A stretch of 64,000 nt of DNA, from NCBI GenBank assembly GCA_023953695.1, contig JAMLJG010000005.1, positions 1 through 64,000 on the forward strand. Direction: 5' to 3'. The translations under genes and the position numbers were made by a program. This DNA is from Kiritimatiellia bacterium. Its GTDB lineage: Bacteria; Verrucomicrobiota; Kiritimatiellia; CAIVKH01. Of the stretch, positions 1 through 64,000 are shown one piece after another. A model generated the notes under the pieces. That model was not told the DNA's origin, made no database searches, and worked only from the letters and a program-made list of their open reading frames with translations. Every line of letters begins with the position of its first letter. Position 1 is the first letter of the stretch.

Positions 1-1272
1 TCGAAAGGCTTCGGCGGGTGTCTTGGCGGCGAGGAAGGCCCGATAGCGCGTGCGGACGATTTCGGCAAAGTCTTTTGGAACGTCGCGGGGCGTGAACGCG
101 GTGGCGTCGTGGAGGGTGACCTTCTTGTTGGCGGATCCGATGGATGGATCGGTGAGGAGTTTCCACGCGCTGTCCGCATCGCCGGCTCGGACGGCCTGGC
201 TGATGGGGGTGACGGCGGAGTCCGCGTCGAAGCGTTTGCTTTCGGTCAGTTCTACGATGCAGTGGCGCAGGGCGGCTGCCTCGCAGAGTTCTGCCATGAC
301 GCTGCCGGGATCTACGGATGCCAGTTGGTTCTTGTCGCCGAGCAAAATCAGGCGGGTCTGCGGCGTGATGGCGTCGAGCAGTTTTGCCATCTTGGGGAGG
401 TCAATCATGCTGGTTTCGTCAATGAGGACGATGTCGGCGGGGAGCGGGGTTTCGCGGTTGTAGTGGAAATAGGGGGAGTTGCGTTGATAGCCCAGGAGGC
501 GATCGAGGGTGGATGCGGGTTCCCATAGGATTTGACGGGTGTCTGTGGAAATCTCGCTGCCGACACTTTCTTGCAGGCGCGCGGCGGCCTTGCCGGTTGG
601 CGCGGCCATGCGGATTCGAAGAGGCGCGGTGTTTTCGGCTTGCGCGACGAGCAGGCGCAGGAGGAGCGCAGCGATGGTGGTTTTGCCCGTGCCAGGCCCG
701 CCGGTGATGATGGTCAGTCGGTTTTTCAGACCTCGCTGCACGGCGTCCAATTGGCTTGGGGTGGGGCGAAATTGGCCTTCGCGTCCGAAGGTGACGGTTG
801 CGAGCTGGGTGCGGAGTTGGGCTGGGATGGGAGTCGGCTCTCGTTCAGCGAGCGCGCGCAGTCTGTTGGCGACGCGCTTTTCATAGTTCCAGAAGCGGCG
901 CAGATAGAGGCGATTCCGTTCGAGAATGAAGGGGAGACTCGACTCTCCGGAGCCGACCCATTCGGGGCAGTTGAGCAGTGCGCGTTGGGCGTTGCGCGGG
1001 GCGGGGAGCGATAGAATCTGCTTTTCGCGGGCGGAGGTCTGCTCCTCATTATCGCGCCGGATGCGATCGAGTTGCCACCAGTGGTCGGAGTGCAGATCGA
1101 GGCAGACGTGGCCCTCGTTCGTGACGCGCACGGCGAGGGCGAGGAGCGTTTTGATCTCCTCGGAGGGCGGATTCCCCCGCGTGAGGAAGGTGCGAATGAG
1201 GGATTCGATCAGGTGCACATCCAGATCGCGCAGCAATCCGACTTCATGAAAGCTTTTCATGCCGAAGCTCAT
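1..1272 (-). CDS. recD: Exodeoxyribonuclease V alpha subunit RecD, 3' part outside window
   Basis: RecD is the 5'-3' helicase motor of RecBCD, which unwinds and degrades double-strand ends and starts recombination. The reading frame shows the P-loop GGPGTGKTTT near residue 190, then AAPTGKAA, and the Walker B stretch LIDETSMID near residue 280, in the order known for RecD. The C-terminal part lies beyond the left edge, so the protein is incomplete here. The start is the ATG at 1270-1272, whose ATGA overlaps the recB stop, implying translational coupling at the end of the recC-recB-recD unit. An N-terminal alpha-helical region precedes the helicase as usual. Identification is secure from motifs and context. 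Confidence 0.95.
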   Translation of the reverse strand, partial: MSFGMKSFHEVGLLRDLDVHLIESLIRTFLTRGNPPSEEIKTLLALAVRVTNEGHVCLDLHSDHWWQLDRIRRDNEEQTSAREKQILSLPAPRNAQRALLNCPEWVGSGESSLPFILERNRLYLRRFWNYEKRVANRLRALAEREPTPIPAQLRTQLATVTFGREGQFRPTPSQLDAVQRGLKNRLTIITGGPGTGKTTIAALLLRLLVAQAENTAPLRIRMAAPTGKAAARLQESVGSEISTDTRQILWEPASTLDRLLGYQRNSPYFHYNRETPLPADIVLIDETSMIDLPKMAKLLDAITPQTRLILLGDKNQLASVDPGSVMAELCEAAALRHCIVELTESKRFDADSAVTPISQAVRAGDADSAWKLLTDPSIGSANKKVTLHDATAFTPRDVPKDFAEIVRTRYRAFLAAKTPAEAFR

Positions 1273-4200
1273 GCGGGGCCTCCGAAAAATGAGGAAAGCG
1301 CGGCCACCAGTTCGCGTGAGGGCGCGTCGCTGAAGACGCCGCGACGGGTCTTGCCGTCCATTCCGCGCACGAAGAGATAGAAGACGCCGCCGAAGTGCGT
1401 GTCGAAATCGTAGCGCGCCAGGCGCGTTGCGAGGAAGCCGTGAAGCGCGACGGAGTAGATGAGGTATTGCAGATAGTAGGCGTGCGCATCCATTTCGGCC
1501 GCTATTCCGGCGTCGTCGAATCCGTCGGCGCGGCCCGCGAGGCGATTGGATTTCCAGTCCACAATGTAGAACTTTCCTGCGTGCTGAAAGACGAGGTCCA
1601 TAAAGCCGGTCATGAAGCCGCGCGGAAGGATCATTTCGCGGTCGCGCATTCGTTTGATGAACGCTTCATTGCGCGCGGGGGTCTTCCAGTCGCGCTCCAA
1701 AATGGGCGCGACTGCTTGCAGGGCGCGCTCGTCGTCGCGCATGGAGAAATTGAATTCGAGTTCCGAACGCCGGTGGGCGAGTGGAATGTCGCGAAGGGAA
1801 AGGGCTCCGGCGCGGGCGGGGAGCGGCGTGGCGAGCGTGTTGGCGATCATGCGGTGTACGGCGTCGCGGCGGCCCTTGAGCAGCTTCTGTTTTTCCAGAG
1901 GCATGGCATCGGTGGGGCGGGGGCAGATCCGATATTTGTCGAGCACCGCATCGGTTGTTTCGCGGAGGGTCGCTGCGGGCGCTTGAAAATCAATGAGCTC
2001 AAAAATTTCGTGCCAGCATTCGCCTAGTTTCGCGCCGCCGGGAATTGAGAATATCGGATCGGGTTCCATCGCCTCTGCCTCGGGAGCGGTCGCCTCGCTC
2101 TGATCCACATCGCGAACGTCCGGTTCTTTTGCAGCGGCGGCGCGGTGCGATGCAAGGGCGGAAAAGCTCGCGTGGCCGTGCTTTTTATCTACCGGGTGAA
2201 GGAGTGTCCTGGGTCGGAGGTCCGGAATGGTTTTTGGGGGCGCCGAGTTCGCGGGCGGGTTCAACTGGAGCGCGGGCGCGTCTTCCAGTGCGATGCAATC
2301 GGGTTGCGCCGCACTCCCTTTGTTGGCCGGAGAGAATCGCGCGAGTAGATGGGCGACTGCGTGCTTGTGTACGTTCTTACTATGCTCCTTTGAACTGAAG
2401 AGATAGACGCGATTGATGGCGCGCGTGAGGGCAACGTAGGCCTTTCGGATGTTCTCTTCGTGCATTTCCTCGGTGGCCCTGATTTCACCGGGCGCGTCTT
2501 TGGAAGTATCAAAGTCGAGGACGAGCCGATTGTCGCTGTGGTATCGGATCACTTTTGCATTGCCGCCGCGTTTCAGGGTGGCGCTGTGTTGAGAAAGAGT
2601 GGGGACAAAGACAATGGGAAATTGAAGCCCTTTGCTCTTGAAGACGGTCATGATTTGCACCGCGTCGTCGTCATCGGCGGCTCGCAGTCGCAGCTCGTCG
2701 CTGTCGCTCTCTTCATCGCGTGCATCGGGATCCGTCTGGCGCGCAAACCACGTGGTGAGGGCGATCGGGCCGAGGCGCATTCGGCTTGCTTCCTGATGCG
2801 CCACTTCGACGAGCTGCTGCACTTCGGCGATACGGCGTCTGCCATTCTCTTGCTGTGCGAGATGCGGAAAGAGTTGGAGTCTGGTGGCGAGAAAGCGGAA
2901 GGCCTCGATGAAGGAGGATTCTTCCCACCGCTTCTTCGCTTCTCGAAAGGCTTCGAGCCAGTCGTCGAAGCGAGTGGGGAGCGCGTGTTCTGTATGCGGT
3001 TCGGAGGGGGGTGGCGCTGGCGGAGCCATTCCGGTGCGATGGACTTCGTCTTCCGCCTTGAATCGCGCGAGCATCGCGGGTGTGCAGGGGAGCAATCCGG
3101 TGGCCAGTGCGCTGCGGACGAAGCGCGATTTGCCCGGTTCCAGAATTGCCTGCATGAGGATGGCCAGACGAGGTGCGTCTTCGGAGTCGAAAACCTTGCC
3201 CACCGCCTGGCGTACGGCATTCACTCCACGCGCGACCAGCGCTTCCTGAATCTCCAACGCCTCCTTGTGATTCATCACGAGGACGGCGAAATGGCCGGGC
3301 TGGATGGGCTTCGCGCCAAGGGTGGCAGATGGATCCTTCAGCAGGCGCTCAATCTCCTCGGTGACGAGCGCAGGCCATTGCTCTGTGTGCTCTGGATTCA
3401 TGCGCCAGATTTTGAGCGGTTGCGGGTCGCGCTGCCCCGCGAGCAGCAGTTCCTTGTCGGCGCCCACATTGTTGGCCTGCAAGTCGCCCGCATAGGGGAC
3501 GTTATGGTTGAGAAATGTGGGGCCTCGGTCACTGGGTCCATCGGCGAAAAGCGCGTTGATCGCCTGGACGAGATTGGCTTCTGAACGGAAGTTTGTGCCG
3601 AGCGAGTAGCGCCGCTCTTCAGGGATTTTCTGCTTGGCCGCGAAGTAGGTGAAAATGTCGCCGCCGCGAAACCCGTAGATGGCCTGTTTCGGATCGCCGA
3701 CGAAGACGAGTGGAGTGGGGGTTTCGCCCTCCGCTTGCGGTTCTCCGAAGAGCGACCAGAAAATATCGTACTGGATCGGGTCCGTGTCCTGAAATTCGTC
3801 AATCAGGGCCGCCTTGAATTCGTCGCGCAGAAGTGCGCGCAAGATCGGGCCCGCCTTCGCATTTCCCAACACCGCGCGCACATTGGCGAGCATGGAGTCG
3901 TAGGTCAGCGCGATGCGGTCGCGGATGCGATCGAGAACGCCATCGGAAATCGCCTTTGCAATCTTGGGCTGATCGTTGAGGTTGGCGACTTTCGCGAAGT
4001 CGCATTTGCCAAACGCCTTCACCGCCTGAGCAAAGCGTTTTGCGTCATGGCTGTGCGAGGGCGCGTGCATGACCTTGAACGTGAAGAGAAGGCTCTGGCA
4101 GATGGGCGACTGGTCTTTGCCGTCGAGTGGCAGCGTCTTTTCCCACTCAAGAAATCGAGGCGCGAGATCTCGCGCCAGGCGCCGCAATACTTGTGTGTCC

Positions 4201-4961
4201 ACCGTGTAGGGTTTCGTTTTTCCCACCAGCAGATTCCCGTCGTGCGCCCACGAAACACTTGCGTTCGGTGATTGGATTTGCTCGGCAATGCGATTGCATT
4301 CGGCGAACCACGTGTGGAACTCCGGCTCATTGGGGATGGCGCTGGTTTTCAGGATCGCGGCCGGATTGCGATGAACTTCTTGCACGCAGGCGAGGAGCTC
4401 GCTGAAGCTCGTGAAAGGCACATCCTCGCTGGCATAGGCGTTCTTGCGCCACCAATCGCGGCACGCCTCGGTCACAATCGCGCTGGCGTCGCTGAGCAGT
4501 TCTGCATCGGGATCGTGGCCGCATTCAAAAGCGTAGTGAGCCAGTACGCGATTGCAGAAACCGTGGATGGTGAAGATGGCCGCGCTGTCAAAATCCATCA
4601 GTGCGAGTTGGACGAGTTTGTTCAACTCCATCCTCCTCGCTTGGTCGTTCTGCGGATTCACCAGTTTCATCACCGCTTCAATGCGCATCGAGTCGGCTGA
4701 GGAAGGGGCGTCCTCTGGCGCTTCGAGGTAATCGTGACAATGCACAAGCACGGCGCGCAGTCGCTCGCGCAGTTCCAGTGTGGCAGCTTCGGTGAACGTC
4801 ACAACGAGGATTTGGCGGACCGTCAGCTCGCGTTCGAGAATCAAGCGCAGATAGGCATTCTGGATGTTGTAGGTCTTGCCAGTTCCCGCGCTGGCTTCGA
4901 CGAGGATGGGCTCGTCGAGCAGCAGTGCGGGCTGAAAGATGCATGAACTGAATTCTTTCAT
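1269..4961 (-). CDS. recB: Exodeoxyribonuclease V beta subunit RecB
   Basis: RecB is the 3'-5' helicase and only nuclease of RecBCD. The protein is 1230 residues, near the usual length. Visible motifs are the P-loop ASAGTGKT (residues 23-30), UvrD-type LIDEFQDTDP, FVGDPKQAIYGFRGGD (motif III), a late KSKGLQFPIVFVP and VALTRAINRVYL, and the C-terminal nuclease signature with GFMDLVF and DWKSNRL. I chose the ATG at 4961, one base after the recC stop, because it gives the canonical short N-terminus before the P-loop. An upstream in-frame ATG at 4988 would overlap recC. Its stop overlaps recD by ATGA. Confidence 0.96.
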   Translation of the reverse strand: MKEFSSCIFQPALLLDEPILVEASAGTGKTYNIQNAYLRLILERELTVRQILVVTFTEAATLELRERLRAVLVHCHDYLEAPEDAPSSADSMRIEAVMKLVNPQNDQARRMELNKLVQLALMDFDSAAIFTIHGFCNRVLAHYAFECGHDPDAELLSDASAIVTEACRDWWRKNAYASEDVPFTSFSELLACVQEVHRNPAAILKTSAIPNEPEFHTWFAECNRIAEQIQSPNASVSWAHDGNLLVGKTKPYTVDTQVLRRLARDLAPRFLEWEKTLPLDGKDQSPICQSLLFTFKVMHAPSHSHDAKRFAQAVKAFGKCDFAKVANLNDQPKIAKAISDGVLDRIRDRIALTYDSMLANVRAVLGNAKAGPILRALLRDEFKAALIDEFQDTDPIQYDIFWSLFGEPQAEGETPTPLVFVGDPKQAIYGFRGGDIFTYFAAKQKIPEERRYSLGTNFRSEANLVQAINALFADGPSDRGPTFLNHNVPYAGDLQANNVGADKELLLAGQRDPQPLKIWRMNPEHTEQWPALVTEEIERLLKDPSATLGAKPIQPGHFAVLVMNHKEALEIQEALVARGVNAVRQAVGKVFDSEDAPRLAILMQAILEPGKSRFVRSALATGLLPCTPAMLARFKAEDEVHRTGMAPPAPPPSEPHTEHALPTRFDDWLEAFREAKKRWEESSFIEAFRFLATRLQLFPHLAQQENGRRRIAEVQQLVEVAHQEASRMRLGPIALTTWFARQTDPDARDEESDSDELRLRAADDDDAVQIMTVFKSKGLQFPIVFVPTLSQHSATLKRGGNAKVIRYHSDNRLVLDFDTSKDAPGEIRATEEMHEENIRKAYVALTRAINRVYLFSSKEHSKNVHKHAVAHLLARFSPANKGSAAQPDCIALEDAPALQLNPPANSAPPKTIPDLRPRTLLHPVDKKHGHASFSALASHRAAAAKEPDVRDVDQSEATAPEAEAMEPDPIFSIPGGAKLGECWHEIFELIDFQAPAATLRETTDAVLDKYRICPRPTDAMPLEKQKLLKGRRDAVHRMIANTLATPLPARAGALSLRDIPLAHRRSELEFNFSMRDDERALQAVAPILERDWKTPARNEAFIKRMRDREMILPRGFMTGFMDLVFQHAGKFYIVDWKSNRLAGRADGFDDAGIAAEMDAHAYYLQYLIYSVALHGFLATRLARYDFDTHFGGVFYLFVRGMDGKTRRGVFSDAPSRELVAALSSFFGGPA

Positions 4962-4962
4962 G

Positions 4963-7900
4963 TCACGGAAGCTTCCCCAGAATCGCATTTTGGAGGGGCT
5001 GTCCAATCCGTTTGGCCCAGTCTGTAAACTGCGTCTCGTTGTTGAACGGGCCCGCTTTGCCATACAGGGCTCGGTAGTATGGATTCCTGGCATCGCCATA
5101 CATGCCGCTCCATGCAGTTGTTGCTGCTCTTATGGCCTTGCCCTGATCGGAAGTGGCGCCTTCTGCGCTCACGATGTAACTCAAAGAGGTTTCTGGGACG
5201 AATGGCGGTGGTGGTGTGCTTTCAAAAAGGAAGATGCGCAGATAGTTCTCCAATAGGCTTATGGCGGTGGGCCGATCCACCTCGTCCTGCATCAACGTGA
5301 GGCGCAGCGCCTTCTTCTCCTTCTTCTCCTTCTTACTTTCGGTTTGGAAATTGGCAGCTAAGATGAGGTCGTTGCAGGCCCGCGCGAGGAGATAGGTCAG
5401 CCAGGTGGGGAAGAGTCTCTGATACCGGAACGAGGACGAGCTGAAGTCGAGAATGAGGCGGATATTCTCATCGCCGACAGATACTGAAATCACGGGTGCA
5501 GAGCCGGAGAGAACAACACGCGCGCCGTTCACGGAAATGGGAAGGGTCCACACGTGCGCCTCGGCGTGCAGGCGCGCCTTAAGTGCGGCAGAGAGTTTGT
5601 CGAAGGGAAGGGGCGCGATGTCTTGCTTGAGGAGCTGAGTTGTCTCCTCGTAGAGCGCTTCGTAGATTTTCTGACCCTGCGCAGCGAGAGGGAGAAGATT
5701 GTCCGCCTGAATAGTCGCGAGCACGTCATCATCGCTGTCTGTGATGATCGCTCGGATAATGTGCTCGCGAATTTTCCACGCTTCCATGGCGTTGTGATCG
5801 AATATCTCCGCTTCATCGGGCAATGCGTCGAGGCGAGGGCGAGGCTCTGCGCCGAGGACGTTCTTGAAGTAGTACTTTGCGGGGTTGTCGAAGAAGGCGC
5901 GCAGGTCTGTGAGTTCGACATGCACATCTGGCGCGAGCGGGGAAACGGACGGAAACGCAGGGGGGGCAGCGGGGGGCCTGAGCGTTGCCCGCGCGGTTTC
6001 GCACTGGGATTCTGAGTAGGAAAAGAGAGGGGAGCCCGATTCGAAATAGGAAGGGTGATGTGCGGCGAGACGATGGTGAACGGGCTCGATGGGTGAGCCG
6101 AAATGCCTTTCGGTATATTCGAGCAATTCTTGTACGGCGACCGATTCGCGTTTGCGCGAATTGTCCTCTTCTGAAAATGCGGGATAGAAAATCAGGAGAC
6201 GGTTTTTCGCATTGAGAATCGCTTCGAGAAACGCTTGGCGATCTTCGATGGGCAAGGATCGGTCGCCCATTTTGCGCGCTTTCCGGAAGAGGTCGTAGGC
6301 GGGGCGATTCTCGGAGCGGGGGAAGAGGCCATCGCCCATGCCGAGAAGACACTGGACGGGACGCGGCGTGCTGCTGCCGGGGCGCAGCGAGGTGAAGATC
6401 ACCGCGTTGCGATTCAAATCCGAGCCGCCCGCGAGATCGCCGAGATGGCCAGCCAGGAAATCGCGAATGACGGCGATGGATACCGCGCCTTGGAACCCAG
6501 CTGCCTCGCTCGTGGTGTGCAGGAGGCGGATAGCGCGCCTCAAAATGGCGATGTCGCGATAGGTTTCGTTATCGCTGAGGAAGAAGTCGTCCACCAGTGT
6601 ATTCAGACGCTCCACCCACTCTGCGGCAGTGTGGTCGGAGCGGCCATAGTCCGCGAAGTCGGTCAGCTTCTCGTAGAAATGAACCAGGCGGCCGAGACAT
6701 GCCGCCTCGTCGCCCTCGACAACGTCGCAGGGCAGTAGTTTGCGTGGATTGATGTCCGCCGGCTCCTGGCCCATGGCGTAGCCGAGCAGAAGGCGGTCGA
6801 GGCCGTGGCCCCACGTGGTCTCTTCTGTGAAAGAGGCCTTGGTGACGAGCGCTCGATGTTCCGCATCGCGCCCCCAGCGAACGCCCGCCTTGTTCAGCCA
6901 GATGGCGGCCTCATCCACATCGTCGGGCGCGAGTTCAAACTGCAGCGCGATGCTGGGATTGCGGAGAAGTTCGAGAATCTGGGGCGCGGTGAAGCGGCTA
7001 TCGGTCAGGTTGAGCAGTTGGTTGAACGCATTGGCGGCCTGGCTCTCGCCCGCGGAAACCCGGTCTGCAATGACGAACGGAATGGCTTTGGGCCCATTGG
7101 GATTGATGCTGGAGAAGACGGCCTCGATATAGGACGCGTAGCTGTTGAGGTCCGGCGTTTGAACCTGAATGTGGCGAGGCTGGAGGCCCTCGATCGAATT
7201 GAAACAGTCGAGAAGTTGGTCGCGCAGGATTTCGACCTCGCGCATTTTCCCGTGGCACAGATGAACTTGAATTGAGGGATCGGGCGCACAACCTTGGCGC
7301 TTCAGCGAGGCATCGCACGCCCAGATCGAATGCTGGAGTTTGGCGAGGCGCGAGGTCCCCGTTGGCTCTGCGAAGAGATCGTCAATCTGCCCGCCGGTCA
7401 GGTCGAGCGCTGCCGCTGCCGTATCGCGGCACCCGCGCGCGTAGGCGCTGAGCAGCGGGTGTTCGATATCGAGCAGCTCGCCTGCGTCATCGGGCAATTC
7501 GTGAAAATCGGATTGCTCGATTCGGCTCTTGAGCGCCTCGCGCTCAAACCAATCCACTTCGGACGGATTGAAGAGATAGAAGTCCACGGGAAGGATTGCG
7601 CCCAAGTGATGAAAGAACGTCAGGTGCACCGGCGGCAGCATAGACGGCGCGAAGACGAAAATACGGCGGTATTGCTTTTCGATACCGCACGCGGCGAGAT
7701 CGGTGTGCATGCGCCGAAAGGCAGCCAGATATGTCTCATCGCGGCGCGTTTCCACCAGCATCCGCCACAGCGCTGGCTCCCAGGCCAACGCGGGGGCGTC
7801 CTGCACGCCCACATCCTTTCCTGTTTCCCACGCGAGCATCATCTGCGGACGATAGGAGATATATTGATTCAGGAGTGACGCGAGCCGCCCCGCGAGTTTG

Positions 7901-8331
7901 AAGCATTTGCGCGGATCGCGCCGCAAGCCATCGCGCGATGTGACATAGCGCTCGATAGGCGCAAAGGTCCCGTCGAGCGTCCCCCCACGCAGTCGCTCAA
8001 AAAGTTGCCAGCGCATACTCTTTACCGAGAACGGGTGTTTCTCTGGATCGGGTGTGCCCCCGGTGGGGTGATCCATCCGGTAGAGCCAGTCGTTGACGAA
8101 AAGGCTCAGCAGCGGAAAATCGCAGTTTGCGAGGACGTGCGGGACCGTCGTGCGGGGAGCATCAAAGAGAAACCGCTGTTGGAGCCACGCCTGCTGGGTG
8201 CGGTTCGGAACCACCACGCAATCGCGCCGGGCGAATAGGTCGTCGGGAGTGGTCTTGCCCTTCAGGAGCTTGGCGAAAAGGTCATCCGCCAGCCGCTCCA
8301 GATTGTTGCCCCAAGAAATCGTCAGTGCCAT
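4963..8331 (-). CDS. recC: Exodeoxyribonuclease V gamma subunit RecC
   Basis: RecC is the scaffold and Chi-recognition subunit of RecBCD. It resembles a helicase and nuclease but is catalytically dead. The 1122-residue protein starts MALTISWGNNLERLADDL and contains typical RecC phrases such as VVPNRTQQAWLQQ near the N-terminus, RRIFVFAPSMLPPVHLTFF, HLCHGKMREVEILRDQLL and SLRPGSSTPRPVQCLLGMGDGLFPR. It is the first gene of recC-recB-recD on this strand. Upstream there is only weak Shine-Dalgarno sequence, and the next gene on the same strand is the reverse transcriptase ending at 9076, about 740 bases away, so co-transcription with it is possible but unproven. Confidence 0.95.
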   Translation of the reverse strand: MALTISWGNNLERLADDLFAKLLKGKTTPDDLFARRDCVVVPNRTQQAWLQQRFLFDAPRTTVPHVLANCDFPLLSLFVNDWLYRMDHPTGGTPDPEKHPFSVKSMRWQLFERLRGGTLDGTFAPIERYVTSRDGLRRDPRKCFKLAGRLASLLNQYISYRPQMMLAWETGKDVGVQDAPALAWEPALWRMLVETRRDETYLAAFRRMHTDLAACGIEKQYRRIFVFAPSMLPPVHLTFFHHLGAILPVDFYLFNPSEVDWFEREALKSRIEQSDFHELPDDAGELLDIEHPLLSAYARGCRDTAAAALDLTGGQIDDLFAEPTGTSRLAKLQHSIWACDASLKRQGCAPDPSIQVHLCHGKMREVEILRDQLLDCFNSIEGLQPRHIQVQTPDLNSYASYIEAVFSSINPNGPKAIPFVIADRVSAGESQAANAFNQLLNLTDSRFTAPQILELLRNPSIALQFELAPDDVDEAAIWLNKAGVRWGRDAEHRALVTKASFTEETTWGHGLDRLLLGYAMGQEPADINPRKLLPCDVVEGDEAACLGRLVHFYEKLTDFADYGRSDHTAAEWVERLNTLVDDFFLSDNETYRDIAILRRAIRLLHTTSEAAGFQGAVSIAVIRDFLAGHLGDLAGGSDLNRNAVIFTSLRPGSSTPRPVQCLLGMGDGLFPRSENRPAYDLFRKARKMGDRSLPIEDRQAFLEAILNAKNRLLIFYPAFSEEDNSRKRESVAVQELLEYTERHFGSPIEPVHHRLAAHHPSYFESGSPLFSYSESQCETARATLRPPAAPPAFPSVSPLAPDVHVELTDLRAFFDNPAKYYFKNVLGAEPRPRLDALPDEAEIFDHNAMEAWKIREHIIRAIITDSDDDVLATIQADNLLPLAAQGQKIYEALYEETTQLLKQDIAPLPFDKLSAALKARLHAEAHVWTLPISVNGARVVLSGSAPVISVSVGDENIRLILDFSSSSFRYQRLFPTWLTYLLARACNDLILAANFQTESKKEKKEKKALRLTLMQDEVDRPTAISLLENYLRIFLFESTPPPPFVPETSLSYIVSAEGATSDQGKAIRAATTAWSGMYGDARNPYYRALYGKAGPFNNETQFTDWAKRIGQPLQNAILGKLP

Positions 8332-8576
8332 TGCGTTGAAACTTTCATCCTCTCATCTACTCGATATGGAGGACGATTTCGAGCCTGATGTGCACGAGGG
8401 CTGTTTTCTCTTTTACGCCGGTCAACGCGGACGCCTTCGGCAAGACCTCATCTCGGATGATCAATGTTGTTCTCATGCATATTCCACTTCGGGTCGCAGA
8501 GAGCGCTGCAGGGAAAGCGACATTTACAGATGTGACTGTGATGTTTGTCCAAATCCCTTTTCAACCGCTTTGCATC

Positions 8577-8643
8577 GAAATGGCGAATGCCAGTATTGGC
8601 AAAGCGATCCAACGAGTGTTGCAACTATGTGCGGACCGACCCC
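8577..8643 (+). repeat. 67-bp dispersed repeat, copy A
   Basis: This copy matches 8919-8985 with 5 mismatches over 67 bases. It contains two small hairpins (GCCA-GTAT-TGGC and CAAC-GAGT-GTTG) and ends in TGCGGACCGACCCC. Its last 24 bases recur exactly, in reverse orientation, at 54493-54516 directly at the stop of a truncated RAYT gene. It therefore behaves like a REP-type mobile palindromic unit rather than a gene. Confidence 0.8.
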
Positions 8644-8806
8644 ACTGCTCCCCCTGCTGCTGACGGCTGGCTGGTGCGCGTGCGGAGTCGCGGGGATTCT
8701 GCTGGCAATTGTTCCGCTACTCGTCTGGCGCGAGGTGCTCAAGCTACGCGCCGATCTTGAGTCGCGCGCCGCGCCGCGACCCAAAAACGGATACCCAAAG
8801 CCGTAA
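8627..8806 (+). CDS. Possible small membrane protein
   Basis: This is a 59-codon frame starting at an ATG inside repeat copy A. The predicted peptide has one strongly hydrophobic segment (about residues 6-32, including ILLAIVPLLVW) followed by a charged tail (REVLKLRADLESR), the shape of a single-pass membrane peptide. No Shine-Dalgarno motif is evident and the start lies in repeat sequence, so this could be a chance frame. No family is recognised. It stands alone between recC and the reverse transcriptase. Confidence 0.25.
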   Translation: MCGPTPLLPLLLTAGWCACGVAGILLAIVPLLVWREVLKLRADLESRAAPRPKNGYPKP

Positions 8807-8918
8807 CGCAACACGGCGCGACTCGCGTCGCGTCGTGAATGCAAAACTGTGAATCCGCGATACGTGATTCGACCGACCAGTGTCATGGTAACCCGTGGCA
8901 ATTCGCCCGGAGAAAATT

Positions 8919-8985
8919 GAAATGACGAATGCCAGTATTGGCAAAGCAGTCCAACGAGTGTTGCAACTATATGTGGACCGACCCC
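8919..8985 (+). repeat. 67-bp dispersed repeat, copy B
   Basis: Direct repeat of 8577-8643 with 5 differences. Both small hairpins are preserved. The differences affect positions outside the hairpin stems. The copy lies 90 bases downstream of the stop of the minus-strand reverse transcriptase gene. Confidence 0.8.
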
Positions 8986-9075
8986 AATTCCCGCTAATTA
9001 AAGAAGAGGGGGTTCTTCATCGGAAAGGGCTGACCCTGGGTGCCACCTCGGTGCGATTCGACGCAATTCTATATT

Positions 9076-10572
9076 TTAGTACATCCAAGCATTCTCAGTG
9101 AAAAGGGCGACCTCATCCGGCTTAACAACCTCCGATTTCTTTGTCGCGTCTGCGATGACAATTTTCGAAGCATCTACAGCAGACTTAATTTCTTTGCTAG
9201 CTATCCATCCATTCTCCCACAATTCCGCCTTAAGCCCCTTGACGATTTGGCATATTGGTTCATCGCTCTCATATTGTATTCCGACTGCTTGAGGTATTGA
9301 AACGCGCTGCAGCCAAATCTCTAGGTAGCCATTGTAAGGAATGCGACGCATCTTGCTGAGCACCTGGGACCATAGTCGTTCTTTTTCACCCTTTTCCGCG
9401 AATGAGATCAAGCAGCTCAAGATGCCGGCAATGGCCGGAAAGGCAAGAGGCGACACTATGGCAATATCCGTTGCTATTGCGACCTGAACCTCGAGATCTT
9501 CCGGTTTCTCTTTTTGCTCGGATATCTTCTCGTGAAGCTCTCCGGCAAGGCGGCGCAATGCGCCGCTATTCGGGAAGCGACGTCCGAATGCATGGAGTCG
9601 TAGCAACTGCTTTTGTATGGTCTTTGCGTTCGCGTTCCCAAGATCTTGCAAATCGATACCAGCCTGTTTATCCGGTTTTATTGAACCTTCAACAATATTT
9701 GCGCAGACCATTGTTTTTGATACACCTAATCGCATTCCAACCACACGTAGCTTGTCGCTGACAACCTTGAGAATCTGCTCCGCTCGCTGATCGTTCTGTG
9801 CAAATATACGGTAATCATCTCGGTAGCGAAGAATTCGGAAGTCGTCCTGCCTTGCAAGCTCTTTGGTGATTAAGTCGTCCACAAATCCAAGGACGATTTC
9901 CGCAATAAAATCCATCATGACAGAGCCTTGGGGAATTCCATTGGTTTGACCATAGCGACCGGCTTGCATATGTGAGTCGATCACATCGCCTAGTAGCTTA
10001 TTCTTTCCTCGGCTCTCTTTTGATGCCTCTATGCCATGTATAGCCCAAGCAATACTGTGCGTATAAAGTGACCCATAACAATCTGTTACATCCGTGTGCA
10101 GGAGGTGGCTGTAATTCAAAGAGTACACGAGGGACTTTTGCTCGACACCTTGCCACCAACTCTTTACCTGGGCCGCTTTATCAGAATTGGCATCCACGGA
10201 CATAACTGGTGCGCTGCAGCAATCAACAAGGCCGCCTTCAAGCTCTTTCATGCGATTGACGATGAGCGCCCAATTGGTGGGCTCGCATATCTGGTTGACC
10301 AGTGAGACGTATAAGACAGGGTGAATCAATTCAAAAGGGCGCCAACTAAGTCTTCCGTCTTTATTGGCAACAATGGAATAGTTCACATTTGGCAATAGGC
10401 CGGGATTCCTCTCCTTGATCCCCATGAATGAGCCTCCGGCAAGGGCTATCTCTACATCAGTAAGTAGCTTCTCGAATGAGATGTATGACGGAAAGTCGCT
10501 GTTAAAATAACTGCTGCCCTTCAAGAAGTGCTTTTTTGCCTCTTTGGCGGTATTGTCGATTAATCGCTTCAT
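9076..10572 (-). CDS. Solitary reverse transcriptase, unknown-group/Abi (defence RT) type
   Basis: The 498-residue protein carries a complete RT palm: motif A TDVTDCYGSLYTHS (residues 160-173, D161), motif B NGIPQGS (211-217), motif C YRDD (250-253, catalytic D252/D253), and a motif D-like LRVVGMRLGVSKT (275-287). A helical region of about 200 residues follows, with no maturase X domain, HNH endonuclease or protease. That layout fits the UG/Abi class, several members of which are single-gene anti-phage systems (DRT); which subgroup cannot be told by eye. The gene is visibly AT-richer than its neighbours, suggesting transfer. It sits on the recCBD strand. Group II intron RT, retron and DGR assignments are less likely because the matching RNA or repeat parts were not seen. 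Start ATG 10572 has only a weak GA-rich Shine-Dalgarno. Confidence 0.88.
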   Translation of the reverse strand: MKRLIDNTAKEAKKHFLKGSSYFNSDFPSYISFEKLLTDVEIALAGGSFMGIKERNPGLLPNVNYSIVANKDGRLSWRPFELIHPVLYVSLVNQICEPTNWALIVNRMKELEGGLVDCCSAPVMSVDANSDKAAQVKSWWQGVEQKSLVYSLNYSHLLHTDVTDCYGSLYTHSIAWAIHGIEASKESRGKNKLLGDVIDSHMQAGRYGQTNGIPQGSVMMDFIAEIVLGFVDDLITKELARQDDFRILRYRDDYRIFAQNDQRAEQILKVVSDKLRVVGMRLGVSKTMVCANIVEGSIKPDKQAGIDLQDLGNANAKTIQKQLLRLHAFGRRFPNSGALRRLAGELHEKISEQKEKPEDLEVQVAIATDIAIVSPLAFPAIAGILSCLISFAEKGEKERLWSQVLSKMRRIPYNGYLEIWLQRVSIPQAVGIQYESDEPICQIVKGLKAELWENGWIASKEIKSAVDASKIVIADATKKSEVVKPDEVALFTENAWMY

Positions 10573-11127
10573 AATTCTTTTCGTCGAACCATTGATTGTC
10601 GGGAAGACTTTCCGTGCTGTTGAGTACTACGGAGCTTGTCCGAAAAGCATTCCAAGCCACAATGGCTTCACCTTTGGTTGCGAGTTTATCGTGTCTGATC
10701 TGGGGGACAATGGGAAAAGCGGGATTTTGAAGGGGTTGCCGATCGCAGCCACCCACGGGAAACAGAATGTCGGCGCCGCGCGCGCTGCGGGAACAATGGC
10801 TGAATGGTTCGTCTTTATGCGAGGCGACGCGGGTCTGCATCGCGAGCAGATGCTCGCGGCTGGCGCAGAGGGTGGTGCGTCCGCAAGTCACTGCATCTAG
10901 CACGACTGGGCGATTCTGGATGTGGCGAGGAGTTGGGTGTCAGGAGGCGGATGGGTTCTCGTGTGTTGCGCAGTGGGATGTGTGCATGCTGAAGTGGCGC
11001 GATTGAGGGCGTTCCGTCGTTTCTTGCTCTTGTAATCTGAAGTCGCAGGATTGAAAATTTGAACGCGGCGCCCGAATTGTGGTCTATCACCGCATTCGGC
11101 GAGTGGGGAGGGCGCCCGGAGCTACGT
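10573..11127. other. Gene-free region upstream of the reverse transcriptase; candidate ncRNA region
   Basis: No convincing gene is seen between the divergent RT and the ABC operon. The first 120 bases upstream of the RT share its lower GC content and hold small hairpins on the RT strand, for example 10654-10668 (5-bp stem, 5-base loop). An 8-bp stem with a 2-base loop lies at 10841-10858. Some defence RTs use a structured RNA encoded just upstream, so this is where one would be expected. No known RNA family is recognised and the structure has not been computed. Confidence 0.35.
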
Positions 11128-11856
11128 ATGATTAAAGTCAGCAAACTGGTGAAGAACTTTGGCAGTCGCGCGGCGGTGCGCGATGTGTCGTTTGAGGTGA
11201 ACCCCGGCGAGGTGTTGGGTTTTCTGGGTCCGAACGGGGCGGGCAAGACCACGACGATGCGGATGATTACGGGCTATCTGACCCCTTCATCGGGCCGCGC
11301 GTGGATTCAGGGGTTCGATGTCGCGGAAAAGCCGGTCGAGGCGCGGCGGCACTTGGGCTATCTCCCGGAGAACGCGCCGTCCTATGGCGATATGACGGTG
11401 GAGGAGTTCCTTTCTTTCGCTGCGGCGATGCGCGGCTTTGCCGGGAAGGAGGCGCGGCAGCGAATCGGGGAGACGCTGGAGCGGTGCATTCTCACTTCGG
11501 TGCGGCATCAGCCGATTGAAACCCTGTCAAAAGGCTATCGGCAGCGCACGTGTTTTGCGCAGGCGATTCTGCACGATCCTCCGGTGCTGATCCTCGACGA
11601 GCCGACGGAGGGGCTGGATCCGAATCAAAAGTTTGTGGTTCGCAATATGATTCGCGACATGGCGAAGAACAAGGTGATCGTGTTTTCCACTCACATTCTG
11701 GAAGAGGTTGAGGCCATCTGCACGCGAGCGATCATTATCAGCGCTGGCCAGGTCGTCGCTGACAGCACCCCTGCGGAATTGCGGAAGCAGGGTTCGCTGG
11801 ATCAAGTCTTCCGCTGGCTGACAACGTCGGCCGATATTGGAGGTAGCGCGCGATGA
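11128..11856 (+). CDS. ABC transporter ATP-binding protein, GldA-like
   Basis: This is the cytoplasmic ATPase of an ABC-2 type transporter. The 242-residue protein has Walker A GPNGAGKTTT, the signature LSKGYRQRT, Walker B VLILDEPTEGLDP and the switch histidine in STHILEEVE. The start is the ATG at 11128, preceded by GGAG at a good distance; an upstream in-frame codon gives an unlikely extension. Its stop overlaps the permease by ATGA. With the next three genes it forms the ATPase-permease-GldG-DUF4340 cluster known from Bacteroidetes gliding loci and many non-gliding bacteria, so substrate and function are not fixed by homology. Confidence 0.9.
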   Translation: MIKVSKLVKNFGSRAAVRDVSFEVNPGEVLGFLGPNGAGKTTTMRMITGYLTPSSGRAWIQGFDVAEKPVEARRHLGYLPENAPSYGDMTVEEFLSFAAAMRGFAGKEARQRIGETLERCILTSVRHQPIETLSKGYRQRTCFAQAILHDPPVLILDEPTEGLDPNQKFVVRNMIRDMAKNKVIVFSTHILEEVEAICTRAIIISAGQVVADSTPAELRKQGSLDQVFRWLTTSADIGGSAR

Positions 11857-12590
11857 GCAGTCCGGTTTGCACCATTCTCAAGCGCGAGTGGAAGGCGTAT
11901 TTCAATTCGCCCGTCGCGTATGTTTTCATTGTGATCTTTCTGGCGCTCGCGGGATTTTTCACGTTCAACGTGAGTCGGTTTTATGAGGCGGGGCAGGCGA
12001 GTCTGGACCGCTTCTTTTTCTGGCACCCGTGGATTTATCTGATTCTGGTGCCCGCCGTCGCCATGCGACTGTGGGCGGAGGAGCGGCGCACGGGCACGCT
12101 CGAGTTGCTATTGACATTTCCGGTGACGACGGCGCAGGCCATTGCGGGCAAGTTCCTCGCCGCGTGGCTCTTCGTCCTGCTTGCGCTGGCGCTGACGTTT
12201 CCGGTGGTTGCGACGGCGTTCTATCTCGGCTCGCCCGATCCGGGGCCAATCATCACCGGATACATCGGCAGCGCCCTGCTTGCGGGCGCGTATTTGGCTG
12301 TGGGCTCGCTCACATCCGCGCTGACGCGGAATCAGGTGATCAGTTTCATCATCGCCGCTGTGATCGGATTGTTTCTGCTGCTGGCGGGCTTCCCGCCGGT
12401 GACTGATTTCCTCTATCAAGTCGCGCCCGCATGGGTGGTCGAAACCGTTGCGGGCTTCAGTTTCAGCGCGCATTTCGAGCAGATGCAGCGCGGCGTGCTG
12501 GACCTTCGCGACATTCTCTATTTTGCCAGCGCCATGGCGTTCATGCTGCTGGCTACGCATGTGACCTTGGACAACCGCAGGACGAAGTGA
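11853..12590 (+). CDS. ABC-2 family transporter permease, GldF-like
   Basis: A 245-residue integral membrane protein with about six hydrophobic segments, starting with ILKREWKAYFNSPVAYVF, a typical opening of this permease family. The motif WAEERRTGTLELLLTFPV after the second helix is characteristic of ABC-2 permeases. It overlaps the ATPase gene by 4 bases and is followed 7 bases later by the GldG-like gene, so translation is probably coupled. It should form the channel for the ATPase encoded at 11128. Confidence 0.88.
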   Translation: MSSPVCTILKREWKAYFNSPVAYVFIVIFLALAGFFTFNVSRFYEAGQASLDRFFFWHPWIYLILVPAVAMRLWAEERRTGTLELLLTFPVTTAQAIAGKFLAAWLFVLLALALTFPVVATAFYLGSPDPGPIITGYIGSALLAGAYLAVGSLTSALTRNQVISFIIAAVIGLFLLLAGFPPVTDFLYQVAPAWVVETVAGFSFSAHFEQMQRGVLDLRDILYFASAMAFMLLATHVTLDNRRTK

Positions 12591-12597
12591 GCGGACG

Positions 12598-14493
12598 ATG
12601 AAGAGATTTGGCATTCATGTTGTGACGGGCGCCGTGGGTTTGATCGTTACCCTGGCGGTGTTGGTGTTGCTCAATGTCGCGGCAAGCTCGGTGCGCGTGC
12701 GCGCCGATCTGACCGCGGAGAAGCTCTACACACTCGCGCCGGGCACGCGCGGGCTGCTGAAGAACCTCGAGCGCGATGTGACGTTGAAGTTCTACTTCAG
12801 CCGCAGCGCCGATGCCGCGCCAATCAATTTCAAGCAATACGGCAGCCGCATCCTCGATTTGCTGCGGGAGTATGAAAAGCTCAGTGGCGGACACCTCTCG
12901 CTCGAAGTGATTGACCCGCAGCCGGACAGCGACGAGGAAGAATGGGCGCGCCGCTACGGTCTCACCGCGTCGCGCCTCACGCAGGAGAGCGGTGCGCCTT
13001 CCGTGTTTCTCGGTCTCGTGGCCCTGTCGGGCGCGCGCCAGTCGGCGATTCCCTTTTTCTCGCCGGCGGACGAGCCGCAGCTCGAGTTCTTGATCTCTCG
13101 CGCGGTCAATGAAGTGACCGTTGCGAAGAAGCCAAAGATCGCTGTCATTTCGCCCCTGCCGCTGATGGGCGGCTCGGCGGGCTTCGTACGGCGCGGCCCG
13201 AACTTTGATGGATGGATCATCATCAACGAGTTGCGCGCCATTGCAGAAATTGAGGATTTGAGCGGCCAGGTGGAGGAGATCCCGGCGGATGTGGATACGC
13301 TGTTGTTGGTCTATCCGCGAAATCTGCCTGAGGCCACGCTGTATGCCGTGGATCAGTTCGTCCTGCGCGGGGGCCGCCTCTTCGCGCTGGAGGACCCACA
13401 ATGCCTAGCCGATCTCGATGCGCAAAGCTCGCAATTTCGCGATCCCAAATCGGCGCAGGCGGATTTGAACGCGCTCACGGCGGGGTGGGGCATCAAGATG
13501 TCCTCCGATCGCGTTATCGCCGATCCCGCCGCCGCGACGCGGGTGGCCTCGCAACTCGGAGAGGTGCAGCTCAACAACTCGTGGCTCACGCTGCGCTCCA
13601 GCAACTTCAATCGCGAGGACGTGTCGGTTGCCGCGATGAACATGATGCAATTCCCGATGACGGGGTGGTTCGAGGTTCAGCCCGTTGACGGACTCACCGT
13701 CACACCGTTGATCACAGCGGGGCCGGAGGCCGGGAGCGTTTCGATCATCGAAGCCACCTCGGGCACCTTCGCGGGGAAAACCACTTTTGAGAAGGCGACG
13801 AACGCCTTGCCCATCGCGATCCGCGTGAGTGGACATTTCAAGACCGCCTTTCCCAACGGCCGACCCAGCAACGTTCCCGCTGGCGCGACCCATGCGCCTC
13901 CGTCCGAACCCGATGCGACGCATCTTGCCGAGAGCGTCCGCGATGGCACGGTCGTGCTGGTGGCCGATGCCGACTTCCTTTATGACGCATTCGCCGCGCG
14001 GCGCCTCCCGATGTTCGGGCCAGGTGTCTATCAGTTGATGAACGACAACATCAATTTCGCCGCGAATGTGGCCGGACAACTTGCCGGTGGCGATGCGCTG
14101 ATTGCGCTGCGCGGGCGCGGCACCTTCGAGCGCCCGTTCACACGTGTGCTCGCGTTGCGGACCTCCGCGCAGGAGAAGTGGCGGGAGCAGGAACTCAAAT
14201 TGCAAGAGCAGCTCGCCACCACACAAGCCAACCTGGATCGCCTGCAATCGGGCAAGTCGGAAGATCAGCAGCTCATCATTTCGCCCGAACAGCGGCAGGA
14301 AATTGAGCGTTTCCGCGCGCAACAACTTGAGACGCGGCGCGCGCTCAAAGAAGTGCGCAAAAATCTGAATCATGAAATTGAAGCCCTCGGTCTGTGGGTC
14401 AAGGCGCTGAATATCGGCGCTATGCCAGGACTCGTTATCCTGTTCGGCCTGGCGCACGGCTGGCGTCGGCGCCGCCGTGCGCGCAGTCGCTGA
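12598..14493 (+). CDS. GldG-like ABC system auxiliary membrane protein
   Basis: The 631-residue protein has an N-terminal transmembrane helix, an N-terminal segment (RADLTAEKLYTLAPGTRGLLKNL) typical of the GldG/ABC-type uncharacterised transport auxiliary family, a long extracytoplasmic region, a predicted coiled coil near residues 520-590 (rich in Q, E, R and K), and a C-terminal helix followed by a basic tail (WRRRRRARSR). Family members pair with GldA/GldF-type ATPase and permease. The exact role outside gliding bacteria is unknown. The downstream gene begins 28 bases later. Confidence 0.85.
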   Translation: MKRFGIHVVTGAVGLIVTLAVLVLLNVAASSVRVRADLTAEKLYTLAPGTRGLLKNLERDVTLKFYFSRSADAAPINFKQYGSRILDLLREYEKLSGGHLSLEVIDPQPDSDEEEWARRYGLTASRLTQESGAPSVFLGLVALSGARQSAIPFFSPADEPQLEFLISRAVNEVTVAKKPKIAVISPLPLMGGSAGFVRRGPNFDGWIIINELRAIAEIEDLSGQVEEIPADVDTLLLVYPRNLPEATLYAVDQFVLRGGRLFALEDPQCLADLDAQSSQFRDPKSAQADLNALTAGWGIKMSSDRVIADPAAATRVASQLGEVQLNNSWLTLRSSNFNREDVSVAAMNMMQFPMTGWFEVQPVDGLTVTPLITAGPEAGSVSIIEATSGTFAGKTTFEKATNALPIAIRVSGHFKTAFPNGRPSNVPAGATHAPPSEPDATHLAESVRDGTVVLVADADFLYDAFAARRLPMFGPGVYQLMNDNINFAANVAGQLAGGDALIALRGRGTFERPFTRVLALRTSAQEKWREQELKLQEQLATTQANLDRLQSGKSEDQQLIISPEQRQEIERFRAQQLETRRALKEVRKNLNHEIEALGLWVKALNIGAMPGLVILFGLAHGWRRRRRARSR

Positions 14494-14521
14494 ACCGGGC
14501 GAGCGAAGTGGAGAACACTCG

Positions 14522-15643
14522 ATGAAATCACGAACCCTCATTCTCTTGCTGATTGTCCTCGTCGCGCTGGCGATGTTCATTTCCAAGGTCGGTCGGCGCT
14601 CGCACGAGGCCTCGCCCACAGAGTTGGGCCAGCGGGTGCTGCATACGAAGGATATCAACGCGATTGAGCGGATTGAGCTGACCAGCGGGACGCAACAGGT
14701 GGTTCTTGCTCGGACGGATGGCGAATGGGCGGTCGGATCGCTGTGGGACTATCCCGCGCAGTTCGAGCCGATCGCTGCGCTTTTGCGGCAACTCGATCAG
14801 TTGCGCGTGGGAGAGGTGATTCGCGGCGGCACCGAGATTTTAGATGAATTCGGCCTCGCGGAGAGCGCAACGAGCTTTCCGGTTCGGGTGAAGCTGTTTG
14901 AATCGGCGGACACGGCGACTGACGATTTGCTCATCGGCCTGCCTCGCACATCCTCTGCCATGCCCGCGGGCTTCTCGATGCCGGACAGTCGGTACTATCG
15001 CTCGGGCGATGGAGAGGTTGTCATTGCCGAGCCGTTTGTGGAAGAGGTGCGCCGCCGACCCACCGACTGGATTGTTTCAAAGCTGCCGAGTTTCGGACCC
15101 AGTGAGATCGGTTCGATGACTGCCTATCCGACAAATGGCGCAATGTATGCCCTCGATCGAGATGCAGACGGCACCTACAGCGGCGCAGGAGCGCTCACAG
15201 GAAAGGTCATCAATGTGGCCAGCGCTGAAATCTGGTTTCGCTCGCTCCAGAACCTTTCGACGCGCTCCATTGTGGATCCGGCCACCGATGCAAAAGCGCT
15301 CGCGCGCGGCGCGAGCGGCAGCGCCGTTGCGCACTTGACCAACGGCATTGTCGTGCGCGTGGAACTCGGCGCGCTCACGCCGGAGAATATGGGTCACTAC
15401 GGCTGGCTCACGTTCACCTACGAGGAACCTCCCGCGCTTGCGCACGGCGAGGAAGCGGCGCTGGCCGCGGATCGCGCCGCTCGCGATGCGGCGCGCGAGG
15501 AAGCTGAGAAACTGCAGGCAAGATATGGCCACTGGATTTACGTCTTCGACTACAGCCAAGCCACCAAACTCCTCTTCCTTCCCGACCAGCTAATCGTGGC
15601 GAACGCCGCGCCTCCTCCGCTGCCGCCCGCCGCGAAAGATTAG
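14522..15643 (+). CDS. DUF4340 domain-containing protein
   Basis: The 373-residue protein has one N-terminal transmembrane helix (LILLLIVLVALAMFI) and a large extracytoplasmic part with the DUF4340 pattern: an early IERIELTSG strand, DGEWAV, LLRQLDQLRVGEVI, and LLIGLPRTS. DUF4340 proteins regularly end GldA/F/G-like operons, as here. The ATG at 14522 has GGAG about 9 bases upstream and avoids overlap with the GldG-like gene. The last 60 residues include an alanine- and glutamate-rich helix and a proline-rich tail. Function unknown; likely works with the transporter at the inner membrane. Confidence 0.83.
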   Translation: MKSRTLILLLIVLVALAMFISKVGRRSHEASPTELGQRVLHTKDINAIERIELTSGTQQVVLARTDGEWAVGSLWDYPAQFEPIAALLRQLDQLRVGEVIRGGTEILDEFGLAESATSFPVRVKLFESADTATDDLLIGLPRTSSAMPAGFSMPDSRYYRSGDGEVVIAEPFVEEVRRRPTDWIVSKLPSFGPSEIGSMTAYPTNGAMYALDRDADGTYSGAGALTGKVINVASAEIWFRSLQNLSTRSIVDPATDAKALARGASGSAVAHLTNGIVVRVELGALTPENMGHYGWLTFTYEEPPALAHGEEAALAADRAARDAAREEAEKLQARYGHWIYVFDYSQATKLLFLPDQLIVANAAPPPLPPAAKD

Positions 15644-15772
15644 CAGCACCAGCCGAAATTAAGTCGCCCATTTATTGCGCAACAGATTGGTGGTCAGACT
15701 GTTGCGACAGCCTGTCGAAAAGTCTGGAAGTTTGCAGCGGCGCGTTGTCTAGTCGTTCTCACAGGTTCAACT

Positions 15773-16315
15773 GTGAAAACGACGACAAAAAGTAAGAAGC
15801 ATTCGCGAGTCACGATCCGGGAAATGGCGCTCCGAGATTTGAGTGACGTGTATGAGTTAGGCGCCCAGCTCTTCACTGCGGAGAAATGGCCGACGCTGTA
15901 TCGCGCGTGGGACGAGCATGAGATTCTCAATTTGTTCAACTCCGAGAGCGAGTATTGCCTTGTGGCGGAGTGCGATGAGGTCATTGTTGGATTTGCGTTG
16001 GGCACGATGATGCGCAAGCCGCGGAACTCGTGGTCCTACGGCTGGTTGCTTTGGCTTGGCGTATCGCCGCGCTTCAAGCGGCGTGGGCTTGGCGGGCGGC
16101 TCATCAACAAGCTCACGGACACATTCATTGACGATGGCGCGCGCATGATGTTGGTGGACACCGACGCGCAGAACAAGACGGCGTTGGGCCTGTTTCGCAA
16201 GATGGGATTTGCCGACGAGATGAACCATGTCTATCTCTCGAAGAATCTTCATGCCCATCCGCGCTACATCGAGCGCACGCTCGACGAAGAAGAGTGGGAA
16301 GACGAGATCGGCTGA
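15773..16315 (+). CDS. GNAT family N-acetyltransferase
   Basis: A 180-residue cytoplasmic acetyltransferase of the GNAT fold. The acetyl-CoA binding motif VSPRFKRRGLGGRL is near residues 100-113, followed by the conserved C-terminal pattern NKTALGLFRKMGF. The start is a GTG at 15773 giving a lysine-rich N-terminus (KTTTKSKKHSR); an ATG at codon 18 is an alternative. The acidic C-terminus (DEEEWEDEIG) is unusual. The substrate cannot be predicted; ribosomal-protein or small-molecule acetylation are both possible. It stands between the DUF4340 gene and sbcDC with gaps on both sides and is probably transcribed alone. Confidence 0.85.
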   Translation: MKTTTKSKKHSRVTIREMALRDLSDVYELGAQLFTAEKWPTLYRAWDEHEILNLFNSESEYCLVAECDEVIVGFALGTMMRKPRNSWSYGWLLWLGVSPRFKRRGLGGRLINKLTDTFIDDGARMMLVDTDAQNKTALGLFRKMGFADEMNHVYLSKNLHAHPRYIERTLDEEEWEDEIG

Positions 16316-16509
16316 CCCGCGCCGATTCGCCGCGCCCCAGCACAGAGTCCCAGCGAGTCACCTGCGCAACCGATATCCAGTTGAGCGCGTTCGCGTCGCT
16401 ATCTCACTCGGTGCAGGCCAAAAGGGCTGATTGTGCTCTATTTGCGACCTGCCTTGTGCTATCATTGCTCGGCAAGGGCACGAGGCGGGAGCAGCAAGCG
16501 AGGTGATGT

Positions 16510-17742
16510 GTGAAGGTATTGCACACGGCGGATTGGCATTTGGGGAAATCCCTGTATCAAAAGCGGCGCTATGAGGAATTTGAGGGATTCCTGAAGTGGT
16601 TGGTGACGACTCTTCGCGACCGGCAGGTGGATGCGTTGTTGGTCGCGGGGGATATTTTTGACACGGGGACGCCGAGTATCAAGGCGCAGGAGTTGTACTA
16701 CGAATTTCTGGCGGATGTCGCGCGCGAGACGCCGTGTCGCCACGTGGTGGTGACGGGGGGCAATCACGATTCTCCGTCGTTTCTGGATGCGCCCAAGCGG
16801 GCGTTGCGAGCGCTGAATGTTCATGTGGTGGGGAGTGCGGCGGATAATCCAGAGGATGAAGTGCTGACGCTTCGCGATTCGGCGGGTGACGTGGAGCTGA
16901 TTGTCGGAGCGGTGCCGTATCTGCGCGACCGCGACGTCCGAGCATCGGAGGCGGGCGAGAGCGTTGAGGAGAAGGGGCGGAAGTTGGTGGAGGGGATTCG
17001 CGCACACTATACGGCGGTTGGCGCGGAGGCGGAGCGGCAGCGAGCGGGGCTGCGCGATCGGGTGCCGATTGTGGGTATGGGCCATCTTTTCGCGGCGGGG
17101 GGACAGATGGGCGAGGGGGTGCGCGATCTGTACGTGGGCGGTCTTGGGCAGGTTTGTGCGGAGGTGTTTCCTTCGTGTTTCGACTATCTGGCCTTGGGGC
17201 ATTTGCATGTGCCGCAAAGCGTGGGCGGACGGGAGACCTTCCGCTATAGCGGGTCTCCGATTCCAATGGGGTTCGATGAAGCGAAGCGGAAGCAGAGTGT
17301 TTGTCTTGTGCATTTTGAGGGGCGGTCGGCGTCTGTCGAGTTGTTGGACGTGCCGCGGTTACAACGATTGGAATCGGTCAAGGGCGATTGGTCTGCGATT
17401 GCGCGGCAGCTCGGAGCGTGGGTTCAGGAAGATGCGAGTTGCTGGGTGGAAGTGGAGTACAGCGGCGCGGAGATCATCGGCAATCTGCGCGAGCAGATCG
17501 GCCGCGAGGTCGAGGGATCTCGGGTCGAAGTCATTCAGGTGAAGAATCCTCCGGCGATGAGGCGATTCCTGGAGGAGGCCGAGGGCTACAGTTCGCTGGC
17601 AGAGTTGCGGGTTGAGGATGTTTTCGAGCGGTGTCTGGATGCCAACGATATTCCGGCGGCGCAGCGCGATTCGTTGGTGGCTGTATTTCGCGAGGCGATG
17701 CTGGGGTGGGAGCAGCGCAAGTCCGAAGGGGTGGTGAGCTAG
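16510..17742 (+). CDS. sbcD: Exonuclease subunit SbcD
   Basis: SbcD is the Mre11-type metallophosphoesterase nuclease that, with SbcC, cuts hairpins and blocked DNA ends. The 410-residue protein starts KVLHTADWHLGK and shows the phosphoesterase series DWHLG, GDIFD, GNHDS and GHLHVPQ, which hold the metal ligands. The start is GTG at 16510 behind AGGTGA; the nearby ATG is in another frame. The sbcC gene begins 3 bases after its stop, so the two form an operon. A -10-like TATCAT lies in the 194-base upstream gap. Confidence 0.95.
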   Translation: MKVLHTADWHLGKSLYQKRRYEEFEGFLKWLVTTLRDRQVDALLVAGDIFDTGTPSIKAQELYYEFLADVARETPCRHVVVTGGNHDSPSFLDAPKRALRALNVHVVGSAADNPEDEVLTLRDSAGDVELIVGAVPYLRDRDVRASEAGESVEEKGRKLVEGIRAHYTAVGAEAERQRAGLRDRVPIVGMGHLFAAGGQMGEGVRDLYVGGLGQVCAEVFPSCFDYLALGHLHVPQSVGGRETFRYSGSPIPMGFDEAKRKQSVCLVHFEGRSASVELLDVPRLQRLESVKGDWSAIARQLGAWVQEDASCWVEVEYSGAEIIGNLREQIGREVEGSRVEVIQVKNPPAMRRFLEEAEGYSSLAELRVEDVFERCLDANDIPAAQRDSLVAVFREAMLGWEQRKSEGVVS

Positions 17743-17745
17743 GCC

Positions 17746-20700
17746 ATGAAGATTCTGCAGATACGATTTCAGAATCTGAACTCGCTGACGGGCGAGTGGG
17801 CGATTGATTTCACAAACTCGGCGTATGCGGAAGAGGGCCTCTTTGCCATTACGGGGCCGACGGGCGCGGGGAAGACCACCATCTTGGATGCGATTTGTTT
17901 GGCGCTGTATGGGAAGACCCCTCGGTTGGATCGCATCACCAAGTCCGAGAACGAGGTGATGTCGCGGCAGACGGGCGAATGTTTTGCCGAGGTGACGTTT
18001 GCGACGAATACGGGTCGCTATCGCTGTCGTTGGAGCCAGCGCCGCGCGCGCAAGAAGCTCGATGGCGAGTTGCAGCAGCCCGAGCGCGAACTGGCGAATG
18101 CGGACACGGGCAAAATCTTGGAATCTCAACTCCGCGGCGTCGAGGCGAGGATCGAGGAGATCACGGGGATGGACTTCGCGCGTTTTACCCGGTCCATGAT
18201 GTTGGCGCAGGGCGCGTTTGCGGCTTTTCTGAAAGCCAGCGCCGACGAGCGGGCTCCCATTCTGGAACAGATCACGGGCAGCGAGGTCTATAGCGAGATA
18301 TCCCAGTTTGTTCACGAGCGCCAACGAGAGGAGCGCGGAAAGCTCGATGCGTTGAAGGCCGAGTTGTCGGGAATCACGATTCGCGACGACGAGTGGGAAG
18401 CGCAGGTCCGACAGGCGATTGCGGACGAGCAAGGGAAGGAGGACGCGCAGGCACGCGAGTTGAAGGCAACGGAAGGCGCCATCCAATGGCGACGCGCGAT
18501 TGCCGAGATGGAGAAGGAGATTGCCTCCTTGACGGGTGAGGCCGCGCGGTTGCAGGAGGAAGGTCGGAACTTCGCGCCGCTTGCCGAGCAGTTGAAGCGA
18601 GCGGAATCAGCCGCCACGCTGGACTCCGTGCACGCGGAGCTCAAGACTCATCGCGAAGCGCAAGAAGATCGAGTGGGCCGCTTGAGCCAGTTCAAACAAA
18701 GTCTTCCCGAGTTGGAGGCGGCGCTCGCAGCTCAGGTGCGCGAAGCGGAGGCTGCGGAGCGGAAAGTGGAGGAGACGAAAAGCGCGATTGATGAGGCCGA
18801 GCCAATCTGGCGGCGGGTGCGCGAACTCGATCAGAGCATTGCAGCGCATGCGGAGCAGGCGGCGGCCCTTGCTGAGCAGTGCGCGGGAACCGAAGCGAAG
18901 ATCAGCGATCAGGAATCCGAGCTGGCACGCTATCGCACTGCCGGTGAGAAGGCGGCTAAAGAACTCGATCTTTGCGCTCGCTACCTGAAGGAGAACGCGC
19001 GGGATGAGGCCCTGTTCAGCGGACTCGCCGGAGTCCGAGAGCAGGTGAAGGCCGATAGCGCCAGGCGCGACGAGCTTGCAGAAAATGAGGACGAGCTCAA
19101 GGCTGCAAGGCGCGCTTTGGTCAAGGCAGACGCGGAGAAGAAGGGAGCAGAAAAGGCGCTGGAGAGTCAGCGCAAGGCGATGGAGGCGCAAGAGGAGGCG
19201 CTTGCAGAGCAGCAGAAGAAGTTGAGTGCGATCTTGAAGCGACGCACGCTGCGAGACTATCGCGCGGAGAAGGATGCGCTGCAGCGTGAACGCGTGCTGC
19301 ACACTAAGATTGCCGAGTTGGAGGCAGAGCGCGCGCACTTGGAAGATGGCAAGCCCTGTCCGCTCTGCGGCGCGACGGAGCATCCCTATGCGCAGGGAAG
19401 CACTCCCGCTGTTAGCGAGGTGGATACGAAAATTGATGTGTTGGAGAGACAGATTCGGGCCGCCGAGAAGATGGAAGAGCAGGTCAAACGGAGCGAGCGA
19501 GCGGTTGCAGAGCAGAAGGAGAAGTTCTCGCAGATCAAGGAAGCGGCCGCGCTCGCAGGTCGCGATGTCACGAGCGGGAGAAAGCAGATCGAGCGGCTTG
19601 AAAAAGCTCTCGCGAAGGCGCGCATCGCACGGGAGGGTCAGCGCGCGACGATTGTGAAGAGCTTTGAGCGCTTTGGTGTCGCGTATGACGATGCAAAAGC
19701 CGACGCGGCGCTCAAGTCGCTCGAGGCTCGGTCGAATGCGTGGCAGCAGCACACGCAGCAGCGCACCGAAGTTGAGAAGCTGTTGGGCGCGATCAGCGGC
19801 GAGCTCAAGAAGGTCGCCGCCGTGATTGCGTCGGAGCGCACACGGTTATCGAAAGAGCAAAAGGATCGGGACAACGCGAACGCGAAACTCGCTGCGATGC
19901 GGAGGGAACGCAGCGAGCTCTTCGGCGCGAAGCGTCCGGACGATGAGGAGCGAAAGGTTCGATCCACTCTTCTCGCGTGTGAGCGGGCTGCGAAAGAGCA
20001 GCGCGCGCAGCGCGAGCAACTGCAGAAGCGCGTTGACGAACAGAAAACGCGCAAAGGAGCGCTGGAGGCCGAGATTGCAAAGCGGGCTCCGGAACTCAAC
20101 GCGCTTGCCGCGAATTTTTCGGCGAAGTTGAAGAGTCTGCATCTGGAGTCTGAAGAAGAATACGTGCGGCAGCGACTTTCGCCGGAGCGCCGACAGGCGC
20201 TCAAGAAGCAGGCCGACGACTTGGCGAAGCGCGGGACCCAACTGCAAAGCCGGCAAGCGGATCGCCAACGGCGGTTGACGGACCAGCTTGCGCGCGCGGT
20301 GACGGAAGAATCCCTGGAGGCGTTGGAACCGCGCGCGGAAGAGTTGCAGCGGGCGTTGGGCGTTGTGCGCGAACTGATGGGCGGGCTGCGCAGCCAACTG
20401 CAGCAGAACGCGGAAGCCAAGGAGCGAATCGGCGCAAAGCAAGCGGGTATAGACGCGAAGCAGCAAGAGTGTTTGCGGTGGGACAATCTTCACGCGTTGA
20501 TCGGTTCGGCGGATGGGAAGAAGTTCCGAAACTTTGCGCAAGGGCTGACGTTCCAGGTGATGATTGGCTTCGCGAACAAGCAGTTGCAGCGCATGACGGA
20601 TCGGTATCTGCTCACGCGCAGTCGGGAGAATCCGCTGGATCTGTGCGTGGTGGACAACTATCAGGCGGCGGAAGTGCGTTCGACCCAGAATCTATCGGGT

Positions 20701-20988
20701 GGCGAAAGTTTCATTGTCAGTCTGGCTTTGGCATTGGGCCTTTCGCAGATGGCGAGTCAGAAGGTGAAGGTGGATTCGCTCTTTCTCGACGAAGGATTTG
20801 GGACGCTGGACGAGGAAGCGCTCGAGGCGGCCCTTGAAGCGCTTGCCACCGTGCAGCAGAGCGGAAAATTGATTGGCGTGATTTCGCACGTGGCGAGCAT
20901 GAAGGAGCGAATTGGCACGCAGATCGTCGTCACGCCGAAGAGCGGCGGGCGGAGTCAGTTATCCGGACCGGGGTGCAGCGCGGGTTGA
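17746..20988 (+). CDS. sbcC: Exonuclease subunit SbcC
   Basis: SbcC is the SMC/Rad50-like ATPase partner of SbcD. The 1080-residue protein has an N-terminal Walker A GPTGAGKTTILDAI, long coiled coils on both sides of a zinc hook CPLCG near residue 538, and a C-terminal ABC signature NLSGGESF followed by Walker B SLFLDEGFGTLDEEAL. All ATPase and hook elements are intact. It ends 46 bases before the convergent purH gene; no clear terminator was recognised between them. Confidence 0.95.
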   Translation: MKILQIRFQNLNSLTGEWAIDFTNSAYAEEGLFAITGPTGAGKTTILDAICLALYGKTPRLDRITKSENEVMSRQTGECFAEVTFATNTGRYRCRWSQRRARKKLDGELQQPERELANADTGKILESQLRGVEARIEEITGMDFARFTRSMMLAQGAFAAFLKASADERAPILEQITGSEVYSEISQFVHERQREERGKLDALKAELSGITIRDDEWEAQVRQAIADEQGKEDAQARELKATEGAIQWRRAIAEMEKEIASLTGEAARLQEEGRNFAPLAEQLKRAESAATLDSVHAELKTHREAQEDRVGRLSQFKQSLPELEAALAAQVREAEAAERKVEETKSAIDEAEPIWRRVRELDQSIAAHAEQAAALAEQCAGTEAKISDQESELARYRTAGEKAAKELDLCARYLKENARDEALFSGLAGVREQVKADSARRDELAENEDELKAARRALVKADAEKKGAEKALESQRKAMEAQEEALAEQQKKLSAILKRRTLRDYRAEKDALQRERVLHTKIAELEAERAHLEDGKPCPLCGATEHPYAQGSTPAVSEVDTKIDVLERQIRAAEKMEEQVKRSERAVAEQKEKFSQIKEAAALAGRDVTSGRKQIERLEKALAKARIAREGQRATIVKSFERFGVAYDDAKADAALKSLEARSNAWQQHTQQRTEVEKLLGAISGELKKVAAVIASERTRLSKEQKDRDNANAKLAAMRRERSELFGAKRPDDEERKVRSTLLACERAAKEQRAQREQLQKRVDEQKTRKGALEAEIAKRAPELNALAANFSAKLKSLHLESEEEYVRQRLSPERRQALKKQADDLAKRGTQLQSRQADRQRRLTDQLARAVTEESLEALEPRAEELQRALGVVRELMGGLRSQLQQNAEAKERIGAKQAGIDAKQQECLRWDNLHALIGSADGKKFRNFAQGLTFQVMIGFANKQLQRMTDRYLLTRSRENPLDLCVVDNYQAAEVRSTQNLSGGESFIVSLALALGLSQMASQKVKVDSLFLDEGFGTLDEEALEAALEALATVQQSGKLIGVISHVASMKERIGTQIVVTPKSGGRSQLSGPGCSAG

Positions 20989-21034
20989 GGCGCAGTTCGC
21001 TATAGCTCGAGCAATCGCTCTCGCGCAGGCGACC

Positions 21035-22663
21035 TCAGTGGCGGAAATGGCGCATGCCGGTGAAGGCCATCGCAATGCCGTATTGGTCGCAGGCGGCGAC
21101 GACTTCTTCATCCTTGCGCGAGCCGCCGGGTTGGACGACATAGCGGAGTCCGGCCTCGGCCGCTTGCTCGATAGTGTCGGGGAAGGGGAAGAAGGCGTCG
21201 GAGATCAACACACATTCGCGGATGGTTTGATCGCGAAACTCTTTGAATGAAACGCCGTAGGTGTTTTGTTTCTCGTACAGCGCGGCGAGATTATCTTCGG
21301 CGCGCGGAACGGCGAGTTTGCGCAGCGAGTCCACGCGGTTGGGTTGACCCGCGCCCATGCCGAGCAGGGTATAGCGGTTAGGAGCGTATTCCCGCACGAT
21401 CGCGATGGCGTTGGACTTGATGTGCTTGCAGACCTTGATCCCGAATTCGGCGAGGGCCTTCTTTTCTTCGGGAAACAGCGCGGCTGTGGGCACCATCCAT
21501 TGAGAGAGCGTTTCGGCGTCGCGGTCCTGCATGAGCAGGCCGCCGTTGACTTGGCGGAGCACGGAGCCGGGGGCCGGTGGGGCGAGGGGGGAGCGCAGTT
21601 TGAGGAGGCGCAGTTGCTTGCTCTTGGCGCGGAGAAACTCAAGGGCATCGGCGTCGTATTCCGGCGCGATGAGTACTTCGATGAAGCGATTGGCGGTGAG
21701 CTGCGCGGTGGCGAGGTCCACTGTTGCGGTGGTGGCGATGACACTGCCGAATGCGGAAACCGGGTCGCCCGCCCAAGCGGCCTCGAAGGCTTCCGCGAGT
21801 GTGTTGCCGGTGGCGAAGCCGCACGGATTGCCGTGCTTGACGATGGCGACGCCGGGCCGCCCGGCGAGTTCGCGGACCGCTTCGAGGGCGGCATCGCCGT
21901 CGAGGTAGTTGTTGTAGGACATCTCCTTGCCGTGAAGGATGTCGGCGTGCGCGATGCAGGCTTCGTCTGTCTCGGGATAGCGATAGAACGCGGCGTCCTG
22001 GTGTGGATTTTCGCCGTAGCGCAGGCGTTCTCCGGAGGCGAACGAGAAGCTGAACGGAGGCGCATCGGATTTGGCGCTCTGGCTGCTCAAATACGACGCG
22101 ATCGCGCCGTCATAGCGCGCCTGCTGTGCAAAGACTTTGACCGCGAGCTCGCGGCGCAGTTCCGGCGTCGTATCGCCGCCGTGTGCGTTCAGCTCGGCCA
22201 ATACGCGCGCGTAGTCGGCCGGATCGGTGACGACAGTGACCGACGCGTAATTTTTTGCGGCGGAGCGAAGCATGGTCGGGCCACCGATATCAATGTTCTC
22301 GATTGCGTCGTGCAGGGAGATGTCGGGTTTGGCAATGGTGGATTCGAAGGGGTAGAGATTGACCGCCACGAGATCAATGTGTTGCAGGCCGTGTTGGGCC
22401 ATGGTGGCCTCGTGTTCCTTGTTGCCGCGCAGGCAGAGCAGTCCGGCGTGTACGTTGGGATGAAGAGTTTTGACGCGGCCATCGAGCATTTCGGGGAAGC
22501 CGGTGAAGTCGGCGACATCTTTGACGGAAAGACCTGCAGCTTTGAGCGCTTTCGCCGTGCCGCCGGTGGAGAGAAGTTCGATGCCGAGTTCGGCGAGACC
22601 TTTGGCAAACTCTACGAGCCCGGATTTGTCGGAAACACTCAAAAGCGCGCGTTGAATTTTCAT
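21035..22663 (-). CDS. purH: Bifunctional AICAR transformylase / IMP cyclohydrolase
   Basis: PurH carries out the last two steps of IMP synthesis in the cytoplasm: formylation of AICAR and ring closure to IMP. The 542-residue protein begins with the MGS-like cyclohydrolase domain ([39 protein letters not shown]) and continues with the transformylase domain ([24 protein letters not shown], and the C-terminal [12 protein letters not shown]). Length matches the family. It is the third gene of purB-purM-purH, 110 bases after purM. The start ATG 22663 lacks a strong Shine-Dalgarno. Confidence 0.96.
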
Positions 22664-22773
22664 AAGAGGAATCTCTGGGCTTGGATGTGGGGACTACGGG
22701 AACGGAGTACTGGAATAGACGTCATCGCGCCACTCTGAATTCGAGTTGGAGATGTGTCGGGGGTCATGGGCGA

Positions 22774-23802
22774 CTAGACGAGCACGGCTTTGCCCGATCC
22801 TTTTTCGACGTGGCCAATGACAACAGGTTTCTCGCCCGCCGAACGGAGGGTTGCGAGGGCGCGGTTGACGTCGGAGGGGCGGACGGCAATCACGTAGCCG
22901 ATGCCCATGTTGAAGACGCGATACATTTCGTCCGGGTGAACATTGCCTGCGTCCTGGATGAATTGAAAAATGGGGAGGGGCGTCCAGGTGGACGTGTCCA
23001 CCACGGCGTTGGTTTTCTTGGGGAGGATGCGAGGCAGATTATCGGGGAAGCCTCCTCCGGTGATGTGCGCCATTCCACGGACCTTGACCTTTTTCATCAG
23101 CGCTTGGACGGGCTTGAGATAGCTCCGATGGACCGCGAGGAGGACATCCGCGACGGTTTGGGTGGTTCCGGGGAACGTGTCATCGCACTCGAGTTGCGCT
23201 TTGCGAAATACCACCGCGCGGGCGAGTGAATAGCCGTTGGTATGCGGTCCGGATGAGGGGAGACCGATGAGCGTGTCGCCCGGCCTAATGTCTGCGCCGG
23301 TGATGAGTTTCTTCTTTTCGACTGCGCCGATGATGGTGCCGACGAGATCGTATTCTCCGTTCGGATAGAGATCGGGGAGTTCGGCGGTTTCGCCGCCGAT
23401 GAGCGCACAGTCGTTCTCGCGGCAAGCCTTGCAGAGGCCTTCGATGAGTTGCGCCATGACGGACTGATCAATCTTTCCGAGGCCGATGTAGTCGAGGAAG
23501 AAGAGCGGGCGCGCGCCCTGCACAAGGATATCGTTGACGCAGTGATTGACGATGTCCTGGCCGACCGTGTCGTGGCGGCCCGCGCGCACGGCAACTTTGA
23601 GTTTTGTGCCGACTCCATCCGCGCTGCTGACGAGGAGGTGGTCTTTCCCGGGGGATTTAAAGAGGCCGCCGAATGAACCGAAGTCGCCGACGACGCCGGA
23701 GGTGTAGGTCTGCGCAATTCGCTTTTTCGCGCGGGCGAGCGCGGTCATTTTCGCGTCAATATCAACGCCGCTGGCTCCGTATGCGCTGGACTTCTTTTTC
23801 AT
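22774..23802 (-). CDS. purM: Phosphoribosylformylglycinamidine cyclo-ligase
   Basis: PurM (AIR synthetase) closes the imidazole ring using ATP. The 342-residue protein contains family sequence such as LLVSSADGVGTKLK, GQDIVNHCVNDI, GGETAELPDLY and AHITGGGFPDNLPR. AAGGAG lies 5 bases before the ATG at 23802, a strong ribosome-binding site, and it starts 9 bases after purB. It is the middle gene of the purine operon. No truncation or missing motif is seen. Confidence 0.96.
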   Translation of the reverse strand: MKKKSSAYGASGVDIDAKMTALARAKKRIAQTYTSGVVGDFGSFGGLFKSPGKDHLLVSSADGVGTKLKVAVRAGRHDTVGQDIVNHCVNDILVQGARPLFFLDYIGLGKIDQSVMAQLIEGLCKACRENDCALIGGETAELPDLYPNGEYDLVGTIIGAVEKKKLITGADIRPGDTLIGLPSSGPHTNGYSLARAVVFRKAQLECDDTFPGTTQTVADVLLAVHRSYLKPVQALMKKVKVRGMAHITGGGFPDNLPRILPKKTNAVVDTSTWTPLPIFQFIQDAGNVHPDEMYRVFNMGIGYVIAVRPSDVNRALATLRSAGEKPVVIGHVEKGSGKAVLV

Positions 23803-23811
23803 GGGGTCTCC

Positions 23812-25104
23812 TTAGAGGCCGACGGCTTTGAATGTGCGACTCACATCGCGGAAATGCGTCTTCAGGTCGAACACGCGGTCGAGGTCGGCGGGGCCGACCT
23901 TCTGGGCGATGTCTGGATCTTTCGACAAGAGGTCTTTGAGGTGTTCACCGGTTTCCCACGTGCGCATGGCGTTGCGCTGCACGACGCGATAGGCCACTTC
24001 GCGGCTGACGCCCTTTTCCGTGAGCATGAGGAGAACTTGTTGCGAGTGAATGAGGCCGTGTGTCATTTCGAGGTTCCGCTTCATGTTCTCGGGGAAGACC
24101 GTGAGGGTGCGGACGACGAACTCGAGTTTGCTGAGCATGTAGTCGAGGGCGATGGTGGCATCCGGCAGCGCCACGCGCTCGGCGGAGGAGTGAGAGATGT
24201 CGCGCTCGTGCCAGAGGGGTACGTTTTCGAATCCGGCGAGGGCATAGCCGCGGATTAGGCGGGCGAGTCCGCAGAGGCGTTCGCCGAGGATGGGGTTGCG
24301 TTTGTGCGGCATTGCGGAAGAGCCTTTTTGGTCCTTGCCGAAGTATTCCTCGACCTCGCGCACTTCGGTGCGTTGGAGGTGGCGGAACTCCGTGGCCCAT
24401 CGTTCGATGGAGCCAGCGACGAGGGCGAGCGCGGCGAGATATTCCGCGTGGAGGTCGCGTTGGAGGATTTGTGTGGAGATCGGGGCGACGCGGAGGCCGA
24501 GCTTCTTACAGACGTAGGTCTCGACCTTCGGGTCCAGATGCGCGTGGGTGCCGACCGCGCCGGAGAGCTGTCCAACGCGAACGGTTTCGCGCGCGGTTTC
24601 GAGCCGTGCGAGCGCGCGGCCGAACTCGTCATACATCAGCGCCATTTTCAAGCCGAACGTGATGGGTTCGGCATGAATGCCGTGCGAGCGACCGATCATG
24701 GGAGTGAGCTTGTGTTTGCGGGCTTGTGCAGCGATGGCCTTGCGGAGGGCCTTGACCCCCGCAATGAGAAGGTCGGCGGCCTGCACCATCTGGACAGCGA
24801 GCGCGGTGTCTATGACATCGGAGCTGGTGAGTCCTTTGTGAATGAACCGGGCGGAGGGGCCGACGTATTCGGCGACGTTGGTGAGAAAGGCGATGACATC
24901 GTGGTTCACTTCTCGCTCGATTTCATCAATGCGAGCGACGTCGAACCTGGCGCGCTTTTGGATGCGCTTGAGGTCGTCGGCTGGAATGGCGCCGAGTTGG
25001 TGGAGGGCTTCGCAGGCGAGCACTTCGACGCGGAGCCAGATCGCGAATTTGTTTTCGTCAGTCCAAATGCGGCTCATTTCGGGCCGCGAGTAGCGTGGAA
25101 TCAT
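23812..25104 (-). CDS. purB: Adenylosuccinate lyase
   Basis: PurB removes fumarate from SAICAR and from adenylosuccinate. The 430-residue protein starts MIPRYSRPEMSRIWTDENK, matching the short bacterial form, and carries the fumarase/aspartase superfamily signature SSAMPHKRNPI with the flexible-loop serine, plus GRSHGIHAEPITFG and the early LTSSDVIDTA. GAGAGGG precedes the ATG at 25104. It leads purB-purM-purH; a promoter should lie in the 95 bases between it and the CotH gene unless the unit is read through from upstream. Confidence 0.96.
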   Translation of the reverse strand: MIPRYSRPEMSRIWTDENKFAIWLRVEVLACEALHQLGAIPADDLKRIQKRARFDVARIDEIEREVNHDVIAFLTNVAEYVGPSARFIHKGLTSSDVIDTALAVQMVQAADLLIAGVKALRKAIAAQARKHKLTPMIGRSHGIHAEPITFGLKMALMYDEFGRALARLETARETVRVGQLSGAVGTHAHLDPKVETYVCKKLGLRVAPISTQILQRDLHAEYLAALALVAGSIERWATEFRHLQRTEVREVEEYFGKDQKGSSAMPHKRNPILGERLCGLARLIRGYALAGFENVPLWHERDISHSSAERVALPDATIALDYMLSKLEFVVRTLTVFPENMKRNLEMTHGLIHSQQVLLMLTEKGVSREVAYRVVQRNAMRTWETGEHLKDLLSKDPDIAQKVGPADLDRVFDLKTHFRDVSRTFKAVGL

Positions 25105-25199
25105 GGTGTCGGAACCCTCTCAAAAATTGATTGGTAGCAAAGGTTTTCCGGAACGGAAACCAGAAAGCGGGCCGAGCGCCGAAAAAATGCCTTTACGGG

Positions 25200-28157
25200 C
25201 TATTGAGAAGGGCGCGCGGCCTGGTAGCGGGCGTCCAACTCGGCGACGCGCCGGCGGATGTGGCCGATGAAGTTGGCGACGCGATTTTCGTAGGGGTTGT
25301 CGCTGTATCGCTTCCAGCGCGTGTCATCCCACTCGACGTAGCCAGCGAGGTCCTTTTCGCGCGCGCGAATTTCGCGCTCCATGGTGTCGAGGTCGAGGGC
25401 GGATTGGCGGAGCTCCCGCCAGCGGGCGGCGAGCTGATTGGTGTAGCCGGGGACTTCTTTCATGAGGCGGGTAAAGACGATGCTGTGATAGATCGGGTAG
25501 CGGAGGTGGCCGTAGGTGTTATCGAAGTCGTAGGGGATGAAGAAGAACTTGGAGTCTGCGCCTTGCGGTCGCGCGAGCAGGTCGTGGATCGCGTATTGGT
25601 AGGGGTAACCGTTGTAGTTCTCGCTGAACTCGAGAAGGAGGAGGAAATCGGTCGCGTTGTCGAGGTCGAGTCGTTTTCCGATTTCATCAGCGAATTGCGA
25701 TTTGGGCGCCTCCATGATGAGGCGGTGCAGATCGAGTTCGGGTTCAACAAATTCGCCATTTCTCCGCGAGGGTTCGAGTTGGCGCATGAGGTAATTGCCA
25801 TCGGGTGTGAGGCTGGGCGAAGCGCCCTGTGCCTTGTAGAGCAGTGCGGGATCGGGGTCGGCGGGGTCGAATTGAGGGAATTGGAGCCACTCGGCGCGCA
25901 TGGAGGGGCTGGCTTCGTAGAGGCCGAAATAGTTGCCGTTGGCGAAGATTTCCACCCAGGTGACCGGCATACCCACGCGGAGGCGGTCGGGTCGGTCGGC
26001 GAATGCTGCGAAGCGCGAGTAGAAGAACCAGTTGTGCAGGAGGGTTGGATCGCGCCAGGGGTTCACTAAGCGAATCTTGGTTTCGTTTGTGGTGCCCCAC
26101 CAGCCGTGCGGCTCGGAGAGGCGAACGCTGAACGATCGCTTGAGTTGATTGAGGGATGTGTGGCCGCGCAGCGAGATTCCCGCGCGTTCGTCCTGAGCGG
26201 CGAAGTGGCGCTGAACGTGGGTGTCATCGCCGGCCGGATAGTAATCCATCGCGCAATCGGAGCGGCGGAGGCGATCGAGCGGGGTGGCAGCCCAGAGAAA
26301 GACGGCTGGCATTTGGCGATTGCGGGGCATGACGCGATATTCCAGCGAGTGTGTCGGCGCATCGCCCGGTGTGTTTGCGAGTTGTGCTGTGAGAATGACG
26401 TGCTGTGGTGAATTGGTGGCGGGGCGCGAGACGAGGCCATCTGTAGAAATGAGGTCGGGCCGACTGCTGGTCCAGAGCAGGGGCGTTCCGTCGGGGGTGT
26501 TCGAGGGGAGGGCAAGATCGTGAAGGATGAAGAATGGCGCTGGATTTGTCCCCAGGGTTTGCCAAGCGGAGAGCGCAGCGAGGGCCTCGGCTGCTGGTGA
26601 GCTGCGTGAAGATTCGTCGAGGGGGAGTTCTTTGAGATCCCTCTTGTTGGCGCGTATCTTGGCGATAATTTCGCGACTGCTGAGCGGACTGGTGTAGTCG
26701 GCGCGGAGCAGTTTTCGGTAGGTGTGATCGGTTTCGTCGCAAAGTTCAATGAGGCGCGCGCGGTCCATGCGCGGGGCCTGGGTTGTGCCGAGTTTGTGCC
26801 AACTGCCGCGCGGAGGGCTTCCCTGAAGCCGCCCGGATGTTTCGCCCGGCGGGACGCCGAAGTGCGCGTAGTCCTCGTAGTGATAGATTCCGACGAACTC
26901 GCCGTTGATCATCAGGCGGCAGAAGCCATTGGAGACCGAGGGGAGGTTCAGTTCTTGTGCGACGCGCGTCTCGAGAAGCGGTGCGAGCCAACCTGCGACT
27001 TCGGGTGGCTGCAAGCGAATCCGGCGGAGGCCGAGGACGGTTTCGCCTTCTTGCGGCTCAAGGATGTAGGAGCGGCGCGTGGATTCAGGGTAGGCGCCAT
27101 CCGAGCCGTCGAGTCGCAGAAAGCCCGAATAGCCGTGTTTGTTGGCAAGGATGTCCACGCGCCGGGGCTGGGCGGACTTGGTTGTGCGGCGTCCGTTCTT
27201 GCGGCTTTGGCGATCGGCTTTGAGGAAAAACCGCGTGTCGTTCTTGGAAAGGATGAGGTTGATTTCGGGCAGAGGCGCTTTGCGTATCGTGCTGGCGTGC
27301 AGAGCGGGGTTGAGGCGATCCACGAGTTTGAGGAAGTGGGAGTAGCTCTTTCTCAGTATTTCGGTGCGGCGCAGCTTCGCGAGTTCGGTGTCCGCAAGGC
27401 GTTCGATGGCGGGCTCCGATGCGTGGGCCCAGTCCGCCACTTCGCTATCGGAGAGCGCGCGACGCAAGATCACCACGTCGTCCACCGCGCCGAGGATGGG
27501 TTCTGCGATTAGGATGGTTGTGGCTGCACCGATTTGAATGGGCCCGGAGTCGAGTTCGAATGGTTTGCCGGTAAAATCCGACTTAAGAACGCCGTTTTCG
27601 TAGAGGCGCGTCCGACCGGCGCGCGCGTCCACCACTGCGGCGATGTGGACGAAGCGCCCATAGTTAGTGAAGGCATATTCGGCAGCTTGCAGCGACGTCT
27701 CTGGGGAGGAAAAGAAGGCGAGGTGCCCGCGATCGAGCTTGAGTCCCATGACGTGTTCCATGCGCGTGAATAGGATTTCCTGATCCACGGAGGCGGGGTT
27801 CAAGTTGACCCAGAGCGAGAGTGTGAACGTTGGGCCGAGGTCGCTCCACAGCAGGGGGAGTTTGACGAAAGTTCGGCGACCGCCGTCGAATTCGAGCGCG
27901 GTGCCGAAGCGACCCTCCACTGCGCGCGTTCCGGCGATTCGCGCGGGGTGTCCGTTTGCCCAGTTCAGGCCCGGAGGGTCATCGGCGGTGTAGAGCAGGG
28001 CCACGCCCTGTTGGGCGAGTCGGTCGCGCACACGTTCCTGGCGATGTTGCAGGCTGAATTTGCGGTCGCCAAAGAAGTCGCGATCCGCACTATACAGCGC
28101 GATGCCGACGGCCAAGAGCAGCGCGACAAGAATGCATCGGGAAAGAAATCGCCCCAT
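25200..28157 (-). CDS. Secreted LamG-like and CotH kinase domain protein
   Basis: The 985-residue protein has an N-terminal membrane anchor or signal (CILVALLLAVGIALYSA), a LamG/concanavalin-type domain near residues 70-260 (GTALEFDGG, FTLSLWVNL, GAVDDVVILRRALS), a CotH segment around 315-450 and a second CotH part after about 620 (GHTSLNQLKRSFSVRL, NWFFYSRFA, VEIFANGNYFGLYE, FFIPYDFDNTYG). CotH proteins are atypical kinases of the spore-coat CotH family, but bacterial non-spore members are mostly uncharacterised. It begins one base after the DUF4956 gene and is the third member of a VTC-DUF4956-CotH group, a recurrent association suggesting a shared envelope role. Confidence 0.85.
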   Translation of the reverse strand: MGRFLSRCILVALLLAVGIALYSADRDFFGDRKFSLQHRQERVRDRLAQQGVALLYTADDPPGLNWANGHPARIAGTRAVEGRFGTALEFDGGRRTFVKLPLLWSDLGPTFTLSLWVNLNPASVDQEILFTRMEHVMGLKLDRGHLAFFSSPETSLQAAEYAFTNYGRFVHIAAVVDARAGRTRLYENGVLKSDFTGKPFELDSGPIQIGAATTILIAEPILGAVDDVVILRRALSDSEVADWAHASEPAIERLADTELAKLRRTEILRKSYSHFLKLVDRLNPALHASTIRKAPLPEINLILSKNDTRFFLKADRQSRKNGRRTTKSAQPRRVDILANKHGYSGFLRLDGSDGAYPESTRRSYILEPQEGETVLGLRRIRLQPPEVAGWLAPLLETRVAQELNLPSVSNGFCRLMINGEFVGIYHYEDYAHFGVPPGETSGRLQGSPPRGSWHKLGTTQAPRMDRARLIELCDETDHTYRKLLRADYTSPLSSREIIAKIRANKRDLKELPLDESSRSSPAAEALAALSAWQTLGTNPAPFFILHDLALPSNTPDGTPLLWTSSRPDLISTDGLVSRPATNSPQHVILTAQLANTPGDAPTHSLEYRVMPRNRQMPAVFLWAATPLDRLRRSDCAMDYYPAGDDTHVQRHFAAQDERAGISLRGHTSLNQLKRSFSVRLSEPHGWWGTTNETKIRLVNPWRDPTLLHNWFFYSRFAAFADRPDRLRVGMPVTWVEIFANGNYFGLYEASPSMRAEWLQFPQFDPADPDPALLYKAQGASPSLTPDGNYLMRQLEPSRRNGEFVEPELDLHRLIMEAPKSQFADEIGKRLDLDNATDFLLLLEFSENYNGYPYQYAIHDLLARPQGADSKFFFIPYDFDNTYGHLRYPIYHSIVFTRLMKEVPGYTNQLAARWRELRQSALDLDTMEREIRAREKDLAGYVEWDDTRWKRYSDNPYENRVANFIGHIRRRVAELDARYQAARPSQ

Positions 28158-28158
28158 T

Positions 28159-28857
28159 TTATCGTAAACCGCCCGGTCGGTCCAAGAACACGTTGGCGTT
28201 CTGGATTGGCGCAGCGGCCCTCAAGGCGTTTTGCAGTTCCGGCGCGCTGGTTTTCAGGCCGGTGAAGGTGATCTGCAGGTGCGTGACTCCGTCGCGGCTC
28301 GACGAGCTTTCCATCGCCGTCTTCCGCAGATGCTGCTTGAGGCAATCCTGTATTTTCGGCCATGCGGCGGCTGCATCTGCATCCGGGAGTTGCAGGACGA
28401 GCAGGCCATCGCGGCGGTGCTGGGTTACGCGGCGCGCGAGTTGAATGAGGAGCAGCGCCACAATGGCGATGGCGAGCAGAAGTCCCATGAATACGAAATT
28501 GAACGTGGCGGCGGAAACCGACGACGCGATGACGAGCATGATGAAGCCGACTTCTTCCGGCTCCTTGATCGGCGTGCGGAAGCGGATGATGGAGAGCGCG
28601 CCGAGCAAACCGAGGGAGAGCGGGATGGAGAGCTGCACCGCGATGAACAGCGTGGTGATGGAAATGGCGAGCAGCGGGAATGCGCGGTGGACCTGGCTGC
28701 CCGTGCCGCGCCGTTCGTAGAACCGGCGATAGAGCGCCGACGCGATGAATGCCGCGCCCAACGAGGTGAGCAGGGCGAGGACAAAGAGGGAGGGGTCGAG
28801 GTGATCTCGCACCTGTTGGAAATCTTCCAGGGCTTTGAATACGCTGGGACTTTTCAT
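28159..28857 (-). CDS. DUF4956 domain-containing membrane protein
   Basis: A 232-residue protein with about four transmembrane helices in the first 140 residues. The conserved DUF4956 core is visible as SLGLLGALSIIRFRTPIKEPEE, the region linking two helices, followed by a soluble C-terminal domain of roughly 90 residues with alternating strands and helices. It overlaps the VTC gene by ATGA upstream and is one base from the CotH gene downstream. DUF4956 proteins are very often next to VTC-type polyphosphate polymerases, but their activity is not established. Confidence 0.88.
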   Translation of the reverse strand: MKSPSVFKALEDFQQVRDHLDPSLFVLALLTSLGAAFIASALYRRFYERRGTGSQVHRAFPLLAISITTLFIAVQLSIPLSLGLLGALSIIRFRTPIKEPEEVGFIMLVIASSVSAATFNFVFMGLLLAIAIVALLLIQLARRVTQHRRDGLLVLQLPDADAAAAWPKIQDCLKQHLRKTAMESSSSRDGVTHLQITFTGLKTSAPELQNALRAAAPIQNANVFLDRPGGLR

Positions 28858-29582
28858 GCGGGCGCTCCTCCGAGAGACAAGATGCGAATGGCTTCACCAA
28901 ATTTTGAATAACTGCGCATCCGGAACCCCGCGTCATACAAGTGGCGGAGCCACGGAATTTCCACTTGAGCCGCGTCCTTATATTCGCAGACCGTGTCTGC
29001 GATGGAGAAGGGGGCGCCGAATGGAAAGAGATCCGGATGGAATCGGTGAACGCGAATGTTCCGATCCACTGCCACGCGACCTTCGGTGTAGGGGCAGCGG
29101 TAGCGGCAGCGTTGATAGGAAATGTGGATCGCGGGAATGCGCGAATCCGACATCCACGCGCCCAGCTCTGCATTCGCCATGCGCAAAACATCTCCCAGCG
29201 CGGGGTCGGTCAGGGGGGCGGAGGCCAACCACTGGCGGTTCAGTGACAATTTTTGCCGAATCTTGTGCCGCGCGCTCCCGATTCGGAACTTCACTTCGAG
29301 AAAAGCGGGTATTTCGTTGGACTCCGCCGCGCCGCGGTTGTCCCGATACCATCGGAGCCGAACCTTGTGTTTGAGATTGTCGCCATCCACTTTCTCGGCA
29401 AACGAGCGGAGCGAGCGGGTTTCGTAATAGATGCTGTGGATGGTGTTTTCCGGATAATCGCCGTCGGGAAGCAGGAGCTGATCCAACAACTGGATGGCCC
29501 GTTCCGCGCGAGAGGCTGATGCGATAAGCTTTCGCTCGTTCGTCAGTATCGGCTCATCCAAAATGGGGTTTGGGATCGTCAT
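28854..29582 (-). CDS. VTC domain polyphosphate polymerase-like protein
   Basis: The 242-residue protein matches the VTC domain, the tunnel-shaped triphosphate-processing fold that makes polyphosphate in yeast Vtc4. Visible elements are NERKLIAS near the start, YYETRSLRSFAEKVDG, the basic strand HKVRLRWYRD, FLEVKFR, SYQRCRYRC and a late VCEYKDA. These supply the alternating Lys/Arg and Glu residues that bind phosphate and metal. Whether it makes polyphosphate here or modifies another substrate is unknown. It is the first gene of the VTC-DUF4956-CotH unit and is divergent from the outer-membrane protein gene at 29765. Confidence 0.85.
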   Translation of the reverse strand: MTIPNPILDEPILTNERKLIASASRAERAIQLLDQLLLPDGDYPENTIHSIYYETRSLRSFAEKVDGDNLKHKVRLRWYRDNRGAAESNEIPAFLEVKFRIGSARHKIRQKLSLNRQWLASAPLTDPALGDVLRMANAELGAWMSDSRIPAIHISYQRCRYRCPYTEGRVAVDRNIRVHRFHPDLFPFGAPFSIADTVCEYKDAAQVEIPWLRHLYDAGFRMRSYSKFGEAIRILSLGGAPA

Positions 29583-29764
29583 CGCTTTGCGTCAGGCAGA
29601 TCGAGCGCCAACATATGCAGGAGTGCTTCTCTTCCGCAAACTCAAACTACGAAGCCGTACGTTCGCTGTTTTAGATTGTAGTGCGGGGCGACACTCACTA
29701 GGGTTTTTGCCGCTAGAGGGTGTGGAGGGTTTCTGCGCCCCTTGAACTTGTAGGAGGAATGTCA

Positions 29765-30493
29765 GTGAAGAAAACAGTTGTTTTGTCTGCGCTGTTGGCT
29801 TGCGCGACGAGTGTGTGGGCTGCGGATTCCGCTATTCAGCCGTCGGCTACCGAGTCATCCTTGCGCGGGTGGGAGATCGGAACGCGCGTCATTCACACTG
29901 AGTTGCAGAAAACCAAGCAGGGTCGCGGCACGCAGATCAATGGAGACTGGGGCGGCACCTATCTTGGTTCGCTCAACTACATTGATGAGGAACAGGACTA
30001 TGTTCCCAGCCGCATCTACATTCAGTATTTCTTCAGCGATTTTCTGGGCGCCGGCCTGTCGTACGACAAAATCGAGGCCAAAACCGGTGAGAAGAAACGC
30101 GGTGGCGATCCTGCGCTGAGCGGGCCCGGCGACGGCAATGTCGGCGGGGAAGGACCCATTGCCTATTTGGTTTGCCGCATTCCCAATAACTCCATCTTTG
30201 TTCCATTTGCGGAGGCGGGAGTGGCGTACTACTTCTCCTACTTTAATGAAAACGATTGGAGTGATGGAGGACGCCGCTTTATGAAGACCGAGGACACTGC
30301 GGCGCTGGTCCTCGCGATCGGGTGCGACGTCAAATTGACCGAGAATCTTTCGATCAACGCCTATCTCCGCACGGTTGAAGGTGTGGATATTGATACGGAG
30401 TCGTGGCGTCGCGGCGCTCATTCGCCCGAGCGGACCGGCTCGTTTCCCCTCGATTACTACGGTGTGGGCGTGGGCGTGAAGTACGCATTCTGA
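29765..30493 (+). CDS. Outer-membrane beta-barrel protein
   Basis: The 242-residue protein has a clear signal peptide (KKTVVLSALLACATSVWA, cut before ADS) and alternating amphipathic strands ending in VGVGVKYAF, a terminal phenylalanine typical of BAM-assembled barrels. AGGAGG at 29752-29757 is only one base from an ATG at 29759 but seven bases from the GTG at 29765, so I take the GTG as start. The family is not recognised; size suggests an eight- to ten-strand barrel. It is followed by a strong terminator and appears monocistronic. Confidence 0.8.
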   Translation: MKKTVVLSALLACATSVWAADSAIQPSATESSLRGWEIGTRVIHTELQKTKQGRGTQINGDWGGTYLGSLNYIDEEQDYVPSRIYIQYFFSDFLGAGLSYDKIEAKTGEKKRGGDPALSGPGDGNVGGEGPIAYLVCRIPNNSIFVPFAEAGVAYYFSYFNENDWSDGGRRFMKTEDTAALVLAIGCDVKLTENLSINAYLRTVEGVDIDTESWRRGAHSPERTGSFPLDYYGVGVGVKYAF

Positions 30494-30516
30494 TCCCCAC
30501 TCGCGATTTGTCCTTT

Positions 30517-30560
30517 AAGAGAGAGCCGTGCATGCCGCGCGGCTCTCTCTTTTCTTTCTC
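30517..30560 (+). terminator. Intrinsic terminator
   Basis: A perfect 12-bp stem (30517-30528 with 30540-30551), 11-base loop, then TTTCTTTCTC. It ends transcription of the outer-membrane protein gene and separates it from the amylase gene. Confidence 0.9.
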
Positions 30561-30800
30561 CCGCGCCCAGCGGCTCGGAATTTTTGATAAAAGTCGCGTA
30601 ATACGTTGGACAACAGCATGTTGTGGTTTTATTTAGAGTGTCTTTCGCGGCTCGCCTAGACGCGGTCGCGAAGTTTGGTTATTTTTTGCAAACATTTTGC
30701 TTCAACTTTTTGCGGCGTTACGTGTAGTGTGGTAAATCGTTTTACTTTTTGTGTCGGATTTCAGTTTGAAGTAGGGACTCGGATTTAGGGAGAGAAGATT
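30561..30800 (+). promoter_or_regulatory. AT-rich leader and probable promoter region of the amylase gene
   Basis: A 240-base AT-rich stretch, unusual in this GC-rich window, with T-runs around 30680-30715 and 30735-30755. It must contain the promoter of the large amylase gene because a terminator lies just upstream. Individual -35 and -10 boxes could not be assigned with confidence. GGGAGAGAAG at 30789-30798 directly before the ATG serves as ribosome-binding site. Confidence 0.45.
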
Positions 30801-33800
30801 ATGCAGCGTAGATATTCCTTTCTAGCGGCGCTCGTGTGCGCGCTGACGGTCATGTTCGGCACGGCGCGTGGCGAAGTGATGATGCAGTGGTTTGAAACCG
30901 ACTGGGACGAGATGTATCAGAAGCTGCCGCGCGCGGCACTGGCGGGCTATGACAGCCTCTGGGTTCCGCCGCCGACCAAGGCTCCGATTGGCGCGAGCAC
31001 GAAGTGGGCGAACGTGGGCTATAACCTCTACGATCGCTTCGACATTGGCGATGTGCCGCAGCGCGGAACGCTGGAAACGCGCTACGGGTCGCGCGGTTCT
31101 CTGCGCGCGATGGTGGACAACGCGCACAATCTCGGCATTAAGATCATTCCCGATATTGTGATGAACCACAACGCCAACGGGCCGGACTTCCGCGAATATC
31201 CGGGCATGCGACCGACTGACTTTCACGTGCAGTGGCAGGAGGGTTATGTCAACACACTGAACTTCAAGCGCGCGCCGCGCATGGATCAGTGGTATCACAA
31301 CGAAGGGTATGGCGGCACGATGTGGATGGACCTCGCGGGTCTGGCCGACATCCGCACGGAAGATCACCCGCTCAACGGAGATCCCAAGCGCTTCACCGGA
31401 GAGAAGTACGGCTTCAACTTTGTGGATGGGACTTCGTACTTCCGCCACATTGGTCAATATGACCTCTATCCCTACGCCTACACGAACGAGCTCGCGTCTG
31501 AAATGCTCTATCGCTGGATCGTCTGGCTCGGCAATGCGATGGACTACGACGGCCTTCGATTGGATGCGGGCAAACATGTGCCCTACGAGTTTTTCGGCTG
31601 GAAGGGGAGCGGATTCCTCCATGAGGCTCAGTGGAACTACACGCAGCGCCGCGGCTACAACTTCGGCGGGAATCCGAGCGATCTGTTCGCGAACGATCGC
31701 GACCGCACCAACGCCTTCATCTTTGCCGAAATCCTCTCGCCGTGGAGCGAAATTGAATACTGGTATGGTCAGGGGAACCGCAATCCGATGCGGTTTCTGG
31801 ACTATGGGATGAAAAAGACGGCTGACGGCGCGTTCACCGGGAATATGGGTGGACTCGGCGCATATGGCAGCGACTTTGGCCCCAACGCAGGTGTGGCTTA
31901 TGTTTGGGGTCATGATGAAGGGCCTCCGGGAAACTCGAAGATCAACATGGCCTATGCCTACATCTTGTCGCATGTCGGCGTGCCGATGGTGTACTATACG
32001 GGCAACAACATAACGTGGGACAACTATGGTCGCGGCGCCTACGACCCGGGGAATCCGACAAAGAACAAGACTTGGATGATTCCCGGTTATGACAGCCATG
32101 TGTTGGGCGAGGGCTCCGGCAACCCTGGCGCGATCATGAATCTTGTCTGGCTCAACCAGAATTTCGCGCGCGGTGGCGAGTGGAAGCGGTGGGACAATGA
32201 CGGCGACTTCTTCGCGCTCGAACGCTTTGACGATTTGAACGGCAATGGCCAGCCGGACTCGGGCGAGGGCATCATGGTGCTCGCTCTGAATGACACGGGC
32301 AGCGACATGACGAAGAACCTCGATGTCTCCTTCCCGAACGGCACGGTTCTCAAGGATTACACGGGCAACAACATGAACCAGGTGACTGTGAGCGGTGGAA
32401 AGGCGAACATCACTGTTCCGGGCAACGGCGGCCAAGGCTGGGTCGTCTATGCTCCTTTGTCTGCGGATGGCCTTGTGATTTCTGTTAAGGACGGCGCATC
32501 TGCGGCCGGTACGGTGGCGTGGGTGCATCCCTCGGGCGAGCACGCGAACGATCTAACACAGGAAGTGCTGCGCGTGACGAACAACACCGTCACGATCGAA
32601 GGCCTTGTGACGCAGGTTCCTTCGGGCATCAATGTGGACAACTTGATGATGCAGTGGGGTGGCGGCCGCCAGCTGCCCGTGACGAACTGGTTTGATCAGA
32701 ACCGCGGTCGCGTCTCGGGTCGGTTCCACAACATGAACCGCAACAACGCAACGAACTACTCGCTGACGTTCTCCACGACGAACCTCCCCGAAGGGTTGAA
32801 CATTGTCAAAGTGCGCGCGTTCACTGAGCGCCCGAGCGGTTATTCCGCGATCTACAATACGCAGTCGAAGGTCATCTATGTGGACCGCCACGGTCCGGAC
32901 CTTGTGTTGGATGTCCCCTCGACATTCAAGGGCGATGCGGTTCTGCACATTTCCAACCCCGACTTCACGGCCTACGAAGTTTTTGTGAAAGTTGACGGCG
33001 GCTCCGAGGTCAAAGCCGATATGGTGATGAAGGGCACATTCCGCTATGCGCTTACGGGCCTCTCTGCGGGCAGCCATACCATCACGGTGCGCGCAACAGA
33101 GTATAACTATGCGAGCACGCGTACGCAAATCAATCAGAGCACATCGGTCACCTCGGTGACGGCTCAAGCCAAGGACGCTGGGTCGCTGGCATTGGCGATT
33201 GACGATGCCGACAAGACGCCGGGCGATAACATTGCCGAGCTACCCTTCTTTAAGGTCATTGCCTCGGGCCACTCCGGGAGCGCGAAGTTGTATTGGGATG
33301 GCTATGAACTCCCTTGGAACGGCGGCAACGGAACCAATATCTTCAACGGCGAAATCGTTCGCCGCGACAATCAGGGGCGCGTGGAAACCAATCGTCTTTG
33401 GGGCAATTTTGTTAACGGGCCTCATATCTTTGAGTTGAGGCAGGGCAGCGACGTCGTCGCGAAGCGCGTTGTCTTCAATCTCTATGGCGCAAACCATGTG
33501 GATTCCGATGGCGATGGATTGCCGGACAATGTTGAGATACCCTACTTTGATCAGGGTGCGCCCGGTCCCGACCAATTCTATCCTGGCGATAGCAATGGCA
33601 ATTTTGTTCCCGATCCTGGCGAGAGCTGGGGCCGCCTGAATCCGTACAACCACTCGACGTTTTTCTCGACTCAATGGGATGATCGCAACGACTTTGATGG
33701 CGATGGATTCTCCAACGGGGAAGAAGTGCGCGCAGGTTACTTCGAAGACGGAAACGCATATAAGTACAACATTTACAGCGCGAGCTCGAAGCCTTCGGGA

Positions 33801-36800
33801 CCTCCGGGCACCCAACCCTCTTCCGCGTCAGCCGTTCCGGGAATCGCGGTTCCTGGAGAGAATATTACGATTACCTATAGTCCGAATGATGGCGCTTTGA
33901 AGTCAGTCGGACAGGTGGTAATGCATGTGGGTCACTCCAAGCGCACGATGGGTTCGTGGCAGGACGTCCTCGATATTTCGATGAGCAAGTCCGGCACGAA
34001 TTGGACTGCGGTCTATGCGGTGTCAAACAACGCGACATCGGTTGATGTGACGTTCTTTGATGGCGGCTCGACATGGGACGGCCGAGATTGGCAATTCCAA
34101 GTGGCGGGCGCGTCGTCGAATCGGTTTGTGATGGATGCGGCCCTCGACTCGTCGGCTTATGAGATTGCCGAGTATAACGGCATGAAACTCTGGGCGGCCG
34201 TGCGCGGCACGAAGCTCTACGTTGCGACGTGGGGAACGGGCCCATACAGCGGCATCACGAACGATCACTTCATCATGATCGGCAAAGACATCGGCGATGC
34301 GACGCCGAACCCGTGGGTAAAGCAGGGATATACCTTCCTGGGCACGAATTTCCTCTACCTCGGCGCTGAGGGTGGGAATCAGTGGTCGGGATGGTTCAAT
34401 TCTGCCGATCCCAATGCGGTGAGCAGCAATTCGAATTTGAATGGTACCTACAACTACCTCGAGGGCGAGATTGACCTCGTGGACCAATTCGGATCAACCC
34501 CGGCCGCCCTCTATATTGCCGTGGGCGTGTTTGCGGGTAATGATGGCGATCCGATGGTCGCTCAAGTTCCCGCTCGATGGGGCGATAACAACTCGAACAT
34601 TGAAGTGACCGAACTTCTGCGCGTTCCGCTCGCTTCCATTCGCGACGAAGACGGCGATGGCAACTTCGATGGCGGCAGTCCCATGCTGTGGACGGTGGTC
34701 AATGGCAACACGAATGATGCCAACTACGGCCTGCGCCGCTTCTTCCTCGACGAATTGCGCAACGATCAGGAGCAGCTCACAGTCATTCTCCAGCCGAATG
34801 CGGGCGGGACAAATGTCGTGACGGCGGTCGAATTGTTCTCGAACCTCAATCGTCGCGATCGCGCGAAATTGCCGGGCGATGAAGACCCGAACGATGTCAC
34901 AACCACCTCGCTGGATACCTACTATCTTGCGTACACGATGAACGACATCGGCGGCGGCCGCTACTCGGTGACGGTGCCGGTGAACCGCACGGGAGTCTAT
35001 CGCATCAACGCCCGCTACAAGATCAATAACGGACCGTGGCGCTATTACACAGACAACGGCTTGCGCCGCGACACGGCGGTCGTTGTTTCCCCGAAGAAGG
35101 CGCTCGACACGACGGTCTATGAACTCAATCCGCTGACCGCGGAGGCCAAGACGGATCAATTCGCGGGCCGTTCGACGTTCCGCAATATGTACTTGGACGA
35201 CAATGACCGCCCGAACGGCATCAGCACGAACAAGCTCAAGCAGCTCGGTGTGAATATGGTCTGGCTCCAGCCGATCCATCCGATCGGAACGGTCGGCCGA
35301 GACATTGACCCGTCCACGAGCCTCCCGTACGACCCGGGATCGCCGTATGCGGTGAAGGACTACTGGCAGGTCAATCCAGTGCTCGGCACGGACAACACGG
35401 CCGCCTCGGCGCTCCAGGAGTTTACCAACTTCGTGCACCAATACGATGCCAATGGCATTGGCGTCATGCTGGATGGCACCTTCAATCACTCGGCATGGGA
35501 TGCCCAAGTCGGCCAGATGGCTGTGGAAATGGACCTGAAAAACAACCAGGGCGTCACGCTCAATCCATCCGACCTGATCTCTTCGGTTCGCGTCGGTTGG
35601 TATTCCAAGCGCGATAGCTACGGTGAGCCCGCGACCTATTTCAATTCAACGGGCGACACAGACATTGCAGTCGCTCCGGATCGCTTCGATTTCGGCAAGT
35701 GGAATGACGCGGCGGACTTCCTCTTCGGCAAGTATGATGCGTTGGTTCAGAAGGCGCCGGCGAATACGAACTGGACGTGGAGCAGCGGCTGGTCTCAGCG
35801 CTATTTGCGCGAAGATGATCGCTTCGAAGGATACTCCACCGATGCCACGCGCGAGCTGTGGGAATACTTTGCGAATTATCCCATCTACTGGCTGGAAAAG
35901 ACGGGCCATCCCGTTGGCACACCAAAGAGCGAATCCTACAAGGGTATTGATGGGCTGCGCTGCGACTTTGCGCAGGGCCTTCCGAATCAGTTCTGGGAAT
36001 ATGCGATCAACAAGACGCGCACCGTCAAGTGGGACTTCTTGTTCATGGCGGAGTCGCTCGATGGCTACAGCACGGTGAACGGCTCGAACCGCCACGGTGT
36101 CGGCTATCGTTCGGCGCGCCAGTTTGACATTCTGAACGAGAACATTCTCTACCTCTGGCGCAATGACTTCTTCAACTATCGCACCTATCCGGATCAGACG
36201 AACTCGAACCCGAACCGCAAGACGGGGGTCATCTTCAATGCCTTCGACGTTCGCAAGAATGCGTTTGAGATGTCGCCGGTGCTGTTGAACCTCGTGTCGC
36301 ATGACGAGATCTTCCCCACGGACGATCAGTGGAGCCTCGCCTACGCCTACGCCATCAACGGCGCCATGGATGGCGTTCCGATGCTGTTCTATGGCCAGGA
36401 AAGCGGAGCGCAGAACGACTACACCAATTACAATGCGCGGTCGGACTTCGGGATTGACGCGAAGAACAACTTCGCGCGCTACGAATTGAACTTCGGCAAG
36501 TCCATTCCGCACTTCAAGCGATACAACCACATGACGAATATCTGGAATGCGTCGTGGTCGTCTCAGTTGCGCGCGACCTACAATCGCATCAACTGGGCCC
36601 GCATGAACTCGCCCGCGCTGCGCTCGCAACAGAATTACTTCCTGGCGGACAAGGCGACGACGAATTGGAACCCGGATATCTTTGCCGTCGCGAAATTCCA
36701 GAAGCCGGGTGTTTCGGCGGCCACGCAGGATGTCGTGTTCGCATTTGTGAACAACGACTTCCGCGCGAATCAATCGCGCGCGGCGAGCTTCAAGGTGGAC

Positions 36801-37718
36801 GCCACAGTGGATGGCAACAACTGGTTCGGTATTAATCCGACCCACCTCTATAACGTTGTTGACATCGCCTCGACGAATCCTGTCCAGACCTTGTGGCCAT
36901 CGAACTATCCGGGCAGCAAGATCATCTCGGAAGGCATCTACGTCGGTTTCCATACGAACGCGTCGTTCTACGGTGGTCAAGTGCAGTATATCCGCCTTCT
37001 CGACATCACGGCGGGCATGACCCCGACGAATGTCAACGACATGTTCCGCGATGAACCCCGGCTTGCCCCACCCGTTCTCACGGGATTGTCGAACCGCTCC
37101 GTGAATGTGAGCAACACGCTCTCCTTCGCTGTGACGTTCACGAAGGAGCCTGCCGATGTCGTGACGCTGAGTGTGCAGAGCACGCTTGCCCCGGATCATT
37201 GGAGCTTCAGCGGCACGAACTTCACGTTCTCGCCGGTGGCTTCGGAGATCGGGCCGCATTCCTTCCTGTTCAAAGCACAGGGCATTGACGGCTTTGATGA
37301 GAAGCTCATCACCATCACGGTGTTGCCGCAGAATCAAGACCCCACGGCTTATGAGCAGTGGGCGCAGGACAATGGAGTGGACCCGGATGGCCCCAATGGC
37401 GCTCCGACGGAAGATTACGACAATGATGGCATCACAAACGAAGAAGAGTTCTGGGCGGATACGTCACCTACCAATTCGGCTTCGTTCCCGCAGATCAAAG
37501 CGATCACTCTGTCGGGCCAGACTGTGAATGTTCAGGTGGACAAGGCGGGCGTGTCCCCGCGCATCTACGTCATTCACTCGGCGACGGGTTTGGTGGGGAA
37601 CGCCTTCGGGTGGTCGGTGCTGGGCACGAACAATAGCACGACGGGCATCCTTCCGATCAACAATCCGGACGATCCGGTGAAGCTCTTCAAGGTCACCGTC
37701 TATCCGCAGGGCCAATAG
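30801..37718 (+). CDS. Giant secreted protein with two GH13 alpha-amylase family modules
   Basis: The 2305-residue protein has a signal peptide (FLAALVCALTVMFGTARG). Module 1 shows the GH13 regions DIVMNHN (about residue 118), DGLRLDAGKH (about 250), FAEIL (about 308) and WGHDEG (about 370). Module 2 shows LDGTFNHSAW (about 1558), DGLRCDFAQG (about 1718), FMAESLDG (about 1748) and LVSHDEIF (about 1832). Each keeps the nucleophile Asp, acid Glu and transition-state Asp. Between them lie beta-rich modules and DSDGDGLPD and DFDGDGFSN calcium-binding repeats; the C-terminus has an Ig-like domain and DYDNDGITN. It likely degrades extracellular alpha-glucans such as starch, glycogen or pullulan; linkage specificity of each module is unknown. 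Confidence 0.9.
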   Translation: MQRRYSFLAALVCALTVMFGTARGEVMMQWFETDWDEMYQKLPRAALAGYDSLWVPPPTKAPIGASTKWANVGYNLYDRFDIGDVPQRGTLETRYGSRGSLRAMVDNAHNLGIKIIPDIVMNHNANGPDFREYPGMRPTDFHVQWQEGYVNTLNFKRAPRMDQWYHNEGYGGTMWMDLAGLADIRTEDHPLNGDPKRFTGEKYGFNFVDGTSYFRHIGQYDLYPYAYTNELASEMLYRWIVWLGNAMDYDGLRLDAGKHVPYEFFGWKGSGFLHEAQWNYTQRRGYNFGGNPSDLFANDRDRTNAFIFAEILSPWSEIEYWYGQGNRNPMRFLDYGMKKTADGAFTGNMGGLGAYGSDFGPNAGVAYVWGHDEGPPGNSKINMAYAYILSHVGVPMVYYTGNNITWDNYGRGAYDPGNPTKNKTWMIPGYDSHVLGEGSGNPGAIMNLVWLNQNFARGGEWKRWDNDGDFFALERFDDLNGNGQPDSGEGIMVLALNDTGSDMTKNLDVSFPNGTVLKDYTGNNMNQVTVSGGKANITVPGNGGQGWVVYAPLSADGLVISVKDGASAAGTVAWVHPSGEHANDLTQEVLRVTNNTVTIEGLVTQVPSGINVDNLMMQWGGGRQLPVTNWFDQNRGRVSGRFHNMNRNNATNYSLTFSTTNLPEGLNIVKVRAFTERPSGYSAIYNTQSKVIYVDRHGPDLVLDVPSTFKGDAVLHISNPDFTAYEVFVKVDGGSEVKADMVMKGTFRYALTGLSAGSHTITVRATEYNYASTRTQINQSTSVTSVTAQAKDAGSLALAIDDADKTPGDNIAELPFFKVIASGHSGSAKLYWDGYELPWNGGNGTNIFNGEIVRRDNQGRVETNRLWGNFVNGPHIFELRQGSDVVAKRVVFNLYGANHVDSDGDGLPDNVEIPYFDQGAPGPDQFYPGDSNGNFVPDPGESWGRLNPYNHSTFFSTQWDDRNDFDGDGFSNGEEVRAGYFEDGNAYKYNIYSASSKPSGPPGTQPSSASAVPGIAVPGENITITYSPNDGALKSVGQVVMHVGHSKRTMGSWQDVLDISMSKSGTNWTAVYAVSNNATSVDVTFFDGGSTWDGRDWQFQVAGASSNRFVMDAALDSSAYEIAEYNGMKLWAAVRGTKLYVATWGTGPYSGITNDHFIMIGKDIGDATPNPWVKQGYTFLGTNFLYLGAEGGNQWSGWFNSADPNAVSSNSNLNGTYNYLEGEIDLVDQFGSTPAALYIAVGVFAGNDGDPMVAQVPARWGDNNSNIEVTELLRVPLASIRDEDGDGNFDGGSPMLWTVVNGNTNDANYGLRRFFLDELRNDQEQLTVILQPNAGGTNVVTAVELFSNLNRRDRAKLPGDEDPNDVTTTSLDTYYLAYTMNDIGGGRYSVTVPVNRTGVYRINARYKINNGPWRYYTDNGLRRDTAVVVSPKKALDTTVYELNPLTAEAKTDQFAGRSTFRNMYLDDNDRPNGISTNKLKQLGVNMVWLQPIHPIGTVGRDIDPSTSLPYDPGSPYAVKDYWQVNPVLGTDNTAASALQEFTNFVHQYDANGIGVMLDGTFNHSAWDAQVGQMAVEMDLKNNQGVTLNPSDLISSVRVGWYSKRDSYGEPATYFNSTGDTDIAVAPDRFDFGKWNDAADFLFGKYDALVQKAPANTNWTWSSGWSQRYLREDDRFEGYSTDATRELWEYFANYPIYWLEKTGHPVGTPKSESYKGIDGLRCDFAQGLPNQFWEYAINKTRTVKWDFLFMAESLDGYSTVNGSNRHGVGYRSARQFDILNENILYLWRNDFFNYRTYPDQTNSNPNRKTGVIFNAFDVRKNAFEMSPVLLNLVSHDEIFPTDDQWSLAYAYAINGAMDGVPMLFYGQESGAQNDYTNYNARSDFGIDAKNNFARYELNFGKSIPHFKRYNHMTNIWNASWSSQLRATYNRINWARMNSPALRSQQNYFLADKATTNWNPDIFAVAKFQKPGVSAATQDVVFAFVNNDFRANQSRAASFKVDATVDGNNWFGINPTHLYNVVDIASTNPVQTLWPSNYPGSKIISEGIYVGFHTNASFYGGQVQYIRLLDITAGMTPTNVNDMFRDEPRLAPPVLTGLSNRSVNVSNTLSFAVTFTKEPADVVTLSVQSTLAPDHWSFSGTNFTFSPVASEIGPHSFLFKAQGIDGFDEKLITITVLPQNQDPTAYEQWAQDNGVDPDGPNGAPTEDYDNDGITNEEEFWADTSPTNSASFPQIKAITLSGQTVNVQVDKAGVSPRIYVIHSATGLVGNAFGWSVLGTNNSTTGILPINNPDDPVKLFKVTVYPQGQ

Positions 37719-37743
37719 AGGCCCTGCGCGAGAGGGGAGAGTC

Positions 37744-38460
37744 GTGGAGATGCACGCAGGCACAAGCCGCATTTGTGTGGCGCAGCCCCTGAAAAGGGGG
37801 CTGTGCCTCGCGGTGCTCTGGCTTGCGTGGGCGAGTGTCGCAGGTGCACAGACTCTTTCCTACACCGTGGATTTCCGAGGGAGCCGCGTTGCCACTCAGC
37901 AGGTGACACTTGCGTTTGCAGACGGCGCGCTGACGGCCCGTTCAGAATTTGCTGCCGAACTGCCCGTGTTTGTCGCCCATCATCGCTTGGCAGAGGATCT
38001 ATCCGTCACGTATTCGACGAACGGAAGTGTGCTGAAAATCCGCTCGAAAATTGTGGATGGCGCCAGACAAGTGGAAGTTAATGCAGATGTGGAATCGGAT
38101 GGCGTGTTGCGCGTAATTCGCACCGAGATGGCGGGAGTCACCACCAATTTCATTGCCCGCGAGGATTATGACTTCAACTCGCTTGCGATCTATGGGAATG
38201 CGCCAAGCAATTTTATTCCGAGCAACGCTTCGCCCGCCCGGGTGCTGGATGTGGCGGAGGGTCGTGTCGTTCCCGTGACTCTTTCGACCAGTTTGGAGAG
38301 CACCACGTTCGAGCGGCAAAATCTGACCACCGTCCACACGGTGTGGACCGAGGGGATTAATGTATCCCATACGTGGCATCCGGAGCGTTTTTCCAATCTG
38401 CCCCAGCGCTATATTCGCCAGACGAGCGAGGGCGAATTCACGTTTACACTGATTCGGTGA
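37744..38460 (+). CDS. Secreted hypothetical protein
   Basis: The 238-residue protein has an N-terminal hydrophobic signal (LCLAVLWLAWASVAGA followed by QTL) and is rich in beta strands afterwards, with a repeated pattern of short strands (SYTVDFRGSRVATQQVTL, AREDYDFNSLAIYG). It resembles the DUF6134-type secreted proteins in length and strand layout, but I cannot confirm the family. The start is GTG at 37744 behind GGGGAGAG, or ATG at 37750. It lies 25 bases after the amylase gene and could be co-transcribed with it. Function unknown. Confidence 0.65.
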   Translation: MEMHAGTSRICVAQPLKRGLCLAVLWLAWASVAGAQTLSYTVDFRGSRVATQQVTLAFADGALTARSEFAAELPVFVAHHRLAEDLSVTYSTNGSVLKIRSKIVDGARQVEVNADVESDGVLRVIRTEMAGVTTNFIAREDYDFNSLAIYGNAPSNFIPSNASPARVLDVAEGRVVPVTLSTSLESTTFERQNLTTVHTVWTEGINVSHTWHPERFSNLPQRYIRQTSEGEFTFTLIR

Positions 38461-38506
38461 CGTGTTCGGGGTTGCGTCAGGGCAGACGCTTTCGCATTAT
38501 CCCGCC

Positions 38507-39487
38507 ATGCAGCCAGATCCATCAGCGCCCGCCGTTTCCGTCGTCATCCCCGTATACAATGAGGACGAGAGCGTAAATCTCCTTTGCGATAAGCTTCACG
38601 CCTCCCTTTCCGGGCTGAACCGCAGTTACGAAATGATCCTCGTGGACGATGGGAGTTCGGATCGCACGTGGGAGTATCTGGTGGCGGCGACGAAACGAAT
38701 CCCTCATTTGCGCATAATTCGGTTCCGCCGCAACTTCGGACAGACCGCGGCCATGAGCGCTGGATTTGCGGCCGCGCGCGGCGATGTGGTGGTCACACTC
38801 GATGCCGACTTGCAGAATGACCCTGCGGACATTCCGAAACTGCTGGAGCGGGTGGATCAGGGATTCGATGTGGTCAGCGGCTGGCGGAAGAATCGAAAGG
38901 ATACCTTCATCAATCGGCGGCTTCCCTCCATCATTGCCAATGGCATGATCAGCCGGATGACGGGCGTGGCGCTGCACGACTACGGGTGCACGCTAAAGGC
39001 GTATCGGCGCGATGTGATCAAGAACGTGCACTTGTATGGCGAGATGCATCGCTTCATTCCTGCGTTGGCCAGTTGGGTGGGAGGGCGCATAGATGAAGTG
39101 GTCGTCAATCACCATGCACGCCAATTTGGTAAATCGAAGTACGGTATTTCGCGGACATTCCGAGTCGTCTTGGATTTGATGACTGTGAAGTTTCTGCTGC
39201 AATATAGCACGCGTCCGATTCAAGTATTTGGCCGAATTGGATTGCTTTGCGGCGGCCTTGCGTCGCTGATGCTCGGCGCATTGGTTGTGGACCGCGTTTT
39301 CCATCTGGCCGATCCTTTTCTGTTGAAGCGGCCGTTCTGGGTCATCACCCCACTGATGCTGATGGCGTTCTGCATGCAGTTCATCAGCATGGGGCTGCTG
39401 GCCGAAATGCAGATTCGCACCTATCACGAATCGCAAAACAAGCCGATCTATGTGATTCGCGAGACAGCCGAGTCGCCCTCCGCATGA
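38507..39487 (+). CDS. Family 2 glycosyltransferase, polyprenyl-phosphate type
   Basis: The 326-residue protein has an N-terminal GT-A domain (VSVVIPVYNEDESV, VDDGSSDRTW, the metal-binding DADLQNDP and GWRKNRKD) and two C-terminal transmembrane helices, like dolichol- or undecaprenyl-phosphate sugar transferases (GtrB/DPM1/ArnC group). Such enzymes move a sugar from a nucleotide donor onto a lipid carrier at the inner membrane for later glycan or protein modification. ATG 38507 places the start just before the first strand; a GTG at 38462 is an alternative with an atypical extension. It could supply lipid-linked sugar to GT-C enzymes such as the DUF2723 protein at 47161, which is inference. 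Confidence 0.87.
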   Translation: MQPDPSAPAVSVVIPVYNEDESVNLLCDKLHASLSGLNRSYEMILVDDGSSDRTWEYLVAATKRIPHLRIIRFRRNFGQTAAMSAGFAAARGDVVVTLDADLQNDPADIPKLLERVDQGFDVVSGWRKNRKDTFINRRLPSIIANGMISRMTGVALHDYGCTLKAYRRDVIKNVHLYGEMHRFIPALASWVGGRIDEVVVNHHARQFGKSKYGISRTFRVVLDLMTVKFLLQYSTRPIQVFGRIGLLCGGLASLMLGALVVDRVFHLADPFLLKRPFWVITPLMLMAFCMQFISMGLLAEMQIRTYHESQNKPIYVIRETAESPSA

Positions 39488-39494
39488 TTGGCAC

Positions 39495-40385
39495 ATGCTG
39501 ATTCTTGCTCAGGCCGAGGCGATCCAGGCGACCCCGCTGGAGTCCGAGTTGATGCAGCGCGCGGGGGCGATTGGACTTTTCTATCTTGTACTGACCCTTG
39601 CCGGTTTCGCCGTGCTGGGTGGATTGGCCGCGCGCTGGCGACGCCAGCCCCCTCCGCTGCGCGTCGCGTTGGCACGGCTGCTGGATCGGCCCTGGCACGC
39701 CGCGGATGTGTGGCGGTTATTGGCCATTCTTGCGATAGGATTCGCGTGCGTGTTTCTGCTGCAGCAACCCTGGACGGCTCTGATGGCAAGGGTGGGGATA
39801 TCGCAGGAATCGGGTCTGCTTTTTCTCCAGAGCCTGCTCTTTCATGTGGTGGGTTTGAGCGCGGTTGCCTTCCACCTCGCGAAGCAGCGCCGAACTTGGC
39901 GCGACGCATTCGGATTTTCGGGCGCCCGGCTGCCGGTGGATTTTACGAAGGGTCTGTTCGCGCTGCTGGCGTCCATTCCCGCCCTGCTGGGGATCACGCT
40001 TCTCTTTCATCTGGTCCTCAATTTGTTGGGCCATCAACCGTCGCTACAGGATGTGGCGTTGGCCATCGCCGATGAGCCAAACCGCTGGGCGAAGATCTAT
40101 TTCGTCTTTCTTGCCGTTTGCCTCGCGCCACTTTTTGAGGAGGTCCTCTTTCGCGGCATCATCCTTCCGGTCGTGGCCCGCCGTTTTGGCGCGTGGGCGG
40201 GGCTCCTGTTGACATCGTTCCTTTTCGCCGCGATTCACGGGCATCTCCCATCCTTTGGAACACTTTTCGCCTTTGCGTTTGCGCTCGGATCGGCCTATAT
40301 CCTGACCGGTTCGCTTGCGGTGGCGATTGCCATGCACGCGTGCTTTAACGGAATCACTGTGGCTATTTTGCTGGCGATGCCATGA
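39495..40385 (+). CDS. CPBP family intramembrane metalloprotease
   Basis: The 296-residue membrane protein has about eight hydrophobic segments and the CPBP (Abi/CAAX-like) motifs FEEVLFRG near residue 214 and FLFAAIHGH about 30 residues later, supplying the catalytic Glu-Glu and His residues; a third motif with His and Asn (AIAMHACFN) is at the C-terminus. Substrates are unknown; family roles include peptide processing and immunity to bacteriocins. It starts 7 bases after the GT2 gene and overlaps thiL by ATGA. Confidence 0.88.
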   Translation: MLILAQAEAIQATPLESELMQRAGAIGLFYLVLTLAGFAVLGGLAARWRRQPPPLRVALARLLDRPWHAADVWRLLAILAIGFACVFLLQQPWTALMARVGISQESGLLFLQSLLFHVVGLSAVAFHLAKQRRTWRDAFGFSGARLPVDFTKGLFALLASIPALLGITLLFHLVLNLLGHQPSLQDVALAIADEPNRWAKIYFVFLAVCLAPLFEEVLFRGIILPVVARRFGAWAGLLLTSFLFAAIHGHLPSFGTLFAFAFALGSAYILTGSLAVAIAMHACFNGITVAILLAMP

Positions 40386-41347
40386 GAAGAGAAAAGACGC
40401 TGGATGCAGTTGGAGAACGTGAGCTGATCCGCTTGCTGATGGGGGCACCTTATTCGGATCCCGCGGTTCTCATCGGCCCCGGCGACGATGCGGCTGTGGT
40501 GCGTCCGCGCCCGGGGCGCGAGGTCGTCTTGAAAGCCGATGCGATCGTCGAAAATGTGCACTTCCTGCCCGATTCGGCTCCCTTTTGGATTGGGCACAAA
40601 GCGGCGGCTCGCGTTTTGAGCGATTTCGCGGCCATGGGAGCCACTCCGCGCCACTTGCTTGTCAGTCTTGCGGCGCCAGGTCGGACGCCCGTCTCGCGGG
40701 TGAAGGGCATCTACAAAGGGTTGCGGGATTTGTGCGAAGCGTTCGGTGTGAGTGTCGTGGGTGGCGAGACGGTGACCGCATCGGAGTTGGCTCTTCATAT
40801 TTTTGGCGCCGGTGAACTTCCGCGCGGCCGCGCATTGACGCGGAGCGGGGCGAAACCGGGTGATGTCGTGATGGTGACCGGCGCGCTCGGAGGCAGCATT
40901 CGCGGAAAGCATTTGCGATTCGAACCGCGCGTGAGGGAGGGCCAGTGGCTATCCGCCGGCAACTGGGCAACGGCGGCGATAGATGTCAGCGATGGCTTGG
41001 CGACGGATCTTTTTCACCTCGCAGAGGCCAGCGGTGTCCATGTGGATCTGGACGCGGCGAGCATTCCGATTGCGAGCGCGGCTCGCGCCATGAAGACCCC
41101 GCGTGATCCCCTGCGTCGCGCTCTATTTGACGGCGAGGACTTCGAGTTGATTTTCACTGTTCGGCCCCGTCGGGTTGAGTCCTTCTTCCACGCCTGGCGC
41201 GAGCGTTTCGATTTGCGCGTCACCGCCATCGGGCTCATTGGGCGGGGTGCGGGGCCTATTTGCTTGCACCGTGGGGGGCAGGAACTTGTCGAACTCACGA
41301 ACGGCGGATATGAGCACTTTTCTCGCAATTCCGCGTCCACCACTTGA
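40382..41347 (+). CDS. thiL: Thiamine-monophosphate kinase
   Basis: ThiL phosphorylates thiamine monophosphate to thiamine diphosphate using ATP in the cytoplasm. The 321-residue protein shows ERELIRLL, the metal/ATP site GPGDDAAVV, NVHF, AARVLSDFAAMGATP, VVGGET, AIDVSDGLATDL and the late DGEDFELIFT, all diagnostic of the family. The start overlaps the protease stop by ATGA. No other thiamine genes are nearby and no TPP riboswitch was noticed upstream, so the position is probably driven by the housekeeping operon. Confidence 0.94.
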   Translation: MRREKTLDAVGERELIRLLMGAPYSDPAVLIGPGDDAAVVRPRPGREVVLKADAIVENVHFLPDSAPFWIGHKAAARVLSDFAAMGATPRHLLVSLAAPGRTPVSRVKGIYKGLRDLCEAFGVSVVGGETVTASELALHIFGAGELPRGRALTRSGAKPGDVVMVTGALGGSIRGKHLRFEPRVREGQWLSAGNWATAAIDVSDGLATDLFHLAEASGVHVDLDAASIPIASAARAMKTPRDPLRRALFDGEDFELIFTVRPRRVESFFHAWRERFDLRVTAIGLIGRGAGPICLHRGGQELVELTNGGYEHFSRNSASTT

Positions 41348-41387
41348 CCGCACAGGCCAAACAAGCGACATTCGCCATTCTCTATCT

Positions 41388-42176
41388 ATGCAACTCGAAC
41401 AGGCCACCGTCATCGCGCATGCTCCGATCCAAGGGAGCTACAATCTTTTGCAGATGCGCGCGCCTGGCGTAGCCGCGCGGGTGCAGCCGGGCCAGTTCAT
41501 TCACGTGAAGGTGCCGTATTTGGAGGAGTGTATTCTCCGCCGTCCGTTCAGCATCTTTCGCGCGGATGGAGAGTCGCTTTCGATCCTGTACAAAGACGTC
41601 GGCAAGGGCACGCGCACCTTGCAGTATCTTGAGCCGGGCGAGTCGTTGAGCATTCTAGGGCCGTTGGGACACGGCTTTCCCGAAGTGAGCGCAGGGCATT
41701 TCCCCGTGCTCATCGCGGGAGGCTATGGTATGGCGGCTCTCTATCTGGTCGCGCAGCGATCGCCCGTGAAAGGCGTCGCATTTTTCGGCGGCCGCTCCGC
41801 ACAGGACATTTTGTGCGTGCCGGAGTTTGAGGCGCTCGGATGGAAGGTTCTCGTGACCACGGAGGATGGCAGTTTGGGGCAGCGCGGATTGGTGACCGAT
41901 GCCTTGGATGCGTGGTGGGCGCGAGAAGGAAGCGCGCACTCGCCGGAGCTATTTGTTTGTGGACCGGGCGGCATGCTCAAGGCGGCGGCGCGGCGTGCGG
42001 AAGAGCGCAACTGCCCGGCCTGGACCTCGGTGGATAACAACATGGGCTGCGGCGTCGGCGCGTGTTTGACGTGTGTGCTGAAGGTGAAAGATGGCGAGTC
42101 GTGGACCTGGGCTCGCGCGTGTCGCGAAGGGCCTGTTTTCAACTCGCGCGATATTCTCTGGGAGGAGCTGGCGTGA
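41388..42176 (+). CDS. pyrK: Dihydroorotate dehydrogenase electron transfer subunit
   Basis: PyrK is the FAD and [2Fe-2S] subunit that passes electrons from dihydroorotate dehydrogenase type 1B to NAD. The 262-residue protein has a ferredoxin-reductase-like FAD domain (RRPFSIFRADG, YKDVGKGT, GPLGHGF), an NAD domain (LIAGGYGMAALY, FVCGPGGML) and four C-terminal cysteines in MGCGVGACLTC and ARACREGP that bind the cluster. I chose ATG 41388; an earlier in-frame ATG at 41310 would overlap thiL. Its stop overlaps the pyrD GTG, so the two subunits are coupled. Confidence 0.93.
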   Translation: MQLEQATVIAHAPIQGSYNLLQMRAPGVAARVQPGQFIHVKVPYLEECILRRPFSIFRADGESLSILYKDVGKGTRTLQYLEPGESLSILGPLGHGFPEVSAGHFPVLIAGGYGMAALYLVAQRSPVKGVAFFGGRSAQDILCVPEFEALGWKVLVTTEDGSLGQRGLVTDALDAWWAREGSAHSPELFVCGPGGMLKAAARRAEERNCPAWTSVDNNMGCGVGACLTCVLKVKDGESWTWARACREGPVFNSRDILWEELA

Positions 42177-43087
42177 AGCCCGATCTCTCGACGAACATCG
42201 GTGGCATCCGCATGAAAAATCCGGTGATGACCGCATCGGGCACCTTCGGATACGGCCCTGAGTACGCGGACTTGGTGGACATCAATCAACTCGGCGCGAT
42301 TGTCGTCAAGGGCATCTGCCTGCATCCGACGAAGGGCAACGAATTGCCGCGCACAACCGAAGTCGCCAGCGGCTTGCTCAATGCGATCGGATTGCCGGGG
42401 CCGGGCGTGGATGGCTTTGTCCGCGAGTATATGCCGTTTCTACGCACCTACGATACGCCGGTGGTGGTGAATATCTGGGGCAAAACGATCGAGGAGTATG
42501 CTGAAGTCGCCGCGCGGTTTGATTCGGTTCCTGGGATAGCGGGCCTCGAGGTGAATGTCTCCTGTCCGAACATCAAGGAAGGAAGCGCGGTGTTCGGAAC
42601 GGATATCAAGATGTTTGAGCGTGTGGTGAAAGCGATTCGCAGTGCGACGCGGCTTCCGCTGATTCCCAAATTGGCGCCGAATGTGAGCGACATCGCGGAG
42701 TACGCGCGCTGCGCCGAGGCTTGTGGCGCCGATGCGATTTCGCTGATCAACTCCTTCCCGTCACTGGCGGTGAATCTGGACACGCGCCGCCCCATTTTAG
42801 CGAACAAGACGGGTGGGCTGAGCGGGCCCGCCATCAAGCCGATTGCACTGCGATTGGTGTGGCTGGCCGCCCAGGCGGTTGAGATTCCCGTCGTGGCTAT
42901 GGGTGGTATTTCCTGCGCGAGGGATGCATTGGAGTTCCTGTTGGTGGGCGCAAGTGCCGTTGCGGTCGGAACGGCGAGTTTTGTCTATCCCGACACTGCG
43001 CTTCGCGTCGCCGCGGGAATTGGCGATTTTCTGGAGAAGGAAGGCATCGCGTCGCTTTCCGATTGGGTCGGCTCCATCAAGGCATGA
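42173..43087 (+). CDS. pyrD: Dihydroorotate dehydrogenase, type 1B catalytic subunit
   Basis: PyrD oxidises dihydroorotate to orotate in pyrimidine synthesis with FMN. The 304-residue protein begins KPDLSTNIGGIRMKNPVM and contains VKGICLHPTKGN, LEVNVSCPN with the active-site cysteine of class 1, and the FMN-phosphate loops VAMGGISCARDAL and GASAVAVGTA. The start is GTG at 42173, overlapping the pyrK stop, with GGGAGGAG a few bases upstream. Presence of pyrK immediately before supports the type 1B heterotetramer. Confidence 0.94.
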   Translation: MKPDLSTNIGGIRMKNPVMTASGTFGYGPEYADLVDINQLGAIVVKGICLHPTKGNELPRTTEVASGLLNAIGLPGPGVDGFVREYMPFLRTYDTPVVVNIWGKTIEEYAEVAARFDSVPGIAGLEVNVSCPNIKEGSAVFGTDIKMFERVVKAIRSATRLPLIPKLAPNVSDIAEYARCAEACGADAISLINSFPSLAVNLDTRRPILANKTGGLSGPAIKPIALRLVWLAAQAVEIPVVAMGGISCARDALEFLLVGASAVAVGTASFVYPDTALRVAAGIGDFLEKEGIASLSDWVGSIKA

Positions 43088-44658
43088 AACGGCGTCCACT
43101 CTCTTTCTGGGTCTTGCTGCTGGCGGGGTGTCTCGCCACGATCTGGTGGGCGTTCTATGTGCCTCACAATCCGCAGGCGCTATTTCGCGCCATCCCCGCT
43201 CAGGCTTCGTGGTTGACCTCGCACGAAAATCTGGCGTCGCGGTGGGACACGATTTCTTCGAATCCGCTACTGGCCAGTTTGGCGAGCGCCCTCGAGGTGG
43301 AGTCGGAAGAGTGGGAGGAACTGGCCCAAAGTGAAGACACGCGAAAGTTCCTCGAATTGCTCGCGCACGATGAGGTGGTGCTCGCCTACGTGCCGGAGCT
43401 GCGGGCCACGGGGCGACCGGCATGGGTATTTGGCTCGTGGGTGGGCGGTCGAAGTCAGCGTTTTCGCTGGATGCTCAATTCCATCAAGGACCCCAATCTT
43501 CGCCGTGCGGCGAGTCGAAATGGTTGGAATGTTTGGGTGTGGACGCCCCAAGGCCTTGCGGATGGCACACGGATCACCTTTGCGCTTGTGGAGGGCATGT
43601 TGGTGGGGTGCATCGCACCCGACACGCTGGGCATTGAAGATGTGTTGATGTGTTACGACGGCCATTTGCCCTCGCTTGCCGAGGACGCGGAGGCGCGCAG
43701 CGCACTCACTCGCGATGCGCTGGATTGGGGCTGGGTGCGAATGCCGCAGGGCAATGGATGGGGGCCGCGCATTCACTACGCGGTGAATCTGCAATCGGGC
43801 GGGGCTCTTGCGGGGCAGTTGTACCTTCCGAGTGCGCCGACGCTCTCGACGCCTGCGCCGTCGGCAAATCAGTTGGATGACTTTGCGCGTCTTCTCGGCG
43901 AACACCCCGCCGCAGCGCTGATCGTGGACCGTGCGCTCGCTCGATGGTGGCTTGACGGGGCGCTGAAGAGTCCGGTGGGTCGAGAGGTGGAGACCCTTCT
44001 GCGCGGTGACGAATCGGGTTCTGTTGCGTTAGCGCTTGTTGGAGGAGCGTATAGCGGCCGCTTCATGGCCGTGCGCTTGCCAGCTCTGCTCGCGGCGGTC
44101 ACATCGGCTGACCCCGTTCGGGCGGCGCAGGGGATGCGAAGCGCGTTTGATCGCCTCAATGCGGCGACCCCGTGGGGCTTGGTTCCGCAGCCCGTTTCGG
44201 TCGGCACGCAGCGCGTCTTTGCGATTGAGTCGACCGGCCGCTCACCGTATGCGAGTGGAGATGCCAAGGAGCGAATCGCGTATGTTCCCATGCAGCAGTC
44301 GCTCGCCTTTTCGAGCAATCTCGAGACGTTGACAAAGCTCCTGCGCGAAGCGCAGCAAAATGCCGGAGGCGCGGAATCGGTGTTGTCGCAAGGCGCGCAG
44401 CGCATGCGCGATCATCACGCGCTTGGGTATCTGTGGGTCAATCTGGAAGAGGGCGCGAAACTTTTGCGACTGGCTGTGACAGCATGGTCGCTGAAATTGT
44501 TGGTCGAAAATCCCCAAGGATCGCAGGAGATGCGGCAGAAGCTCAATGAAGCGAAAGCGTGGATTGATGCCATGGCGCCGCAGAAAATCTTGCAGATTTG
44601 GGTGCGGCCTCGACAGAATTTGTTGGAGTACGAGTTCAAACTGGGTGGTGATGAATGA
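43084..44658 (+). CDS. Conserved-looking membrane-anchored hypothetical protein
   Basis: The 524-residue protein has an N-terminal transmembrane segment (FWVLLLAGCLATIWWAFY) and a large extracytoplasmic domain with no motif I recognise; it is alanine-, leucine- and tryptophan-rich, with alternating helices and strands. The layout recalls DUF3352-type proteins, but I cannot confirm that. It overlaps pyrD by ATGA and pgpA by ATGA, so its expression is coupled to both pyrimidine and phospholipid genes. The start ATG 43084 is chosen for that overlap; an upstream GTG at 43063 lies within pyrD. Confidence 0.6.
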   Translation: MKRRPLSFWVLLLAGCLATIWWAFYVPHNPQALFRAIPAQASWLTSHENLASRWDTISSNPLLASLASALEVESEEWEELAQSEDTRKFLELLAHDEVVLAYVPELRATGRPAWVFGSWVGGRSQRFRWMLNSIKDPNLRRAASRNGWNVWVWTPQGLADGTRITFALVEGMLVGCIAPDTLGIEDVLMCYDGHLPSLAEDAEARSALTRDALDWGWVRMPQGNGWGPRIHYAVNLQSGGALAGQLYLPSAPTLSTPAPSANQLDDFARLLGEHPAAALIVDRALARWWLDGALKSPVGREVETLLRGDESGSVALALVGGAYSGRFMAVRLPALLAAVTSADPVRAAQGMRSAFDRLNAATPWGLVPQPVSVGTQRVFAIESTGRSPYASGDAKERIAYVPMQQSLAFSSNLETLTKLLREAQQNAGGAESVLSQGAQRMRDHHALGYLWVNLEEGAKLLRLAVTAWSLKLLVENPQGSQEMRQKLNEAKAWIDAMAPQKILQIWVRPRQNLLEYEFKLGGDE

Positions 44659-45137
44659 AAAAAATTCTCGCATTTATCGGCAGTGGGTTTGGCCTCGGCT
44701 ATAGCCCCTTTGCACCGGGCACAGTTGGCTGCCTCTTGGGGTTGCCGCTCGCGTGGTGGATCAACACTCGCTTTGACGTTCCGGGCCAGATCGTCGCCGC
44801 GATTGTGTGCACGCTGATTGCGATCCCTTTGAGTCAGGCCGTGGAAGATGTTACTCAGCGCAAAGACCCCAAGCCGTGTGTTGCCGATGAGTATTTGACT
44901 TTTCCCATTTGCATGATTGGCCTGCCGGTCTGGGATCACCCGCACGGACTCCTCGTGATGGGCTTCGCCTTTTTGACCAATCGCTTCTTCGACATCATGA
45001 AGTTTTGGCCCGCCAATGGCCTGCAGCGGCTCAAGGGCGGCGTCGGCATTGTGATTGACGATGTTTTCGCCGCGCTCTACGCGCTTGCTGTGAATCACGG
45101 CGCTTATTGGGCTGCTCAGCACTACGGACTGCTATAG
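44655..45137 (+). CDS. pgpA: Phosphatidylglycerophosphatase A
   Basis: PgpA removes the phosphate from phosphatidylglycerophosphate at the inner membrane to give phosphatidylglycerol. The 160-residue protein has several hydrophobic helices and the family motifs YSPFAPGTVG, VADEYLTFP, FLTNRFFDIMKFWP and the metal-binding GIVIDDVFAA. It overlaps the preceding hypothetical gene by ATGA and is the last gene of the long plus-strand run from 37744; a convergent ABC operon follows 57 bases later. Confidence 0.92.
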   Translation: MKKILAFIGSGFGLGYSPFAPGTVGCLLGLPLAWWINTRFDVPGQIVAAIVCTLIAIPLSQAVEDVTQRKDPKPCVADEYLTFPICMIGLPVWDHPHGLLVMGFAFLTNRFFDIMKFWPANGLQRLKGGVGIVIDDVFAALYALAVNHGAYWAAQHYGLL

Positions 45138-45194
45138 GCGTTGTTGGGCCGGCGCGGTTTGCCGAGCTATGTCTCGCAGCGGCCCGATCTGCTG

Positions 45195-46025
45195 TCACCG
45201 CGTCGGCGCGCCAGGCCCGTGATCATCCGGCCCGGATGATGTGACAGCTGCGGGATGAATCCACCAACGGTTGTCCGCGATGGTGACGGCGAGGGGATGA
45301 GCATACACCTGCGTCAAGAGGTCGGAGCGCAGCACGTGTTCGCGTGAACCTTCAGCGGCGAGCCGCCCCTTTTCGAGGAGGGCAAGGCGCGTGCAGGTTT
45401 CGGCTGCGAGCGTCAGATCGTGTGTGGTCAGGATGACGACGAGCTGCTGTTCCCGCGCGAGATTGCCGACGAGGCGCATCAAGTTCCATGCGTGATGGAG
45501 GTCGAGGTGGGCGGTCGGCTCGTCCAGGAGAAGAACACGCGGCTGTTGCGCGAGGGCGAGGGCGAGGAGGGCGCGTTGTTGTTCGCCGGCGCTCAGGTCG
45601 TGAATGGAGGTGTTCGCTTTTGCACCCAATCCGACATCATCGAGCGCCTTGGCAATGGCCGTTTCGTCATCGTCGGAGAGGCGCGCCCATCCACTGGTGT
45701 AGGGGAGGCGGCCCATCGCCACGACATCGGCAACGGTGAACGGGACGGGAATGGTGACGCCCTGCGGGACAAATGCGATTTGCTTGGCACGCTCTCGCGG
45801 AGCGAAGCTCGAAAGCGGGCGCTCGCCGAGCAGCACGCGACCCGACCACGGCGCGTGGACGCCACTCAGGATTCGAAGCAGGGTGGTCTTGCCCGCGCCA
45901 TTCGGTCCGAGCAGGCCCAGGACTTCGCCCGGTGTCGCCGTCAGCGAGATGTCGTGGAGGACTTCTGTCTTCCGATAGCCGCCGGTCAGGCCCAGCGCGG
46001 AAAGGGGTGGCGTTGGCTCGTTCAT
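45195..46025 (-). CDS. FecE/BtuD-type ABC transporter ATP-binding protein
   Basis: The 276-residue ATPase of an iron-siderophore or cobalamin importer has Walker A GPNGAGKTTLL, Q-loop FVPQGV, signature LSAGEQQRALLALALAQ, Walker B VLLLDEPTAHLD and TTHDLTLA. The family-specific phrases VADVVAMGRLPY and HHAWNLMRL match the FecE/HmuV group. The start ATG 46025 overlaps the permease stop by ATGA. No substrate-binding protein or TonB receptor gene is adjacent, so the substrate is not known. Confidence 0.9.
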   Translation of the reverse strand: MNEPTPPLSALGLTGGYRKTEVLHDISLTATPGEVLGLLGPNGAGKTTLLRILSGVHAPWSGRVLLGERPLSSFAPRERAKQIAFVPQGVTIPVPFTVADVVAMGRLPYTSGWARLSDDDETAIAKALDDVGLGAKANTSIHDLSAGEQQRALLALALAQQPRVLLLDEPTAHLDLHHAWNLMRLVGNLAREQQLVVILTTHDLTLAAETCTRLALLEKGRLAAEGSREHVLRSDLLTQVYAHPLAVTIADNRWWIHPAAVTSSGPDDHGPGAPTR

Positions 46026-47020
46026 GGCGCGTGGCTCCACATTGCGCGTCGCTTCCGGCGCAGCAGGGCGAGGAAGAAGGGTGTTCCGATCAAGGCGGTG
46101 AAGATGCCTACGGGCACTTCGACGGGATAAAACAGGATGCGCCCGAGGCCATCCGTGATGGCGAGAAACGCTGCGCCCAGGGCCAGCGATGCGGGGATGA
46201 GACGGCGATGTTCCGGGCCGACCAAGCTCCGCGCGACGTGCGGAACAATGAGGCCCACAAAGGCGATCAAGCCACATGCGCTGACGCTGCTGGATGCGAC
46301 AAGGGTAGACAAGCCTAGCAGGATCAGCTTCTTGCGCTCCGCATGGAGACCGAGATGGGAAGCGAGGTCGTCGCCGAGGGTCAGGGCATCGAGCGCGCGC
46401 GCTTGCGCGGCGATGGCGAGGATTCCGACGGCATTGATCGCAGCCACCACAACGACGAGTTGTGGGTCGTTGACTTGTAGGTCGCCGAGGAACCACCATG
46501 AAACCGCATGCAATCCTTCCGCGCTTGAGCGCGAGACAAAGAACATCAGAATACTGCTGCAGAGCGCACCCCACGCCACACCGGCCAGAATCAGTGTGTG
46601 CGGAGCGGTGCGCGAATCAACGCGGGCGAGCAGATAGACGGCCAGCAGACTCAGAACCCCGCCCGCGAACCCGCCGAACGGAAGCAGAAAGGCTCCAAGC
46701 GCAAAGCCTCCCAGCGCGATTGCCGTTGCCGCGCCAACGCCAGCACCGGCGGAGATGCCGAGGATATAGGGTTCCGCGAGAGGGTTGCGAAGAATGGCCT
46801 GCAATACAACGCCCGCGGCGGCCAGCGAAGCGCCACAAACGGCGCCCAAGAGGACGCGCCAGAGACGGAGGGTCAAGATGCTGCGGGATTCGGGGGAAAA
46901 TAGCAGCCACGGCTCGCGCCAGCCCGAACCGAGGAAGAGAGCGACGGCGAGGAGTAGCAGGCTCGCCCACAGAATAGCCGGCAATCTGGAGGTCGCTCGA
47001 TTCATGAATGCCGCGATCAT
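46022..47020 (-). CDS. FecCD-family ABC transporter permease
   Basis: The 332-residue inner-membrane protein shows the FecCD/BtuC pattern: RLWRVLLGAVCGASLAAAG, LRNPLAEPYILGISAGAG, and the C-terminal VSACGLIAFVGLIVPH followed by RRLIPASLALGA, with about ten hydrophobic segments. It imports an iron-siderophore, heme or vitamin B12 with the ATPase at 45195. Start ATG 47020 or, five codons later, ATG 47005; neither has a clear Shine-Dalgarno. It is first in a two-gene unit lacking its binding protein. Confidence 0.9.
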   Translation of the reverse strand: MIAAFMNRATSRLPAILWASLLLLAVALFLGSGWREPWLLFSPESRSILTLRLWRVLLGAVCGASLAAAGVVLQAILRNPLAEPYILGISAGAGVGAATAIALGGFALGAFLLPFGGFAGGVLSLLAVYLLARVDSRTAPHTLILAGVAWGALCSSILMFFVSRSSAEGLHAVSWWFLGDLQVNDPQLVVVVAAINAVGILAIAAQARALDALTLGDDLASHLGLHAERKKLILLGLSTLVASSSVSACGLIAFVGLIVPHVARSLVGPEHRRLIPASLALGAAFLAITDGLGRILFYPVEVPVGIFTALIGTPFFLALLRRKRRAMWSHAP

Positions 47021-47115
47021 ACAGACTTTGGCGATGGATGTGAGGGGAAATCGCGCGGAGCGCGGGAGGGGGCGCCCCGTTTGCGCCGCGTTTGTGGGGC
47101 AGTGGGAGGCGGCAA

Positions 47116-47153
47116 CTTCACGCGGCTGGGAGAAAAACCCCAGCCGCGTGAAG
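47116..47153. repeat. Strong inverted repeat
   Basis: A perfect 15-bp stem (47116-47130 with 47139-47153) around an 8-base A-rich loop, located 7 bases after the stop of the DUF2723 gene. On that gene's strand the loop is T-rich but no T-run follows the stem, so it is a stable 3' hairpin and possible terminator rather than a classical intrinsic terminator. Confidence 0.6.
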
Positions 47154-47160
47154 GCGGCGG

Positions 47161-50100
47161 CTAAAGGCCCGGAATACTGAAGTTGATTGGGAGTTCGGCG
47201 CGCGATTGCGGCGCCGGAACGAGCGATTGAAATGCTGGCGCGCCTCGAACGGGATCAAAGCGCTGATCTTTTCGCGCCATATCGCGCACGGACTCGCCGC
47301 CCAATTCAATGGCCTTTCTGAGTGTCTGCACCGATTCATTGGTGCGCCGAAGTTGGGCCTGTACGGCGGCGAGATCGAACCAGATGCGCGGATTGGATGG
47401 CTCCTTTTGGAGATAGCGCTCCAAGGCGACGGCGAGAAGATCGCCGCGCTGTGTGGTGGAGTAGAGCTCGGCGACTTGGAGGATGACCGCGGGCGGGACA
47501 TTCTCCTGCCGGAGGATGTTCATCGTGAGATTTTCGAAGAGCTGCATGATGTTCATCTGGCGATAGATGTTGGCCAATTCCAGCGCTGTGTTGATGTCGG
47601 CGCCCGTTTGCATCTTGGGCTCGAGCTCGCGGCGTCGGTTGTCGAGGGATTCGAGTTGGCGGATTTGGTTCAGGAATTCGGCCACGCGATCGTTGGCCGG
47701 GTCTTCTTTGAGGAACGCCTCAATCACTTCGCGCGCGCTGCTAAAGCGGAACTGTTGCATCTCAATATCCGCGAGGCGGAAATTGGCCTCGGGGCTGATC
47801 GGATAGAGTGCGATGGCTTGCTGAAAGGCGTGTTCAGACTCGTTGAACATGCGGCGATAGGCATAGAGTCCGGCGATTGCGCTGCGCAGCTTGGAGAAGG
47901 TCTTGCGCGCGACCACATCGCGCAGGAATTTCGGATTGGCGAGGAGGCGCTTTGTGTACCAATCCCAGAACTCGGTGTCGTTCTTCACCATTTCGGGCGT
48001 GAGCCCGGGCACCGGTTCTTTGTTGATCTTCATGATCAAGCCGTGCGGGGTGAGGTAGGGATACATCCATGGGATGACGTAGCTCTCTTCGACATAGAAG
48101 TCGTGTTTGCTCTTGTTGGCCTCGAAAATCATCTGGGCGAGAATCCCGTTGATGGCCATGACCCCCTGTACGCCCTGCACGCTGACACGACCGCCTTCGA
48201 AGGAGACATCTGCGCCCGCTTGAATGCGGCCCGCGCGGACATCTTCGACGTATTTTTGGAAGGCGAAATTGCTGTCCTGCTGCGAGGGGATCCAGATGGA
48301 GTCGCCGTAGAGGTCGCGCATGACGTTCATGTAGGTGTTGTCGGCCAGCGCGTTCTGCGTGATGAGGTAGACGTCGGAGCGGAAGTGCGCCGAGTAGATC
48401 ATGTAGGTGGGGACGAATCGCCCGGGGTCGGTTCCACCGAAGAAGACTGCGTTGGTCGTCATGCGGGGAGGATATTCGGGATTGGGAAACGCGGCTCGCT
48501 CTTCCTCTGAAATTTCGGAGAGAATGGCGTTCGCCCCCTCCAGTTGCCAGGCGCCGAATTGCCATCCGAAATCGTGCCCATTCTGTTCGGCGCCGCCGAC
48601 GAGCTGGATGAATTGTTTGTCGTATGCGTTCTTGAGGAGAGGCACCGATGGCAGCACGAGCGCCAGTGTGCAGAAGGCCGTCAAGAAGGCCCGGTTGCCA
48701 TCCGCCCAGGAGTTGAGTCGGGCGATAAGGAAGAGGATGCCATAGCTGATCCAAATGGCCCAGATGGCGTGGGATTGAATGTATTGCACGCGGCCGATGA
48801 AGAGGGTTTGCACGTCCAGTTTGGGCCACTGGAAAATGAGGAAGATCACGGTGAGCGCGTGGAATGTGACGAAGCTGGTAATGATCCACCGCATGCCGCC
48901 GCCCAATTGGCTCTCTTCGAACCAGTGGTGGATTCGAATGAGGAAAAGGCAGATGGGAATCCCGCAGATCACGACGATGAGCGGCGCGGGGATGGGGAAT
49001 GCCAGCGTGAAAATTGCAACGCACAGAAGCGGCACGATGAAGAGCGCAAGGAATGCGCCAACCCAGAGCAGGGGCGCTTTTCCGCCCGCCTCGCCGGTGG
49101 GATTTCGCGCCCGCGCGTGGTTATTGAGGAACACCATGGGAATGGCGATCAGCGCGAGCAGGGCGAAGAGGGAAATGCCCCAACTAAATTGTGCCACGAC
49201 GGAGACGTAGCCGATGGGGTCCACAATCACGTCTTCCAGCATCTTGGCGAAATAGGCGGGGCGCGCAATGGCATCTCGGAAGTTGGCAGAAGGATCAATC
49301 TTCTCGTATTGCCCACGCGAGACGGCATGAACGAAACCCTCGGGGGTTCGCGGATAGCCCCAATTCATGGGCGGGTTTTGCTCGGACGCAAAGGGGAGAT
49401 AGGCGTAGAACGAGAGGCCGAGTCCTGCCGCGATTGCCAGAATCGCAACGCGCTTCCACTCGGTCATCAGGCGACGCTCGATAAAAAACACCGCGATGGG
49501 CGCGGCGAGGAAAATGGCGCCGACAATCATCAGCATTTGCTTTTGTTGAATAGACTGAGGCTGTGTGACCACCCCCATTCGATAGGCGAGGGCGAAGACG
49601 ACTGCGGCGATCAGCCAGAGCGAGCCCGCGAGGCAATCGCGAAATAGCTCTCGGTCTCGCAAGGCAATGGCGGTAAGCAAGCCGGGCGCCATGAAGAGAA
49701 GCGCTTGGTGGTTCGTGAGGCCGAGGCCGAAAACAAAGGCGGTGATGTAGAGCGTCTTGTCCTCGTGCGGTCGGCACATCCAGCGGTACATCAGCAGCAT
49801 CGTAAGAGACATGAAAAATGCATTGAGGCCGTACACCTCAACAATGGTCGCCTGCGACCAGAGAACGGGGCTGAAGGCAAACAACAAGCCGCCGACGATT
49901 CCCGCCACGCCGCCGATGCCCCGCACCGCGCTCTTGCTGAGTTTCTCAACCGATTTGCCGAGCCCGCGCAGAATATCCGCCCCTGATCGGCTGATGAGCT
50001 GCGCGAGCAGTGCAGCGGCCAGCGCGCTAAAAAAGCCTGAGCAGAGCCCGACCGACCAGGCGGGATTGGGATGGCCTTGGAATCCCTCGCCGACGAATAC

Positions 50101-50454
50101 ATCGTGGAGCGATCGCAGAACCAAGGTCACGTTCCCGTCCGGTTGACCGTAGTAGCGAACCCAATGGAATATCCACTGGAAGAACCACGTGACGAGAGTC
50201 CAAATGGGATAGCCGGGCGGGTGGGGTACTCCGAGATAGTCAGAGCCGACGGCTAGTTCGCCGGAGTCTTCCAGTGTGACCGTGGGCGCATTGGTATAGA
50301 AATAGACGCCGAATGAGATGAGGAAGGTGATCCAAAACGCCCACCAATCCGCACGGCGAAAGAAGGGTGTGTTTGGAGTTTCGGCGCTGTCGCCGTCTAC
50401 GGATTGAACCGTCTTGACTGCCGCCGCGATTTTTTCGTCAACACTTTTGGCCAT
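47161..50454 (-). CDS. DUF2723 membrane glycosyltransferase-like protein with TPR tail
   Basis: The 1097-residue protein has a multi-spanning N-terminal half typical of DUF2723 (related to TMEM260, a GT-C O-mannosyltransferase). The first periplasmic loop carries VTLEDSGELAVGSDYLG followed by VPHPPGYPIW, with the acidic residues used for catalysis in GT-C enzymes. Ten or more hydrophobic segments follow, then a soluble domain and TPR-like helical repeats in the last 250 residues (HAFQQAIALYPISPEANFRLAD, YLQKEPSNPRIWFDLAAV). It probably transfers a lipid-linked sugar on the outer face of the inner membrane; acceptor unknown. It lies downstream of the coiled-coil gene and before the FecCD gene on the same strand. 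Confidence 0.87.
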   Translation of the reverse strand: MAKSVDEKIAAAVKTVQSVDGDSAETPNTPFFRRADWWAFWITFLISFGVYFYTNAPTVTLEDSGELAVGSDYLGVPHPPGYPIWTLVTWFFQWIFHWVRYYGQPDGNVTLVLRSLHDVFVGEGFQGHPNPAWSVGLCSGFFSALAAALLAQLISRSGADILRGLGKSVEKLSKSAVRGIGGVAGIVGGLLFAFSPVLWSQATIVEVYGLNAFFMSLTMLLMYRWMCRPHEDKTLYITAFVFGLGLTNHQALLFMAPGLLTAIALRDRELFRDCLAGSLWLIAAVVFALAYRMGVVTQPQSIQQKQMLMIVGAIFLAAPIAVFFIERRLMTEWKRVAILAIAAGLGLSFYAYLPFASEQNPPMNWGYPRTPEGFVHAVSRGQYEKIDPSANFRDAIARPAYFAKMLEDVIVDPIGYVSVVAQFSWGISLFALLALIAIPMVFLNNHARARNPTGEAGGKAPLLWVGAFLALFIVPLLCVAIFTLAFPIPAPLIVVICGIPICLFLIRIHHWFEESQLGGGMRWIITSFVTFHALTVIFLIFQWPKLDVQTLFIGRVQYIQSHAIWAIWISYGILFLIARLNSWADGNRAFLTAFCTLALVLPSVPLLKNAYDKQFIQLVGGAEQNGHDFGWQFGAWQLEGANAILSEISEEERAAFPNPEYPPRMTTNAVFFGGTDPGRFVPTYMIYSAHFRSDVYLITQNALADNTYMNVMRDLYGDSIWIPSQQDSNFAFQKYVEDVRAGRIQAGADVSFEGGRVSVQGVQGVMAINGILAQMIFEANKSKHDFYVEESYVIPWMYPYLTPHGLIMKINKEPVPGLTPEMVKNDTEFWDWYTKRLLANPKFLRDVVARKTFSKLRSAIAGLYAYRRMFNESEHAFQQAIALYPISPEANFRLADIEMQQFRFSSAREVIEAFLKEDPANDRVAEFLNQIRQLESLDNRRRELEPKMQTGADINTALELANIYRQMNIMQLFENLTMNILRQENVPPAVILQVAELYSTTQRGDLLAVALERYLQKEPSNPRIWFDLAAVQAQLRRTNESVQTLRKAIELGGESVRDMARKDQRFDPVRGAPAFQSLVPAPQSRAELPINFSIPGL

Positions 50455-50617
50455 AATAGATTGCGTTACAAGGTTTTTGAGATGAAGTATACCGACACGA
50501 ATCGAGAACCCTAGATTTTCGCGAATAGTGCGTCAAGTTTCATGCGCTCGCTGATCGCTGGGCTGTTTCGACAGCGCAGCCGCCGCCGCGTTGAAGGCTT
50601 TGTTGGCCGGGCGCGGA

Positions 50618-51640
50618 CTATTTTGCCGGAGTGGGAGCGGACTGGAGCAGTTGTAGGGCGGCGGCGCGCGATTCGGCGATGCGGCGGCTCGATTCGTTGA
50701 GCGCGGCGCGAACCTGTTCGAGGTCGGCTTTGATCTTCGGCAGTGCATCATCGTCCTTGGCGTTTCCGGAAAAGGCCGCAGCTTGCTCGTGGGCGGTGGC
50801 GAGTTGGGCCGTGAGGGCCTCCCCCGCGGTTCGGCAGTCGTTCAGCTCAGCCTGCAGGCTGGTTTTGAGGGACTCCCACTCAGTCTCGGCCGCTGCTTCG
50901 GCCTCGCCCCGCTTCTTCTTTGCGGAGTCGCGGGCCGATTTCAGGTCTTTCTCGAGCTTCTCATTTGCTTTGCGCAGCTTTTCCAGTTCCTTCGAGTCCG
51001 CCTTGGCCTGTTTGAGCTGTTCCTGCAACCCGTCTGCTGATGCGCGCGCCTCCATCAACTGATTGGTGGCTTCTCGATATTGCAGATCAATGGCGACGAG
51101 TTGATTGGAGATCAGGGTGATTTGTTCGAGGAGTGCTCGGGCCTCGTTTTGAGCCGCTGCGAGTTCCGGCGCTTCAAGGCGCGCCTTCTGAACGGCCTCC
51201 ATATCGGCTTCGAGCGAGACTTGCGTCTCCTTGATCTTCTGATTCTCTTCGCGGAGCGCTTCGTTCTCCACGCTGAGCTGCGCGATACGCTGTTGCGCCT
51301 CGGCCAAGGCCACATCGGCTGTGGCAGCGAGGGCATCGGCTGAGGGGCCGGATCCCGTGCGGCCTTTTACCGCCTCCAGTTGCGAGCGGCAGTAGGCGAT
51401 GCGGTGCTGGATAACCGAAGCCTGCCAATTCGGGTCTTTCTGTGCAATGGCGCTGTAAAGATCGGCCGCTTCACCATAGAGGCGCTGCGCGTCTGCAAAC
51501 GCTTCGCGGTCGCGCGCGAGATCAGCCTGAATGGAGACCTTGTAGGCTTCTGCGATGTTTTCCTCCAGACCTTGCTGCGCCGAGGCGGAAGAGATTGCGA
51601 TTCCGAGGAACAAGGCCAGAATAAAAAAGAGATTCTTCAC
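50618..51640 (-). CDS. Secreted coiled-coil protein
   Basis: The protein of about 340 residues has a signal peptide (KNLFFILALFLGIAISSASA, then QQG) and a short helical region resembling a TPR-like unit (ADAQRLYGEAADLYSAIAQ), then about 220 residues of heptad-rich coiled coil full of A, E, K, Q and L. It probably acts in the periplasm as a structural or scaffold protein. I favour the GTG at 51640 because it gives a textbook signal peptide; the ATG at 51667 adds MPYAASIPD and would start 5 bases from the tRNA-Gly 3' end. No family recognised. Confidence 0.7.
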   Translation of the reverse strand: MKNLFFILALFLGIAISSASAQQGLEENIAEAYKVSIQADLARDREAFADAQRLYGEAADLYSAIAQKDPNWQASVIQHRIAYCRSQLEAVKGRTGSGPSADALAATADVALAEAQQRIAQLSVENEALREENQKIKETQVSLEADMEAVQKARLEAPELAAAQNEARALLEQITLISNQLVAIDLQYREATNQLMEARASADGLQEQLKQAKADSKELEKLRKANEKLEKDLKSARDSAKKKRGEAEAAAETEWESLKTSLQAELNDCRTAGEALTAQLATAHEQAAAFSGNAKDDDALPKIKADLEQVRAALNESSRRIAESRAAALQLLQSAPTPAK

Positions 51641-51672
51641 GTCGGGAATCGAAGCCGCGTACGGCATAAAAG

Positions 51673-51747
51673 TGGAGCGGGAGATGGGATTTGAACCCAC
51701 GACATTCACCTTGGCAAGGTGACGCTCTACCACTGAGCTACTCCCGC
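51673..51747 (-). tRNA. tRNA-Gly (GCC)
   Basis: A 75-base cloverleaf with acceptor pair GCGGGAG/CTCCCGC, D arm GCTC-AGTGGTA-GAGC, anticodon loop TTGCCAA (anticodon GCC), T loop TTCAAAT and encoded CCA. It is immediately upstream of the coiled-coil gene on the same strand. Confidence 0.97.
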
Positions 51748-51896
51748 AATAAAGAAGCGCAAATCTAGCCCGCGCACGGACTCACTTCAAGCGATTTTTC
51801 ACCCGTTTTGATGTCATATATTGCCTCAAATGGAATGACGCTAAAAAGTCCGCCATTCGGGCAGACTTGGAAAGCGGACCGGATAGGAGCGAAAGT

Positions 51897-52334
51897 TCAG
51901 GCGCCTCCTCGCGCAGCCGCAAAGGCAATAACGATTGAGCCGATGGAAACCAATACAATGCCAAGCCACGCCAGCGGACTGGGTCGCTCTCCAAGAAATG
52001 CGAATGCAAATAAAGCAACCAACACGACGCTGAGCTTATCCAAGGGTGCGACCAGCGAGGCGGGGCCGGCTTGTAATGCTCGGAAGTAGCAAACCCATGA
52101 TGCGCCCGTTGCGATAGCAGAAAGAGCGAGAAAGACCAACGTGCGGGGTGGCAGAGAGAGTGGGTTGGACCACTTGCCCGTTAAGAGGACGAATGGACCG
52201 AGGAGCGCGAGCACAACAGTAGTGCGCAAAAGCGTAGCAAGATCACTGTCCACGTTTGCGACGCCAACTTTTGCAAAAATTGCGGTCAACGCGGCGAATC
52301 CAGCCGCGAGAAATGCCCAGAATGTCCAACTCAT
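51897..52334 (-). CDS. EamA/DMT-family transporter, single-domain size
   Basis: A 145-residue inner-membrane protein with about five hydrophobic helices and the EamA pattern: WTFWAFLAAGFAALTAIFAKVG at the start and YFRALQAGPASLVAPLDKLSVVL and FLGERPSPLAWLGIVLVSIG in the second half. It has one EamA unit rather than the usual two, like the small multidrug or EamA-half proteins that act as dimers. Substrate unknown. Gaps on both sides suggest it is a single-gene unit. Confidence 0.88.
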   Translation of the reverse strand: MSWTFWAFLAAGFAALTAIFAKVGVANVDSDLATLLRTTVVLALLGPFVLLTGKWSNPLSLPPRTLVFLALSAIATGASWVCYFRALQAGPASLVAPLDKLSVVLVALFAFAFLGERPSPLAWLGIVLVSIGSIVIAFAAARGGA

Positions 52335-52680
52335 CGCAAGGAACCTCCAGATTGCCTGTCCCGCTGAAAGCCCATACAGTCGGCCATCGCTTTCATGTGT
52401 GAATGTATCTCATGATAATATATGACCGGTCAATCGAGGGCCATCTGCGCGTGCGCTGGCGGCAGTGTGCCGAGGCTGGGGCGAGCGACAAGGCTGTGCC
52501 GCTTGGAGGCCACGAAATTGGGGAAGGGCTATCAACTTGTGATGAGAGAGAACGAGGGACCGGTGAGCGCGATTGACGAGACTGTGATTCGCCGCCAGCC
52601 TACTTGATCACTCTCTATCGCCTGATTCTATCCAGTTTGGTTCGTATTCTGAAGAGATCGGGCCTGAGGGAAAGGGTTTC

Positions 52681-52722
52681 GCCGGAACGAGTGGCGGTGG
52701 TTTGAGCCCCCCCAACCTTTTG
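52681..52722 (-). repeat. Palindromic repeat family, decayed copy
   Basis: The first 28 bases (52681-52708) match 52805-52832 with 2 differences. The stem seen in the other copies has been lost through a run of C. It marks the same repeat family as 52747-52772 and 52805-52846. Confidence 0.55.
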
Positions 52723-52746
52723 AGAAAGATTTCGCGGGACGGTGTG

Positions 52747-52772
52747 GGTAGGGCGCGTTGGCCCAACGCGCC
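52747..52772 (+). repeat. Palindromic repeat family, copy 1
   Basis: GGTAGGG followed by a 10-bp perfect stem (52752-52761 with 52763-52772) around one base. It shares the GGTAGGGCG lead with the inverted copy at 52820-52846 while the stem sequence differs and still pairs. Confidence 0.65.
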
Positions 52773-52804
52773 GGAGCGGGTTCGGGTGTGAGCGAGGGGG
52801 TATT

Positions 52805-52846
52805 GCCGGGACGAGTGGCGGCGGTTTGAGCCAAACCGCCCTACCT
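52805..52846 (-). repeat. Palindromic repeat family, copy 2 (inverted)
   Basis: On the minus strand this reads GGTAGGGCGGTTTGGC and folds with a 9-bp stem (52820-52828 with 52832-52840). The flank at 52805-52832 repeats the one at 52681-52708. The compensatory stem changes relative to copy 1 suggest the structure is what is conserved. Confidence 0.65.
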
Positions 52847-52947
52847 TTTGGGAGAAGGCATGAGCAGGTGGGGATGATAGGCGGATGCTTGGAAGTGTGC
52901 GAGTCGGGCGCGAGAGGTGTTGGTCGTTAGATATTCAATATTGACGC

Positions 52948-53970
52948 GTGAGACGATGCGAGCGGGGCGAGCGAGGCCTGGCCGACCCGCAGGATGGCGA
53001 GGTTGCAGTGAACGGACTGACCGCCACGTTGCGTACGGTCGGCGGACAGACCATTTTCGCCGCCACGAGGAAGGTGTCCGTGGTTGCCCGAAACGCGGGG
53101 TATGATTATGATGCGAATGGAAACATGACCACGGACGGACAATTTGAATACGTCTGGGACAACGCCGACCGGCTCAAAGAAGTGCGCAAAGATGGGCAAG
53201 TCGTGATGACCTGCCGCTATGACGACACGCTCGGCGGTGCCGGTGGAATTGGTGGCATCCTGTCGTGCTCAACCTCCGCGACCTCTACGGTCTACTATCA
53301 CTACGACGCCAATGGAAACGTCATCGCTTGCACGGATGCGGACGGCGCCCTCGTCTCACACCTCGAATACAGCCCCTTCGGCAAAGTGATGCTGAACTCC
53401 GGCTCCTATGTCCCGCGTTATCAGTTCTCTTCAAAGGAATTCGATGCCGCAGTCGGGCTGAATTATTACGGCTTCAGATACTACTCACCGCAGTTGGGAA
53501 GGTGGCTCAATAGGGATCCTGTCAGCGACGAATCATTCTTACGACTTCAGTTGGCCAACCCTGATTGGCAAGATAAGCGAAAAATCGAGAGACAGTTCCG
53601 GAATGCAGCTCTGAAACCGTTATACGTCTATGTAGAAAATCGCCCAATCTCTGAATTCGATCCATTCGGTCTGGACAATTCAGGTGGTGGAGGTCAAAAC
53701 GAACCAATTGATCCGACGTTTGGATGCTGGATCGATCCTCCCGAGAGAATTTGCGGGGCGGGAAATTCATTCCGAGAACGCTGCTGCCGATTCGGTGTAG
53801 AAATAATCATGCTTCTGGACCCAGGTGCCCACTGTCAGGGTTCCGCTACAGCATGTGAAGTATGCTGTGGTACAAAGCTCCTTGATGATCCTACTTTTAG
53901 TGAGAGCCACTTCGATCTATGCATTAATTCATGCGAACTGAAGCGAGTGGCATGCACGGGTGGGTTGTGA
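52948..53970 (+). CDS. RHS-repeat core remnant with cysteine-rich C-terminal tip
   Basis: The 340-residue frame is the C-terminal end of an RHS/YD-repeat protein: YDYDANGNMTTDGQFEYVWD, YYHYDANGNVIACTDADGAL, then the RHS core LEYSPFGKV, YQFSSKEFD, LNYYGFRYYSPQLGRWLNRDP and the boundary NRPISEFDPFGLD. The variable tip after the boundary is about 95 residues with 11 cysteines and no known toxin motif. The long N-terminal part and any secretion signal are missing, so this is either a truncated relic or an orphan tip cassette. The GTG start at 52948 is nominal. A small membrane protein gene overlaps the stop. Confidence 0.75.
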   Translation: MRRCERGERGLADPQDGEVAVNGLTATLRTVGGQTIFAATRKVSVVARNAGYDYDANGNMTTDGQFEYVWDNADRLKEVRKDGQVVMTCRYDDTLGGAGGIGGILSCSTSATSTVYYHYDANGNVIACTDADGALVSHLEYSPFGKVMLNSGSYVPRYQFSSKEFDAAVGLNYYGFRYYSPQLGRWLNRDPVSDESFLRLQLANPDWQDKRKIERQFRNAALKPLYVYVENRPISEFDPFGLDNSGGGGQNEPIDPTFGCWIDPPERICGAGNSFRERCCRFGVEIIMLLDPGAHCQGSATACEVCCGTKLLDDPTFSESHFDLCINSCELKRVACTGGL

Positions 53971-54260
53971 TGAGCAGGAAGGATTTGCTTGTCATGTTCG
54001 CCGGGTTCGCGATGGGTGCCGTGTTGGCCAGCGCAGTTATTGTGCAACAGTATGCAAAGTTTTCGCGGCTAGAACTAATTAATCTCTACTTGTCTGCCCT
54101 AAAACAGCAAGAAAATCAGTTGCGGCTGATTAGTATTGGCGATATCGGTGAAGCGACGCGACTTTCCGAGCGATGGCTCGCCCATTGTCGGTCTGCGGTT
54201 TCCAATCTCGGCGGGCGGGTCGACAGCGGGGGAATTGCGCCGAGCGGGGTCAGGCCGTAA
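53970..54260 (+). CDS. Small single-pass membrane protein, putative RHS-tip immunity protein
   Basis: The 96-residue product begins MSRKDLLVMFAGFAMGAV and has one transmembrane helix (about residues 5-27, ending VIVQQY) followed by a soluble helical part (RLELINLYLSALKQQENQL). It starts at TGATG, one base overlapping the RHS stop, as immunity genes commonly do behind toxin tips. No family is recognised; the immunity role is inferred from position and size only. The last 20 codons enter low-complexity sequence next to repeats and may be degraded. Confidence 0.5.
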   Translation: MSRKDLLVMFAGFAMGAVLASAVIVQQYAKFSRLELINLYLSALKQQENQLRLISIGDIGEATRLSERWLAHCRSAVSNLGGRVDSGGIAPSGVRP

Positions 54261-54294
54261 AGGCCGTTGAAAAACTCAGATAAACGATGAACAC

Positions 54295-54365
54295 GCTCGC
54301 AATGGGGTCAGGTCGCTCGCAATGGGGTCAGGTCTTGACATGCTACATTCCGTCGTGTTGAGATG
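54295..54365 (+). repeat. RAYT upstream repeat, copy 1
   Basis: Two tandem 20-base units of GCTCGCAATGGGGTCAGGTC (54295-54314, 54315-54334) followed by a 31-base segment (54335-54365) that is identical to 54564-54594. It directly precedes the RAYT fragment at 54371. Confidence 0.85.
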
Positions 54366-54370
54366 CGTTT

Positions 54371-54493
54371 ATGTCACGACCGATACGGATCAATTTGGAT
54401 GGTGTATGGTATCACGTCACCGCGAGGGGAATAGAGCGGCGCGCGATCTTTACCGGGGCAGCGGAATATTGTCACTTTCAAGATGTGGAATAG
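54371..54493 (+). pseudogene. Truncated REP-associated tyrosine transposase (RAYT, IS200-like)
   Basis: The first 40 codons match the N-terminus of RAYT transposases: SRPIRINLDGVWYHVTARG, then ERRAIFTG. The frame stops at 54491-54493, where sequence identical to the end of the 67-bp repeat begins, so the catalytic HUH and tyrosine parts are gone. It is a deletion remnant that cannot encode an active transposase. Confidence 0.85.
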
Positions 54494-54516
54494 GGGTCGG
54501 TCCGCACATAGTTGCA
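54493..54516 (-). repeat. 24-bp partial copy of the 67-bp repeat
   Basis: On the minus strand identical to 8620-8643. It sits exactly at the truncation point of the RAYT fragment, linking that repeat family to RAYT activity. Confidence 0.8.
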
Positions 54517-54525
54517 GAATGAGAG

Positions 54526-54594
54526 CAAGCAATGGGGTCAGGTCCAAGCAATGGGGTCAGGTCTTGACATGCTACATTCCGTCGTGTTGAGATG
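54526..54594 (+). repeat. RAYT upstream repeat, copy 2
   Basis: Two tandem 19-base units of CAAGCAATGGGGTCAGGTC followed by the same 31-base segment as copy 1, then cut by the left end of the IS3-family element. A second RAYT gene probably followed and was lost when the IS inserted or by later deletion. Confidence 0.85.
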
Positions 54595-54725
54595 AGCGGT
54601 GGCCCCGGAAACGGAGCCAGGGGCGGCCGGGAATTAGTTATGGTCCGGCAAGACTCTCCCCGCCTTGTTTTGTCTCTCTTCTCCAGGTTCCCGACAAGGG
54701 ATTTCTCCTGTTCCATCCATGATCA

Positions 54726-55568
54726 TCAAGCCACCTTACTGATCGCCGCGTAGCACGCCGCCGGGGTTTGCCCGTCCAGCGAACTGTGGGGCCGGTAGTG
54801 GTTGTACCGATCCATCCAAGCACTCGCCCCTCGCTCCAGCTCCCGTGGTGTCTCGTACGCCTTGAGGTAAACATCCTCGTATTTGAAACTCCACCACAGC
54901 CGCTCGATGAACACATTGTCCACCCAGCGGCCCTTTCCATCCATGCTGATCCGCAGCGCTTCATATTGCTGCAGTTCTGCGACCCATTCTCGCGAGGTGA
55001 ACTGGCTGCCTTGATCCGTGTTCATGATCTCCGGATAACACCCGGCCATCCGCACCGCCATCCGGAAGGCTTCCAAGCACAGATTCACATCCATGGTGGT
55101 GGATACGGCCCAGCCCAATACCTTCCGGCTATACCAGTCCATCACCGCCATCAGGTAGCAATAGCCGTTCGCCATGGGGATATACGTGATATCCGCGCAC
55201 CAGACCTGGTTCGGCCGGTCGATCACCAGATCCCGCAGCAGATAGGGAAACACCGGATGTCCACGCCCCGGCACGCTGGTTCTGGGCTTGGGCCAGCACG
55301 CCTCGAGACCCATCAACCTCATCAGGCGCGCCACCCGCTTCCGGTCGGCCGGCAGGGCGTGATCACGCCCCAGGACCAGACTCATCCGGCGTGCCCCGTA
55401 GCAGGGCTCCTTCAAATGCAGTTCGTCCAGCAACCGCATGATCCGCAGGTCTTCCGGCGTCGTCTTGGCCGGCGGCGCTTCCAGCCGGTTCCTGTTCACC
55501 TCCAACAGGATGCATTGCTGGCGCACCGACAACTGGGGATGCCCTTGCTCGACCATTTGCTTCCTCAT
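54726..55568 (-). CDS. IS3-family transposase OrfB, DDE integrase core
   Basis: The 280-residue product has an HTH-like start, then the rve integrase core with DDE residues in WCADITYIPMANG, IMNTDQGSQFTS and NVFIERLWWSFKYEDVYL, and the C-terminal YNHYRPHSSLDGQTPA. ATG 55568 overlaps the orfA stop by ATGA. The same frame is open upstream to 55655 and crosses an A7 run (55593-55599 on this strand), so an OrfAB fusion by programmed -1 frameshifting is also likely, as known for the family. Confidence 0.92.
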   Translation of the reverse strand: MRKQMVEQGHPQLSVRQQCILLEVNRNRLEAPPAKTTPEDLRIMRLLDELHLKEPCYGARRMSLVLGRDHALPADRKRVARLMRLMGLEACWPKPRTSVPGRGHPVFPYLLRDLVIDRPNQVWCADITYIPMANGYCYLMAVMDWYSRKVLGWAVSTTMDVNLCLEAFRMAVRMAGCYPEIMNTDQGSQFTSREWVAELQQYEALRISMDGKGRWVDNVFIERLWWSFKYEDVYLKAYETPRELERGASAWMDRYNHYRPHSSLDGQTPAACYAAISKVA

Positions 55569-55870
55569 GGCTCGATCCCCAGTTCCACGCACTTTTTTTG
55601 GAGGAATTCCTTCTCGATGACCAGTTGCCCCACCTTCCGCTCCATCCGGGCGCACCGATCTTCCAACTCTTTCAACCGCTCATCCGCCGCACCCTTGCGC
55701 TCGAAGAGCAGGCTGATGTTCTCCTCCAGCTCCTTCTTCCAGCCCGACACCTGCACTGGGTGCAGGTTGTTGTCCCGGGCAATCTCCGTCACCGTCTTGA
55801 CGCCCCGCAGGGCCTCCCGGGCTATCCGGGCCTTGAACTCCGCACTATGGTTCCGTCGCGTCCGCTTCAT
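55565..55870 (-). CDS. IS3-family transposase OrfA
   Basis: The 101-residue protein starts MKRTRRNHSAEFKARIAREAL and contains a helix-turn-helix (TVTEIARDNNLHPVQVSGWKK) and a leucine-zipper coiled coil (RLKELEDRCARMERKVGQL), the DNA-binding and multimerisation module of IS3-family transposases. The slippery A7 lies near its 3' end. Confidence 0.92.
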   Translation of the reverse strand: MKRTRRNHSAEFKARIAREALRGVKTVTEIARDNNLHPVQVSGWKKELEENISLLFERKGAADERLKELEDRCARMERKVGQLVIEKEFLQKKCVELGIEP

Positions 55871-55973
55871 TGTTCTCCTCGTTTCTGCCCTGTCGTTCCA
55901 ACAGGGCTACCGCAGGGAGAATCTCACCTCAAACCATAACTAGCCCCCTGGCTCCGTTTCCGGGGCCACCGCT

Positions 55974-56335
55974 TGGCTTTGGAGGAGGCCCTGATCCAGC
56001 GCTTCGGCTGGGTGCGGGGCGCACCGCCGGGAATGCGGCTGTGTCATGACAACGGGTTGGTCTTCGGATCCCGCGCTTATCGGGCGTTGGTGCGGGACTA
56101 CGGGCTCACCCAGGAATACATCGCCCCCTACACACCCGAACAAAATGGCCTGTGTGAACGCTTCATCCGCACGTTCTAAGAGGAATGCGCGTGGCTGCAC
56201 AACTTCAAGGACATCGCAGACGCCCGCCGGGCCATTGCCACTTTCATCCAGTTCTACAACACGGAGCGCCGACACCAGTCGCTCGGATATCTCACCCCAC
56301 AGCAATACAACCACACCCGAAAGGTCGCAGCATGA
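55974..56335 (+). pseudogene. C-terminal fragment of a second IS3-family transposase, with in-frame stop
   Basis: One frame runs through the fragment and encodes the end of an IS3-type OrfB: RLCHDNGLVFGSRAYRAL (third catalytic region with D), YIAPYTPEQNGLCERFIRTF (catalytic E), then a TAA at 56177-56179, then EECAWLHNF and FYNTERRHQSLGYLTPQQYN. The stop falls where related proteins have Lys, so a single codon change (probably AAG/AAA to TAA) is enough to explain it. The 5' portion is missing, replaced by the intact IS3 element. It is unrelated in sequence to that element's OrfB. Confidence 0.85.
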
Positions 56336-56402
56336 TCGCAGAAATTAATCATCAGACTTGTCCAACTGTCGAGGGGACACTACAAGACGGCCTAAATTTG
56401 TA

Positions 56403-56756
56403 TGGTGGAGGCGGGGGGAATCGAACCCCCGTCCGCATAAGCGTTGCGATGGCATCTACGCGCGTGTTCCGTAATTAAGTCTCGCCCGGTGAACTGCCTA
56501 CGGACAGGCCATTCACCGCGCCAGCACCCACGATGGATACATCCTCAGTCCCCGGGTACTCGGTTCTTCGGACGCCCTGCTGTCGGCGTTTCAGCCCCCG
56601 AGCAGGAGTGAGGGGTGAAACGTCGCGGCAACTTTAGGCCGCGAGAGCCAGCTCTTCGTTGGCTTGTGTGTTTTCCCGCATTTTTAACGAGGCCAAGCGG
56701 GGTCCCCGGCGCGCCACCAAAGCTTCAAACCTACACGTCGAAACCTGGTCGCCCCC
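56403..56756 (-). ncRNA. ssrA: tmRNA (transfer-messenger RNA)
   Basis: The gene has the tRNA-like ends (5' GGGGGCG pairing with 3' CGCCTCC, encoded CCA at 56403-56405; T arm GGGGGTTCGATTCCCCC) and a tag-reading frame ending NTQANEELALAA and TAA at 56634-56636. The 5' GCGACCAGGTTTCGACG segment is typical. It tags stalled proteins for degradation with its peptide. The exact resume codon is not certain because several in-frame positions upstream of the tag are possible. Confidence 0.96.
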
Positions 56757-56835
56757 ATTCTTTCCGACGCCATTTGTCAGAGAACGCTCTTATTCTACAC
56801 ATTTCGTATAGACCTGTTGAGCGCTGAGTGGGAAA

Positions 56836-56912
56836 TGGCGTCCCCGGAGAGAGTTGAACTCCCAACCTTCTGATCCGTAGTCAGATGCTCTATCCAATTG
56901 AGCTACGGGGAC
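56836..56912 (-). tRNA. tRNA-Arg (ACG)
   Basis: A 77-base cloverleaf with acceptor GTCCCCG/CGGGGAC, anticodon loop CTACGGA (anticodon ACG), T loop TTCAACT and encoded CCA. It lies between tmRNA and the ABC exporter genes on the same strand. Confidence 0.97.
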
Positions 56913-57015
56913 GTCAAAGTGGTGACATTATCGAAGCTCTTTTCTAAACGCAACCAGGAATTGCTTCGCGGCGCTCGCATTTTTGTGCAGTTGTGGGACT
57001 GGGGCAGCGCGTGGG

Positions 57016-58797
57016 CTAGATGTCGCGAAGGCTGAGGCTGTTGAACATGCTGCCGGGTGTGGCGAGGAGTTGCGCAGGCGCGCCTTGTTCAAGGATCTGG
57101 CCGCGGTCCATGACGAGGATTTGGTCGGCCATGGAGACGGTCTTGATGCGGTGCGCGATGCTGATGATCGTCTTGTGTTCGCTGATTTTGGCGACGGTCT
57201 GGAGAATGCCGGCTTCTGTTGCGCTATCGAGTTGCGAGGTGATTTCGTCGAGTACGATGATGGGGGTTTCACGGAGCAGGGCGCGGGCGAGGGCAATGCG
57301 CTGGCGCTGACCGCCGGATACTTCTTCACCGCCTTCGCCCATGAAGCGCTGCAGGCCGGAGCGATCGCCGAGCCAGTCGTCGAGCAGCACCTGTTGGCAT
57401 ACGTGCCAGAGTTGATCGTCGGTGGCGTGTGGATTCGCGAGGCGAAGGTTGGCGGCCAGGGTGTCGTTGAATAGATAGGTGCGCTGGCTGACGATGGTGA
57501 CTAAATTGCGCAATTGCCGACCGCTGAAGTCGCGGATGTCCACTCCGGCGACTTCAATGGTTCCTGAATCCGGCAACCAGAATTGGAGCGCGAGCGCAGC
57601 GATGGTGGATTTGCCTGAGCCGGAGGCGCCGACAATGCCCGTGAAACTGCCGGGGGCGACTTCGAAGGTGACGTCATCCACAGCGGCGTTGAGTCGGCCG
57701 GGGTAGGTGAACTTGACGTTCTGAAAGCGAATGCCGGCGCGCGATTTGAGTTCGGTCAAGTTGAGGGCGGGATTGTCCGCTCGGTTGGGGACGACGGGTT
57801 CGGCGTCAATGATGCTGAAGAGGCGCTCGGCGGAGACAAACGCCTGATCGAGGTCGGCTGCTGCTTCTTCGATTTCAAGCAGCGCCGGCCACGTTGCAAA
57901 CATGGAAAGCAGGCCCACGAGCAGTGCGCCGAGGGCTCCGCTATTCCATGCGGCTTCCGCATTGTGAGATTCGTTCAGAAACCAGTGTATGCCGTACGCG
58001 ATGAAGAGCGCCATGGCCACGACGCGGCTCAGCGCGCTCACTGTTCGACGGTTGGCCAAACGGTAGCCCAGGCGTTGCAGGCCTGCGCTGACGCCGGCGG
58101 TGGCGGACTCCAGCTCGTCCTGGCGCGCTTGTGTTGCGCGAAAACCGAGGACTTCGCCGATTCCCTGCATGCTGTCCACCAAGTGCTGCGCAACCAATCC
58201 GCGCTGCTCGCGGATGACTTTGGCGTCTCGAGAGCCTTGCTTGGCCCCGATATTGGGAACTACCAGGCCGAGAATCAGAAACGAGGATGCCATGATGATC
58301 AGGAGGGGCGGGGGGAGTTGATTCCAAAAGATGGCGACCACGGTGATGGGGATCAAAACCGCTGTGGTCACGGGGGCGATGGTGTGGGCGAAGAAAACTT
58401 CCACCCGATCCACATCGCGCGTGACGCGGGCGATAAGGTCGCCGCTCTTTTTGCCGTCGGTTGCTGCGGGCGCTTGCGGTTCGAGACGGTCGAAGACGAG
58501 CGTGCGCAGATAGGCGAGCGACTTGAATGCGACATAGTGTCCGGCATATTGCTCGAGGTAGCGCAGCACCGCGCGGATGACGGAGACGATGACTAGGCCG
58601 ATTAATGCGGCCTTCAGATCGAGCGCTTCGCGATTTTGCCGATGGAGGAAGAGCGTGCCGAGAATCCAACCGCTCAATGCGAGCTGCATTATGCCTGCGA
58701 GCAGGGCGATATAGCGGCAGATCGTAGAAAGGATGAGCGGAACTTTGACGGGTTGAACGATCGCCAACAGGCGGTTCCTGATTTGAGCTGAAGTCAT
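57016..58797 (-). CDS. ABC exporter subunit, CydC-like (heterodimeric with next gene)
   Basis: The 593-residue protein has an N-terminal six-helix transmembrane domain and a C-terminal ATPase with Walker A GASGSGKSTI, Q-loop SQRTYLF, signature VSGGQRQRIALARALL, Walker B IIVLDEITSQLD and SIAHRIKTV. The membrane domain order (LALSGWILGTLF, SGDLIARVTRDVDRVEVFFA) resembles CydC, which with CydD exports glutathione and cysteine for cytochrome bd assembly. No cydAB genes are in this window, so the name is tentative. It overlaps the partner gene at 58794 by 4 bases. Confidence 0.85.
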   Translation of the reverse strand: MTSAQIRNRLLAIVQPVKVPLILSTICRYIALLAGIMQLALSGWILGTLFLHRQNREALDLKAALIGLVIVSVIRAVLRYLEQYAGHYVAFKSLAYLRTLVFDRLEPQAPAATDGKKSGDLIARVTRDVDRVEVFFAHTIAPVTTAVLIPITVVAIFWNQLPPPLLIIMASSFLILGLVVPNIGAKQGSRDAKVIREQRGLVAQHLVDSMQGIGEVLGFRATQARQDELESATAGVSAGLQRLGYRLANRRTVSALSRVVAMALFIAYGIHWFLNESHNAEAAWNSGALGALLVGLLSMFATWPALLEIEEAAADLDQAFVSAERLFSIIDAEPVVPNRADNPALNLTELKSRAGIRFQNVKFTYPGRLNAAVDDVTFEVAPGSFTGIVGASGSGKSTIAALALQFWLPDSGTIEVAGVDIRDFSGRQLRNLVTIVSQRTYLFNDTLAANLRLANPHATDDQLWHVCQQVLLDDWLGDRSGLQRFMGEGGEEVSGGQRQRIALARALLRETPIIVLDEITSQLDSATEAGILQTVAKISEHKTIISIAHRIKTVSMADQILVMDRGQILEQGAPAQLLATPGSMFNSLSLRDI

Positions 58798-60482
58798 ACT
58801 TGCGCCAACTTTCCATCCGCGAGCCGATAGGTCTTATCGGCGCCCGCAATCACCGCCTTGCGGTGAGCGATCGTGATCAAGGTCTTGTCCGATTTGATTT
58901 TGGAGAGGGACTCGCGAATCAATGCTTCAGAGTGCAGGTCCACTTGCGACGTGGGTTCGTCCAGAATCAAAATCCTGCTTCCCGAAAGAATCGCGCGTGC
59001 AAGCGCCAAGCGCTGGGCTTGTCCGCCGGAAAGGCCGAGCCCGCGCTCGCCAACCTCCGTTTGCAACTGGTGCGGCATCTGTCGGACTTCAGCAGCCAGA
59101 TTTGCCGCTTCCAGCGCCTCCCAAAGTTCGCTGTCCGTTGCATCCTGTTTTGCGAGACGCAAATTTGCCGCCACGGAGCCGGTGAAAAGATAGGTGTTTT
59201 GGGAAACGACCGATAGCGCTTTGCCCACGCGGTGTTGCGAGACGGTTTCGCCCGCGACTTTGATGTCGCCCGAGGTCGGTTGGTAGAAGCCGCGGATCAA
59301 ACTCACCAACGTTGATTTGCCGCCGCCGCTTTCGCCAACGATCGCCACTTCTTCGCCCGTCATCACTTTCAGATTCACCTGACTCAACACCTCGCCCGTG
59401 CTGCCGGGGTAGGTGAAGCTCAAGTTGCTGATGTCAACGGCCACCGCGCCGTTCTTCTTCACGGGCGAGGCGTCTTCTGTTGGGGCAGTGGATTGGACAT
59501 CGGCCGCTTCCGCCGCATCCTTCGCCACCTTTGCATCCGCCGCGGCAGCGACCAGGCGGCGCAGCTCCTTTTGCGATGCGATTCCGCCCATACCGATATA
59601 GAAGAACGCGCCCACGCGGTTCAAAGGCTCCGTGAGCAGGGTCGAGAGCAGGACCAACGCCAGTGCTGAACCCAAGCTCAGGGTGTTGTCTTGGTAGCCG
59701 ACGGCAGCCAGATATGTGCCCAGTACCGGCATGGCCAAACTGAAGGAGAGGTCCGCCACAATAATGATCAATTGATTGCCCGCCAGCAGTCGCATCACAT
59801 GCTTGCGGGTCTCCTCCGCTTCCTCGGCAATGACCTTGCGTTGATAGTCGCCCGCATTCAACCCGCGCAACATGCCCAGTCCCTGCACGGAATCCAGATA
59901 GGTGGTGGCGAGTTTGCGCGCCTGTTTGCGATAGGAGTTGGAAACTTTTCTGAAAGCCTTTTGGAAGGAGAGAATGATAATGGGCACCAGCGGCAATGTC
60001 GCCAGCATGATCAAACCGCTCTTGAGATCAACGAGTGCGGCGATGACGATGGTGACCAGGAACGGTGAAAAGAGCGCGGCCCGGATTGAACCCAGGAAGC
60101 GAGTTCTGTATGCGCTGGCGCGATCTACGGCATCCGTCATGCTCGAGATGAGCCGCCCCGTCTTCTGCGTCATTCGAAAGCTGGGGCCCAGCGTGAATAC
60201 CGCATCGAGGGCCTGGCGACGCAGAGACAACTCGTCGTCTGCCTGTCCTTTGAGAGAATAGACCTCCGTATAATACGTCGCGAACAGGAGTGCCCCACAG
60301 GCCGGAAGGAGGACAAGCTTCCAGTTTTCCGTACTGGCACCCATCAAGACATCCAGCAGGCTTCCCAGCGAAAGAAAGAAGAAGGCCCACGCGAGTTGGA
60401 CCACGAAGCCAAGCCACATCGTGGTCTTTACGACGTTTTTTGGGGCGGGGAGCGGGACGGGTGGCTTGCTGGATTTTGGCAT
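58794..60482 (-). CDS. ABC exporter subunit, CydD-like (heterodimeric with next gene)
   Basis: The 562-residue protein starts MPKSSKPPVPLPAPKN at ATG 60482; a longer in-frame extension exists but lacks support. It has a six-helix membrane domain (MTQKTGRLISSMTDAVDRAS) and ATPase with Walker A GESGGGKSTL, SQNTYLF, signature LSGGQAQRLALARAI, Walker B ILILDEPTSQVD and TIAHRKAV. An alanine-rich linker of about 45 residues separates the two domains. It pairs with the CydC-like product; both ATPase sites look complete. Substrate inferred, not known. Confidence 0.85.
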   Translation of the reverse strand: MPKSSKPPVPLPAPKNVVKTTMWLGFVVQLAWAFFFLSLGSLLDVLMGASTENWKLVLLPACGALLFATYYTEVYSLKGQADDELSLRRQALDAVFTLGPSFRMTQKTGRLISSMTDAVDRASAYRTRFLGSIRAALFSPFLVTIVIAALVDLKSGLIMLATLPLVPIIILSFQKAFRKVSNSYRKQARKLATTYLDSVQGLGMLRGLNAGDYQRKVIAEEAEETRKHVMRLLAGNQLIIIVADLSFSLAMPVLGTYLAAVGYQDNTLSLGSALALVLLSTLLTEPLNRVGAFFYIGMGGIASQKELRRLVAAAADAKVAKDAAEAADVQSTAPTEDASPVKKNGAVAVDISNLSFTYPGSTGEVLSQVNLKVMTGEEVAIVGESGGGKSTLVSLIRGFYQPTSGDIKVAGETVSQHRVGKALSVVSQNTYLFTGSVAANLRLAKQDATDSELWEALEAANLAAEVRQMPHQLQTEVGERGLGLSGGQAQRLALARAILSGSRILILDEPTSQVDLHSEALIRESLSKIKSDKTLITIAHRKAVIAGADKTYRLADGKLAQV

Positions 60483-60673
60483 ATCGCGAAAAGTACCGTG
60501 CTTTTCGCTCGTTTCAAGCGGCAGTATGCACAAATCGCCTGTGAAAACGCTAACGGGTCGGTCAGAGCTAGCTGGTGGGGTGCATCAATCCGGCTATTTT
60601 TCGACGCATTGTCTTTTTTTATGGTAAAAATGCGCATCGCTCCTATACATTGAGCATCGGCAAGGAGATCACT

Positions 60674-61420
60674 ATGTATAAGAAATTGTTGCTGCCTATC
60701 CTTTGTTGCACAGCTTCGCTTGCGTTTGCAGAACCCCAACGCACGGTGCTGACCACCGAAAACAAGTTTCCAGAGCTGGGTCACCTGGAGCTCGGATACG
60801 ACTTTTCCAACCGCGAATTCTCCGATCTCGAGTACCGCAGCCATGAGGTCTTTGCGCGATTCGGACTCGTTGAGAATCTGACAGCGCGTGTTCACGTTCC
60901 GTTCGACACCTACCGCCCGGATTTCGGCAGCAGCGAGAGCGGGCTGGGTGATGTTCGCGTCGGCCTCGACCTCGTGGCCTATCAGGACGTCTTCTCCTTC
61001 CCCTTCATCATCCCTCACGTGGATGTGGGCTTTTCGACCGGCGATGAGGACAAGAACCTCGGCACCGGCGAGACGATGTACAAGTTCGGCGTTGCGTTCG
61101 GCACCAAGACGCACGAGCAGTTTGTCTGGGTGTTGGACGTGAGCTACGCGGCTGACGCAAAGGCGAAGGCGGCTGACGAGGACGACATTTTCGAAGTTGG
61201 GCTCTCGTGGGGCTGGGAACTCTCCGACCGGTTCATGCTCTCCCTGGAAGCCTTGATCCAGGACTACCAGGATACGGACAACGAGCCGTATTTGCTCGGT
61301 GGCGGCTTTTCTTACAAGTGGACCCCGGCTCTCCAGACCCGCTTCTTCATGGGCGGCTGGCAGGAGCAGGAATCGGGAGAAGACCTCGTAATCAATGTGA
61401 ACGCGAGTTACTCCTTCTAA
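60674..61420 (+). CDS. Outer-membrane beta-barrel protein
   Basis: The 248-residue protein has a signal peptide (YKKLLLPILCCTASLAFA before EPQ) and regular amphipathic strands, acidic loops and the C-terminal NVNASYSF with terminal phenylalanine, typical of an outer-membrane barrel. AAGGAG lies 6 bases before the ATG at 60674. The family is not recognised; the strand pattern (GHLELGYDFSNREF, LTARVHVPFDTY) recalls small porin-like transporter proteins. A strong terminator follows, so it is probably monocistronic. Confidence 0.8.
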   Translation: MYKKLLLPILCCTASLAFAEPQRTVLTTENKFPELGHLELGYDFSNREFSDLEYRSHEVFARFGLVENLTARVHVPFDTYRPDFGSSESGLGDVRVGLDLVAYQDVFSFPFIIPHVDVGFSTGDEDKNLGTGETMYKFGVAFGTKTHEQFVWVLDVSYAADAKAKAADEDDIFEVGLSWGWELSDRFMLSLEALIQDYQDTDNEPYLLGGGFSYKWTPALQTRFFMGGWQEQESGEDLVINVNASYSF

Positions 61421-61443
61421 TTGTCACTCAAGAACACTTGCCC

Positions 61444-61475
61444 GACGGCCCCGATTTTCGGGGCCGTCGTTTTTT
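61444..61475 (+). terminator. Intrinsic terminator
   Basis: An 11-bp GC-rich stem (61444-61454 with 61458-61468), 3-base loop, then G and six T. It ends the outer-membrane protein gene before the men operon. Confidence 0.95.
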
Positions 61476-61577
61476 AACTCCAGCTCTTTCCCCGGACTCC
61501 CGTCGCGAGCTGCAAGAACCCGATTTTTCATTGCTGACGGCTCGCAATGTTGGGGGTGTGTGAGTACAGTGCGTGCG

Positions 61578-62318
61578 ATGTCTTCCATAGATCCCAATTC
61601 CATGAGTGAAGCTGAACCTTCGCGGCGCGAAGTTTGGCGAATGTTTGATCGCATTGCGCCGCGCTATGACTTGTTGAATCGCGTTCTCTCGGGCCGTCGC
61701 GATGTGGCGTGGCGCAAGCGCATGGGAACGCTGGCGCCGGATGGCGAGCGCTTGCGCCTGTTGGATGTGGCCACGGGAACCGCCGATCAGATTTTTTCCC
61801 TGATGGATGCTGTCCCGCGTATTGTCGAGGCGACAGGCGTGGACATGTCGGAAGGCATGTTGGCCAAAGGGCGCGAAAAAGTTGCGGCGCGCGGGATGAC
61901 ATCCAAGATCCAACTCAAGACTGGCGATGCGACTGCGATTCCCGAGCCGACTTCGGCCTACGATCTCTGCACCATTTCATTCGGCATTCGCAATGTCGTG
62001 GATGTGGTTGCGGGATTGCGCGAAATGCGCCGCGTTCTTCGGCCCGGCGGCCGCGCGCTCATATTGGAATTTTCGCAGCCCACCTCGCGGTGGTTCCGCG
62101 GACTCTATTTCTTTTATCTCCGCCATATATTGCCCGCCATCGGAGGGTGGTTTTCCGGCGATCGCGAGGCCTATCGCTATCTCAATGTCACCATCGAAAC
62201 ATTTCCGAGCGGTGAAACGTTTTGTGCGCTGATGCGCGAAGCGGGATTGGTTAACGTGCGCGCGATTCCGCTGACGTTGGGAATCGCCTCCATCTACGTT
62301 GGCGATGCGCCGTCATGA
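61578..62318 (+). CDS. menG: Demethylmenaquinone methyltransferase
   Basis: The UbiE/MenG family methylates demethylmenaquinone with S-adenosylmethionine in the last step of menaquinone synthesis. The 246-residue protein shows the family opening VWRMFDRIAPRYDLLNRVLS, motif I LLDVATGTADQ, and the later VDMSEGMLAKGR and TISFGIRNV. ATG 61578 is preferred; a GTG at 61560 or ATG at 61602 are alternatives. It overlaps menF by ATGA and leads menG-menF-menD, which supports the menaquinone rather than ubiquinone function. Confidence 0.92.
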   Translation: MSSIDPNSMSEAEPSRREVWRMFDRIAPRYDLLNRVLSGRRDVAWRKRMGTLAPDGERLRLLDVATGTADQIFSLMDAVPRIVEATGVDMSEGMLAKGREKVAARGMTSKIQLKTGDATAIPEPTSAYDLCTISFGIRNVVDVVAGLREMRRVLRPGGRALILEFSQPTSRWFRGLYFFYLRHILPAIGGWFSGDREAYRYLNVTIETFPSGETFCALMREAGLVNVRAIPLTLGIASIYVGDAPS

Positions 62319-63685
62319 GCGAAGCCGCCTCCATGCCGCTCGCGGCGTGTCGGCGCCTCGAGACCCGCCTCAAGGAACTGGCGGCCGCACCGAAGGCGAG
62401 GACTTCGCACCTTGTCCGCCTCTCTGAACGACTCGGAGCCGTGGACCTACTCGGCTGGCTTGCCGCGCAGCCCGGGAAAATTAAGGGCTACTGGGCGGAT
62501 CGCGATGGCGGCCTCGAAGTGGCCGCGCTAGGCGAGGCGGATGAGGTGAAGGGCGAGACGGCAGGCGACTATCAAACCTGTTGGCGCGAGCTGAAAGAGC
62601 GCTGGAATGGAGCCGATACGGACACTCGCTATTACGGCGGCTTTCGATTCGGGCCGTGGCATCCAGACGATCCGTCGTGGGCGCCCTTTCAGGCCTATCG
62701 TTTTGTTCTTCCCGAATTCGAATTGATTCGGCGCGAAGAGGGGGCGTGTGAGCTCATCTGCAATCTTTCGTTTCGCGCGGAGCGCGATCCGATCCCATCG
62801 GCGTTGGCGACGCTGCGCGCAATGCAGTTTCCCTCCTCGTTTCAGCCGAAGGCGGTGGGGCGCGTGCTGGGTCGGCACGACACGCCGGGCCGCGAGCGAT
62901 GGCTGCGGATTGTGAAGGAGGGACTTTCCGCAGTCCGCGCTCGCGAAGTGGAGAAGGTTGTCCTCGCGCGTCGAGCCTGCTTCGAGTTGGAGCACTCGGT
63001 GGATGCCTTCACGCTCATTCACCGCATGCGAGAAGAAGCAGGGCGCTGTTATCTCTTCTGCGGCGTTCACCAACTCGGCGTCGCCTTTGTTGGCGCGTCG
63101 CCCGAGCGGCTTTACAAACGACAGGGGCGCACCCTCCACAGCGAAGCGGTGGCGGGTACGCGGGTACGTGGCGCAACGCCGAGCGAAGATGAAGCGTTGG
63201 CAACCGCGCTCGCGCAAAGTGCAAAAGAGAGACAAGAACATCAATTGGTGGTGGACGGCATTCGCGAAGGATTGTCTTCCCTCTCTTCCTCCATACGCAT
63301 CGCCGAGGCCCCCTCGATCCTCAAGCTCGCTCGCCTCCAACACCTCGTGACGAAGATTGAGGCGAACCTTCGCCCCGAAGTGGACGATGCCACACTGCTG
63401 GGAGCGCTCCATCCAACGCCTGCCGTCGGTGGGCGTCCCGCTGCGGAGGCGATTCAGTTGTTGAACCGATTGGAGCCTTTTGATCGCGGTTGGTACACCG
63501 GCCCAGTGGGGTGGGTGGGGCCCGATGCCGCCGAGTTCGCCGTCGCGATTCGCTGCGGCGTTTCGGCGGGATCAACGCTTTGTCTGTTCTCGGGAGCCGG
63601 CATTGTGGCCGACTCCGATCCCGCTGCCGAGTGGGATGAAATTGAATCGAAACTTTCAACCTTTCTGTCCATTCTCGTCCGATGA
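62315..63685 (+). CDS. menF: Isochorismate synthase
   Basis: The 456-residue protein belongs to the chorismate-binding family and converts chorismate to isochorismate, the entry to menaquinone. Visible elements are [10 protein letters not shown], the active-site region [52 protein letters not shown] and the C-terminal [22 protein letters not shown] followed by [16 protein letters not shown]. It overlaps its neighbours menG and menD by ATGA each, indicating coupled translation. Length and motifs are complete. Confidence 0.94.
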
Positions 63686-64000
63686 AGCCAGCGCCACCCA
63701 ACATCAACTACTACTGGGCCACACTCCTGATGGAAGAGCTCTACCGATGCGGCGTGCGCGCGATCGGCATTGCGCCCGGTTCGCGATCCAGTCCGCTCGC
63801 GGAAGCGGCCGCATCGCACGGCAAGTTGGAGTTGGTCGTGCACCCCGATGAGCGAGGACTCGCATTTCATATGCTTGGCTATGCGCGCGGATCGGGCCGT
63901 CCGGCCGTCGTCGTGACCACGTCGGGCACCGCAGTTGCCAATCTCTTTCCTGCCATAGCGGAGGCCCATCACACCCGTGTGCCCCTCATTGCCCTCACAG
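63682..64000 (+). CDS. menD: SEPHCHC synthase MenD, N-terminal part
   Basis: The visible 106 residues match the N-terminal thiamine-diphosphate domain of MenD, which joins 2-oxoglutarate to isochorismate: a short [14 protein letters not shown] helix, [31 protein letters not shown], and [15 protein letters not shown]. The glutamate in HPDERG is the cofactor-contacting acid in the family. The gene runs off the right edge; the rest is unseen. It overlaps menF by ATGA. Confidence 0.93.

Follow-up and report, generated by a model that had tools for sequence, protein, structure and literature searches.

The window, a stretch of 64,000 nucleotides from a Kiritimatiellia bacterium, holds a recD gene cut by the contig start, recB, recC and a gene for a reverse transcriptase (RT), all on the same strand, with two direct repeats between recC and the RT gene (Table 1). 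The RT gene is an intact ORF, and all three RT motifs that the original prediction had read in it (TDVTDCYGSLYTHS, NGIPQGS and YRDD) were located in its 498-aa product. RVT_1 (residues 152-290) is the sole Pfam domain of the protein, and Pfam gives no endonuclease, maturase or other domain, as had been supposed; the helical C-terminal extension of ~200 residues also appears in an AlphaFold2 model, in which residues ~293-498 are all-helical. The GC content of the gene is indeed lower than that of its surroundings, at 47.6% against 59% for the window and 59-61% for the neighboring genes, and its GC3 is 51.5% against 71-76% in the other window genes tested. No promoter signal above chance was found for the gene.

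Table 1. Features of the RT gene and of its recCBD neighborhood in the window.
Feature	Position	Strand	Basis
AbiP2-family reverse-transcriptase-like DNA polymerase, 498 aa	9076..10572	-	Profile, PDB match, fold match
RT motif TDVTDCYGSLYTHS, residues 160-173, catalytic D161	10054..10095	-	
RT motif NGIPQGS, residues 211-217	9922..9942	-	
RT motif YRDD, residues 250-253	9814..9825	-	Both Asp invariant in 109 relatives
Tyr30, equivalent of priming Tyr61 of Abi-P2 (7r08 chain numbering)	10483..10485	-	phmmer alignment, published Y61F data, 109/109
C-terminal helical domain, residues 293-498	9076..9696	-	AlphaFold2 model; 7r08 match over its length
recC, neighbor, outside the proposed system	4963..8331	-	Pfam Exonuc_V_gamma, RecC_C; TIGR01450
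recB, neighbor, outside the proposed system	1269..5099	-	TIGR00609, 678.6 bits
recD, neighbor, cut by contig start	1..1272	-	ORF; homology to the recD part of the G002 recB-recD reading frame
Two 71-nt direct repeats, 92% identical, between RT and recC	8574-8644, 8916-8986	.	

The gene had been placed among the UG/Abi RTs, in an unknown group, and read as a possible defence RT. The UG/Abi placement holds, but the group is a known one. The PADLOC AbiP2 profile matches residues 1-495 over profile positions 4-487 of 489 with 612 bits (E 1.9e-184), 445 bits ahead of the second-best model, RT_UG14 (167.5 bits); AbiK, Drt4 and Drt6 reach 88, up to 131 and 146 bits, respectively. A search of NCBIfam returned no AbiP2 model among its matches, and the models there for DRTs and for group II fell far under their cut-offs; the group II RT model scored 44.6 bits (cut-off 300) and the retron St85 model 23.6 bits (cut-off 235). 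Among solved structures, the best sequence homolog is 7r08, the Abi-P2 of an E. coli P2-like prophage (E 2.4e-68, residues 1-487). The fold agrees with this assignment: when the AlphaFold2 model (built with 59 relatives; mean pLDDT 90.5, pTM 0.90) was searched with Foldseek, the top six matches were the six chains of 7r08, the best at TM 0.83/0.85, and the Abi-P2 fold, an RT-like domain without a thumb and a C-terminal helical domain, is present in the model. The next folds were DRT4 and DRT6 (TM ~0.63), with values of at most 0.64 for these two and UG15, 0.56 for AbiK, 0.46 for AbiA and below 0.4 (query-normalized) for group II intron, retron and DGR RTs. To the idea that the protein belongs to another class, be it group II intron, retron, DGR or another DRT, we give practically no weight: the RVT_1 core is common to all of these, and there are weak matches to Drt4, Drt6, UG14 and the group II intron RT model, but the lead of AbiP2 over the next profile and the distance in TM between Abi-P2 and every one of these folds speak against it. 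The RT is a full-length member of AbiP2, a named and structurally solved family; the profile, the sequence match to 7r08 and the fold support the defence reading and rule out an unassigned RT.

AbiP2-type polymerases are bacterial anti-phage enzymes that make random DNA attached to themselves, and AbiK is known to prime its synthesis on protein and to do without a template. Abi-P2 is a trimer of two-domain protomers that synthesizes DNA without a template, and its activity is lost in Y61F but not in Y46F (PMC9508834). In the phmmer alignment to 7r08, Tyr61 falls on Y30 of the window RT and Tyr46 on H15; the chain numbering of 7r08 has 31 residues before the native Met, and placing the published Y46 and Y61 at chain positions 46 and 61 is our own reading of the alignment. 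Across 109 members of the AbiP2 family, position 30 is Tyr in every one (109/109) and the aspartates D161, D252 and D253 never change (109/109), while position 15 varies among H, Y and F. A conserved ncRNA beside the RT is a trait of the class 2 DRTs (DRT2, DRT9 and DRT10). Among 43 subfamily members no conserved DNA was found outside the ORF, either up- or downstream, and no Rfam family lies near the RT gene, so that nothing points to an ncRNA partner, and we rejected one for this RT. Class 1 UG/Abi RTs work template-free and without ncRNA (PMC13174585; PMC13275509).

An alignment-based search for relatives of the RT gave 80 loci, and a tree was built from 94 sampled sequences. Within AbiP2, 59 of the 94 sequences, the window RT among them, form a clade with full support that is separate from the prophage-P2 group. 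This clade spans Pseudomonadota, Chloroflexota, Acidobacteriota, Myxococcota, Cyanobacteriota, Planctomycetota and candidate phyla, and its closer part is 57-69% identical to the window RT; close relatives occur in only 2 of the 146 genomes of the class, the window's own included. This scattered distribution, together with the GC contrast, indicates that the gene was acquired horizontally. On plasmid p1 of Agrobacterium leguminum, an AbiP2 gene that is 67-69% identical and unannotated in its record (L030:8001-9497) has a frame broken near the C-terminus and is likely a pseudogene.

Some members of the subfamily are flanked by integron-like signals. Core motifs resembling attC, with stem structure, stand on both sides of AbiP2 at loci L044 and L060, and the flanks of L042, L047, L059, L063 and L078 are at least partially attC-like. 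The evidence for this reading is an inspection of the flanks and their folds, together with a complementary-core search; a strict regular expression for the attC core (GTTRRRY/RYYYAAC) missed most sites. The complementary-core search found pairs in L042, L044, L047, L057 and L063, plus L094, which is likely due to chance, and these six compare with a mean of 2.0 and a maximum of 8 under shuffled flank pairing, an unclean control because cores are common between loci. These flanks suggest that AbiP2 genes of the subfamily may travel as gene cassettes, some of them lone outside an array. As for the window RT itself, its flanks have no attC-like site, and we rejected its reading as an integron cassette. 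TTCGACG ~16 nt before its start and CGTCGAA just after its stop are complementary, which is within chance, and the downstream side has no attC fold.

The same genome encodes a second AbiP2 (G000:C9:37499-38962; L002, L028), 43% identical to the window RT, which lies within a type I restriction operon (hsdM-hsdS-AbiP2-DUF6978-DUF1828/1829-hsdR) and groups in the tree with a Kiritimatiellae MAG at 98% support. The operon recurs with the same gene order in G077 of the same class and in the Kiritimatiellae MAG L121, and this supports a role of the AbiP2 family in defence. Locus L027 is listed with the second AbiP2 and L121 for AbiP2 in such an operon, and L107, L108, L109, L112 and L113, of the clade with 41-44% identity, also stand beside type I genes. 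When PADLOC hits in near and far neighbors were compared, type I restriction genes occurred near the RT only, and most of these neighbors trace to the 41-44% identity clade, not to that of the window.

The original prediction had further described the recC operon as lying directly downstream of the RT on the same strand, and had proposed that this placement may be functional. The recC-recB-recD order and the strand are as described; an operon shared by RT and recC is unlikely, since recC starts 744 bp beyond the RT stop and this gap holds the two 71-nt repeats. The repeat contains short palindromes, pieces of it of 24-42 nt are also found on contigs C21 and C34 and at 54493-54516, and it is possibly the scar of a small repeated element. 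With the window RecC and RecB as queries, recC was found beside 0 of 119 other AbiP2-family loci (flanks of at most 10 kb per side, shorter on small contigs; some viral loci are near copies), and the sole RecB-like match was a 96-aa helicase fragment in L094. Conversely, an RT was found near recC homologs in 0 of 9 stretches in related genomes; these nine homologs were detected at identities down to 24-30%, so the query sees distant recC. In the congeneric genome G002, recCBD lies between unrelated genes and has no RT. Gene order points the same way. In G001, G002 and G003 purH stands directly before a gldA-type ABC operon; the window instead has an inverted purH at a distance of ~10 kb, and RT and recCBD precede gldA. 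As the purH-gldA adjacency is present in three relatives and broken only in the window, the RT-recCBD junction is derived, and the adjacency is probably an accident of rearrangement. Within 11059-22663, ~5.4 kb with an acetyltransferase-like gene and sbcD-sbcC separates the gldA-type ABC operon and purH.

It would be tempting to see RT and recCBD, neighbors on one strand, as a functional pair in which RecBCD degrades or monitors the DNA made by the polymerase and the defence is unleashed once a phage inhibits RecBCD. A precedent exists in DRT3, whose product is restrained by RecBCD and whose immunity is triggered by phage Gam (PMC13174585). However, DRT3 needs the double-stranded product of two RTs, whereas that of AbiP2 is single-stranded, and we found no report of DRT3 genomically linked to recBCD. 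Given also the absence of recC near the other AbiP2-family loci and of the RT near the other recC loci, the RT-less recCBD of G002, the gap with its repeats and the derived junction, we regard such a pair as very improbable. We hold the same of a one-RT RecBCD-guarding system, in which an AbiP2 polymerase would have been recruited beside recCBD in this lineage, its toxicity gated by RecBCD status: such systems, DRT3 or retron-like, are marked by a recurring association with recBCD or by dependence on it, no such association was found in either set of loci, and the synteny is broken. The original prediction had itself stated that adjacency in no other genome would refute it, and as regards the adjacency part this is the case: it was found in no other genome examined.

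Thus, we suggest, with a probability of about 0.88, that the RT gene is a horizontally acquired AbiP2 abortive-infection polymerase, self-primed on Tyr30, and that its place beside recCBD is most likely incidental. By analogy with Abi-P2, the N-terminal fingers/palm RT-like domain and the C-terminal helical domain would form a C-shaped protomer, protomers would most likely assemble as trimers, DNA would start on the hydroxyl of the RT's own Tyr30, and the product would be untemplated single-stranded DNA; upon phage infection, this activity would stop the infected cell from growing or kill it. We infer protein priming, template independence, oligomerization and phage exclusion for the window RT from Abi-P2, of which the P2-EC30 member (ORF570) excludes phage T5 (PMC9508834). 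Because identity to Abi-P2 is 30-33% and the clades are separate, the activity and phage range of the window's clade may differ from those of Abi-P2. There is a slim chance that the gene is not an active defence but encodes a tyrosine-primed polymerase that is now mainly regulatory, or is a remnant in decay: it is solitary, without an accessory gene, and its promoter signal is not above chance, yet the ORF is intact with all catalytic, priming and structural signatures kept, and a single-gene layout is normal for AbiP2 and AbiK (PMC9508834).

Our results add a well supported, experimentally accessible AbiP2 clade that spans many phyla at 57-69% identity and stands apart from the studied prophage-P2 group. 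The recCBD adjacency should not be taken as function here, and the RT finding itself may prove less useful than the occurrence of AbiP2 between attC-like sites and, repeatedly, in type I restriction operons.

Among known systems, DRT3 includes a class 1 relative of the window RT as one of its two RTs (DRT3b); the system consists of two RTs and an ncRNA, and such partners are not evident for the window RT. AbiK, DRT4 and DRT6 share the class 1 architecture of an RT and a helical repeat domain, but their fold likeness is moderate (TM 0.55-0.64) and their scores are 88, up to 131 and 146 bits against 612 for AbiP2. Abi-P2 (P2-EC30 ORF570, P2-EC58 ORF544; 7r08) matches the window RT in full-length sequence and fold, and in its RT-like and helical domains, priming Tyr, YRDD and single-gene layout; it differs in identity (30-33%) and clade, in having the dispensable Tyr46 where the window RT has His, and in residing in E. 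coli P2-like prophages, whereas the window RT is chromosomal, outside any prophage and flanked by host genes. Its own clade is the chromosomal and plasmid AbiP2 subfamily, with L042 (69%), L045 (Geothrix), L047 (Aestuariibacter) and the Agrobacterium leguminum plasmid (67%); unlike the window RT, none of these stands beside recCBD and several lie between attC-like sites, while most members share its length of 498 aa.
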